Positions 1-64,000 of a stretch of 64,000 bases of DNA are shown here, one piece after another. Numbering within the stretch: position 1 is the first letter of the stretch; every line of letters starts with the position of its first letter. Both the position numbers and the translations under genes were made by a program. Origin of the DNA: Escallonia rubra. Its lineage: Eukaryota > Streptophyta > Magnoliopsida > Escalloniales > Escalloniaceae. The stretch lies in assembly GCA_033065855.1 (NCBI GenBank), contig JAVXUO010000509.1, forward strand, positions 98,315 to 162,314, written 5' to 3'. A model generated the notes under the pieces. That model made no database searches. It saw only the letters and a program-made list of their open reading frames with translations, and was not told where the DNA came from.

Positions 1-203
1 CTATTTTATTGTGATGCTACTTGTGACATATCTGAATTTTTGTTGTCTCAGTATCTTAAATACTGTCAAGTGAGGTTGGGCATTACATATCAATTAAACC
101 TTGTGCTAAATCAGTGGTTGGTCTTTAGGCTTAGGTCTTGCTTTAATCATGCCAACTTTTTCTTCATAAGCTAATTGGTGGACACCTTTGTTCTTGCTTG
201 CAG

Positions 204-2215
204 AAAAGATTCACCACATATTATCCACTTGCAAAGGAGGCTATCATGACTAGCCTTAACAAGAAATGGAGTGAGTGGAAATGTAAAGCGAAGAAGGAAT
301 ATTTCAATCCAAATGACATTCCAAGATCCCAGAGGAAAATTGCAAAAAAGCCTAGGGTTGATAGGGACTAGTGGAACACCTTGGTTACTTATTGGCAGGA
401 TGATGACGTGCAGGTATATTCTTAATACTTATACCTTATTATCAGCTACACACCTTGTTACTTATTAGTGTACATACTACACTATTATCAACAATAAGGA
501 TGCTAAAGTCTCTAAGATTATTTTGGAGCGTCATTCGAATCCCAACATTGTTTAATCCCCTGCACTTCTCAATCTTAAGGACCGCCTGTTCACTTGCTAA
601 CCCTGTTGTCCCAGAGAAGGTCATGTGGATTCTTAATCCTACTGGTTAGTACACTATCATTATGCATGGAATGCCTCGAAAGTAACCGAACCAAAGATAG
701 CCATGTGGAAACTGGTTTACTAGAATGTCCTAGGTACATTATGTTTATTGTTTGATTCTGTTGAATGCATGCCTTTGCTGTTACACTTTAAAGAAGCCAC
801 ATAGACGATTTGTTTGTAATTTTTTGTTAACTAACTCCTCGGAAAGTGATAGAGGCCCTTGGCAGGGATGTTTTACAATGAGTAAACCAGTGAGAATCTC
901 ATGTTAGCAAAGACTAACTTGTGTGCAATCTAGTTCAAGGTTCTATAAATCCTTTTACATTTAATGTTCACAAGTCTAGCAGTGAAATTTTACTTGTTAA
1001 TGGATGTAACATCGTTCATCACTTGCTCCCTGGGTTCTAAAATATCAATCTTGTAGAATTGTTCTTGTTACTTTGCCATAAATTTTAGCAATCACATATC
1101 AATAGATGCTGATTATTAGTGCATATGCTTCACTAATATAAGTACTAATTGTGATACTTATATTCCAGAAAGAGGTAGAAGATAACTGCTTGCAGGCATT
1201 GAATTAGAAGTATCCACATACCTTAGGCCGCAAGTCCACTGCAAAGAAGAGGCGGGAACATGTAACATACTTCGATTCTCGTTTAGCATATTTAATACCC
1301 ACAACTACGTTCATAAATTTGCTTTGTTTATACATTATATTGTGTTCTTTTTGTAAGTTTGAGAAGTATAAGGTCCCACCAACTAAAGCTACCATGTGGT
1401 TAGAGTCTCGAAGACAAAAAGAGAAAAATGAAAAAGGCTTCATTCCCCAGGCTCGTAGTAAAATTGTAAGTAGTAGCAATTGGTTGCCTAATTTTTTGTA
1501 TAGGTGTGAATGGTTCAGCTTACGTCTTTTGTTGATCATTTTTTCACCTTGTTCTAGGTTAGCATGCATAATGTTGGCTACTAAACCAATTATTTTCCTG
1601 ATTAGATTTGCATCTTGGAACCTGAGATTGACTTGTATTTGAGCTCATTTGTCGCGCCTCTAAGATGGAACTTCTAGCCATCCTTAGATAAGCTTATTAA
1701 TCAAGGATAAGCATAGAAATCTGCTGATTTTATGAAACACACAATCTGTCTCTCTTCTCCTTTGTGTCTCTGATTCAGTGAGTTATTGGGTAAAGGTTTG
1801 TAGGTTTCTTGAGGCCTCAACTGAGTGAAAAAGGACTGTGATGGTTAGTTTAGGAGGACATGTTTGTGTTGATATATGTTTAACACAACTGATTTAATTG
1901 AGCTAGTAGGCTGAAATCCAAAGACTCCAACAAGCCTCACCACCTGAAGATGGCACCTGTGAAGTTGATATCCTTTCTGAAGTTTTGGGCAAAGAGCGAC
2001 AAGGTAGAGTAAGGGCGATGGGGTGGATGGTGACTCGTGTGAACAAATTGGCCTCTCGTCAACAGGCAAACATTGAACAAGTGCAACAAATGGCCGAGGA
2101 AATCACTTCTCTTTAAACACAAGTTCAAGAGATGGATGAAGTCAAGGCAAAAATGGCTAAAATGGAAGAAGTTGTTAATCAACTCATGCATCAGAATCAA
2201 GGACAGTCCTAGTTC
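204..2215 (+). pseudogene. En/Spm (CACTA) plant transposase remnant
   Basis: Scattered exon-like blocks match the plant Ptta/En/Spm transposase family (Transposase_24 type). The block at 204-413 follows a CAG acceptor and carries the family hallmark of a conserved W followed by LVxYWQDD, broken by an in-frame TAG just before that W. A block near 1200-1270 reads KYPHTLGRKS, and one near 1360-1470 reads MWLESRRQKEK; both correspond to the usual order of the domain. The last block, about 1940-2215, contains LGKERQGRVRAMG followed by a glutamine- and methionine-rich coiled coil typical of the C-terminus, with another in-frame stop (TAA near 2114). Several stops mean that no full protein can be made. 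The family normally binds the subterminal repeats of CACTA elements. The GC-rich repeats immediately downstream fit an old autonomous or semi-autonomous element truncated at its left by the window edge. Confidence 0.7.
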
Positions 2216-2854
2216 TCTGGCTTTCTGGTAAATTTTTTGCAAAATCTAACTTTTAACCTTTTTTTTAACTTGTTTCTCGGGATTTCATTATGGAAAGTGA
2301 CAGTTGTGCAAGTGTAACAGCATACACTAAAAGCTTTTGCCTAACAACTCAAAAATAACAAGCACAAAATGAGATTCAAAGATGGCTATTTGTGTTTAAT
2401 ATGTGAACATATTCTTTGTTAAACATATCTAAAGTGTGAAGAGACTAACATATGTAATATTCCTTTCTTATTCTATATGTTTAACATGTGTTACCTCTGT
2501 ATCATGTTGTTGCCGAAGTGAATGCAAATGGATTAATCTCGGTCTTGGTGGTTAATGTTGATCATGTGCATGGGCGGCTACCAAGTTGATTTGAAAATAT
2601 GCATGAGGATTTATTTGGTCTTGTACAAACTCGTAAAAAGTCTCTAACTTCGCTTGTTATTTCTAGACAAACATGTGTTATTATTCTAGATTTGAATAGA
2701 TTGTGGTTCTTTTGTGACTAATCAAGCCCTAATTTGGAATTAACTTGCATTTGGTTTTTACTTGCTATATGATATTAGAAAAGCAATGCAAGAAACAAAA
2801 CAAACAGGAGGTTGGCAATGTCGGCGTTGTCTAGCATTTTTCTCTCCTTTTCTT
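2216..2854. other. Non-coding DNA between transposase remnant and subterminal repeats
   Basis: AT-rich sequence with no open frame of note and no recognisable domain. It probably belongs to the body of the same degraded CACTA element, because transposase remnants lie on its left and subterminal-type repeats on its right. Confidence 0.4.
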
Positions 2855-3350
2855 TTGGGTGATAACTTATGGAGGCGGTCAGTATCAATGGCATAAGTGA
2901 ATTATTTTTAAAAAAAATCTAAAATAAGCTTATGCCGGCGGTCGTACCTGCCGGCATAAGTCCATACATTCAAAGAAAACAAATAGAAAATGAAACCTAT
3001 AACGGCGCAAGGGACCGTTGACATAGGTTCAATTATTCAGCAGTTTAATAAATTAAAAATAATACATACCGCGACGGTTCTTAGCGCTGACTTTGCTATT
3101 TAAACCAAATATATAAGAATTTAGAAATTTACCTATGCCGGCGCCTTTCACCGTTGGCATAGGTTCAGACCGCTGGTATTGGTAACATTAGAAGACGGAT
3201 GAGGGAGGACTTTTAGGGGGCGGTCGACCGCTGGTATAGACCCTTTCAAGCGCCGGCGTAGGTCTACCGAAACGCAAGTAAAGGCGGCGGTCCCATAGCG
3301 CCGAGTAAGCCTACAACGGCGTTTTTTTTTTTCACTTTTCCCGGCGCTAT
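2855..3350. repeat. CACTA-type subterminal repeats (TATGCCGGCGG family)
   Basis: Short GC-rich motifs of the form TATGCCGGCGG, its inverse CCGCCGGCATA and diverged relatives (CCGTTGGCATAGG, CGCCGGCGTAGG) recur in both orientations every 40-80 bases in otherwise AT-rich DNA. This arrangement is characteristic of the subterminal region of CACTA transposons, where the DNA-binding transposase docks. No CACTACAAGAAA terminus is present near 3350, where a T-run breaks off into unrelated sequence, so the end is lost or mutated. The motif differs from the TTAGCGACGG motif of the three CACTA elements further right, so this is another family. Confidence 0.6.
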
Positions 3351-6205
3351 ACTAGCCGCCGAATCGCGGTTTACCAAGATTGGATACATAGTCGTGTTTG
3401 GGCTGCGCTACCGCACTATAAGTTGGCCTTGGACTTCGATGGATGATGTTTGTCACCTTTTATGCCTTTATGTATTACGTCATGAGCCTGTTCATGACTT
3501 TATTATGCTATGATATGTTAATGCCCAACGATGTAACCCACCACTTCCTTTCGATGTCATTCTCGTATTATCAGGGAAAAAAAAAACTTTGCAACACAAT
3601 GCGCAGTTACAAAGGGCTTTAGAGTCAAAGTTGGTTTACATGACTTTAGGTGCAAAGAACAGATATCGTCCAAGGAACCACCGCGAATTCACTGGCTGGG
3701 CTTCGGGTTTAGGCTCCTTTTATATCGCAGTTTCACAGGCATACACACGTTTGACTGGACCATGGCACAGCCCTTAGTTTGATGGATGTTTCCGGAGATG
3801 CTTTGGGCCACTAAAAGAGCACTCTTTCTACCATGCAATGCATCCCCACATTTTTGCGACGATTGGTGTGTTCAAACATATATCTTAGCGCATAGGCCCA
3901 GGAAGAAGTTAAGCTTGGTGTTTATTGTGATCTTGCAAGATAGCATTGTCTCTTTAGTCTATTCTTCCTTTATAATTTTGTGTTGCTTTCCAAAGATAAC
4001 GAAGTTATCAATTAAGGAGGGTGGTGGTATACACAAAGAATACAACTTTTGGGAGCTATTATAACTAAGAGGGGTTGGGAGCTATTAGAGTTATAAGAAG
4101 ATAATTACAATTCAACCTGTAGCTATCGACAAGTAATAGTCCTCAAATGTCGTTAGTGACTTTATTCGGTGACACTAAAAAGTGTTAATAACGTGTTTAT
4201 CTAAATGCTACTAATTATAAATACGACCATCAATATTTGCTATCTTTCTACTACGAGTCGGACAGTAGTCCAGATTTTTCCAAACAAAATCAACAAGAAA
4301 CGAAAGCTAAGCAAGTAGGTGAGCAAAAGTTGTTTTACTTGAGAACTTGTAGTACCACTGGCCCAAATAATCAAAATTGCTCTTTGGTATAAAAGTCAAA
4401 CACAATGAGAAATAATCTAATATTATCCTAAAGGGAAATACGTTTAAATCATTGATTCCATCCTTCAAAACAATTTTGTAATAGTCATTTATAAATTAAC
4501 TTGAAATCTAATAATAATTAAGTATTCCGATTCCACTAGTTTTGACCATGTGCGTTACACACGGGAACAATATATTATGATTATTAAAGTATTAAATTAT
4601 ACTGGGCGAGTCTGTTTCCGTCTCATGTTAGCCACTGAAAAACTAACAATTGTCTTTAAAATATATTTTAGTAAAAAAAGGTGAAAATATATGAGAGAAT
4701 GCAAACAATATTTTCCAACTAAAGTACTTGATAAGAGTATTATAATATTGCTCTTAAACCAATTATACAAAGAAGTACCATTAAACATTTATTCTTTAAA
4801 GAAATATGAGATTTTTCTTCTTTGAAATTAAAGTGACATCAAAAGTGATAATCTAACTTTTTAAACGGGTAGATTTTCATGCCAAAAATAATGGGAAAAA
4901 AAAGGTGTTGAGAAAGAGAGAGCAAGAGATAGAACACGCATTTGAACATGGAAGGAGAAAAAGATAATTTCTAATTTGAATATCAAATTTAAGAATAAAA
5001 ATTTATAAGTATTTTATATCATAAATGAAAACAAAAAAGCAAAAACGTTGGAGATAGTACGGATTAGTTTACAAAACTGGAATGTAAGGCTTTTTACTTT
5101 GAATCAAAATCATCAAATTAGCTTGGGTTATGTGCAAATGACATTAATGAAAGTATATTGTCACTAAAATTTTAGAGTAAAGTGGAGATAAAAGAAGTAT
5201 GAATGTCTACATAATTTTTGTGTGTGTATGTGTGTGTGCGTGAGAGAGAGAGAGAGAGAGAGAAACGGAGAAAAAAATTGAATTCAAATCAAATTGAATA
5301 GGTGAGAGAGAGAAGATAAAGGAATCCAAATCATAATTAAAAAATTGAGTAAATTCAAAATAATTTTCAAAGTTAAAATAGTAAAGTTCACGTGGCAAAT
5401 TAAAAGAGTGTTCAAGGAAGCGTTGACTTGACAACATTTTCTCAGCTTCAACTTTTATATATATATAATTAGATAGAAAAACTTATATTTCTCATATCTC
5501 TCTATCCATTCGTAACTGTCCATATGACTCATGTTCTCCTCGTTTTCTTTCACAATCTCTTCTACTTCTTGACAAAATAACTTTATAACTTCCATGTAAA
5601 AAATTTTGCTCTCTTTTCGTTGCACATGCATTATTATGCTTAAAGACTTCGTCATTTCGTGAGAGAGAAAATTTGAAAGGCATTATTATAGGGAGGAAAA
5701 ATATGATAGCATTATTATAGGGCACGCCCTCCCTTCAGAATATTGGCACATAACCAAAGGAGCTGTCAGCATGCGAAGCTAGTGTCAAGAAAGCTTCAAA
5801 CCCAGGCAATTTGGAGAGTATTTGTGATGATTGTCTCAAACCCTATATGACACTAACGCAAAAGTAGTAATAAAGTCATTCTCTTTATGCTTTTCTTGGG
5901 TCAAACACAGGAACAAAATTGAGTCTTCTACCTTAATCATGACTCGTCATAATTCATTTCCTTTCGGTCACCACTAATCTATGTACTACGATAGAGAAAA
6001 CCAGAGCCTGAAGAACCTTACATGCTTCTGCTACAATCAAGATCAGACCTGCATTTTCAGCTTTTGAAAGGCTACCTGATATAAGGTCAATCTTGGGGGC
6101 GTCTCCAAGCCATTGATCTCGCTCATGACATGTCAATTGTTGGTTAAACGATCCAACAGTATGGACTGATATGCTTGATTGATGCCCTAACTTTTTTTTT
6201 CCCCC
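3351..6205. other. AT-rich intergenic region downstream of PIN6
   Basis: No supported gene. One open frame at 3589-3777 shows no recognised domain. The sequence is AT-rich with homopolymer runs. A GT/GA microsatellite lies at 5217-5262 and a short TA run near 5457-5467. The last few hundred bases before 6206 are expected to include the PIN6 3' UTR, since that gene ends here on the minus strand. Confidence 0.5.
5217..5262. repeat. (GT)n(GA)n microsatellite
   Basis: An interrupted GT run passes directly into about a dozen GA dinucleotides. It explains the low-complexity open frames on the minus strand here. Confidence 0.9.
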
Positions 6206-9200
6206 TCATAGACCTAGCACTATATAATACAGAAGGGTTACTGGTAAAGAGACCAGCATGCCAAATATGACCCTGCAAAAGGAAAGGCCAAAGAGCAAAA
6301 AATCAATCTGTGCGTAGCGATATAAGAAAACATTGAGAACACAACGTCATAGTAGCATAATCATATATGGGTCCTATGATCAGGCTACTTTAACGCATGC
6401 TTTTTGCTATTGACAAAGCCCAGTCATTGTACTTGTTATGCAAATGTTTCTTGAAGAACTTATCACCAAATTATCATTCTAAAATGTGATGCAAGTCTTT
6501 AGAATTGAAGCAAGTGACGGGTTAAAGACTTGCCCAACATCATTAAGGTGTAATGCAAGTGTTTGAATCAAGTGATAGGTCCAAGACTTACCCAGTACTT
6601 AATATGTCAGGATGCAACCCATATTCCCTGGCAAACACAAATGGTACAATCCCTTGGGGAAGAGCTGCCTGAATTTGATAGCAACCATTTCGTTAGGATA
6701 AATTGAACTTGTTATTACACGTAAATGCAAGTGCAAAATTTGGTCACAACCAAGTAGACAGAAAAGAAAAAAGTCTGCAAACCGCACTACTGACAGGCGC
6801 CTGAGTCATGTACGTATTTACATGAAATTGCACGTATATGACTATGCGGAATGTGTATATCTACAGAGACATCACTTCACCTGTACTATGGCCGTGTGCA
6901 GTTGAGCTCCTCTAAGTCCAACAGCAACAGATGCAGCTGACATCAATATAGGCCCTCCTACAAATCGAATTAGCATCCCCACTGTCGCAATTTTTGGGCC
7001 ACAAGCAATTATCCTAGGCTGAAGTGCCATAAAGAGCCCTAGAAAGGAATTATGATTACTATATATTCGCAGCAATTGAATAAGCTAGTGTTTCCAAGTG
7101 AAATGTACCTTGTGATCCACATTGTATATGTATATCCACGTACGAAATACGAATATACATATGCATGCAAGTAGATTGTTCATGCAGGGCATACATACCT
7201 AAGCTGAACATGGCCATCCCAAGACCAGCATCTGAAATTATTTTTACTGAATACTTTGCCAAACTGGGCATTTCCACGTTCCATCTGCTCAATCAAAGAA
7301 ACTTTGTTTTATTCAACGCTTTTCACTAGAATGCCGCATTGGCCCAAGTTCATGCTATATCTTGTAACAGAATCAAATAGTATAGTGCACTCCCCAAACA
7401 TAGAAATGAGGGGGGCTGTTCATTATCAAAGGGCTGAAAAAATAATGAGGTAATGTTTGAGCTCATGCTATGATATAACATTGCTAGCATCAGTTCATCT
7501 CAGGCCATGTAATGGACTATTTCTATACCTTTTCTTTACGATATTCAATGCTATGATATTTATACCCTTTGTCTCTCAATAAACTCACTTGAATGAGATT
7601 AGCGACCAGAGAAGCCCTATGACGCTTGAGTAAGTATTTGGGTTGCGTGATAGCTTTCGTCCAACCATGATCAATATGAGTCTTAGCATGACCAAAGCAT
7701 GCGGCATTTCTTGATTGGTTGCTGTGCCCTTCGTATCCGCTTCTTCTTGCACTTGCAGCTTTCCACAGTCTCTGAAGCTAAGATCTTTATCTGAGATTAA
7801 TGCATTTTAACCCATAATTGGCAACTAATCATTGTTTAGAAATTTAACAGGGCAAAAGCAAAGAAAGTAAAACAAAGGTCCTTGAACAAGGAAAATATAA
7901 GCAGTGAACCAAACCATTATGAATTACCAAGATCTTTCATGCAAGAATGTTAACTCTTGTTTCTTTTTAGGAGAAGGCCAAGTCAAGAAAGATAATTGAA
8001 AGCAGTTGAAAAGTAGACCAAAAAAAAAAGGAGGAGCCCCAGGCCAGTAAGTTGGGGGGGTGGGAAGTAGTTTTGGAGTCCCAAGCTTGCATCTTCTCAT
8101 CAGCATTACGACCAGACAGACCGGTGTTTCTTTGAAGCAAACTCAAATGTATGAGATAGTCAATCTTGTGCTTGCAATTCCACTCAATAAAGTTAGTAGC
8201 GAGCTAATGATATCAAGATTAGTGGGCACCAATGATGAAGTTAAAACTGCTATCAGTTTTGTCCTCATGACGAGAATTTAAGGGGTTGGCTATCATAAGT
8301 CCCCCTACCAACACACACGTGCCTTCAAGTAATGATATTCCCCATCAGTTTTGGCCCAGCAAATCTGTTGCAAAGTAATAAAAGGTGAGTATCTTGACCA
8401 ACTCGATCTTGGTGTTCAACTAGAACTGTGCAGTATGAGCACAACTGTAAGTGAATATTTGATTGTTCGACACAAATGATTGCACTGATGGAACTATTCA
8501 GCTACGAAGACACCGCCTCCTCCAGAGATAATTCGTATGTTACTCTGACCTACAGCGGCCTGAAACCCCACGTTGTAATGGTCAACGGCCATTTAGAAGA
8601 ACTTTTAACTTGAGCTTATTATGGGAGTATATGAGATCTACCAAACACCAATGTAGCAATAGTCAAAGATGAAAAAAGAAAGTACACTGTTGGAGAGAGG
8701 AGCAAATCATGGCTCGGAGAACTTTCAAAGAACAATTATGATCAGCCTCGTAAGCTTTCATTGAAACTTTGGATGGAGCTTGCTAAGCTGCAAGCTCAAA
8801 GAAAAACAATCCAAGCTCCTTGTTCAACAGGCTTGAGATTGGAGTGAGACACCACATTGTTCACTCCATCTAGAGCTCGTGTCGGCAGCAATGTCAATGC
8901 AGAGCTGATACGACAAGTAATTCCTCCTTTGCTGTGGAACTCGTATGAGAGGGGTCTGCCCAGGACGTACAGTAAACTATATTGTGCATATTATATGAAG
9001 TAACTTAAGTATATTGAAGACGCGGAAAATCTTCCAAGGAAATTCGTTTGTTGGTATGTTGTTCATTCACCGAGAACCGTAAATACAGACCATATCTTAG
9101 CTTCTAAAGCTTTCTTTTGTAACCATTTTGACTTTGTTCCTCCTTCATCTAACCTTTGTAAAATTTGAAAGAAGAGAGGAACAATGATGTTTAGCTGTTG

Positions 9201-10998
9201 CTTTCTTTAAGTTGCAGTTTCTGTAGTAAAGGAAGAAAGATAAGGATGCATAATTGCCTAATGAATATCTCTAAGCGACTGTTTGCAGAGTCTACAAGCA
9301 TGTAGGAGGTCAGGTCAAGTCTGGTCTGGTCTGGTCTGGTTACATAAGGCCAGTGCTTCAGGGTGCATTAGACAAACACACATGGGTTTTGGAGACAAAA
9401 CGTACATGCAGATCTACGACTTGTCCATTCCCTAGTAAATAGGTCTCCCATCCTTGGATTTTTTTGGGTATTCGAATTAGAAAACAACTCATTGCTTGAG
9501 CTAAAATATGCTTAAGCATGTAGAGTAACTCAAATTCTGGCTCGTACCAAAATTTGTTCAACTTTTCGAGATTAACACTAAGAATAAATCAAAAGTATAT
9601 TGACGTAGCCGACAGAGAAAAAGTTCTTGTATGCTAAAGTTTCTAACTTCATCCAAACAATGTCTGCACCTAGATTCACTTTTTCAAGTAGCCTCAATAT
9701 CTTTGGACGTGCGTACTTGACGTGCATTTACAAGGCGTATGTTGGGAACAATTTTACCTCAAAATTACTTTTAAAAACTATTTCTCTGAGACTTGTATTC
9801 ATCACATTAACACTTGTACCTTTAGCAATATACCAAAAAACAAAAAAGGCAAAGCAAAGCCACTTTCTGTCAGGGATCCAAAGGGGTAACAATGTACGTA
9901 CCTCCGCCAACATCTCTGCCCTCTTGTCCCTCTTCCCCCCGATACTCCCCTGGGGACCCCCACACGATTCTCATCCCGCCGACCGCCGGAGACGGCTGCC
10001 GGAAGACCCTCCCAGCCGCCGGAGACCTCACCCAGCTCGGCGTGTTCCCAGCCGTCGCCGACCCCAACTCAAACTCGTTGAAGTTCGACGCCCTCGGCGT
10101 CGGCTGGAGCGAGTAAACATCTGACGACGCGTAGCCGGAAAACCCGAAGTCTCCGGTCACCGGCGTGTTGACGGAGAAAATCTCAGCGCCTGAGAGGTTC
10201 GACGCTCTGGGAGTGACGGTCATTGTGGAGTCGGTGGAGCGTCGGATGCGGACCCGGGTGCGTCCTCGGGCGTCGGTCTCGGACTCGGTGCGGAGAGGGT
10301 CTCCGCCGTGGAGGGAGGCGACGTCGCCGTCGACGTGGAAGCTGGAGATGGAGGCAGCGGCGGGCCCGGGGAACTGGTGGCGGATGAGTATGGTGGCCGC
10401 CCTGTACTCGAAGAGGAAGAGCAACAGAGTGTACCTGCATGTAACATGCAAAAAGAAGCTTTCTGGTCAGCAAGAAAAAGACCCAACATGCAATATAACC
10501 ATGTGAGGAAGAAGAAAGCAACTCCCGTACAGAAACAAACGCATCAATAACAAAGCCAGTGTAAATGTACTACCAGATAATGCATTGAAGTACAACCAGC
10601 TGCACCATGAGGCTCTGGGTGAAGTCGCCATACATGGCCTTGAGCAAAGGAATGCCCATGACAAGTGTGTTAGGGAGAGTTGAGACCGAGAACAGAGTGA
10701 TTAGCCAGCCCAGCCCTCCTCTGAGGATGGCCCAAAAGGAGAGCAAAACAAGCACCAAGACTTTTGAGAGAGTATCAGCCAGAATGAACTTGGTGTCCAT
10801 TTGGTATGGGTTGTTCTGAGATATGAAGTGGAAGGACAGAACCGGAACGGCAAAAACCGCCACGAATCGGTTGATGCCGGAGCATTGCTCCGGCGTGAAT
10901 ATCTTCCACCATTTTACGGACCCATATGCAACCAGCATTGCAAAGTAGAGCGGAACCATTGCGCACATGACCTTGTAGAAATCATCTGAATTTATCAT
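6206..10998 (-). CDS. PIN6: PIN6-type auxin efflux carrier, seven exons
   Basis: Spliced exons on the minus strand are 10998-10574, 10434-9902, 7790-7589, 7284-7199, 7038-6881, 6668-6592 and 6272-6206. All have GT-AG borders and phases that join; the total is 1548 bases, 515 residues plus TGA. The start [18 protein letters not shown], then [33 protein letters not shown] and [13 protein letters not shown] are PIN hallmarks of the first five-helix bundle. A hydrophilic loop of intermediate length follows, with two TPRASN motifs of the kind phosphorylated by AGC kinases. The second bundle has [44 protein letters not shown] and a LLYYIVLGL end. [37 protein letters not shown] and SFRD point to PIN6 rather than PIN1-4/7; family members move auxin and PIN6 acts at the ER and plasma membrane. 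Arabidopsis PIN6 is about 570 residues, so this loop is shorter. No break is seen; probably functional. Confidence 0.93.
7791..9901 (-). other. Long intron 2 of PIN6
   Basis: Two-kilobase intron bounded by a donor GTACGT (9901-9896) and an acceptor CTCAG next to 7790. Short open frames at 7924-8281 and 9358-9561 have no recognisable domain and lie inside the intron. A short CTGGT tandem run sits near 9318-9340. No complete transposon termini were found in it. Confidence 0.75.
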
Positions 10999-11046
10999 TC
11001 TCTCGGAGTGAGAGAGGCTGAGAGCTAGAGTAGACTGTGAAAGTTG

Positions 11047-11055
11047 TTTATATAG
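11047..11055 (-). promoter_or_regulatory. Candidate TATA box of PIN6
   Basis: Minus-strand TATATAAAC lies about 50 bases upstream of the PIN6 ATG at 10998, followed by a CT-rich leader. The position would give a very short 5' UTR; the assignment rests on motif and spacing only. Confidence 0.5.
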
Positions 11056-11681
11056 GGGATTTTAGGACAACATTGTCCCTCACGGGGATCTTGTTTTACC
11101 GAGTATGTCCTGCCTGCCTACAAGGTCGGATACCAAGTTGGTAAACGCCACTGAACAATAAAGTGAGTAACCTTTTTGCATTTAAAAAATTTGCAAAATA
11201 ATATAGGATTTTCCACCGAAGGATTAGTAACAAGTGTCACCCAAGAATTTCGGGGTTAGTTGCATCCAACATTTTAAAGTTCTCTTGAACTTTTGATATC
11301 GTTACTCTCAGCACTCAATGACGATCAAACCTCGTATTGACTAGACGTCTGTTAATTTCATGGGTGCAAGATCGTCACTTTGACTCACATGCACGCACGC
11401 ACGCGCGCACACACATTCCCGCCTTCTCCCTTCCATCACTTCGATCTTCATTCGTCGTCTCTTCTGTTTCTGCCGAAGCCACCGCATCGGCCACCACATG
11501 GAGTCCTCTTTCCTTTCAAATTCTATCTTTCCCCACCACCCCCAATCTTCATTCCTTTTTTGGGTCTCTGTCATCAACCAATGCCATAATGGCTTCACCA
11601 CAACCACCACGTAAAAACTTCGGGTAGTCTGGGCAGGACAATACGAAGGAGGAAATGATCGAATTGTATATACATATATAA

Positions 11682-11712
<31 letters not shown>

Positions 11713-11879
11713 CGCTAGCTGCAGACACTCCATCTTTGTAATATTATTTTATCCTTTTTATTTATTTTTCATTGCACTTTATTGTTCATTAAATTTACTA
11801 TTATTATCGGCTTAGGCCTAATAATATACAACGAGCCTAATTTACTTAAGTCCAATCCAGTTAGAGTTTGGTTGGTTAA
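11056..11879. other. Upstream region of PIN6 with microsatellites
   Basis: Non-coding. Holds a CACG/CA-rich run at 11387-11415, a pyrimidine-rich stretch to about 11560, and a (GT)n(GA)n microsatellite at 11681-11711. Overlapping open frames on both strands come from this low-complexity sequence and are not supported as genes. Confidence 0.5.
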
Positions 11880-12562
11880 CCAGCCAGTTAGTTGGTTTTA
11901 ACCCAGTTAAGAGATTTAGACTTACTTCAGATTGTGATTTTTGATTTGGGAGTTGATCCTTGATGAAAAGTTTGACTTGGAAATAATTTTTGAAATCTAG
12001 TACGTCCCATTGGTCTTTTTAGAGAACTTTACCAGATTAAAGGCAATTATTATGTCCGAAATTCGGAAAAAATCTTATTTAACTAAGGAATTAACCTATC
12101 GGTTTTAGACAAACCGAACGGAGAGTTGGCTTTTTGTGATCTTTAATTTAAATCATATATTCTTGTATGTCAGAGATACTAATTAGACACGAAAAAGTCA
12201 ACTCTACCATTTTCTGGCAGCCCCTAGACCTTTATAAATTGATCCCTTGGGCTACATAATGGGGGTGCTCTTCCTCAACTTTTCATTGACCTTTTCTCCA
12301 TAAGAAAAATTCTGCAAAAAACCTAGTAAGAGGGAAAAACCCTAGAAATTCCAAGTTCTCTTACGAAGCACACACTTGAACTTTGATCAGCCATAAGTTA
12401 CTTATATGATGCTCGATTTAGGCGATTCAAAAGTCTAAATGGTATAACTCTTCAAGAGCTATGATTTTTAGAACAAGTCAATCTTCAGGTTCAAAAAAAG
12501 GTTTTTCTAATTGGGTAGATTCTTTTTCTAGGTTTTTGTTATTCGACCCTAACATACACTTA

Positions 12563-13167
12563 GGGCCAGTTTGACAAAAAAATTTTGCTCTTTTTTTTTC
12601 AGTTTTTAAAAACTGAAAAACAAAGGAGCGTTTGTTAACCATTTTTTTTTTCAATTTTAAAAACCAGTTTTTAAACTGAAGATTAAAAAAAAAACTCCAG
12701 AAACTGGTTTTTTTTTTTCACTTTTGGTTTTTTTTTCTTAGACCACCACCACCACCCTCCCACCGCCGGAAGCCACCTCAGGCGACCACCGCCGGCCGCC
12801 GGCGACCACTGCCGGAGACTGCCGGCAGCCACCTCCGGCCGTCGGCGACCACTGCCGGAGACTATCGGCAGCCACCTCCGGCCGCAGAGACTGCCGGCTG
12901 CCACCTCCGGCCGCCGGCGACCACCGCCGGTGACTGCCGGCAGTCACCTCTGGCCGCCACCTTCGGCCACCGGCCACCACCGCTACACCCCACCACCGCC
13001 ACCGCAAACCACCAAAAAAAAAAGTCAAAATAAAAAGGGTTACCAAACACCAAAAAAAAAACTCAAAAAAAAAAAGGGGTTATCAAACACCCACTTATTT
13101 TTATAAAAAAAAATTAAGCTGCTCTTTAAAAACTGAAAACCAAAAAAAAAATTTGTCAAACGAACCC
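12563..13167. mobile_element. PIF/Harbinger (Tourist-like) MITE
   Basis: Termini GGGCCAGTTTGACAAA (left) and the inverse of GGGTTCGTTTGACAAA (right) are inverted repeats with three mismatches. They are flanked by TTA on both sides (12560-12562 and 13168-13170), the three-base target duplication of PIF/Harbinger elements. It splits the first from the second tandem repeat of the surrounding LTR-like sequence. The 605-base element has no transposase, so it is non-autonomous. Its centre is a CCGCCGG-rich minisatellite. Confidence 0.8.
12740..12990. repeat. CCGCCGG minisatellite inside the MITE
   Basis: Repeats built on CCACCTCCGGCCGccGGCGACCAC alternate with short variants over about 250 bases. 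This very GC-rich island sits between homopolymer A/T runs. Open frames rich in G, R and W on the minus strand are products of the repeat. Confidence 0.75.
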
Positions 13168-13654
13168 TTACTATACTTAATTTAGGTGATTCAAAAGCCT
13201 AAATAGTGTATCTTGTCAAGAGAAATTTTTTTACAGAAGAAGTTGAATCCATTTAAGCTAGGTTGTTTTCAGGTCCAAAATAATGTTTCTCTAAATCTGG
13301 TGGATTCTCTTTCAAGGTTTTTTACCAACCCTAACTTACTGGTACATTACCCGATTTAGGCAATTAAAAAACTTAAATCATTTAATTTTGAGAGTTACGA
13401 ATTTGTAGAAGAAGTCAAATCAATTTAAGGCCTCCTTCAGGCCCACAATATCATTTTTCTGATTGGGTAAATCACTGTTCTTGGATTTTGATATTAGGTC
13501 AATTGGATTATGTAATTAGGCAACCCGGATTAAGGTACGGTTCTCTATCCTTCTTTTGAGTAAGAGTTTCAAGTTTGATTTTTATTCAACTAGAGGAAGC
13601 CGCGTGAAAGATAAGACATTTAGATTGGCTCTCGTAGCGTCACTACAAGAAAAC

Positions 13655-14035
13655 AGGCTTTTAGCGACGGGAAAATTCGTCGCTAAAAGCCCAAAATTCG
13701 TCGCTAAAAGAATTAGCGACGGATTCACCGTCGCTAAAAATCCCTCGTATAAAAGCCCGTCACTAATAGTTTAGCGACGGAATTTTTAAATCCGTCGCTA
13801 AATATGTGATTTTTACCGACGGATTGATTTTTCATTAGCGACGGATATTCCGTCGCTAATTATATTTTTAGAATTTTAATTTATTTTCTTTTTTGTCCAA
13901 TTAGGGACGGATTAAATATTTGAGCGACGGAATATTCCGTCGCTAAAAACTTATTTAGCGACGGAATATTCCGTCGCTAAATAACTGCTTAAAAGGAATA
14001 CTTTAACGACGGAATAAATCCGTCGCCAAAAGTCA
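13655..14035. repeat. CACTA-1 left subterminal repeats
   Basis: About a dozen copies of TTAGCGACGGA and its inverse TCCGTCGCTAA, many arranged as back-to-back palindromes such as GCGACGGAATATTCCGTCGC. These are the expected binding sites of the element's DNA-binding protein. Confidence 0.85.
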
Positions 14036-14235
14036 ATTTTTTTTTAGAATTTTTTTTTTATTTTTCAATTACCTAGACCTGTAATACAATTTTCAATTCT
14101 CAACAACAACGCGCAATAATCAATACAGAAAGAAATATATATAATCAATTATAAAAAATATTTATTATAAAAAAAACTCATACATGTACAAGCCGGGAAC
14201 CGGATATAGCCGGTTAGGAGAGGAGAGAAGAGTAA

Positions 14236-14274
14236 AAGCCGGGCGCGGGGGGCGGGGGGGGGGGGGGGGGGGGG
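14236..14274 (+). other. G-rich tract downstream of CACTA-1 transposase
   Basis: A run of more than 20 G, preceded by further G-runs, lies just beyond the transposase stop codon at 14295, on the strand antisense to that gene. It can form a G-quadruplex. Equivalent tracts occur in CACTA-2 and CACTA-3. Confidence 0.8.
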
Positions 14275-14294
14275 AACGCACGGGAAGGGGCTCA

Positions 14295-15960
14295 TCAGGG
14301 GTTCCCGAGTCCCGGATCTGGATCCTGCTGATCCGGGGCCGGGGCGGCCGGTCCAGCAGTGCCCTGCTCCCTCATCATCCGGCACACCACTGTAGCAATG
14401 CGCTGGATCTCCTCATCGTCCAACTGAGGCCGAGGAGCCGGTGTCTGTGGAGGGGCAGCAGGGGGTGAGGACGCTCCTATCACGGCACGAGGAGTCGTGC
14501 TAGGCAGGCCGCGTATGCGGCCTTTCGGCCGATTCACGACCTCCGGCGTATCCAGCCATCGCTTCAACCCCCCAGTATTCGCAGCCGTACTAGTGGACGC
14601 TGATGGCTGTCCGGACTGCTGCTCGGACCCCCTTAGTTGTTCATACGAGGCCTGCAAAAATAGTGGTTTAACGATATGTTAGGGCATTAATTAACGAAAC
14701 AGACATTGAGGATAAAAAGAAAAAACATTAACTTAAATAAATTGACTCACATCGATCCGCCGGGCAATATCTAAAATATAGTCGCCCGCCTGGTGCGTCT
14801 CGTCCTTGTCCTTCTTCCGCACGTGCGTCTGAGTATAGGTCAGAGCTATGACCTCATCCTCCTCTAGATCCGGGTGCTCGACCGCGTTCATGTGTCGGAC
14901 GATGTCGTGTGGCACCGACCCCCCCGTGTGCGTCGGATCTCTGTTCTGTCTGTTCTCAGCCCCGCTCTTACTCTTGGCGTCCCAACCTGGATCCGCAGCC
15001 CACCGATCTATCATCTCCCCCCATACACGGTGAGATATCCAATGTGGGGGATATTTCGTCATGTCCGTCATCGGGGCACCCGCGGGCAGCGCCTTCTTCA
15101 CCCGGTCCCGTGCATCGTGGAGCCATCGGCGGTAATTCTTGCCGATGTAGGCAAAGAAAGCCTGCTGCCCCAGTACCTGCTGCTCAGGCGTGTCAAACGT
15201 GAACCCCTCATGTAATGCATTCAATAACACAAATTAACAACATAAAGCAAACTGTAATTTAACATTTACTAACACTGAAAAAAATACTTCACCGTACCAG
15301 CCACTCCTCCCATAGGGCCTCCCTCGCAGCGGCATCCCAGTCCTTCCAGTACAGGCGTGGCTCGAAGAATCGGCCCTTCACAAGAACGCCGATCTTCGTC
15401 CTCGCCATATTCTCCAGGATCCTGCCAAAGAAGTAATTAAATTAATTAATACAGTTCAAATATAAATTAACACCCAAAAATTTTAAACATAAGACATGAG
15501 GTGATATTTTTAGTACTTACAGGCCCTCATGCGTGAGCGTAACTCTCTGGGGGTCGATGCGTACCCCGCGTGTCGGACCACGGCCTCGTCGAGATCCTAC
15601 AAAACACAGACATTAATACAGTTCAAATATAAGGCTAGCGAAAATGTACGAAACACCGTTATCAACTATACCTGAGGTAGAACCCACGGAAGATGGAGAA
15701 TGCAAGCGCGTGTGGGATGAATCTGCGTCGGGCTGGGGCGACGGCTCGAGCTGGGGCTGGGGCGACGGCGATGGCTAGGGCGACGGCTGGGGCTGGGCCC
15801 CCGATGGCTGTCCGCGATCACTCTGTGCCTCGTCATCAATAGGCAATGACGAGGTAGGACTAACCGGGGACGAAGCAGCTCGGCATCCAGCCCGGCCACG
15901 AATAACCCGTATCCTATCCATATCTGACTTCATATATATTATATACAAAGACATTAACAC
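14295..15960 (-). pseudogene. CACTA-1 Transposase_24-type gene with one premature stop
   Basis: Minus-strand exons are 15960-15666, 15596-15521, 15421-15298, 15206-14751 and 14651-14295, all with GT-AG borders and consistent phase. The product has a proline/serine-rich N-terminus and a GSRRGRGPTRG motif. It continues with TKIGVLVKGRFFEP, LYWKDWDAAAREALWEEW and FFAYIGKNYRRWLHDARD, then PPHWISHRVWGEMIDRW, KSKSGAENR, HPDLEEDEVIALTYTQTHVRKKD and a C-terminal segment LKRWLDTPE ending DPDPGLGNP. This is the plant En/Spm transposase family, thought to bind subterminal repeats. An in-frame TAG (15775-15777) interrupts the proline-rich N-terminal exon; everything after it is open. The gene is therefore recently damaged, or that stretch is spliced out. 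Homologous exons occur in CACTA-3 and, as remnants, CACTA-2. Confidence 0.85.
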
Positions 15961-15996
15961 GTGAAAAACAATAATTTAGGCATAAATCATCATCGG

Positions 15997-15997
<1 letters not shown>

Positions 15998-16041
<44 letters not shown>
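15998..16041. repeat. (AT)n microsatellite
   Basis: About 21 AT dinucleotides in CACTA-1, just upstream of the transposase start. Confidence 0.9.
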
Positions 16042-16043
<2 letters not shown>

Positions 16044-16123
16044 CGGATGTACAAAAACACATCAATAAACACCAAGTTCTAAAATGTTACTACATTTTTC
16101 CCGTGATGTTACAACATTACAAG

Positions 16124-16351
16124 TCAATCATTTTCAGTTTGCGAATCATCTTCATCACTATCCTCGTCGCCCTCTTCTTCGTGGGACTCGTCGTCCTCTT
16201 CATCTTCTAATTCATCCTCTTCATCAGTAGACTCGGTCACATCATCTTCAACACCAGATCTGTATGCACCCGGAGAAACACACGAGAACGTGTACCAAAT
16301 ATCCACGACATAGAACATAAAGCATGAGTCAAAATACTGTTTTATAAACAA
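16124..16351 (-). other. Acidic open frame in CACTA-1, uncertain
   Basis: A minus-strand frame ends in a run dominated by D, E and S (a TDEEDELEDEEDDE-type tail). It lies 160 bases upstream of the transposase start. It could be the last exon of a lost upstream transposase gene or a 5' exon of the present one. No catalytic motif is seen, and I do not recognise the non-acidic part. Confidence 0.3.
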
Positions 16352-16389
16352 TTAGCTTTTCCAAACTGTCCAAACTGGACATCCAAAGG

Positions 16390-16418
16390 CTCATTACAAG
16401 GCATTACTTTGTAATGAG
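16390..16418 (-). other. Conserved hairpin upstream of CACTA-1 transposase
   Basis: CTCATTACAA and TTGTAATGAG form a perfect ten-base inverted repeat around a nine-base loop. The homologous place in CACTA-3 (22096-22124) keeps a shorter version of the stem. Confidence 0.6.
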
Positions 16419-16679
16419 TACCTTTGAACGGGAACTAAAGGTTTCTATGCATGCATGTGTTCAGAAATTGATAAGATATGCAAGAATCTTTCCGAAATAT
16501 CAAAACTGCAGAATGATCGTTGCATATGTTACCAATTCCACATTAAATAGAACTCGTTGGCAACGAGTTGAACCATCTCGTTGCCAATGGACTTCTCAAA
16601 ACAACAATTAATATAAAGAAGGCAGGGTTTGTAAACAACGAGTAATTGAACCATCTCTGGGCAACATGGAGTAATTATG

Positions 16680-17515
16680 GGATGTACAAGGGCTAATTAG
16701 GGCTAACTGGGTTATTAGGGTTAATTACGATTATTAATTATAGCTGATTAGGGTTGATTAGGACTAATTAGGGTTATTTAGTCCTAATTAGGGTTTAATT
16801 GTGCCGAGTAGTGCTGATTAGTCCTAATTAGGGCTAATTGGGTTATGTTAGGGCTAATTAATGTTAATGAGGGATAGTTTCGGATGATTATAGCTGACTA
16901 GGGTTGATTAGGACTAATTAGAGTTATGTAGTCCTAATTAGGGTTTAATTGTGCCGAGTAGTGCTGATTAGTCCTAATTAGGGCTAATTAGGCTTAATTG
17001 GGTTATGTTAGGGCTAATTAATGTTAATGAGGGCTAGTTTCGGATAATTATAGCTAATTAGGGTTGATTATGACTAATTAGGGTTTAATTGTGCCGAGTA
17101 GTGATGATTAGTCCTAATTAGGGCTAATTAGGCTTAATTGGGTTATGTTAGAGCTAATTAATGTTAATGAGGGCTAGTTTCGAATAATTATAGCTAATTA
17201 GGGTTGATTAGGACTAATTAGGGTTATTTAGTCCTAATTAGGGTTTTGATGGTGCCGAGTAGTGTTGATTAGTCCTAATTAGCGCTAATTAGGCGTAATT
17301 GGGTTATGTTAGTGCAAATTATGACTAATTAGGCTAACTACAATCAATATGCGCATAATTGGGTTCATTTGGGCTAATTTGGGGTAATTACAGCTAATTT
17401 GAATTTCATGAGGTTCTTAGGGTTAATTAAAACTAATTAGGCTCGTTAGAGCTAATTAGGGTTAATTGATTTACTAAAATATTGTTAATCAGGACTAATT
17501 AAGGCTAATTATAGC
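16680..17515. repeat. Degenerate TTAGGGCTAATTA tandem array in CACTA-1
   Basis: Dense short repeats of the form TTAGGGTTAATTA and TTAGTCCTAATTAGGG, organised in higher-order units of about 120-130 bases (compare the blocks beginning near 16745, 16910 and 17050). The repeat core resembles the plant telomere heptamer but is interspersed with AATTA. Confidence 0.8.
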
Positions 17516-17639
17516 CAGCGCTTCAGCCACGATTAGATTCCAGGGGGTGCATGCTAAAAATGTCGCATTAACCTAACTAACCTAAATTTAATGCACATTC
17601 AACAACCTCAATTCCGACACCTCATATAGGGTGTCGATA

Positions 17640-17775
17640 TGGTGTCTGATACGTGTCTGACACCTCCGGACACGTGTCCGACACGTGTCCGACGCCTTTG
17701 GACACGTGTCCGATGCCTCCAGACACGTGTCCGACGCCCACCGGCACGCACCTCCAGACACATCGGCATACGTTA
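17640..17775. repeat. G-box minisatellite (ACACGTGTCC)
   Basis: At least four ACACGTGTCC cores within about 100 bases, spaced by CGACGCC(T/C)-type linkers. Each core is a perfect palindrome containing CACGTG, the plant G-box. Open frames on both strands (serine/threonine/proline rich) are by-products. Confidence 0.75.
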
Positions 17776-18114
17776 ATTTGTTTTTTAAATGTCGGACACC
17801 GTCGATCAGACGTGGTGTCCGTGTCTGCGCTAACCAACAGGTATCTCAATCCAATTGGGTCCCATCCTCCGTCAACAATCTCAATTCTCAATTCTCAAAT
17901 GCTCAATGCAATAAAAATTAACAAAAATCACACATTCAATCCAATTGGGTCACATCCTCCTTCAATAATCTCAATATCTCAAATGCTCAATGCACAATTT
18001 AAAATCTCACAATTCTCAAATGCACAATTAACAACCTAAAATTATGAAACAAATTATCAATGTTCAAATGGGAAAAAAATTGTTCAAAATGCACATATCC
18101 GGTGCGCTTGAATT

Positions 18115-19256
18115 ATTTCAATTTAGGGTTCAATTAGTTTAATTTAGGGTTCGGTTCGATTAGGGCATTCAATTTAGGGTTCAATTACAGAAATTTAGGG
18201 TTCAATTAAGGGGTTCTATTGATTCAATTTAGGGTTCGGTTGATTTTGGGCATTCAATTAGGGGGTTCAATTATTTCAATTTAGGGTTCGGTTGGATCAG
18301 GGCATTCAATTAGTTTAATTTAGGGTTCAATTCGATTAGGGCATTCAATTTAGGATTTAATTATGGTTCAATAACTTCAAATTAGGGTTCAATTAGGGGG
18401 TTTTATTAGTTGAATTTAGGGTTCGGTTGATTTGGGGCAATCAATTTAGGGTTCAATTAGTTCAATTTAAGGTTCGGTTGGATTAGGGCATTTAATTTAG
18501 GGTTCAATTAGGGGTCCAATTAGTTTAATTTAGGGTTCGATTCGATTAGGGCATTCAATTTAGGATTTAATTAGGGTTCAATTACTTCAATCTAAGGTTC
18601 AATTATGGGGTTCTATTAGTTCAATTTAGGGTTCGGTTGGGGCATTCAATTTAGGGTTCAATTAGTTCAATTTAGAGTTCGGTTGGATTAGGGCATTCAA
18701 TTTATGGTTCAATTAAGGGTTCAATTAGTTTAATTTAGGGTTCAATTCGATTAGGGCATTCAATTTAGGGTTTAATTATGGTTCAATTACATCAATTTAG
18801 GGTTCAATTAGGGGGTTCAATTGATTCAATTTAGGGTTCGGTTGATTTGGGGTATTCAATTTAGGGTTCAAGTAGGGGGTTCAATTATTTCAATTTAGGG
18901 TTCGGTTGGATCAGGGCATTCAATTAGGGGTTCAATTAGTTTAATTTAGGGTTCAATTCGATTAGGGCATTCAATTTAGGGTTTAATTAGGATTCAATTA
19001 CTTCAATTTAGGGTTCAATTAGGGGGTTCTATTAGTTCAATTTAGGGTTCGGTTGATTCAGGGCATTCAATTTAGGGTTCAATTAGGGGTTTAGTTAGTT
19101 TAATTTAGGGTTCGATTCGATTTGGGCATTCAATTTAGGATTTAATTAGGCTTCAATAACTTCAATTTAGGGTTCAATTAGGGGGTTCTATTAGTTCAAT
19201 TTAGGGTTCGATTGATTTGGGGCATTCAATTTAGGGTTCAATTAGTTCAATTTAGG
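18115..19256. repeat. TTTAGGGTTC tandem array in CACTA-1
   Basis: More than thirty occurrences of AATTTAGGGTTC, joined by CAATTAG, GGTTGATTT and GGGCATTC segments, in nested units of roughly 50-60 bases. Each contains a perfect plant telomere heptamer (TTTAGGG). It is not a true telomere, because the heptamers are not directly adjacent. Confidence 0.85.
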
Positions 19257-19904
19257 TATATGGGTATGTTTGCACCCGCTGAGTTAATTATGCTATGCTC
19301 ACCTCCACCGCCCCCGATCCCATGGATCTTCTCCATCAGCCATAAATTTGAAAAAGGCTTAAGTTGCAACTGGTTCAGAACAAGCTTGTTGACATAATAT
19401 ATCAGAAGCAGATATATTTTCCAATGTCTTTGTGCGCATCATTGTTTATGTTTTTACCATCTTTTTGTTAGATTTCAAGCCATGTCTAAATGTGCACTCG
19501 CGGGTAAACGAGCAAGTGTCAGAATTTTGTTCTTTTTGTTTTTTAACCAGTTTTCATTTATTCATTAATCATGATAGTTCACATATATTTTCTAATTTCT
19601 GCTTCTTTCTATTTTACTACTGGCATATTACTTAGCTGTTATAGGAAGTTTTTATTTAGAGATAAATTAATAAATCAGTTCTAAACACTTCAAGTTAACA
19701 ATAACAAGTAACAAATAGATAACAAAATCAAGCAAATATAAAAATGGCAACAGTAGCATCAAGCCATAGCCATAGATTCGATTGTTAAGGTGACGGTAGA
19801 AGGCAATTAACAATTACAGATAGATGCACACAAGAACTTACCGGAGTTGGCCGAAGCTCAAAGATCTAGGCAGACTTCGCTAGATCGATCTGGTCGTTGA
19901 AGAC
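19257..19904. other. Unassigned sequence in CACTA-1
   Basis: AT-rich stretch with short hydrophobic open frames at 19212-19397 and 19432-19635 and no recognised domain. It could be captured host DNA or an intron of a lost gene. Confidence 0.3.
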
Positions 19905-20065
19905 TGGCCTTGACGGCCGCCGGAGGTGGCGCGACGTCGGGGGGAAGATAGGGGTGTCGCTGGGGCTGGGTTGCCGTAGAGGGGGTCGCCGGAAGTGGGA
20001 TGCCGTAGAGGGGGTCGCCGGAGGTGGGTTGCCGTAGAGGGGGTCGCCGGAGGTGAGAACGCCGG
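19905..20065. repeat. GC-rich 30-base minisatellite in CACTA-1
   Basis: Three to four copies of a unit of about 30 bases containing GTAGAGGGGGTCGCCGGAGG, followed by a GA-rich run. A comparable GC-rich block precedes the right subterminal repeats of CACTA-2 (27600-27890), so the layout is shared. Confidence 0.65.
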
Positions 20066-20124
20066 TGGGTGAGAGAGAGAGAAACGGGAGAAAGAAAAGA
20101 AAGAAAGCAGATCTGCGTATTAAG

Positions 20125-20360
20125 GACAGACCTATAGTGACGGAATAAGTCCGTCGCTAATATTCCGTCGTTAAAACTTTCTAAATCTATTTAGCGACGG
20201 TTTTTCCGTCGTTAAAAGTTCGTTGGTAAAAATCCATTGGCAAATTCTTTTACCGACGGAATGGTCCGTTGGTAAACTTTTTTAACGACGGATTTATACG
20301 GACGGTAAATACCGTCGTTGAATCAGTCTTTTAGCGACGGAATACCTTCCGTCGCTAAAG
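20125..20360. repeat. CACTA-1 right subterminal repeats
   Basis: Copies of AGCGACGGA/TCCGTCGCTAA and variants in both orientations leading into the right terminus, mirroring 13655-14035. Confidence 0.85.
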
Positions 20361-20381
20361 CCATCTTTTCTTGTAGTGCGT

Positions 20382-21239
20382 TCAGTCGAACTATAATGGT
20401 TTTGATCCCGATTTTTCCGACCGGGTACCTAGGCCATTTGACCTTTGTTGTCGAACTCAAACCAAATTAGGTTTAATTTAGACATTTTCTTTTAATTATT
20501 TGTTTTGAGATAAAAATCACATAAACACAATTTAGAGACCAAATAGGGTATAGTGGGTAGCCTAACACCTTCGCGCTATATAACTTAGTCCTTGAATCTG
20601 AATTTTTGGTTTCATAGGTCAGAAGCTTAAATTGGACAATTCAGAGTCAAATTAGGGTTTTCTAGTTTAGCCTTGTTAATTATTAACCCTAAAAAAAAGA
20701 TGACGAGTCGACTTAGAACTTTGTGTACACTGTGTACTTATTTTATCCCTATTTACATGTTACGTTCCTCTATGATTACTTCTACATGCTTGTTTTTATA
20801 GTGTAGGGATTTAGGGTTTTATGGCTTGAGGATTTGTTTGGGGAATAACTTAATCGCATCATAGTTATATGCGTTTCCTTTTTCCACTACATTGTCAATT
20901 TGGTTGCTAAATTTGAAATAGATAGAAAAACTTGATCTATTGAGCTTGTGGTAAGAAACGTATGATGGGTTCTATGCTAGTGATTCTTGTTGTTTTCATT
21001 GCACTGGCAAATGGCTAATAAATATCCAAACTTGACAATAATTGGTGATGTTTGCTACTAATACATATTCTAGGATAGTTATGGATGCTTCGCACGTACA
21101 TTGGAGGTGCTTATATGTTTGCTCTTTTGAATTGCCCACCAAATGCTTGCTAAAATGCTTAGACAAGAACATAAATCAACATTCTTCATATTAAAGCAAG
21201 TAATAGTGTCCAAATGAGCAATATCTACAGCTTTGCCGA
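20382..21239. mobile_element. Probable LTR-like remnant, right part
   Basis: Continues the sequence interrupted by CACTA-1; the CGT duplication joins 13640 to 20382. It contains TAGCCTAACACCTTCGCG-like sequence near 20560-20580 that resembles Tat/Ogre-type LTR or leader DNA. No coding domain is visible. The junction with CACTA-3 near 21240 is not resolved. Confidence 0.35.
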
Positions 21240-21284
21240 TTAAGGAGTGACCCACTCTAGGGTTTATGACGGAGCAGATAAATA

Positions 21285-21835
21285 CTGCAGTCCCTAATTA
21301 ATCCTTATTAACCTAATTAAATCTTTATTATCCTAATTAAATCATAATAGCCCTGATTTACTATATGTAACCCTAATTACTACCTAATTAACCCTTATTA
21401 AACCCTAATTAACTCTAATTAAACCTAATTAAACCCTAACTACCCTAATTAAACCCAAATATATTCCTAATTTATTCTAATAAGCCGTAACCTAATTAAC
21501 CCTGATTACCATAATTAAACCCTAATAGATCCCTAATCAACCCTAATAAGCCCTAATTTAACCTAATTAACCCTAATTAAATCCCAATAGATCTCTAATT
21601 AACCCTTATTAAACCCTAATGGGTTAACTAACCCTTAAACATCCCTAATTAACCAAATTAAACCCTAATACATCCTTAATTAACCCTAATAAGCCCTAAT
21701 TAAACCCTAATAGATCCCTTATTGAACCTAACTAACCCTAATTACCTTAGTTAAATCCTAATAGATCCCTAATTAAGCCTAATAAGCTTAAATACAATAC
21801 TAACCCTAACTAAACTGCAAACCCTATCACAATCA
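21285..21835. repeat. CCCTAATTAA array in CACTA-3
   Basis: Degenerate repeats of AACCCTAATTAA and related forms, the inverse orientation of the array in CACTA-1, as expected because the element lies the other way round. Confidence 0.8.
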
Positions 21836-22095
21836 CAGGTAACACGATATGAACTCCGCTAATGAACTCCATATTCCACTGAGAAACATGAGTCGGCTAC
21901 TCGCATTAGAAATATTCATTGTTATTTTGTGAAGTCCATCAAATTTGAAAGTGAATCATTTTGGTTATCGCATGTTCTGGCAAATGAACCTAATGATTCC
22001 ATTTTTCCAAAATTTTGATATTTCGGAATGATTCTTGTATATTACCAGTTTAAACACATACATGTTTAAAAACCCTTATTTCCCATTCAAAAATA

Positions 22096-22124
22096 CTCAT
22101 TATAAAGTAATGCTCTGTAATGAG
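22096..22124 (+). other. Conserved hairpin upstream of CACTA-3 transposase
   Basis: CTCATTA and TAATGAG frame a central AGTAATGC as in CACTA-1 (16390-16418), at the same place relative to the transposase gene. The stem is seven bases here because of substitutions. Confidence 0.55.
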
Positions 22125-23004
22125 CCTTTAGATGTCCAGTTCAGACAATTTTGGGAAAAGTTAAGTGTTTATAAGACAGTGTATCGACTTATACTTCGAG
22201 CCCTCGCAGCCGCAGGGTGGTTCTTCCTCAGTGGGTTCGACGACATTATGTATATTTGGTATTAGCATTTAGTCATCATGTCTACCTTATATTTAAATTA
22301 CATTTGAATTGCATTAATGTTGGTACTTTTTAGGATCTTGTCAAGATCGTGGACCCACACGCGAGGTACGCATTGATCCTCAGCGGAAACAACGAGTGAC
22401 TCTCACCGAGGATGGCCAGTAAGTAAAAAATCACATAATGTTGTACTTAACACTTTAATGATTCTGATAGTTATTACTATTCACTTATTTAATGATATTA
22501 ATGCTATTAGGATCCTGGAGTGTCCGGTGAAAACGAAGATCGGCGTCCTTGTGAAAGGCTGCTTCTTTGAGCCACTGCTGTACTGGAAAGACTGGGATGC
22601 CGAGACGAAAGAGGCCCTGTGGGAGGAGTCCTGGTATGGTTTAATAAATTGTCAGCTAATATTTGTTTAATTAGTACGTTATATTTAAATTAATCGTACT
22701 GATTGTATAATTGGATGCCGGAGGGGTTCGAGTTTGAGTCGTTTGAGCAGAAGGCATTGGGGAGAATAGCCTTTTTTGCCTACATCACCAAAAATTACTG
22801 GCAATGGCTACATGACGCATGGGAGCGAGTAAGGAAGTTGTTGTGGATTGTGCCCCGATTGAGGTGTGGAAGGGGGCATCCCCCTCATTGGATCTCAATA
22901 TCTGTATATGGACAGATGGTCGATAGGTGGATCAGTGATCCATCTTGGGAGGCGAAGAGTAAGAGTGGGATGGAGAACATAAAGGATCAAAATCCTATGC
23001 ATGG

Positions 23005-23021
23005 GGGGGGGGGGGGGGCCT
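23005..23021 (+). repeat. G homopolymer in CACTA-3 transposase exon
   Basis: About 17 consecutive G replace the segment that reads HTGGSVPHD in CACTA-1. The exact length is uncertain because such runs are prone to sequencing error. Confidence 0.7.
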
Positions 23022-23159
23022 TACATCGTCGTCCAACATACGAATGCGGCTGAGCACTCGAACCTAGAGAAGGATGAGGTGTGTGCTTTGACGTACACGA
23101 TGATGTACGTAAGGAAAAATGATAAAGATGATGCACATCCACTACAAGAAAAATTACTT

Positions 23160-23580
23160 TTACTAATGGATATTTCCGTTACTAAATGTCCGATATCCGT
23201 CGGCAAAGACTTTTAACGACGGACGTGCTGTAGCTAAAAGTCTGTTGCCTATAACCCCATCGCTAAACGTTTTGCGACGGAATTTTTAAATACGCCGCCT
23301 AAAAGTATACTTTTAGCGACGGACGTATTAATACAATTAGAGACGGAGTATCCGTCGCTAAATATATTTTTTGTATTTTTTTTTGAAAATAATTTATTAC
23401 ATAAATGTTTAGCGACTGAACATTTCGTCACCAAAAATTGTTGACTTTTAGCGACGGATATTTTATCGCTAAACGTTTGTCTGTTAAAACTTTAGCGACG
23501 GCATTTATGTCGCTAAAAGTCATTTATTAATAATACTTAGACTTTTAGCGACGGAATAAAATTTGTCGCTAAAAGTCAAA
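23160..23580. repeat. CACTA-2 left subterminal repeats
   Basis: Repeated TTTTAGCGACGGA motifs and inverses, more diverged than those of CACTA-1. Confidence 0.8.
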
Positions 23581-23840
23581 CTAATTAAAAAAATTTATTT
23601 TTCAAATACCTAAACATGTAATTACAAATTCTCAAAAATCACAATCCATCAAATATTTTTTTCTCAATGCACTTTAGGGTTAAATAATTGATGATCCATC
23701 AACAATTATTTAACCCTAAAACAGACACAAGACATATATAGAAAGAATGGATTCTATACTAATCGAAAAATAAAATGTATACAAAATTCAGAAGGGCACA
23801 TGAGCGGGGTACAATAGAGTAGGGGAGGGGAGTACAAGTC

Positions 23841-23857
23841 GGGGGGGGGGGGGGGGG
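23841..23857 (+). other. G tract downstream of CACTA-2 transposase remnant
   Basis: Seventeen G preceded by AGGGGAGGGGAG, just past the end of the transposase remnant (stop at 23923) and antisense to it. The position matches the tracts of CACTA-1 and CACTA-3. Confidence 0.75.
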
Positions 23858-23922
23858 CACGGGAGCGGGACACAAAGAGCTAAGAAGGGAAGAGTTGATC
23901 AGGGGTCGGCAAGTCCTGGATC

Positions 23923-24219
23923 CTACTGATCGTCCTCGTCCACGGGAGCACTGTGATATGGATCTGGCTCGGCATGTCCAACAGCAGTGCCCTGCATGTA
24001 AAGGTACGAATGCAGTAATCTTAATAGCAATCGTATGTAGTGTTCACTAATCGTATATAGTGGTTGTACCCGATTATGCGCCATGAACATCCTATAAACC
24101 TCCGCAGCAATGCGACGGACCTTGTCCTTAAGTAATGACAAGCGTTCCACAATCGGTGTCTGCGTCTGTGGAGATGCAGCGTGAGGTGGGGATGCTCCTA
24201 TCACGACACGTGCAGTCAT
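23923..24219 (-). pseudogene. 3' remnant of CACTA transposase in CACTA-2
   Basis: A minus-strand frame begins RVVIGASPPHAASPQTQTP and continues VRRIAAEVYRMF. After an apparent unspliced intron it ends EPDPYHSAPVDEDDQ. It matches the last exons of the CACTA-1 and CACTA-3 genes. The upstream exons are missing and are replaced by repeats and captured sequence. Confidence 0.75.
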
Positions 24220-24675
24220 ACTGGGGAGGCCACAAACTGATTAACCCTAATTAATTCTTAATTAAACTCTAGTTTACAGTAATTAATCCTAATTAAACCC
24301 AACTAACTCCGATTAGCCCTAACTAACACTGATTAGCCCTAGTCACTAATTAACCCTAATTTACTGTTAATTTAATCACTAATTAGTCCTAATTAAACCC
24401 AGTTAGGATAATTAACTGTAATATGCTCTAATTAGGTTCAATTAGCCAGAATTAGCATGTATTAAATCTTAAATTATAACACTAATTGAGTCTAATTAAA
24501 CGCAATTAACTATAATCAACCCTAAATAGCTCGAATTACTTTAATTGCTCCTAATTAACACATTAACTCGACATGTTCACCTTAATTAGCTTTTATCTAT
24601 TTAGGTTCGGTACAAAATCATTTGGTTATAGTGAACTTGAGTTGCTCATATCATCATTCCTAAATCTTTTATTAT

Positions 24676-25050
24676 CTAACGATCCACCAAATCAGGATTC
24701 TCAAGTAAACCCGGTGCTTTTGGTTGGTAAGTAATGGACTCAAAAATTTTCCTTAGCTCGTCATGTTGAACCATCTCATCTAAGATCTTATCTTTGGGGA
24801 CTTCAAATAACACTTTTTGCTCCCAGCTCTCCATGTTTGTAGAAGAGAAAACTTTTTGAGACAAAAGTTCTTTCTCAGTCTGTCGCAGACATTTCAGGCC
24901 CTCCATTGTTCCTGAAATTAGATGGTAAATATACAGTTTTCTCATACTGATCATGTATGCCCGACATATGACTTGCCTTTCAACTGATGGATTGCAACCA
25001 ATATCAAGCAACACAAATCTTGACGCCCCAACCAAATTTATGCCAGACAT
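24676..25050 (-). pseudogene. Captured CLASSY-like SNF2 helicase fragment, left arm
   Basis: An open frame of 124 codons reads LVGASRFVLLDIGCNPSVER, then CRAYMIS, YHLISGTMEG, LLSQKVFSS, DKILDEMVQHDELRKIFESI and TYQPKAPGLLENPDLVDR before a stop. Established family knowledge: SNF2 motifs V and VI followed by the KDKILDEMVQH and YQPKE-type tail are the C-terminus of plant CLASSY proteins, which recruit RNA polymerase IV for RNA-directed DNA methylation. Only about the last 120 residues are present and the RAYRIGQ motif is altered to RAYMISM, so it cannot act as an ATPase. No intron is visible. It is interpreted as host gene sequence captured by the transposon, then duplicated head to head. Confidence 0.75.
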
Positions 25051-25135
25051 ATGGCTTGCCTTTCAAATCCCATTTCACTCGAATTAGCTCTCATTAGCAT
25101 TAACCCTATTTAACTCGAATTAGCCCTAATCGGCC

Positions 25136-25501
25136 CTGGTTGGGGCGTCAAGAGTTGTTTTGCTTGATATTTGTTGGAACCCATCAGTTGAAAGGCAAAC
25201 CATATGTCGAGCATACAAGATTGGTCAGAAGAAAACTATGAATATTTACCATTTAATTCCCTCAGGAACAATGGAGGGCAAGAAATGTATGCGACAGGCT
25301 GATAAAGACATTTTGTCTCAAAAAGTCTTCTCTTCTGCAGACATGGAGAGTTGCGAGCCAAAAGTGTTATCTAAAGTCTCAGAAAATAAGATCTTAGACG
25401 AGATGATTCAACATGACGAACTAAGGGAATTTTTTGAGTCCATAACTTACCAACCAAAAATAGCGAATTTACTTGAGAATCCTGATTTGGTGGATCGTTA
25501 G
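25136..25501 (+). pseudogene. Captured CLASSY-like SNF2 helicase fragment, right arm
   Basis: Inverted partner of the previous feature. It is open from LVGASRVVLLDICWNPSVER through CRAYKIGQKK, YHLIPSGTMEGKK, DILSQKVFSS, NKILDEMIQHDELREFFESI to ENPDLVDR and a stop. Motif VI (CRAYKIGQ) is better preserved than in the left arm. The two arms differ at many codons, so the duplication is not recent, yet both remain free of stops over their whole length. Confidence 0.75.
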
Positions 25502-25589
25502 ATATTAAAGGATTTATGAATGATGATTTTCTCATCTCAAGTTCACTATAACCAAATGATTTTGTACCGAACCTAAATAGATAAGAGCT

Positions 25590-26755
25590 AATTAAGGTGA
25601 ACATGTCGAGTTAATGTGTTAATTAGGGGCAATCAGGGTAATTCGAGCTATTTAGGTTGATTACAATTCATTGCGTTTAATTAGACTCAATTAGTGTTAT
25701 TCAGGGTTTAATTCGGGCTAATTCAGGCTACTTGATTAGGGCTAATTGAGTGTAATTAAAGCATACTATAGTTAATTACCTTAATTGGGTTTAATTAGGA
25801 TTTGTCTACGATTTATCTGGACAATCAGGGTTTAATTAGATTAATCAGCGGTGATTAGGGCTAATTAGATATTAAATTAACAATAAATTAGGGTTAATTA
25901 ATGTTAATTGGGGTTAATCAATTTTAATTATGGCTATTTAGGTCTGATTAGGGCTAATGAGGCCAATCCGAGCTAAATAGGGTTAACTAGAATTAATTGG
26001 GTTTACTTAGACTTAATTATTGTTAATTAGGGCTTAAGTAAGAGCTAATTAAGGTTAATTAGAGTTAATGTGTTAATTAGGGTTAATTAGTATTGAGGCA
26101 CTTTAGAATTCGTTGAGTTCATTCGCAGAGTTGATATTGTCCCACTTGTGATTGAGTCTAGGGTTTAAGTATATAGTTAGGGTTAGATTGTATTTAGGAT
26201 AATTAGGGTTAATTGGGAATATATTAATAGGGTTTAATTAGAGTTTAGTTATAGTTAACTAGGGTTACCTAGGGATGTGTTAGGGGTTAATGAGGGTTAG
26301 TTAAGGGTTAATCGGGGTTAATTAGGGTTAATCGGGATTAATTATGTTTACTTAGGGTTAATCAGGGTTATTTAGGTTTAATAATAGTTAATTAGGTTTA
26401 ATTAGGGTGAATCGGAGTTAATTACAATTAATCGGGATTAATTAGCGTTGATCGGGGTTGACTAGGTTTTATTAGGGTGAATTAGGGTTAATTATAGTTA
26501 ACTAAGGTTGCCTAGGGATGTGTTATGGGTTAATCGGGGTTAATTAAGGGTTAATCGGGGTTAATTATGTCTACTTAGGGTTAATCAGGGTTATTTAGGT
26601 TTAATAATAGTTAATTAGGTTTAATTAGAGTTAATTACGGTTAATCAAGGCTAATTAGGATTGATCTGGGTTAACTTGCTTTAATTAGGGTGAATCAGGG
26701 TTAATTAGGGTTACCTAGGGATGTGTTAAGGGTTAATCGGGATTAATTAGAATTA
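25590..26755. repeat. TTAGGGTTAATTA array in CACTA-2
   Basis: Degenerate repeats such as GGGTTAATTAGGGTTAATCGGGG with a higher-order period of about 200-250 bases; the blocks holding GTTACCTAGGGATGTGTTA near 26262, 26505 and 26700 mark it. Similar but inverted repeats occupy 24240-24600. Confidence 0.8.
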
Positions 26756-26763
26756 TTTTTTTG

Positions 26764-26893
26764 TGGTTACCCCTCGGGGCTTGGCCAACATTGTGTGATA
26801 AGTACAGTCTGTTCCACGTCAGTGGCAAACGTTGTGCTTCATGATTCTCTTCCTCGAAATGACCACCATTCCCTGGAAAGTTGTTACCATTCC
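26764..26893 (-). other. Possible captured exon in CACTA-2
   Basis: A minus-strand stretch of about 43 codons is open and not repeat-like (NGNNFPGNGGHFEEENHEAQ, then LPLTWNRLYLSHNVGQAPRG). It borders sequence up to about 27550 that is unlike the rest of the element and could be intron or UTR of the same source gene. I do not recognise the protein. Confidence 0.35.
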
Positions 26894-27599
26894 TCAAGGA
26901 ATAACAAAAGCTACTCCAAATAAATTAAATCCATCAACTACTGAAAATAGAACAGGTAAATAGAGCTGCAAAAGCATCAGGTCATCCCAGTTAAGCAGTT
27001 CACTGCCATGATCCGGCCATCTTATACAAGCCAATAGTGAACAAGTCGATATTACTAACTGAAAAACAAAGAAACTGAATCGCAAATAAAATTAGTCCTA
27101 TATTTGCGAAATGAACTCAAACCAAAGGAACTTAACCTCATTGTTCTGCCAAAGACAAAATACGCATGGATAGATTCAATTTCGATGTGACTCCCAACTA
27201 CCAATCAAAGGGGCTAAGGCATCAATTTCTAAAACTTCACATTACAACAATTCTGGATTTCAGAAAGAACACTTCGACATCAGAATAACTTGTATGGAAA
27301 AAAAAATTCTAATTAATAATAATCAGAAAAATTCAACAAGCCACAGTAAATGCCAAGAATATAACACTATGCAGGGCATGGGGGATTGATGAAATAGGGA
27401 TACTACAAATTAATTAGAAGAGAAATCAAGTTTGAACATATTGAGGGATTAATGTACTATGTAGAATGTACATAAACATAGACATGTAAGTTTTGCATTT
27501 AATGGAATAACAGACCTTTCACCAAAAAAAAAAATCAGAATAATTCTAACATGTAACAAAAAAAATTTCTTCTCAAACACTTAATTAAAATAACACGTA

Positions 27600-27890
27600 C
27601 AAGTGGGGGCGGCCGGGGATGTGGTGGGCCGTTGACTGACGATGCGGTGGCCTGTCGCCAGGGTTATGGGCAATGGTCGGTGGGTCAGTGGGGCGTGATG
27701 GAGGTGGGGGTAGAGGGGGATCGAGAGAATGGTGGTGAGGATGGAGGGGGAAAGATCGACGGTGATAGAGGTGGCCGACAGCATGTTGGCAGCAACGACG
27801 CCGGGGAAGGTGGCCGGTGGCGTGTTGGCATCAACGCGCGGGGGAAAGAGAGAGAGAAAGGAAAGCGACGACGCAGAACAAAAGAAAAGC
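27600..27890. other. GC-rich segment before CACTA-2 right end
   Basis: GTGG/GGTGGCC-rich sequence ends in a GAGAGAGAAAGGAAAG stretch directly before the right subterminal repeats, the same layout as 19905-20110 in CACTA-1. Overlapping glycine/arginine-rich open frames are not supported. Confidence 0.5.
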
Positions 27891-27904
27891 TATTTTGGGT
27901 TATA

Positions 27905-28300
27905 TGGAAATACTTTTAGCGACGGATTCCACCGTCACTAAAAGTCCTTCTCTAAAAGTAACTTTTAGCGACGGACATTTAGCGACAGTAAAATCCGTCG
28001 CTTAAAATTATAAAAACTATTAAAAAAAAGATTGAGTGACGAACTTCAAGCCGTCGCTAATTTTATTTCCAAAATTTAACTGAAATTAAAAATTCCGGGA
28101 AAAAAATTTAGCAACTCAAAACCTGTCGGTATTGACCCGTCGCTAAAAGTTCGTCGCTAATATTTTCAAGAACGGACAATTCCATCGCTGAAAACTTTTA
28201 GCGATGGACATTTAGCGATGGGTCACTACCGTCGCTAAAAGTATCTTATAGCGATGAAAGGCGTCCGTCGCTAAAAGTCAGTCGCTAAAGACATTTTTTC
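27905..28300. repeat. CACTA-2 right subterminal repeats
   Basis: Numerous TTTTAGCGACGGA and inverse copies ending at the CATTA terminus. Confidence 0.85.
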
Positions 28301-28980
28301 TTGTAATGATCGGCGGGGAACTTCGTTTCATAGATTGCCCGGCAGATCGGTGTAAGTTACAAATTAATTTGTTTATAGTTAAAATTTTGGCTATATCTTC
28401 AATGTCTATTGCCTTAATGTCTTCAATGTTAAATCACTATTCTGCAGGCCTCGTATGAACATATTAGGGGGTCTGGGCAGCAGTTCGGTCAGCCATCAGC
28501 TTCCACAAGTACTAGTACGAGTACCAGGAGATTGAAGCGGTGGCTGGATACACGGGGGGGTCGTCGATAGGCAAAAAAAGGCATGTACACGGCTGCCCAA
28601 CGCGACTGCATGTGCCGTGATGGGAGCATCCCCACCCCCTACTGCCTCTTCACAGACACAGACATCGACCTCGGAGCGACAGTTACACCTGGATGATATT
28701 CGTCGCATTGCTGAAGAGGTGATCAAGATGATCAGGGCTCAGGATGAGGTATAAAACAATTATTTTATAAAGTCAATATATACATGAATAAACACAATAT
28801 ACAATTACTAACGAGAATGCGTCTTTGCTTTTAATGCAGGACATTATTGCCTACACTTGCCAAGCTAGATTTGGATGATAGTACCCCCATGGACGATGAC
28901 GACCAGCAGGATTCAGATCCCGCTCTCGACGAGCCTTAAGACCTCCCCCTCTTCCCGTCCTCTGCCCTCCTGGAATTGTG

Positions 28981-29002
28981 CTCCCCTCCCCTCCCCTCCC
29001 CT
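28981..29002 (-). other. G4-capable tract downstream of CACTA-3 transposase
   Basis: Four CCCCT units on the plus strand (GGGGA on the minus strand) lie about 40 bases past the transposase stop. The G-rich strand is antisense to the gene, as in CACTA-1 and CACTA-2. Confidence 0.75.
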
Positions 29003-29229
29003 ATTTGTATCCCCTCATGCTCTTGTCGCCGCCCCTTGTTATATTTGGTTCACTCTGAACAATATTGAATACATTTTATGTTCAATTGGTATAGAATCTG
29101 AATATATATACTTTGTATTTTAGGGTTAAATAATTGCTGATAATGTGGATTGGGAATTGATAATTGGAATTGTGATTAAAAAAATAATCTTTGTATTTAG
29201 GTTTGGGTATTAAAAAAAATTTTAAAAAG

Positions 29230-29700
29230 TTTTAGTGGCGGATTTTATTTCGTCACTAAAAGTCTATAATGACATCTATTGAAAAACTTTTAGCAACGGA
29301 ATAATGGTTCTGCCGACGAACTTTTAGCGACGGAACTTCTGTCACTAAAAGTCCATTACTTTTTGGCTGCAGACTTTTAGTGACAGAATATCCATCACTA
29401 AAAATGCTGCCGGTAAAATCTTTAGCGACGGAATTTTCCGTTGCTAAATATTTTTCAAAATTAATAATTTTTGAAAAAAGAAATTAAACTAATATACATA
29501 AATTATCTTTAGCAACGGACTTTCCGTCGCTAAATGAATTTAATATCCGTCGTTAAAAGTTAAATTTTCTGTGACGAATTTCTGAGGGTTATTTGCAACG
29601 GACTTTTAGCGACATAGTGCCCGTTGCTAAAAGTCTTTTGCGACGGAATACGGACTTTTAGCGACGAAATTGTTCGACGCAAAAAGTCATTTTCCTTGTA
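29230..29700. repeat. CACTA-3 right subterminal repeats
   Basis: Repeated CTTTTAGCGACGGA motifs and inverses leading to the terminus at 29703. Confidence 0.85.
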
Positions 29701-29703
29701 GTG

Positions 29704-30680
29704 GACGTAGGGCGAAAGAAAGATACAATTGGGGAAAGGGAACCTCGTATAAAATCTTGATCAATTCGAGCAAATCGTAAAGGTTGCCAATATCAAAGGG
29801 CATTCTATTCCAATAATTGTAGTAGCAATTTCTGTCCAAAGTGATCATGTAGCGGGTACCGTAAACATCTGTAAGTTGCCAATTACACAAGTACTATAAA
29901 CATCGTTGACAAAAAAGGTCTAGGGCTAGTACAATCGTTCCTCATCTATCTCATATAGGGCTAGTAGAATCTATGCTTCAAATATGACAAAAAAAGGTCT
30001 TCCCTTGTCTTCCCATTCCTTTGCAAACAGTTATCCTTATAAGAATTACCCACAACTGTGACTGTCTGCATATCAAATGGTAGTAAGTTCTACTGTTAGC
30101 TTCACCCCAACTTTTCAAGTTAACAGCAGGAAATAAAATAAATTTTCAAGTTACCTGCACTTATTGATTCCTAAACTTGTGTCATAAAATATCGGGAATG
30201 AAAAGTCATGGATAATGCCATTTAATTCCACAAAAGAGCAACCTGGTCCAACCAAAATCATCTCACTAGCTCAATGCCAACTGCCCCATGAAATGTTTAT
30301 TAAAAAATCATGTGAAGCACATTGGTTTGGAGCTCCAGTGTAGGCACTAAAAATATTTTTTTGATGTACAGTAATATGTAATGTTGTTGACTAGTCAAAT
30401 ATTCAACATCATCACAAATGTGGGTCAAAGCGCTGAGTTGGAGTCAAATAAAATAATAAGTTCGAACCAAATTTAAATTGGAAAAACTAGTCCAACTTGA
30501 TCAATGGGTCTAGCCCAAGTATGTGTCGCTAGTTGCCACGGTAGAAATCAAATGGATCAACTATGACTAAAAGAAAGTATTTCTCAATATATGGAATTAA
30601 TAGTCCATTTAACTAAGAAATTCAGATTGAGTTATGGGGACGCAATCTCTTTAATTACAAAGTTAAAGCCTACCATGGCC
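29704..30680. other. Intergenic sequence between CACTA-3 and the duplication
   Basis: AT-rich, no supported gene. A minus-strand frame at about 29710-29890 (CNWQLTDVYGTRYMITLD, NCYYNYWNRMPFDIGNLYDL) is not low-complexity and could be an exon fragment, but I do not recognise it. Confidence 0.4.
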
Positions 30681-32719
30681 AAACTACAAGTTTTTGGGTG
30701 AAATTAATCATATTTCGAGAGCATACCTTTTAACTTGAGAGTTATCACTGCCCAAACCATGGCCTTAAATAATATAGGTAATAAAAACTAATTTGTGCTC
30801 ATCCTTGTGACAACTATGCTTTGCCCTCCCGAGTAACAAGTGATTACATCTTTATTCGTAAAAGTTAATTCCTAACAAAAGGCAATTCATGATTGCTATA
30901 ATGTCGTTGATGAGGCAGTGATTGACGTTTGTGATTGATGGTGGTGTGGGATGGGAGGGGGTGGTATTGCTGGATGGTAGCGTCACCGGAGGCGGTGAAA
31001 ACGTTCCACAGGCGAACAACGGTGTCATCAGAAGCAATGGGGGTAAAGTCAATTTGGGAAACGTGCATAGCACCCATGCCTTTTTTGCCTTAAAAGCATG
31101 AAACAACAAATGTACCCTCAACTAATCAAGATAAGCAAACAGATGAAATAAAATGGTGACGGAGTACAGTACAAAGATAATTTTGAAGAAAATATAATGA
31201 ATTCAAGGCCGTATATATATGAAAAAAGGACAAAGTTAAGGAAATCACAGGTGGTACGAAGTGTCGGAAATTCACCGGCAGGTATTGTCTGATTAGTTGT
31301 GTAATCGAAGTTGATAGCGAAATGATAGAAGCAGGGGTGCAGTGGGGGGTTGGGGGGCGCAGGACAAAAAACCAACCAGAAATTGGGCACGCACGGCACG
31401 CCTGCTTTGGACTCCATCGGCCCATCACTTTCTGTCTCCTCCCTTCCTCTTTTTCACCCACACCACACAGCATTTGCCCTCTCTCTGTCTCATCCTTCTG
31501 AGTCTGACATCCACCAAAGCTTCAGGCCCAGTATGTTGTATATGAATGTTCATCTCCACAAAGATGTCTAGGAAGCAGAAATCCATGGAAACCAAGCCCA
31601 GTGTACAGACACAAGCATCTACATATTGGGCCAGAATTGTTGAAGAGAAAAGTGTGATCCTTCCTTTGGGGAGAGGAACTATTTAAATCTTCTTTTGCGC
31701 GGGTAAGAGTGCATTAATGACAAAACTTCAATATACGGTACAGTAAAGTGTAAAATTAAGGCAAAGAGATGAGCGAGTAATTTTACCCTTCTTTAGAGGA
31801 ATAGCTAGCACGAATCCTAATCAAATAAAATTTTATCTTTCAAATGACGGGATAAAGCATTAATCAGTTCCAAAAAGTTGGAATTTACTAATTTGAGATG
31901 CATGCCGCCTTCGAATAAGTATAATCAACTTCAAGTGACAACTACAGAACAATGTAAATATTTATCTTTTCCTTGAAGAACACTGCTGGGTCTTTTCAAA
32001 TTTGTGTTTCAAATGTCAATATTATAAGAGGATGTGACAGGCTATAAACCAATTATTTGAAGAAGATTTGGAATTTAACTTTTTTAACTAGGCCCTATGG
32101 CAAAATTATGTTTGCTTTGGGGTGATTATAGTGCATTCTTATGAGATTGTAAATTATTATGGCAAAAGTAGCGTATACTTTGGCATTAAAAGGTAGGCTC
32201 GTTTCGAACGGTAATAATTATTTATTGTTGTTAAATAAAAGTGACGCTAGATACATTTTTGTAACGAAAGATCGGTGATATAAAATTTAATTAATAATGT
32301 CAATATTATTTTAACGGTATGTGTTGATAAGGCAGTTACGGTGAAATTACTATACACCGGATGATTCTATTTCTATTCACGAAGTAGAATGAGTGAATAG
32401 CCCTACGTGGAAGCGGAAACCAGCTTGTTTGATAATCGAGTACATAGAATGAGTGTGTAAACAATGACACAAGTGGAATTAGAAGAAACCATCAAAGGAT
32501 TTGGTGGGCAATGACAAAACCAATGAACAAAACCAGGGTAAGTTCTTCAAAAGGGACGGTAGTACATGGTTTTGGTTAAAAGACTGGAATAAACAGTGGG
32601 GATTAGGCTCTCCAGCCCCACCCCCCCAAAAAAAACAAAAAGAATCCTAGGAACCAAAACCTCGGAATGGTTTCTGGTTTTGCATCATTGACTTTTTAGT
32701 AGGCTTCTATTTGTGCAAG
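30681..32719. other. Upstream region of ADH1 copy 1
   Basis: No supported gene. A conserved block, about 31190-31600, has a counterpart at 55197-55560 in unit 2. It contains pyrimidine-rich sequence and short minus-strand frames (such as MDFCFLDIFVEMNIHIQHTG) that are partly preserved in both units. This may be a UTR or a small unknown gene. A tract of C and A runs lies at 32620-32640. Confidence 0.45.
32668..32680 (+). promoter_or_regulatory. Candidate anaerobic response element, ADH1 copy 1
   Basis: Two TGGTTT motifs (32668-32673 and 32675-32680) about 50 bases upstream of the TATA box, with a GCCCC motif near 32615. Paired GT and GC motifs form the anaerobic response element of plant ADH1 genes. 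Function is inferred from motif and position. Confidence 0.5.
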
Positions 32720-32727
32720 TATAAATA
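32720..32727 (+). promoter_or_regulatory. TATA box of ADH1 copy 1
   Basis: TATAAATA about 130 bases upstream of the ATG at 32854; the same box is present in copy 2 at 57858. Confidence 0.7.
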
Positions 32728-32853
32728 CCTCAAAAGAGATCGAAGTGTACCCCATCTCACACAACTCCAAACAGTCGTAGCTACAAGCACAGGCAAACTC
32801 AAATATTAGATTGTTCATCTGGGTTTATTGTATTGCAAGCAAACAAGGAAAGG

Positions 32854-35377
<2,524 letters not shown>

Positions 35378-35409
35378 TGAAATGGCAGGAAGCTCTCCAG
35401 TGTTCAATG

Positions 35410-35415
35410 AATAAA
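35410..35415 (+). terminator. Poly(A) signal of ADH1 copy 1
   Basis: AATAAA 33 bases after the stop codon, within a block conserved in copy 2. Confidence 0.6.
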
Positions 35416-36025
35416 GGATGTTAGGCTCTTGTGCATCAAAGTCTAACTATAGGCTCCTGGTTTACTGGACCTTAAGTTTCTTTCTTGTATTTGTTCTTCT
35501 TTGGTGTCTTCAGCAATTGTGATTTGTGATGAGAGAGCATTCCCTCTGGCCTTGTTTCTGATGTGTATATAATGGTAATGTTAAATTGTCTGTTCAAAGA
35601 TTTTACCATCATTTGGAAGTCCAAGTGTGATAAGAAGGGAAGCCAAATGTGACAATAGTTATCTAAATAAATCCAAGTTATCTTTCTATCTGCCATCTCT
35701 CAAACTGGAACCCTATCTCTCCCTTTCATTCAGGTAGTTAGGTCGATTAAGAGGTTCTTTGTCTACGACTCATCTCATATCATCACTCTAGTCTTGCCAT
35801 TTCCAATTGAAGATCGTCGCCGACAATTGGTAACGCATAACTTAACAGCATTGATCTACGTTGGTCAATAAAGATTTTCATTTATATTTACGCAGCCCCG
35901 GTTGCCAAAGCAGCAAAGACTTTTAACGAAATACTAATAGATTGCCTTTATATGTTTCTTATATGTATTAAATAGTAATGTTAAGTTGTTTGTTCAAAGA
36001 TTTATCAGCCACTCAATTCCAGAGT

Positions 36026-36107
<82 letters not shown>

Positions 36108-37503
36108 CCCCCCCCCCCCTCTCCCTCTCTCTCCCTTCTGCTTTTTAGTAAAAATGTATACTAACTTTCATTATATGATAATGATGCTACTTTTAAAGTT
36201 TTGACTCCCATTGTGGTTCAAGCAATTCAAAAGATTATGTCGATCTTGTTCTAAAATAGCCTCACAATTTGGAAGTTCAAGTTTGATAAGAAGCGCATTT
36301 AAAAAAGAGAAAAGAAGAAGTGCGACGCAGAAATAATCATGTGTAACATAGGAAAGATCCCTGCATATGACTAAAACGCCCTGCGAATGACTAGAACGAG
36401 GGGTTTTTTTTATCACATTACTGACATAAATAGATTCAAGTCATCTTTTAATCTTCCATCTCTCAGTCATCTCATCTCATCACGCTTAACTCAACAACAT
36501 TGATCTGCATTGCCAACAAAGATTTTTCAGTTTATCTACGCAGTCCCCTATTGTCAAACTTTACAGCAACAGATTTGGGAAAAAAAGCAACTGAGACTCA
36601 TACAAAAGCACTGACATTGTGTTGAACGAAAATGCCTTCATGCTAAGAAATTTATATTGTCTTTTATCTTCTCCCCATTACCCTATCCAGCCAAAGCCAC
36701 CAGCACGGGGTTTTACATCCACCGAACACCACCACTTCCTGCCACCAGTGCGGCAGATTACCAGTAAGGAGAAGCAATTGTACGTGGTCCCACTTATCTA
36801 GAATGCAAATCTCGTGTAAAAGTAAGATAGCCACCGTCAGAATACCCATACATCTTTCCACCACTGCCATTTTCACCACCAGCATCACCAACCACCAAAG
36901 TCTCACCACACTCGTCACCACCAACTAACCCACCACCGCTGCCACCAAGCACCAAACCCAACTCTGTAAGCAACAACCCCAACTCTATCGCTACCAACCA
37001 CCACCACATAAACGTCACTATTGTCACATAACCGTACCAGAATCAATGCTCAAGCTAGGGCCCAGACCGGAAATCTTCACCCTTTCTTGTCCGTTCTTGT
37101 TCCCATCTTTCTCATTTTTGGGAGTTATTGTTTCTGGTATTTGTGGTGGTGGTGATAAAAATTGTGCGCCAAGGAATATCTGACGAGCACCGTAGTAGTG
37201 AGTTTCTTGTTAACCATTGCCAGGAGATACGGTGGTCTCTTTCGCAGTGGACAAGCAACGGGTGGAGAAGGGAGATTTGGAATGGTCTCTTTCACAGAGG
37301 GCAAGCAACGGGTGAATGTAGGCCAGGATTGCTTTTTCATCAAACAGAGTGTCAACACTTAAAACACAATCATTTCACTTCTGAAAAAAAAAACTTACTA
37401 TAGATGGTAAATATTGCACGATATCCTTATCCACTACCGAAAATACTCTGAAATTCTCAACACTAAATGTCTGTAACTTGAGGTTTATTCTACATTTTGA
37501 TTA
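35416..37503. other. Intergenic region between ADH1 copy 1 and SPT5 fragment
   Basis: Non-coding, paired with 60577-62717 in unit 2. Short frames, including one through the CCACCA-rich stretch 36830-37020, are not conserved in frame between the two units. Part of it (35570-35740) recurs in modified form within unit 1 near 35930-36480, suggesting an internal local duplication absent or shorter in unit 2. Confidence 0.5.
36029..36120. repeat. (CT)n(AT)n(C)n compound microsatellite
   Basis: About 24 CT units, then 14 AT units, then a C run. Unit 2 has only a short CTCTCTCCCTCTCTC remnant here (60878-60897), so the array expanded in unit 1 or shrank in unit 2. Confidence 0.9.
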
Positions 37504-40291
37504 TCATGGTTGAGCGAGTTTCGCCAGGATGACCATGTCTAATATCTTAACATATAGCGTATCATCTACCTTAACAATTCCGTCAATGCCATCAACACGA
37601 ATGAGCTTCCCTGTAGCTCCACGCTGAGCACCACCCATGATCTTGATTTTGTCAGATTTCCACGGTACCACTATCTCAATTTCATTGGGCAGAGAAGTCA
37701 CTGTTTCGCCATTACCAGCCATCCTGGACCACAAGACATCATAGAAATCATTTAAGAAGGCCGCAGTACACAGTGAGAAAGTGCTCTCTTTTAAATAAAA
37801 CAGGTCTTAGTATCCCTAATTCAATATCTACACAATATTCTCAGTATGCCTAACATTCGCCAAATAAAAAATTAGATGCTAACTCTGTTCCAAAATTTGA
37901 CTCCTCCTAACTTTTCAGCGCTTTAAAATTTTTTGCATGAGGTAAAGATAAATTTGCTTAATAAGTTCAGGAAAGTATTCTAAACCACTCTAATACAAGT
38001 ACTGTCTTTACAAGCACGAAACTAAAGAGTAGCACTACTAGTGTTTTCGTATCCAAATATCTATCTTTGATAGTGTCAAAAAGTCAAAAGGGACTCAAGT
38101 TCTAGAGAGATGCCATAATACAAGTACTGCTCTTCTCCAAACTTCTTTTAACAAGCTAACATCAAGGCAACCACTAACTTTGTCGTAGTTAGAAAATCTA
38201 CATGATCTTAAAAATCTGCTTATAGATTACATACCGGAAGCACCTCGCGAACAACTCCTATAGCTGTTTATTCACCAGACCTGCTTAAATTTAACCAGTA
38301 TATCTGACAAGAACCAAGGTCCTTCACTGTCCCCTCCTGAAATAATATTAGCTATGATCATCCAAGGTGCAGAAGATATAGCAAAAAAAGACAAAATCCA
38401 CAAACTCATGAGCCATCAGCAAACATTGTATTTGTTGCAGATACTAAAGAAAAATCAATTCCACATCAAACTCCAAGGGAACCTTCATTTTTCATACTAC
38501 CTACTACACTTTGACAAGAGATATCACAATTTTCAAAAACAATTTTCTACTTGAACAATATATCTATCAGCTCAAGGAGATGGGAACACAGACCTACAAC
38601 AGGTGACATGATATCCAAACCACCACTTCCAGGTGTCATTGGTTGCCCACCAGGAGTATTAGGTAGATATGCTGAACTTGGCGTCATGGGTGGCTGCCTG
38701 CCAGGAGTTGATGGCAAGTAAGGGCTTGGAGCATTTACTGCAAAAGAGAAAGAATCACAGTGTTATACCATAGTAGGAAGCGGCTGATGTAATCAAAAGA
38801 AGCATTGCTTCCAATATTCCAATGGTTGGGATTCATTACCATAAACCGGGCTGCTATCCCTCGGTGTTCCAGCTTCGCTAAAATTGCCACCAGGAGTAGG
38901 TGCATCATACGTTCTTGAAGGGGGGCTTCCTGGCTGAAACATGACAATATACATGAAAATTACATACTAAGTATGATAAAATAGCTTCGACGATAAAGAT
39001 TGGCACACTTCCTGACCTGATACTGTGGACTAGACCCCCAAGAAGCAGGGTTTGCATCTTCCCAAGGGTCCCTATAATCATAAGAAGAAGTCATTACTAA
39101 TATAAATAAGGCTAATTGATCAGTTATTTAACAATGCATAATTCTGCAGATCTACTCAAGTTTGTAGTGAAAATCATCTCCACCTGCTAGCTGGCAATGC
39201 TTAAAAATAACAATTGTACATAGAGATAACGGGTGACAAACCTTGGTGGAATGATCGGTGTGTAAGGGTTCCATGCTCTGTCACGCATAGGTGTCCTCAT
39301 GCCATCATGAATGGGCGTTGCTGCAGCAAAGATCGTAAACCAAAATAAACAAGAAGGTACTTGGTATGAAAAAAAAAGGACATTGCAGAATAGGGTGGAC
39401 CAATCAAAGACTTACCTCCAGGGTCCCTCATTGGAGTCATATATGGATGCAGACGAGTTCGTGACGGATGCATAGGGGTCTCACTTCCCGAACCATATCG
39501 ACTACTATGACTGATAGAAAGGCCTTATTAGAAAGATTATAATGCAAACAACTTCAAACAAGCAAAAGTCTGGGAAATAAATACCGGTATGGGGTAGAAA
39601 CATTCACATTATCTGAGAGATGCTCGCGATCAACTGTACATAAAGCAAAAGATGTAATAGATGCAGAAATGGGATAACCGTGCACGTAAAAAGGCCTCGA
39701 AAGTCGATAAAACTTGCCTGTAAGAATTTTCATTGAAGCATCCATTTCAACACGGACTGTTTGGCCTTTAACGTCAACAACACGCCCCTTATAGCCCTTA
39801 AAGGGACCCTTCCATATTTTAATGGTTGTCCCAATCAAAGCATCATGCCCCCCTCTCCTACCTCTATTTCTCCCCGAAGCTGCTGCAAAGAGTGCATTGA
39901 AACAGAACTTCACTTACACATTAATCACAATAAATATAACTGAAAGGGAAAGCAAGGGCCAAATTAGCACCACCTTTTGGGTCTTCTAATTAAAGGTTCT
40001 AATCAAATACTTTATCCAGAAGCTCAAGAAGTTTCTACTGGGTAATCCACGAATTCAATTTTTAGCCTAAACCCATTTCTTATAAACATTAATTAACCTA
40101 AACCCAGTTCTTGTAATCATGAAATAACAGACTGATCAACCGCATTAGTAAACACCAAATTCAGAAGCCTAATAACGTAGTGACTGCAGATTCAGCAACA
40201 TACACATTGGAAGACCTCCAGGCGGTTTCCGTGGAGATTGAGGAACCCAATCTGGACTTCTATGCTGGGAAAATCTTGATACCAAGTCACC
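37504..40291 (-). pseudogene. SPT5: SPT5 3' fragment, frameshifted (unit 1)
   Basis: Minus-strand exon blocks run from about 40291 (PQSPRKPPGG), through 39905-39710 (GHDALIGTTIKIWKGPFKGY, a KOW motif), then the proline-rich C-terminal repeats (SETPMHPSRT, PIHDGMRTPMRDRAWNPYTP, YLPSTPG, QPMTPGSGGLDIMSPVVG) to the last KOW and LDMVILAKLAQP. SPT5 is an elongation factor that pairs with SPT4 on RNA polymerase II. This copy lacks everything upstream of the last KOW region. The exon near 38235-38340 has a frame shift and stop compared with unit 2. The last exon (near 37720) has lost 26 bases, which puts a TAA four codons in. It cannot make the SPT5 C-terminus and is a duplication-derived pseudogene. 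Confidence 0.85.
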
Positions 40292-40309
40292 CTATAGAAT
40301 GGAGATAGA

Positions 40310-40462
40310 TTCAGCCCAATAGAACAGGAACCTAATGTGCATAAGCTCGACCAGGGAGCCAAGGTGATGATTACGGTCCTTGTCGACCAGGAAGGTGACC
40401 TGGTTTCGCAGCCGACTGTTGAAGCGACCCGGATCCTGCTTCTCGTGGAGCCTGGAATATTT
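40310..40462 (-). other. Unrecognised open stretch beyond the SPT5 fragment
   Basis: A minus-strand reading frame of about 50 codons (RLHEKQDPGRFNSRLRNQ, then LVDKDRNHHLGSLVEL) is not repetitive and has ordinary composition. It may be an exon of another gene joined here at the duplication border. I do not recognise it. Confidence 0.3.
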
Positions 40463-40585
40463 TTTAGGGTTTTATTGCGGATGAAACATCGTATTATTGG
40501 TCATGTGCACTGAACACCTTATAGTTTCAATTTTGGCACCCAACACCCCGAGCTTATTAATTTGTGCTTAATTGTCCATTAACAG

Positions 40586-41327
40586 TAGGGGTGCAACTTG
40601 GGCGGGTTTGACCATGATCAGCCCACTCTCTAAAAGTCATGCCCATGTCCAGTCCAGCCCATTTACGAGCCAATTAGTATGTATCAACGCGACGCCCATC
40701 AATTTTGGTGGACACGGGCTGATGTGGGCTGCCAACTGGTTATTCATGGTTATGAATTACTTTTAAAAAAAACGATTTCGAAACATGTCATTGATCATCT
40801 AATTTCTACAATTGATTCATGATAATGAAAAAAATACACTAAAGTCTCAAAATTAACTTAAATATAAGCATGGAAACAAATTTTTGGGACAAAATGAGAG
40901 AGAAAAAGACAAGAGTCTTTAAATTTATAATAAGAAATAAAGTAGAGGAAAAGTAGAGTCTTTAAAGATCTCTAAACATGAACAAAAAGTAAAAACCGTC
41001 GCTCAACCTAGTTCAGAAAAATAAGATAAGAATATGAGCATACATTTGGCTTTGAGGCTTTGATTTTGTCGAAGTGGGGGTTAAGAGTTCAGAAAGATCA
41101 AAAAAGAAATGGTATATATATATATATATATATATATAGACGGGCTGGTTTTCTCACGGGTTGGAAGGGCTTGTAGAAATCTTTGCCCAAATCCAACCCA
41201 TATTTTTTACGGGCCTAAAATTTTGAACCCTCGTCCACCATGGTCACTACAAAAGTAAGTCACTGCCCATATTTTTGCGGGCTGGCACGGATTGTCCACG
41301 GGTTGTCCGGCCCAAGTTGCACCCCTA
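40586..41327. mobile_element. hAT-type MITE with perfect 8-base duplication
   Basis: Left end TAGGGGTGCAACTTGGGC and an exact inverse at the right end (18 bases), flanked by ATTAACAG on both sides (40578-40585 and 41328-41335). Eight-base duplications and TAGGGGTG ends are typical of hAT elements. It has 742 bases and no transposase, and includes an AT microsatellite near 41114-41138. Confidence 0.85.
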
Positions 41328-41399
41328 ATTAACAGTGAGAGCTCCAATTTTTGCTATTTAAGAGGGCAAATTGGAAACTTTACAAGCAAAACTTACATG

Positions 41400-41900
41400 A
41401 CAGCCACGTTTGCCCACCGCCCACCATCCAACCCACATTCGCCTACCACCATCATACCTAAACCACGCCGTTGCTACCACATTCCCCTTTCGCACCCTAC
41501 CCGTGGTAACCACCACAATCCCCACTTCACTATTTGGAGCTGCCAAAATCAACCCTTATCCAAAAATCAATTCCATTATACCACCACCACCACCAAAATC
41601 AAAACCACCATTGTTGTCGCCATGTGTCTTAGTTATCACCTCTTGTCATTACAAACCCGTTAACAACCAATTGCCACTGTTAGCCATCATTAAACCCACG
41701 CTGCCACCATTTATAATCACCCAAACTCATGCTCTACTGAGTCGTATACATGTCTGCCATGCAAATTTACACCCACGAAAGGAAATGGTGGTGAATGTGG
41801 TCCTTAAGTTGGCAAAAATGAGACCACGAGAGATGGAGGTCAGATCCAAACTCGGTGGTCGAGATGGGTTTGATCATGGTTTATTTGTTAATTGGTGATG
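41400..41900. other. ACC-rich low-complexity sequence
   Basis: Runs of CCACCACC and related triplets give long open frames in more than one frame (123 and 162 codons). Composition, not conservation, explains them. Confidence 0.6.
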
Positions 41901-44900
41901 GTAGTGGTAGGTTGTGGTTGATGGTGGAGATAGGGCTGATGTGGCTGCCATGTAGGATCTTTTAGGTGAACACATACCATCACATGGCCATCAATAGGAC
42001 AATTAGGCACCAATTGAGAAATTCAAAGTGTTGAGCACCAAAATTAGAACACTGAGTTGTTTAGCGCACATGATCCCAAACTACAAGTTTTTGGGTGAAA
42101 TTAATAATATTTTGAGAGCATACCTTTAACTTGAGAATTAACACTGCCAAAACCATGGCCATAAATAATAGAGGTGATAAAAAATAATTTGTGCTCATCC
42201 TTGTGACAACTTTGCTTTGCACGTTCGAGTAACAAGTGATTCCATCTTTATTCGTAAAAGTTGACTCCTAACAAAAGGCAATTCATGATTGATTTAATGA
42301 TCGTGATGAGGCTTGACTGAGGTTTGTGATTGACGGTAATTTTCTTTTTTTTTTTGGTGGGGGGTGGGGGAATGCTGGACTGTAGCGTCACGGTGAAAAC
42401 GTTTCACGGGCGAACAACGGAGTCATCAGAGGCAATGGTGGTAAAGTCAATATGGGGAATGTGCATAGCAAGTGCCTTTTTTGCCTTAAAAGCATGAAAC
42501 AACAAATGTAACCCTCAACTTATCAAGATAAACACACGGACGAAATAAAATGGGGATGGAGTATAATACAAAGATAATTTTGAAGGCAATATGATGAATT
42601 CAAGGCCGTATATCTATACTACATATAAAAGTGTGGATCCTTGAAAATCATTTTTTGGACCATTATACCCTTCTTATATTTAAAAATCACTCCCTTGCCA
42701 CTGAAAACATTATTAACATGCTTTGAATCTAAATTCTCCTAACAAATTCATTTTTTCATTCCTCATAAATGCTACAATAAATACACAAATGTCTCTCTCA
42801 CTTTTCAAAACTGAAAACTCAAAACTTCAAAATGGGGGTTATAAAAAACAGTCATGTTTTAAAAATTAATTTTCAAAACTGAAAAAAAAATAACGAAAAC
42901 TGTGTGCCAAACGAATTTTTTTTTCAGTCTACAAAACTGGAGAAAAAACTTGAAACCAACCAATTTTCAAATGGTACCTTAACTTTCCTTTTCTTACTTT
43001 GATTGTTACGGAGTACTCTCACCATCTTCATATATAGTAATATATGTGGCTAGGATTGAAAATTATGTTGTGGATTATTATGCCCTAATAACATCTAGAA
43101 ATTACTCCTTTCACGTTAATTAATTAAGTATCAACAAGCCTTCTAATAGAAGGTAGCTCCAAGTCTTCCACTTCTCTAAAATTTGAATCTTAAAATAAAG
43201 TTAATAGAGATGACCATCATTTCCTTTATATAGGCATCTCACATTATGTTGATGAACGTTTACCAAACACACTTTGCATTCGCTACAAGAAAAAAAAAAC
43301 ATTCAACTTTTGACTGGAGTAAGTTATTATGATTTAATTTCTTAGTTATCTTTATGTATAATACCATTACCCATTTAGATAATCTCTAATTGGATACTAC
43401 ATGAATGGACGGCTAAGTGTTTACAAACATAAATTAACTTTGCAATAATAAAAATTCTTTTATACCACTTTTAATGTTTCCACGAAAAGAATATAATGAA
43501 TTAAATTGATTTCAACATTACGATAAATTGTTTTTTTCTATTCATTTGTTTTATCTTTTGATAGCCACGCATTACATTTACCACCATATCAGCAAGGGAT
43601 TAAAGGATTCACTTGATAACGGTTGTTCCCAACCTATTCTGGTCGTACCCAAAGGCCCACTACGGTCCCATTTTGCATGACACGTCCGCACAAGCAACAG
43701 ACATTTTCAACGCTCACAACCGGTCAAAGCGTGCACGCTCAGGTCAAAGCGTGCACGTACTCTTACTTCTTCTACACGACTTCGTCGCCAAGAAACTCAT
43801 CATCGTACGACGCCGCATCACGCTTCGACCGTCGCACTTCGCACGTTGTCCGTCGATGCGCCATGACACTTGCCCAAGGAGGTTTGGCCTAGGCCTTTCA
43901 CCCCGGCTCTTCACTCTTCGCGCAAAGTCCTTTTTGCACTTTTTTCGTTTCGTACGTTTCGTACATGACTCTGGCACCTTGTTCATCATGTGGGTACGAT
44001 TCTTGGTAGCATGCTCGTCGCAACACAACTTTCGGATTTGTCATTGCTTATCCAAACACCTACCGTCGGCACGCCCGAAGTTCATCGAAGGGGGGAGTGG
44101 CCTTGGCCTCCCTTCATGGGAGTTGGCCTTTTACCTTGGCCACCCCCTAGGGTAGGCCTCGGCCTCCCCAGGGGTGGTGGCCTTGGCCTTCCCCCCAATG
44201 TTTGGCCTATGGCCTTCCCTCCTACGCGCACTTGTTTTTCCGAGTCTTTGCACCTTCGCGATGTTTACGGACGTTCGTACATCAACCTCGCGACGTCCGT
44301 CATGCATCACCTTACGGACGTTCGTACATCAACCTCGCGACGTCCGTCGTGCATCACCTTACGGACGTTCGTACATCAACCTCAAGACGTCCGTCGTGCA
44401 TCACCTTACGGACGTTCGTACATCAACCTCGCGACGTCCGTCCTGCAACAACCTCCCAACGTCCGTTCGTACATCAACTTCACGACGTCCGTCGTCCGTC
44501 GTCCGTCGTCCGTCGTCCGTCGTCCATCGACTCCGCGACCCCCGTCGCCCGGACACAACTCCGCGACCCCCGTCGCCCGGACACAACTCCGCGACCCCCG
44601 TCGCCCGGACACAACTCCGCGACCCCGTCGCCCAGACACAACTCCACGATGCTCATCATCCGTCGCCCAGACGTCGTCTCCGTGACCCCCGTCACCAACG
44701 TCCGGGCGTCACACTCCAACACTTCGCCGCACCCGTGCGCCGCGCCGCTGATACAGCCGTGCCTCCAGGCTCTCTGTCACACTACCGTGCCCCCGGCACC
44801 AAAAGCACTTTGTCGCACCCATGCGCCATCATTGACACAAACGTGCCCCCGGCACCTCACGCACTCCGTCGCGCCCATGCGCCACGCCACTAACACCAAC

Positions 44901-45050
44901 GTGCCCCCAGCACCTTACTCACTTCATCGCGCCGATGCGCCACAATCATGTCATCATGCCCCCGGGCACCACACTCATTCATCACACCATGCGCACCTTG
45001 CCTTGGTCATGGAACATGCTTCAACCCACTCTCCGGAGTGTACATCATCC

Positions 45051-45870
45051 GCGGGGATAGGCGACTCCTCCGGGACACTATCTCTGCCAGGGAGCTCTTC
45101 AACTCCCCCTTCCGTCAGGTAGACGGCTCCTCCGGGATGCTACCTCGGCCAGTCGGGTAGACGGCTCCTCCGGGATGCTACCTTGACATGCTCCGAGTGC
45201 TCCGGCACAAGGACTCACCCGCGGGGATAGGCGACTCCTCCGGGACACTATCTCTGCCAGGGAGCTCTTCAACTCCCCTTCCGCCAGGTAGACGGCTCCT
45301 CCGGGATGCTACCTCGGCCAGTCGGGTAGACGGCTCCTCCGGGATGCTACCTTGACATGCTCCGAGTGCTCCGGCACAAGGACTCACCCGCGGGGATAGG
45401 CGACTCCTCCGGGACACTATCTCTGCCAGGGAGCTCTTCAACTCCCCTTCCGCCAGGTAGACGGCTCCTCCGGGATGCTACCTCGGCCAGTCGGGTAGAC
45501 GGCTCCTCCGGGATGCTACCTTGACATGCTCCGAGTGCTCCGGCACAAGGACTCACCCGCGGGGATAGGCGACTCCTCCGGGACACTATCTCTGCCAGGG
45601 AGCTCTTCAACTCCCCTTCCGCCAGGTAGACGGCTCCTCCGGGATGCTACCTCGGCCAGTCGGGTAGACGGCTCCTCCGGGATGCTACCTTGACTCGCTC
45701 CAAGTGCTCCGGCATAAGGACTCACCCGCAGGGATAGGCGACTCCTCCGGGACACTATCTCTGCCAGGGAGCTCTTCAACTCCCCTTCCGCCAGGTAGAC
45801 GGCTCCTCCGGGATGCTACCTTGGCCGGCCGGGTAGACGGCTCCTCCGGGATGCTACCTTGGCCTGCGGA
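45051..45870. repeat. 169-base tandem array in 5' LTR
   Basis: Unit starts GCGGGGATAGGCGACTCC and includes two CGGCTCCTCCGGGATGCTACC segments. Starts lie at 45051, 45221, 45390, 45559 and 45728, the last one partial. It produces repeated 87-codon minus-strand frames that are not genes. Confidence 0.9.
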
Positions 45871-46263
45871 ATAGACGACTCCTCCGGGACACTATCTCCG
45901 TCAGGGTGCCTGCGTGACTGGCCTACGTGCTCCGGCACTGGGGGCTTGCGTCGGCACCCCTAGGGACTATGACCCCCGGGTCACTCCGAGACGGGAGCAG
46001 GTCTTCGGAGGGCATCGCGCCTAGTTCACCTGGCAGTTGGGCGTCGGGTCTTCCCCACCGCTGCCAGGCCTGTGGGACTCCGCAAGGGCTTGGATTGGAG
46101 GCTAGATCAAGGGGGTTCTCTGGCCACACCGATGCGGTGGGAGCCAGTCTTTCCAGACAGACAGAGCGACGCTGTGAGGAGCAGGCCGGGTGAATATGCG
46201 ATCTGACAGTCCATGGAGCACCGGCACTCGTGGACCCCCCGGTGACGTGTCACTCCCGGGGAG

Positions 46264-46309
46264 CGCCACGTGTCGGTTAATGACATCATCATCTCAATCT
46301 CTATAAATA
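46264..46309 (+). promoter_or_regulatory. LTR promoter: G-box, TGACATCA and TATA box
   Basis: GCCACGTGTCGG (G-box), then TGACATCATCATC (a TGAC-type bZIP site), then CTATAAATAT (46301-46310) in the order of a plant promoter. The same set stands in the 3' LTR at about 53914-53960. This probably marks U3/R. Confidence 0.6.
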
Positions 46310-46633
46310 TAGGTCTTGAGAATTCATTTGAAGAAGATAGAGGTTGGACATTTTCAGAACATATTTCACTTTCTCACTCTAGAATTCTAGAGAGAGAAAC
46401 ATACAGTACCCTGACTCTGGACCTAAGCATCGGACTGTGACTGTCATCGTGTATTCATCTCGCGCTATCGCCCTCGCAGCACTGCCACCCTCGAGTTCTG
46501 TCTGGGAAGCCCTTGGTCTCTGCCCTTGTTCCACCCTTGCTGTCTCTCACTTTGCATACTTGGAAGCTGACACGGACTGCAGCCTTTGTGGCACCTCCAC
46601 GTAGGTACGAACCCGCTTTCCTTGGCATCATTT

Positions 46634-46651
46634 TGGCGACTCCGCTGGGGA
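46634..46651 (+). other. Primer-binding site
   Basis: TGGCGACTCCGCTGGGGA lies three bases after the 5' LTR and starts with TGG, as expected for priming by the 3' CCA of a tRNA. The identity of the tRNA (arginine type is plausible) was not tested. Confidence 0.6.
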
Positions 46652-46697
46652 GGTGAGCATCGTATTGCAGTCTGTCTATCTTCCGCACTCAGTCTCC

Positions 46698-48437
46698 ATG
46701 CCTAGACAACGAAAAGCTATGAGGGCTGCCAGCCAAGGCCTTATCCACACCGTACAAGAGGAGGATCACCTCGGCGAACAAGAAGGGACTAGTGCTATGC
46801 GTCTCCAAGACCAGCCACAAACTACCGCACCTGACATACAAGTTGCAGTCAATGCGGCCATCCAGCAGTTTTCGCCTACTATAGCCACTCTTATGACAGC
46901 CATGGTGGAAATGCAAAAATCAATCCAAGTCTTGACTACACAATCACCGATTTCCCAAAGCCTTAGAGCTCCGCACCTTGTGCCCATTACTCACCCCGTG
47001 TTATCCCAAGATCCAGGTTTGGCCCCTCCTGCTCATATCCAACCTTCAAGGCCTGGGCTAGTTTTGGACACTGCTCAGGCCCCAGTGTCGCGACCACCGC
47101 TGCCTTGGTCCTCCGGGCCCTCGACAGTAGGACTCGCGGCACCTCAGCCCCCGGCGCCACGCATTGCCCTTGCTCGAAGCACTTCGGAGACTCACGAATC
47201 AATTGAGATGGAGCCTAACCCGAACATAACTAGTCGAAACCTAAACACAAGTCATTCCCCCGGCTTACTCCAGTCGACCTTTCCTGATGACCGGCCTCCA
47301 GCAGCTGACACTACCCATGTACAAACCATGCCCCAACAAGTTGCTCACCACCACCAACCCCTATCTACCATCGTCATCCCCTCAATGCCTCAGGTTGTAC
47401 CGTCTGGGGGCTCTGGTGCTCGGATCATCACGACAGGGCACAAACCCTCACATGCGTCGTACGTCACCAAGCATGACTTAGATGCCCTCCTTCACCGTCT
47501 CAAGCAGTCATCCTTACGCCACTCCCTCTCCAAGTTGTCAGGCCATGCTCCTTACTCTGGCAGCCTCGCTACCAAGCCTTACCCCGTCAAGTACAAGCAA
47601 CCATCCTTCACTTTGTTCAATGGCAAAGAAGGCAACGCCCGCGAGCATCTCACCCGTTTTGCTGGCTCCCTCGAGCACTACGGGGAAGACGACACTTTGA
47701 AGCTTCGGGAATTTCACAAGTCCCTGACTGGCCTCGCCTACTCTTGGTATCATCAGATTCCTGACAGCACTATCCACTCATGGTCCGACATGGTCCAGCT
47801 CTTCCTCGACAAGTTTCACTATGAGACGGAACGTGTGACCATCGTTGACATTGCCGGGATCCGCCAGAATCCCGGGGAAGACCTCAACACCTATGTTACG
47901 CGATTTCATCACAAGTGCTTGGAGTGCACTGACTTCAGCAAAGATGAAACCCTTGTACCCATTTGCATCAAGAACATGAAGGACACCTACAGGGTCTACC
48001 TTGAAAACCTCCAGCTTCGGTCTTGGAGACAGCTCAAGGAAGCTGCACGACGCACCTATGACTCAGTCGGTCCGTCAAAGACTCCAAAGCCCCAACCTCA
48101 TATTGCCTTGGCCACGACGATGGAAGCAGCTAGTAACGACGACAACAACCGCAAGCGTCAGTCCCAAGGAAGGGACGGGCGTCCTGACAAGAGAGGGCAG
48201 CCGATGCCTGCCCCGGAATACCCATGTGACTTAAAGACTGTTAGAGATCTCCTTGAGACATGGATTGACGACAATGCCATAACCCTGCCCAATGTCGACA
48301 GTGAACCTACTCCGGAAGACTTAGCCCATCACAACTACTGCCCCTATCATCGAAAGGTCGGTCATGGCCTCAAGTGGTGCAGGGGCCTCAAGTTTGTCTT
48401 CGCCGACAAGATTGCGTCCGGAGAGCTCAAACTCTAA
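46698..48437 (+). CDS. gag: Retrotransposon gag polyprotein
   Basis: The frame is open from 46653, but the first ATG is at 46698 (MPRQRKAMRAAS), giving 579 residues. A low-complexity N-terminal part has a helix-prone AIQQFSPTIATLMTAMVEMQ. The plant retrotransposon gag domain then follows, at roughly residues 300-440: FTLFNGKEGNAREHLTRFAG, LAYSWYHQIPDSTIHSW, LFLDKFHYE, GEDLNTYVTRFHHKCLEC. Near the C-terminus a zinc-knuckle-like CPYHRKVGHGLKWCRGLK provides Cys/His ligands. Gag packages the RNA into particles in the cytoplasm. No frameshift or stop is present, and no pol follows: the frame ends with TAA and is succeeded by non-coding DNA. Reverse transcription must be supplied in trans. Confidence 0.88.
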   Translation: MPRQRKAMRAASQGLIHTVQEEDHLGEQEGTSAMRLQDQPQTTAPDIQVAVNAAIQQFSPTIATLMTAMVEMQKSIQVLTTQSPISQSLRAPHLVPITHPVLSQDPGLAPPAHIQPSRPGLVLDTAQAPVSRPPLPWSSGPSTVGLAAPQPPAPRIALARSTSETHESIEMEPNPNITSRNLNTSHSPGLLQSTFPDDRPPAADTTHVQTMPQQVAHHHQPLSTIVIPSMPQVVPSGGSGARIITTGHKPSHASYVTKHDLDALLHRLKQSSLRHSLSKLSGHAPYSGSLATKPYPVKYKQPSFTLFNGKEGNAREHLTRFAGSLEHYGEDDTLKLREFHKSLTGLAYSWYHQIPDSTIHSWSDMVQLFLDKFHYETERVTIVDIAGIRQNPGEDLNTYVTRFHHKCLECTDFSKDETLVPICIKNMKDTYRVYLENLQLRSWRQLKEAARRTYDSVGPSKTPKPQPHIALATTMEAASNDDNNRKRQSQGRDGRPDKRGQPMPAPEYPCDLKTVRDLLETWIDDNAITLPNVDSEPTPEDLAHHNYCPYHRKVGHGLKWCRGLKFVFADKIASGELKL

Positions 48438-50637
48438 GTACGGGACATAAGGGCATGCCTTAGTGCATTTTCCACACTTGTAATTTTTTCGTTCATTTTG
48501 CAAGATTCCATACCCATGTATCAAGGCATGTTGCCTATCCTTCGTTATCAATGAAGTTAAATTTTCCAGACTTAGAAAATTTTCAAGCTACATTGATCTT
48601 GCACAAGTCTATTGATATCACCCTTCTTGCCATCACCCACTCCCTTGGGGGCTTCACCCCTTCCCAATCCCTTCGGTCTCACATTGCAATGACTTGGTAC
48701 GTGGTGCGAGGGGTGGCTCGAGCCGCGCTACTACGGTCGCATCATCATCCTGCATTCACTTTTCCAACACTTAGAAAAAATTTCATTTTTTGTCGCAACC
48801 GATCATCGATAATCATCCTCAGTGGTCTCCCTCGGCATCCTTGTCTTAGCCCAACACTTAGAAAAATTTTCATTTTTTTCGCAACCGGTCATCAATGATC
48901 ATCCTCAGCGGCCTCCCTTAGCATCCTTGTCCGAGCTCAAAAAAAAAAAAATTCAACACTTAGAAAAAATTTCAAGTTTTTCATCTTCCCACATGTTCCC
49001 CACCTTCATGCTCTCATCACTATCCCTCTCACATTTTCCTCTCCCTCTCACCATCCAACACCCCCATGACATTTTCCTCTCCCTTTCACTTCATAAACAA
49101 TTTCTCTCTTGTGAAAAATGCTTCATCTTCTCCCATCCCATTTCTCTCACTCTCATCTTGCAATTGTCAAAATATTCTTGGGGGCTCCCTCCTTAGGGCT
49201 GCCCAAAAAAAAAATAAAAAATTATTATTATTATTTTATTCGAATTTGAATTTGAATTTCAAAAAAATCTGGGCAGAACCCTACCCGAGAACCCGAACCG
49301 ACCCGCGCGCCCCGACCCGCGCCCATTCTCTCTCAGTGATGAGATCGACCCGCGACCCGACCCTACCCGAAACCCGACCCGTGCCTTTCTTCTCCCTCTC
49401 AAACCCTAATTTTCTAAACCCTAATCTTTTCCCCATCTCTTTCTCTTCTCTTCATGCGCGGCCGCCGCCCTCTTCTCCTTGCGGCGCCCCCTTCGGCCTC
49501 CTACCAAGCAGCTCCCTCGCCGGCGACGACCCCCCGGCCGCACCTCCTTCTCTCCCCCGCCCTCCTTCCCCCCGCCACCGGCCACCCGCGGCACCCCGCC
49601 GCCGCCGCCGCCGCCCCCACTTCTTCCCCTTTCTTCTTCTTTCTTCTTTTTCTCACCACGCCGCCCCACCTTTCCCCTTCCTCCCCCTCCCTCCCCTCCC
49701 CCTTCGGCCTCGGCCCTCCCTCCCCCTACCCCCTCGACCTCGGCCCTCCCCCTCCCTTCCCCCTTCCTCTCTCTCCCCTCCCCCTTCCTCCCCCATCCCT
49801 CTCGGCTTCGGCCATCCCTCCTCCTACCCCCTCGGCCTCGGCCCTCCCCCTCCCTTCCCCTTTCCTCTCTCTCCCCTCTTCCTCTTCCCCTTCCTTCCCC
49901 TCCCCCTACCCCTCGGCCTCGGCCACCGCGGCACCCCACCGCCGCCGCCTCCCTTCCCCCTTCCCCCTTCCTCCCCCATCCCCCTTCGGCCTCGGCCATC
50001 CCTCTCCCTACCCCCTCGGCCTCGGCCCTCCCCCTCCCTTCCCCTTCCTCTCTCTCCCCTCTTCCCCTTCCTTCCCCTCCCCCTACCCTTCGGCCTCGGC
50101 CACCGCGGTACCCCACCGCCGCCGTCATCCCCTTTCATCCCCCTTCTTCCCCCTTCCCTTTCCCCTCCATCTTCCCCATCCCCTACTTCGGCCTCGGCCA
50201 CCCCAACCCCCTCCCCTAGGCCGACCCCGCCCCTCTCCTTCCCCCCTCCCTCATTCCCCTTACCTTTCCCTCTCTTCCCTTCCCCCACACCGCAACCTTC
50301 ACGCCACACCCAAGGCCACCACCTTCACCCATATTTCAACCTTCATCTCTTTTTCTTCACCCATGGCCTACCTCACTACCACACCCTCGGCCTCGCCCCC
50401 CTTCTTTCTTTGCCAACCCCGAAGCCGACCCTCCACCATTTGGCCACCATCAAGGCCACCTATTTTTGGCCTTCCCAAAGCCATGACCATCACCTTCAAG
50501 AACCCCTCCATCTCTTATTTTCTTCAAACCCATAACCTCTTCCCTTCGGTCACCACACCCAAGTCTACCTGCCAACTTCGGCTTGTCCGCATTCATCCAA
50601 CGACCGAGCCCCGACATACAAGGCCAATCACTTAAAA

Positions 50638-50645
<8 letters not shown>

Positions 50646-50686
<41 letters not shown>
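50646..50686. repeat. (AT)n microsatellite
   Basis: About 20 AT units after an A run, inside the LTR element. Confidence 0.9.
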
Positions 50687-50690
<4 letters not shown>

Positions 50691-51111
50691 TTGCAACATC
50701 GATCGCCTTCCATTGCTCGCGCCCTTGCGCCCGTCGTTGACTACCCCTGCATCCCCTGACATCAACGTATTTGACCGACGCGCATTGCCCGTGCCTATGC
50801 GCCCGTCGTGGACTGCCCCTGCATCGCGACGTCCGACCGCGCCCTTGTCGCACCCCTCATGACGATGTCCCTCGACATCAACGCCCTTGGTAGGTGGTGC
50901 GCAAGATAGCTCGAACCACTTACTCATATTCATTCTCTAATGCTCGTCGCCAGTGCCCGCGCGCCGTCTTCACGACGCTTGTCGCCCATCGCCCGCGGGA
51001 CGTCTCCGATACACTCGTCGTCTGTCGCCCGGGCGCCATTTACATGCTCGCGCCCCTGCGCCCTATCATCGTGCCTTGTGTCAACACCCAAGCATCCCAA
51101 GGCTTTCGTAG

Positions 51112-51145
51112 GTGGTGCACGAGGTGGCTCGAGCCACCTACTCTT
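51112..51145. other. Perfect 16-base palindrome within a hairpin
   Basis: GGTGGCTCGAGCCACC is self-complementary, and the flanking GTAGGTGG can pair with CCACCTAC. Related, imperfect forms stand near 48698-48730 and 50887-50925 in the same internal region. Confidence 0.6.
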
Positions 51146-51268
51146 CATCATCATGCATTGACGACCTCAACAGCACTCTGGCCAAACAACATAAAATCTT
51201 GCTAAGTGTTTATGCGTGCGGTGCCCGCTCGGGTTGCCCCTCCTCGCACACCACACACAGGGGGCTTA

Positions 51269-54200
51269 TGTTCCCAACCTATTCTGGTCGTACCCAAAGG
51301 CCCACTACGGTCCCATTTTGCATGACACGTCCGCACAAGCAACAGACATTTTCAACGCTCACAACCGGTCAAAGCGTGCACGCTCAAGTCACGTGCACTT
51401 CTTACTTCTTCTACGCGACTTCGTCGCCAAGAAACTCATCATCGTGCGACGCCGCATCACGCTTCCACTGTCGCACTTCGCATGTTGTCCGTCGATGCGC
51501 CATGACACTTGCCCAAGGAGGTTTGGCCTTGGCCTTTCCCCCCCGGCTCTTCACTCTTCGCGCAAAGTCCTTTTTGCACTTTTTTCGTTTCGTACGTTTT
51601 GTACATGACTCTGGCACCTTGTTCATCATGTGGGTACGATTCTTGGTAGCATGCTCGTCGCAACACAACTTTCGGATTCGTCATTGCTTATCAAAACACC
51701 TACCGTCGGTGCGTCCAAAGTTCATCAAAGGGGGGAGTGGCCTTGGCCTCCCTTCATGGGAGTTGGCCTTTTACCTTGGCCACCCCCTAGGGTCGGCCTC
51801 GGCCTCACCAAGGGGTCGGCCTCGGCCTCCTCAGGGGTGGTGGCCTTGGCCTTCCCCCCAATGTTTGGCCTATGGCCTTCCCTCCTGCGCGCACTTGTTT
51901 TCCCGAGTCTTTGCACCTCCGCGATGTTTACGGACGTTCGTACATCAACCTCGCGACGTCCGTCGTGCATCACCTTACGGACGTTCGTACATCAACCTCG
52001 CGACGTCCGTCGTGCATCACCTTACGGACATTCGTACATCAACCTCGCGACGTCCGTCCTGCAACAACCTCCCGACATCCGTTCGTACATCAACTTCACG
52101 ACGTCCGTCGTCCGTCATCCATCGAATCCGCGACCCCCGTCGCCCAGACACAACTCCGCGACCCCCGTCGCCCGGACACAACTCCGCGACCCCCGTCGCC
52201 CGGACACAACTCCGCGACCCCCGTCGCCCAGACATAACTCCGCGACCCCCGTCGCCCCGACACAACTCCGCGACCCCGTCGCCCAGACACAACTCCACGA
52301 TGCTCATCATCCGTCGCCCGGACGTCGTCTCCGTGACCCCCGTCACCAACGTCCGGGCGTCACACTCCAACACTTCGCCGCGCCCGTGCGCCGCGCCACT
52401 GATACAGCCGTGCCTCCAGGCTCTCTGTCACACTAACGTGCCCCCGGCACCATAAGCACTTTATCGCACCCATGCGCCATCATTGACACAAACGTGCCCC
52501 CGGCACCTCACGCACTCTGTCGCGCCCATGCGCCACGCCACTAACACCAACGTGCCCCCAGCACCTTACTCACTTCATTGCGCCGATGCGCCACAATCAT
52601 GTCATCATGCCCCCGGGCACCACACTCATTCATCACACCATGCGCACCTTGCCTTGGTCATGGAACATGCTTCAACCCACTCTCCGGAGTGTACATCATC
52701 CGCGGGGATAGGCGACTCCTCCGGGACACTATCTCTACCAGGGAGCTCTTCAACTCCCCTTCCGCCAGGTAGACGGCTCCTCCGGGATGCTACCTCGGCC
52801 AGTCGGGTAGACGGCTCCTCCGGGATGCTACCTTGACATGCTCCGAGTGCTCCGGCACAAGGACTCACCCGCGGGGATAGGCGACTCCTCCGGGACACTA
52901 TCTCTGCCAGGGAGCTCTTCAACTCCCCTTCCGCCAGGTAGACGGCTCCTCCGGGATGCTACCTCGGCCAGTCGGGTAGACGGCTCCTCCGAGATGCTAC
53001 CTTGACATGCTCCGAGTGCTCCGGCACAAGGACTCACCCGCGGGGATAGGCGACTCCTCCGGGACACTATCTCTGCCAGGGAGCTCTTCAACTCCCCTTC
53101 CGCCAGGTAGACGGCTCCTCCGGGATGCTACCTCGGCCAGTCGGGTAGACGGCTCCTCCGGGATGCTACCTTGACATGCTCCGAGTGCTCCGGCACAAGG
53201 ACTCACCCGCGGGGATAGGCGACTCCTCCGGGACACTATCTCTGCCAGGGAGCTCTTCAACTCCCCTTCCGCCAGGTAGACGGCTCCTCCGGAATGCTAC
53301 CTCGGCCAGTCGGGTAGACGGCTCCTCCGGGATGCTACCTTGACTCGCTCCAAGTGCTCCGGCATAAGGACTCACCCGCAGGGATAGGCGACTCCTCCGG
53401 GACACTATCTCTGCCAGGGAGCTCTTCAACTCCCCTTCCGCCAGGTAGACGGCTCCTCCGGGATGCTACCTTGGCCGGCCGGGTAGACGGCTCCTCCGGG
53501 ATGCTACCTTGGCCTGCGGAATAGACGACTCCTCCGGGACACTATCTCCGTCAGGGTGCCTGCGTGACTGGCCTACGTGCTCCGGCACTGGGGGCTTGCG
53601 TCGGCACCCCTAGGGACTATGACCCCCGGGTCACTCCGAGACGGGAGCAGGTCTTCGGAGGGCATCGCGCCTAGTTCACCTGGCAGTTGGGCGTCGGGTC
53701 TTCCCCACCGCTGCCAGGCCTGTGGGACTCCGCAAGGGCTTGGATTGGAGGCTAGATCAAAGGGGTTCTCTGGCCACACCGATGCGGTGGGAGCCAGTCT
53801 TTCCAGACAGACAGAGCGACGCTGTGAGGAGCAGGCCAGGTGAATATGCGATCTGACAGTCCATGGAGCACCGGCACTCGTGGACCCCCCGGTGACGTGT
53901 CACTCCCGGGGAGCGCCACGTGTCGGTTAATGACATCATCATCTCAATCTCTATAAATAGAGGTCTTGAGAATTCATTTGAAGAAGATAGAGGTTGGACA
54001 TTTTCAGAACATATTTCACTTTCTCACTCTAGAATTCTAGAGAGAGAAACATACAGTACCCTGACTCTGGACCTAAGCATCGGACTGTGACTGTCATCGT
54101 GTATTCATCTCGCGCTATCGCCCTCACAGCACTGCCACCCTCGAGTTCTGTCTGGGAAGCCCTTGGTCTCTGCCCTTGTTCCACACTTGCTGTCTCTCAC

Positions 54201-54280
54201 TTTGCATACTTGGAAGCTGACACGGACTGCAGCCTTTGTGGCACCTCCACGTAGGTACGAACCCGCTTTCCTTGGCATCA
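51269..54280 (+). repeat. 3' LTR
   Basis: 3012 bases, same structure as the 5' LTR. It has three instead of four 47-base units (51928, 51975, 52022), about six instead of four 28-base units (52128-52280), and the same five starts of the 169-base unit (52702-53378). Other differences are scattered substitutions. Confidence 0.9.
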
Positions 54281-55197
54281 ACGGGTAACATGAGCGGTTA
54301 AAAAATAACACTAGATCACTCTAGGCAACAAAAGATTATAATAATGGGATTGGAAGCATGATTCATGTTTAGTCTGCACCGCATAATCTTTTTTTCTTTA
54401 ATAAGGAAGTTCCTAATAACAACATTACTTCTATAAAGTAGTCATGTATTTGCAAATACATATATGCATTTTTTATATTTTTGGGTTAGAAGTTACTAAC
54501 CTTTCATTACATTTTTTTCCCCTAAAGAGTAGATGTGTTAGATATTAATCTTGTAGCAATATTTTTCTCTAATTAAATATGAAAATTATTTTATGAAATA
54601 AGCTGACTAAGGATGATTGTGATATATTCACAACGATTATTGTCTTCATTAAGTTAGACTATAGTAAATATAAATGAGTAAAAAAATGATTGAAAGTTGA
54701 AGTAAAAAAATCACCTATATGGATGCTAACATAATGATAAATAGTAATTTGTTGATTGTGAAATTTTATACGTTGAGTTTAAACTAAATGCATCGACTTG
54801 AAATTATAATACCCTTGAGTTAAACTACTCCTTTTTTATAAAGTAATTATTTTTACTTCAAAAAAATGGTGGGTAAGACCGTGATATGAATATGGGCCAT
54901 CATTGGTATCAATCGACTTAATACTTTTTTATATTATGTAGAAGTTGTACGACATGAAGGTAGTTAAGAGACTATTGACATTCTTTAGATGGATTTATAA
55001 CATTTTTAGAGAAATCTATATGCATATACATCTCAATTTCAACTTGCACCTTTAATTTCAATTGAATTAACATGTATATTTGAACCATAAAAAAGTAATT
55101 GTAGTATAGAGAATACATGTAGTTATGGCTTTTCGATACTACAATATTATACTGTCATATGTTACTGTTCACGTGTATCGCACGTGCATCTTACTAG

Positions 55198-57026
55198 TAT
55201 ATGAAAAACGGACAAAGGTGAGGAAATCACAGGTGGTACGAAGTGTGGGAAATTCACCGGCAGGTATTGTCTGATTAGTTGTGTAATCGAAGTTGATAGC
55301 GAAATGATAGAAGAATTAGGGGTGCAGTGGGGCTGCTTTGGACTCCACCGGCCCATCACTTTTCTGTCTCCTCGCTTCACCTGTCCTCCTTTCCTCTGTC
55401 TCACCCACACCACACAGCATTTGCACTCTCCTCTCCTCTCTCTGTCTCGTCCTTCTGAGTCTCACATCCACCAGAGCTTCAGGCCCAGTATGTTGTATAT
55501 GAATGTTCATCTCCACAAAGATCTCTAAGAAGCAGAAATCCATGGAATCCAAGCCCAGTGTGCAGACACAAGCATATACAGATTGGGCCTGAATTGTTGA
55601 AGGGAAAGTATGATCCTTCCTTTGGAGAGGGTGACTGTTTATAACTTCCTTTGGAGAGGGTAACTATTTATAACTTCTTTTGAACAATTAGATTCTTTGT
55701 GTGACTAAGAGTGCGACAAAACTTTAACATACAGCTGCTGCAGTAAAAGTGTAAAATTAGGGCAGAACGATGAGTGAGTAATGTTACCCTTCTTTAGAGG
55801 AATAGAGCTAATCCTAATCAAATAAAATTTTATCCTTCGAATGAGGGGATAAAGCATTAATCAATTCAAAAAAGTTGGAATTTACTGATTTGAGATGCAC
55901 GCTATGGAAGGAGTGTAATCAACTTCAAAAGTGACAGTTACATAACAGTGTAAAAATATTTATCTTTTCTTTGGAGAACACTGCTGGGTCTTTTCAAATT
56001 TGTGTTTCCAATGTTAATATTAAGAGGACGTGACAGGCTATAAACCAATTATTTGAAGACGATTTGGAATTTAACTTTCTTAACTAGGCTAGGCCCTATG
56101 GCAAAGTTATGCTTGGTTTGAGGTGATTCTAAATTGTAATGCGTTCTTCCGAGATTGTAAATTACTATGGCGAAAGTAACATATGATTTGGCATTAAAAG
56201 CTAAACTTTTTTGGAAGGGTAAGGATTGTCTATAGTACAACAACTTTGTTGTTACACAAAAAACGATGCTAAATACGTTTTAATAACGAAAGAGCGTTGT
56301 TATAAACTTTAACGTCGGTGTCAACACAGTTTTAACAGTATTTATTGCTAAAGGGGTTACGCTGAAAGTACTCTACAGCGGATGATTCTATTCTTATCCT
56401 GTTTTTAATTGCAGGAAGTAGAATTAGTGAATAGCCCACTTTGGAAACCACCTTGTTTGATAATCAAGTATATAGAATAAGTGTGTAAACAATAACATAA
56501 ATGGAATTAGAATAAACCATCGAAGGATTTGGTGGGCTGTTTTGGACAAATGAAACCTACCGACAAAACCAACGGCAGGTCCTTCAAATAGTAAGATAAA
56601 CTAGTAGTACGTGATTTTGGTACAAAGACTCTAATAATCGATGGGACCACCTGGATTAAGTTCTCCAGCATAACAATATTATCCATTTCTGCCTCGTTAA
56701 AATTCACTCATCCGTTACGCTATATTATATTCATCACACACAGTTACACCTAAATCTTTTTCGTAAAAAGAAATAACTTCCATACATTTTCGTAACTAAG
56801 AACTCTTAAGTAACAAACATCACGTAGACCTCGATATTTTACCCTAGATATCTCTGGAATAGGGGATACTTTGATTTTTTTCATAAGAAGTGAGACCACT
56901 AAAAACCAAAAGCCTGTGACAGATGTTCCAAAGTTAAAGTGGAATTCCAATTTTTATCCTTTTTTACTATATACATCTCTCTGAAAGAGGAATCATCCCA
57001 AAAGCAGATTGGGGGTCCCTTGAAGT
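55198..57026. other. Upstream region of ADH1 copy 2
   Basis: Diverged counterpart of 31215-32650 in unit 1, with many small insertions and deletions. No supported gene. Confidence 0.5.
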
Positions 57027-57571
57027 TAGGGGTGAGCACGGTTCGGTTGGTTCGGTTTGGAGGCTGAATACCAAACCGAATCGACCAACCTCGGTTTGGG
57101 GAAAAAAAAAATCGAACCATAGTTGAACGGTTCGGTTTGGACGGTTTAATCGGTTTGGGCCAAACTCAATTTTTGGCAAGTTTAGGCCCAAAAATTAATA
57201 ACTTATACATACTAATAAGCTCCAAAAAACTGAATTTTTTTATCATAATTAATAACACTTAGTGAGATGTAAGCGGTAAGTGAAAAATGTGTGTTACGTT
57301 AAGGGATTTAGGATTTATCCCATTTTATATGAGGATTAGATAACTAAGATTAGTAAAAAATAACTAGGATTATGTAAAAATATAGATATGTTATATTATA
57401 TACGGTTGGTTCGATTTATGCGGTTTCAAAAAAATTCAAACCGAACCGAATGTACGGTTTGGGAAAAAAAAATCAAACCGATTGATTTTTTGATCGGTTT
57501 GAAAATAAACGGATTGGTTGGTTCGATTTTCACGGTTGGATCGATTTCAACTGTTTAAATGCTCACCCCAA
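57027..57571. mobile_element. hAT-type MITE in ADH1 copy 2 promoter
   Basis: Ends TAGGGGTGAGCA and the inverse of TTGGGGTGAGCA, flanked by CTTGAAGT on both sides (57019-57026 and 57572-57579), an eight-base duplication typical of hAT elements. It has 545 bases and no transposase. The interior has many CGGTTTGG/CCAAACCG motifs in both orientations. It is absent from unit 1, so it was inserted after the duplication. Confidence 0.88.
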
Positions 57572-57707
57572 CTTGAAGTAATGCATCATTGACTTAGTAT
57601 TTTAGTGGCAGCATCTACAGTCAAGTTGATACGCATACCCAATGAACAAAACCCAAAACAAACAAAGTCCTAAACCAGACATTGTAGCAGGAAACAAAAC
57701 CTCGGAA

Positions 57708-57713
57708 TGGTTT
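57708..57713 (+). promoter_or_regulatory. Remaining GT motif of ADH1 copy 2
   Basis: One TGGTTT is kept; the second, intact in copy 1, reads TGGTAT here. It is about 145 bases from the TATA box instead of about 50, because of extra sequence in between. Confidence 0.45.
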
Positions 57714-57857
57714 CTGGTATGGGCAAGTTGATCATGAAACTTCGTTGAAAAAGTCGAAAGCACAGCGTATGTCTACCAAATAAACCTTTAAAAAACACAT
57801 TTCTTTGATATCTATCCACTTTTCAGTAGCCTTCTGTGTTGCCTACCTTTCTACGAG

Positions 57858-57865
57858 TATAAATA
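57858..57865 (+). promoter_or_regulatory. TATA box of ADH1 copy 2
   Basis: TATAAATA at the same distance from the ATG (57992) as in copy 1. Confidence 0.7.
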
Positions 57866-57991
57866 CCCCAATAGGGCAAGCACTGTACCCCATCTCACAC
57901 AACTCGAAACAGTCATAGCTACAAGCACAGGCAAACTCAAATATTAGATTGTTCATCTGGGTTTATTGTATTGCAAGCAAACAAGGAAAGG

Positions 57992-60538
<2,547 letters not shown>

Positions 60539-60570
60539 TGAAATGGCATGAAGCTCTCCAGTGTTCAATG

Positions 60571-60576
60571 AATAAA
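60571..60576 (+). terminator. Poly(A) signal of ADH1 copy 2
   Basis: AATAAA 32 bases after the stop, matching copy 1. Confidence 0.6.
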
Positions 60577-62717
60577 GGATGTTGGGCTCTTGTGCATCAA
60601 AATCTAGCTAGTCTCCTGATTTACTGGACCTTAAGTTTCTTTCCTGTATTTGTTCTTCTTTGGTGTCTTCGGCAATTGTGATTTGTGATGAGAGAGCATT
60701 CCCTCTGGCCTTTATATGTTTCTGATGTGTATATAATGGTAATGTAAATTGTCTGTTCAAAGATTTTACCATCATTTGGAAGTCCAAGTGTGATAAGAAG
60801 GGAAGCCAAATGTGACAATAGTTATCTAAATAAATCCAAGTTATCTTTCTATCTGCCATCTCTCAAACTGGAACCCTCTCTCTCCCTCTCTCTCCCTTCT
60901 GCTTTTTAGTAAAAATGTATACTAACTTTCATTATATGAGAATGATGCTACTTTTTAAAGTTTTGACTCCCATTGTGGTTCAAGCAATTCAAAAGATTAT
61001 GTCGATCATGTTCTAAAATAGCCTCACAATTTGGAAGTTCAAGTTTGATAAGAAGCGCATCTAAAAGAGAGAAAAGAAGAAGTGCGACGCAGAAATAATT
61101 CTGTGTAACATAGGAAAGATCCCTGCATATGACTAAAACACCCTGCAAATGACTAGAACGAGGGTTTTTTTTTTATCACATTACTGACATAAATAGATTC
61201 AAGTCATCTTTTAATCTTCCATCTCTCAAACAAGAATCCTATCTCTCCTTTTAGTTTAGGTAGTCAGGTCGATAGAGAGGTTCTTTGTCAACGAGTCATC
61301 TCATCTCATCTCATCTCATCACTCTTTGTCTTGCCATTTCCAATTGAAGATCGTCATACAACAATTTGATAACGCATAACTCAATAGCATTGATCTACAT
61401 TGGCCAACAAAGATTTTTCAGTTTATCTATGCAGTCCCCTATTGCGAACCTTTACAGCAACAGATCCGGGGAAAAAAGCAACAGAGACTTATACAAAAGC
61501 ACTGACATTGTGTTGGACGAAAATGCCTTCATGCTAAGAAATCTATGTTGTCTTTTATCTTCTCCCCATTACCCTATCCAGCCAAAGCCACCGGCACGGG
61601 GTTTTACAACCAACGAACACCACCACTTCCTGCCACCAGTGCGGCAGATTACCATTAAGGAGAAGCAATTGTACGTGGTCCCACTTATCTAGAATGCAAA
61701 TCTCGTGTAAAAAGAGCCAATTAAAGTAAGATAGCCACCGTCAGAATACCCATACATCTTTCCACCACCGCCATTTTCACCACCAGCATCACCAACCACC
61801 AAAAAGTCTCACCACATTTGTCACCACCAACTAAACCCACCACCGCTGCCACAAAGCACCAAACCCAACTCCGTCAGCATCAACCCCAACTCTATCGCCA
61901 CCAACCACCACCACAGAAACATCACTATTGTCACATAACCGTACTACGAACCAATGCTCAAGCTAATGCCCAGACTGGAAATCTTCACCCTTGCTTGTTC
62001 CCATCTTTCTCGTTTTTGGGAGTTATTGTTTCTGGTATTTGTGGTGTGCTTTTTGTGGTGGTGGTGATAAAATTGTGCGCCAAGGAATATCTGACGAGCA
62101 CCGTAGTAGTGAGTTTCTTGTTAACCATTGCCAGGAGATACGGTGGTCTCTTTCGCAGTGGGCAAGCAACGGGTGTAGAAGGGAGATTTGGAATGGTCTC
62201 TTTCACAGAGGACAAGCAACGGGTGACTGTAGACCAAAACTGCTTTTTCATCAAACAAAGTTTACACAATCATTTCACTTCTGAAAAAAAAATAAAAAAA
62301 CCTTTCTATAGATGGTAAATATTGCACGATATCCTTTATCCACTACCGAAAATACTCCCATAAACTCTCAACACTCAAATGTCTGTGCAAGATAAAGATA
62401 ACTTACCCACAGCCACTGCCACAGTCGACACTTCGCACGGCATACATTATAGGGTACTAAAGATTAAAAAGAAACACTAAGGATGATTTTTAACAGTCTT
62501 TTCCATCCTCCTCGAAACCAGGTGTTTTTGGCAAAAACGTGTCATAGCTTAGTTGACCTGAGATAAAATCGCATTCAAAGAAAAGGAGTTTACACATGCT
62601 TCATATGAATTCCTGACAACTTGTAATGGAAACAGCAAAGATATATATTATAACTATCAGAAATTGCCAGCCCCAACCAACATACCCCAACTTGGGGTTT
62701 ATTCTACATTCCGATTA
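60577..62717. other. Intergenic region between ADH1 copy 2 and SPT5
   Basis: Non-coding counterpart of 35416-37503. It has a CATCT run near 61298-61320 and a CCACCA-rich stretch at 61760-61915. About 330 bases near 62375-62705 are missing from unit 1. Short open frames are not conserved in frame between the units. Confidence 0.5.
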
Positions 62718-64000
62718 TCATGGTTGAGCGAGTTTCGCCAGGATGGCCATGTCTAATATCTTAACATCTAGCGTATCATCTACCTTAACAATTCCGTCAA
62801 TGCCATCAACACCAATGAGCTTCCCTGTAGCTCCACGATGAGCACCACCCATGATCTTGATTTTGTCAGATTTCCTCGGTACCACTATCTCAATTTCATT
62901 GGGCAGAGAAGTCACTGTTTCGCCATTACCGCTTGAACCAAGAGCTACCCGACAGGAGCCATCCTGGAGCACGAGACATCATAGAAATCATTTAAGAAGG
63001 CCGCAGTACACAATGAGAAAATGCTCTCTTTTAAATAAAACAGGTCTTAGTATCCCTAACCCAATATCTACACAATATTCTCAGTATACCTAACATTCGC
63101 CAAATAAAAAATTAGATGCTACCTCTGTTCCAAAATTTGATTCCTCCTAACTTTTCAGCGCTTTAAATTTTTTTGCATGAGGTAAAGATATATTTGCAGG
63201 AAAGTATTCTAAACCACTCTAATACAAGTACTGTCTTTACAAGCACGAAACTAAAGAGTAGCACTACTAGTGTTTTCGTATCCAAATATCTATCTTTGAT
63301 AGTGTCAAAAAGTCAAAAGGGGACTCAAGTTCTGGAGAGATGCCATAATACAAGTACTGCTCTTCTCCAAACTTCTATTTACGAGCTAACATCAAGGCAA
63401 CCACTAACTTTGTCATAGTTAGAAAATCTGCATGATCTTAAAAATCTGCTTATAGATTACATACCGGAAGCACCTCGCGAACGACTCCTATAGCTGTTTC
63501 TTCAACAGACCTGCGTACATTAACCAGTATATCTGGCAAGAACCAAGGTCCTTCACTATCCCCGCCTGAAATAATATTAGCTATGATCATCCAAGGTGCA
63601 GAAGATATAGCAAAACAAGACAAAATCCACAAACTCATGAACCATCAGCAAGCATTGTATCTGTTGCAGATACTAAAGAAAATTCAATTCCACATCAAAC
63701 TCCTAGGAAACCTACATTTTTCATACTACCTACTACACTTTGACAAGAGATATCACAATTTTCAAAAACAATTTTCTACTTGCACAATATATCTATCAGC
63801 TCAAGGAGATGGGAACACAGACCTACAACAGGTGACATGATATCCAAACCACCACTTCCAGGTGTCATTGGTTGCCCACCAGGAGTACCAGGTAGATATG
63901 CTGAACTTGGCGTCATGGGTGGCTGCCCGCCAGGAGTTGATGGCAAGTAAGGGCTTGGAGCATTTACTGCAAAAGAAAGAATCAGTGTTATACCATAGTA
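62718..64000 (-). CDS. SPT5: SPT5 transcription elongation factor, 3' end (partial)
   Basis: Minus-strand terminal exons are 62963-62718 (DGSCRVALGSSGNGETVTSL, KIKIMGGAHRGATGKLIGVD, LDVKILDMAILAKLAQP, TGA), 63565-63465 (GDSEGPWFLPDILVNVRRS, GVVREVLP) and 63966-63823 (NAPSPYLPSTPGG, SSAYLPGTPGGQPMTPGSGG, LDIMSPVVG). The phases join, and the gene continues beyond the window. This is the end of the proline/threonine-rich C-terminal repeat region and the last KOW domain of SPT5, which with SPT4 forms the DSIF elongation factor of RNA polymerase II. In contrast to the unit 1 fragment it has no frameshift in the visible part. It is probably the functional gene, convergent with ADH1 copy 2. Confidence 0.88.

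Follow-up and report, generated by a model that had tools for sequence, protein, structure and literature searches.

The sequence under study lies in a window of 64,000 nucleotides (the whole stretch of DNA that was analysed, C2786:98315-162314) and consists of a large inverted repeat enclosed in a CACTA transposon, the parts of which are collected in Table 1. Two arms of about 650 bases each, separated by about 100 bases, occupy positions 24387-25034 and 25137-25800 and are 85.6% identical over 665 columns (BLASTN, 24387-25034 against 25800-25137). Their gene-derived parts stand head to head, 92 bases apart, and carry stop-free open frames of 128 amino acids (24676-25062, minus strand) and 123 amino acids (25130-25501, plus strand); the left and right arms are respectively 72% and 77% identical in amino acids to the C-terminus of a 641-residue host SNF2 ORF. 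A sequence-only reading of this DNA had described two opposed open fragments of one SNF2 C-terminus, a spacer of about 100 bases and homology reaching into the flanking repeats, and each of these features is present, with arm likeness extending outwards into CCCTAATTAA and TTAATTAGGG repeats on both sides. Much of 24237-26750 is filled by degenerate units about 10 bases long (TTAATTAGGG and its complement), which belong partly to the arms; repeats of the TTAATTAGGG type also occur at 21290-21870, outside the palindrome-bearing element. Compared with the PDB, the left arm was closest to ATRX and RAD54-like proteins; it had no match in Pfam, and the right arm had only a sub-threshold match to Helicase_C (E 0.041).

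Table 1. Features of the palindrome-bearing element and the sequence that surrounds it (window positions)
Feature	Position	Strand	Remarks
Outer CACTA-family sequence, left part, with ORF2-type frames (insertion target)	22377..23139	+	22700-23139 tested
Target-site duplication ATC, left copy	23137..23139		
Non-autonomous CACTA element with inverted repeat, 5169 bp	23140..28308		Ends CACTACAAGAAAA (23140) and TTTTCTTGTAATG (28308)
Left terminal inverted repeat (CACTACAAGAAAA)	23140..23152	+	Exact; identical end in other copies
105-aa frame, remnant of CACTA ORF2-type gene	23923..24240	-	tblastn to outer element
Left flanking CCCTAATTAA-type repeats (outer part of left arm)	24237..24588	+	Repeat and conservation analysis
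Left arm, piece of donor 3' flank past the stop codon	24589..24675	-	24589-24666 84.8% identical to L051 728-806
Left arm, C-terminal coding part of donor SNF2 gene	24676..25044	-	About 80% to L051/L049 (BLAST with gaps)
Inter-arm spacer, 92 bases	25045..25136		BLASTN
Right arm, C-terminal coding part of donor SNF2 gene; stop codon 25499-25501	25137..25501	+	81-82% to L051/L049 (BLAST with gaps)
Right arm, piece of donor 3' flank; about 680 host bases after the stop missing	25502..25588	+	25510-25588 88% to L051, 80 columns
Right flanking TTAATTAGGG-type repeats (outer part of right arm), continuing to about 26750	25589..25936	+	
Right terminal inverted repeat (CATTACAAGAAAA on the minus strand, one change)	28296..28308	-	
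Target-site duplication ATC, right copy	28309..28311		
Outer CACTA-family sequence, right part, ending TTCCTTGTAGTG	28312..29703	+	28312-28700 tested

When folded as RNA, positions 24590-25587 reach -617.8 kcal/mol, against -220.3 +/- 10.2 in 20 shuffled versions, none of which was as stable (0/20; z = -38.9), so the palindrome is not a product of chance. A hairpin with arms of about 400 bases or more had been predicted. Searching 20000-32000 against Rfam at the gathering score returned no match, and so no known miRNA or RNA family.

The carrier is classed as CACTA by its ends, its 3-bp target-site duplication and its ORF2-type remnant, and it is of the Pack-CACTA type in that a host gene fragment lies inside the element. 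The remnant, which has no Pfam match, is 50% identical over 64 amino acids to the outer element (translated subject 28593-28781, E 9e-13, tblastn) and is the sole transposase-like trace seen between its ends, from which we conclude that the element is non-autonomous. Its limits are set by an empty-site search, in which the two flanks, 22700-23139 and 28312-28700, served as one joined query and 40 places of 978 candidates were scored; two of the 40 were the window's own halves, and all 38 others aligned across the join with 76-83% identity. The element therefore runs between the two ATC copies and was inserted into an older CACTA family. Its CACTA nature had been recognised from the sequence; position 29703, considered as a further end, belongs to the surrounding sequence, since the flanks there disagree (ATC against GAC) and the empty-site search places the end at 28308. 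The left end of the outer sequence was looked for in the window and not found. A second complete CACTA element of 6738 bp lies at 13641-20378, with perfect CACTACAAGAAAA ends and a CGT/CGT target duplication, and holds a frame (14733-15233) with a weak match to Transposase_24 (E 0.0073, below the cut-off). The window also contains a duplicated block, the copies of which (31216-38775 and 55198-64000) lie some 25 kb from each other, share 97.5% identity over 3035 bases and hold near-identical 197-aa frames, that of the first copy having been tested and found to match ADH_N (PF08240); a 610-aa frame at 46605-48437 with a Retrotrans_gag domain (E 1.3e-11); and a 163-aa frame on the minus strand at 10570-11061 of the membrane transport family PF03547 (E 4.6e-42).

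Both arms go back to the final coding exon and 3' flanking sequence of a host SNF2 gene. The donor exon was found as a 641-aa ORF with SNF2 and Helicase_C domains (PF00176, 5.6e-24; PF00271, 1.2e-16) on two contigs, C1563 (locus L049) and C2428 (L051), which are 99.5% alike over 3.7 kb and could be alleles, assembly duplicates or a recent duplication. Among the arm-search matches listed there was no other open frame of gene length, the next longest having 192 aa. The match extends through the donor C-terminus to the native stop codon and takes in an 80-base piece of the 3' flank, the right and left arms of the window being 86% and 83% identical to the donor in the alignment that the sequence-only reading had proposed. 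Two features of the donor are missing from the window arms: a 21-base tandem duplication in the coding part of the last exon (SEDKILY/SEDKILD), and a stretch of about 680 bases, with a GA run in it, that separates the stop codon from the 3' piece. The resulting short join is common to 55 of 56 arms, locus L044 being the sole exception (31 of 60 counted bases of the 3' piece). It has no clean GT-AG borders and is located at a short repeat, so that a simple deletion, or an insertion on the host side, would account for it as well as the retro-capture of a spliced mRNA.

As to the identity of the donor, 17 of 30 extracted SNF2 loci were tried, and 15 gave a frame of at least 150 aa (the donor and 14 others). 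The donor's nearest relatives among the 14 were L034, L023 and L021, at 304, 297 and 280 bits, the next scoring 121. By their motifs L034 may be CLSY1/2-like, L021 and L023 DRD1-like, and the donor itself CLSY3/4-like. From these motifs and its relatives within the same genome, with which alone it was compared, the donor is a putative gene of the CLASSY3/4 type. What had been suggested, a CLASSY-like source, has in this way been traced to a host SNF2 gene of a tentatively assigned subfamily.

The inverted repeat is not confined to the window, and further copies, for which the sequence-only reading had advised a search, are numerous. When the genome (566 Mb) was searched with the whole palindrome, all 40 scored places, the best 40 of 464 candidates, aligned over 1036 or more of its 1391 bases, the alignment covering at least 1200 in 38 of them, the window included; every count of palindrome copies is accordingly a lower bound, beginning at 40 places. 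A protein search with the right arm, comprising the best 150 of 565 candidates with two rows for the host gene, gave 148 arms at no fewer than 114 places among the matches listed; 34 pairs of arms lay within 3 kb of each other, 33 of them head to head, and the partner of an unpaired arm may fall among the lower-ranked candidates. The corresponding search with the left arm took the best 150 of 566 candidates. The 32 loci that we analysed are distinct copies (the highest arm identity between loci is 0.94, none reaching 95%), and assembly duplicates are ruled out as the source of copy number for these loci, the arms of which differ by at least 5%. Two loci depart from the common arrangement and may represent older ones: L044 (C1245), with its arms head to head and 1.35 kb apart, and L057 (C1208), with a single arm within the 3.4 kb examined.

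The history of the arms was approached through an alignment of 56 arms of at least 300 bases from the 32 loci, together with the host; two shorter pieces were dropped. In the bootstrapped tree 23 of the 27 left arms fall into a single clade with a bootstrap of 96 and no right arm inside it, compared with all 27 in a FastTree tree that was read by its topology. Deep nodes are weak (bootstrap 20-57), and the single-arm ancestor that L057 might suggest is not established. The two consensus arms share 97.3% identity over 450 columns; against the host the right consensus reaches 89.6% and the left 88.2%, while single right and left arms differ from their own consensus by 5.3% and 6.1% on average; this relation places the inversion shortly before the spread. 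The arms share a common origin, and both the palindrome and its copy number are established. In our reading the fragment was captured once, was inverted just before the spread and has probably drifted independently thereafter.

Both arms of the window are open as far as the native stop codon, which had been thought notable for dead sequence and which might suggest that a short piece of the CLASSY C-terminus is produced as a decoy or dominant-negative protein. The coding test, which took the 50 clade-assigned arms and left out six arms outside both clades, makes such a role scarcely credible. Private changes numbered 331 nonsynonymous and 141 synonymous in right arms (omega 0.89) and 411 and 189 in left arms (omega 0.88), values that are near neutral; frameshifts occur in 3 of 23 right and 8 of 27 left arms (11/50), and stop codons in 25/50. 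The openness of the window is itself less unusual than it had seemed, for half of the arms (25 of 50; right 11/23, left 14/27) are free of stops, and the mean neutral expectation is about 0.30 for an open right arm, 0.36 for an open left arm and 0.11 for both. Among the eight loci chosen by DNA (L001-L008) the window alone has both arms open and unshifted, and the window was itself singled out for openness; the product, its start and its promoter are, moreover, hypothetical. Stops are somewhat fewer than neutrality predicts (0.78 and 0.78 per arm observed against 1.19 expected for right and 1.03 for left arms), and this counts somewhat against regarding the arms as passengers, though the sample leans towards open arms, since a protein search supplied 24 of the 32 loci.

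A different role was envisaged in the sequence-only reading, that of a transposon counter-defence by siRNAs from the hairpin against the host CLASSY gene. In a fuller form of this idea the siRNAs would reduce expression of that gene and weaken Pol IV recruitment, so aiding the spread of the element, perhaps during its burst only. Several observations agree with this: an SNF2 donor that is putatively CLASSY-like by its motifs, a long hairpin, an inversion dated near the spread, and a level of identity to the donor sufficient for siRNA targeting. The longest exact run against the host is 33 nt in the window's right arm and 24 nt in its left, with 22 and 8 perfect 21-mer sites respectively; at least one perfect host 21-mer is present in 53 of the 56 arms, the longest run among arms is 60 nt, and all arms pooled match 111 host 21-mers over 231 bases. 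Judged by sequence, targeting of the donor is possible, which is a capacity and not evidence of action. That CLASSY proteins recruit Pol IV is known for Arabidopsis (PMC7617993), and there is a precedent in rice, where miR820 in CACTA elements lowers OsDRM2 (PMC3459959).

Signs that pairing with the donor has been kept since the spread are nonetheless absent, for no upkeep by co-evolution or selection was found in this comparison within one genome. Columns that match the host change more slowly in raw rate (0.050 and 0.056, against 0.082 and 0.100 at other columns); this was considered as a sign of upkeep and rejected, being explained by sequence context and by variants that return to the host base. 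At host-differing columns 54 and 95 changes are returns of this kind, and changes to a non-host base number 36 and 47 where 62.8 and 90.9 were expected; once both effects are allowed for, host-matching columns are kept no better. Left and right arms are no more alike within copies (0.883) than between them (0.882; permutation p = 0.24, 22 copies), which argues against co-evolution of the arms; L052 stands out with a left-right identity of 0.938. A test for a miRNA-like core gave a lowest 21-column window with an observed/expected ratio of 0.52, for which p = 0.011 by Poisson but 0.397 by column permutation. Finally, the elements decay like methylated DNA. Substitutions per site in the 50 arms are highest at CG (228/1441, 15.8%) and CHG (225/1840, 12.2%), followed by CHH (559/7230, 7.7%) and A/T (479/15250, 3.1%), so that CG and CHG sites decay fastest. 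The tests for selection since the spread came out negative, and decay is near-neutral. Of the proposed counter-defence, then, the anatomy, a CLASSY-like donor and the capacity to target it have stood, and a maintained function has not, given the near-neutral omega, the lack of arm co-evolution, little or no extra conservation of the arms and decay of the methylation type; taken as a whole we consider it unlikely.

The same decay has a bearing on whether the host could have put the palindromes to use, as a source of siRNAs that tune its CLASSY gene or silence the CACTA family. Self-targeting siRNAs would suit the decay at CG, CHG and CHH sites, but the arms are not conserved above the rest of the element across copies, and we regard host-side use as very unlikely. 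Identity to the window, with 18-23 of 23 copies counted per segment out of 31 besides the window, is 0.899 and 0.888 for the arm coding parts, 0.886 for the spacer, 0.882 and 0.885 for the repeats, 0.872 and 0.929 for the 3' pieces and 0.848 for the ORF2 remnant. The coding parts exceed the repeats slightly in identity but are richer in G+C, and these identities are uncorrected for composition; the right-arm 3' piece (0.929) is more alike across copies than its neighbouring segments. Both observations, like the L052 arms and the Poisson value for the best-kept window, count somewhat against a passenger.

The explanation that we favour, and hold to be probable, is that of a passenger palindrome, captured, inverted, amplified and now decayed, that could make siRNAs. 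A non-autonomous transposon of the Pack-CACTA type would have taken up the final coding exon of a CLASSY3/4-type host gene with part of the 3' flank. An inverted duplication of this fragment and its flanking repeats would have followed, not long before the element came to occupy at least 40 places. After the spread the copies were presumably methylated and have drifted as non-coding passengers. A transcript across the palindrome would fold back and be diced into siRNAs, which we suppose to act mainly on the family itself, through self-methylation; owing to the short perfect matches still present, the donor gene could be an incidental target. In some respects a function fits better than a random passenger: a silencing gene was apparently the one captured, the palindrome is timed with the spread, and rice CACTA elements provide a precedent. 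The absence of selection after the spread is compatible with function during it. The most far-reaching form of this argument would be that a CACTA family, independently of miR820, made a long hairpin from part of a Pol IV-recruiting gene of the CLASSY3/4 type and spread it to at least 40 places while its siRNAs lowered the donor. The present copies would then be the decayed remains of a counter-defence against the step at which RNA-directed DNA methylation recruits Pol IV; we think this doubtful.

Transposon RNA directed against host silencing genes seems to be rare, miR820/OsDRM2 being the one worked-out case that we came upon in a limited search. In the open literature searched (titles and abstract openings of the papers listed) we found no report of a CLASSY fragment captured by a transposon. 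A second such case, against another silencing component, would if true suggest that these captures are selected. The family offers a clean test, for its copies are numerous, there is one likely donor, and small-RNA data could be examined at exact 21-mer sites; a negative outcome would make it a worked example of a suggestive hairpin as passenger.

The palindrome family has the anatomy of a miR820-like system, with no clear sign of upkeep. In the case of miR820 (Nosaka et al. 2012, PMC3459959), a fold-back within rice CACTA elements is derived from OsDRM2, and both cleavage and co-evolution are shown. The likeness lies in a fold-back from a host gene of RNA-directed DNA methylation, carried in CACTA DNA transposons, with copies that spread with the element; a fold-back of a host silencing gene in a transposon is likewise what we meet here, to the extent that the CLASSY reading is right. 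By contrast, miR820 is a defined miRNA of 22/24 nt, its homology to the donor reaches into an intron, and there are 5 copies in Nipponbare, whereas the present family, as read from its DNA, has a putatively CLASSY-type donor, arms of about 450 nt of gene plus repeats and at least 40 copies, with no co-evolution found in the genome. An inverted repeat of an aquaporin gene on soybean Gm14 has arms of similar length (621 bp), and its siRNAs match a gene elsewhere (PMC3534067); it is described as a single genomic region and not a transposon family, and the siRNAs there were sequenced. With Pack-CACTA elements (PMC13317346) the present family shares CACTA ends, a 3-bp target duplication, a non-autonomous nature and a captured host gene fragment, and it differs from them in that the fragment forms a long inverted repeat and appears to come from a silencing gene.
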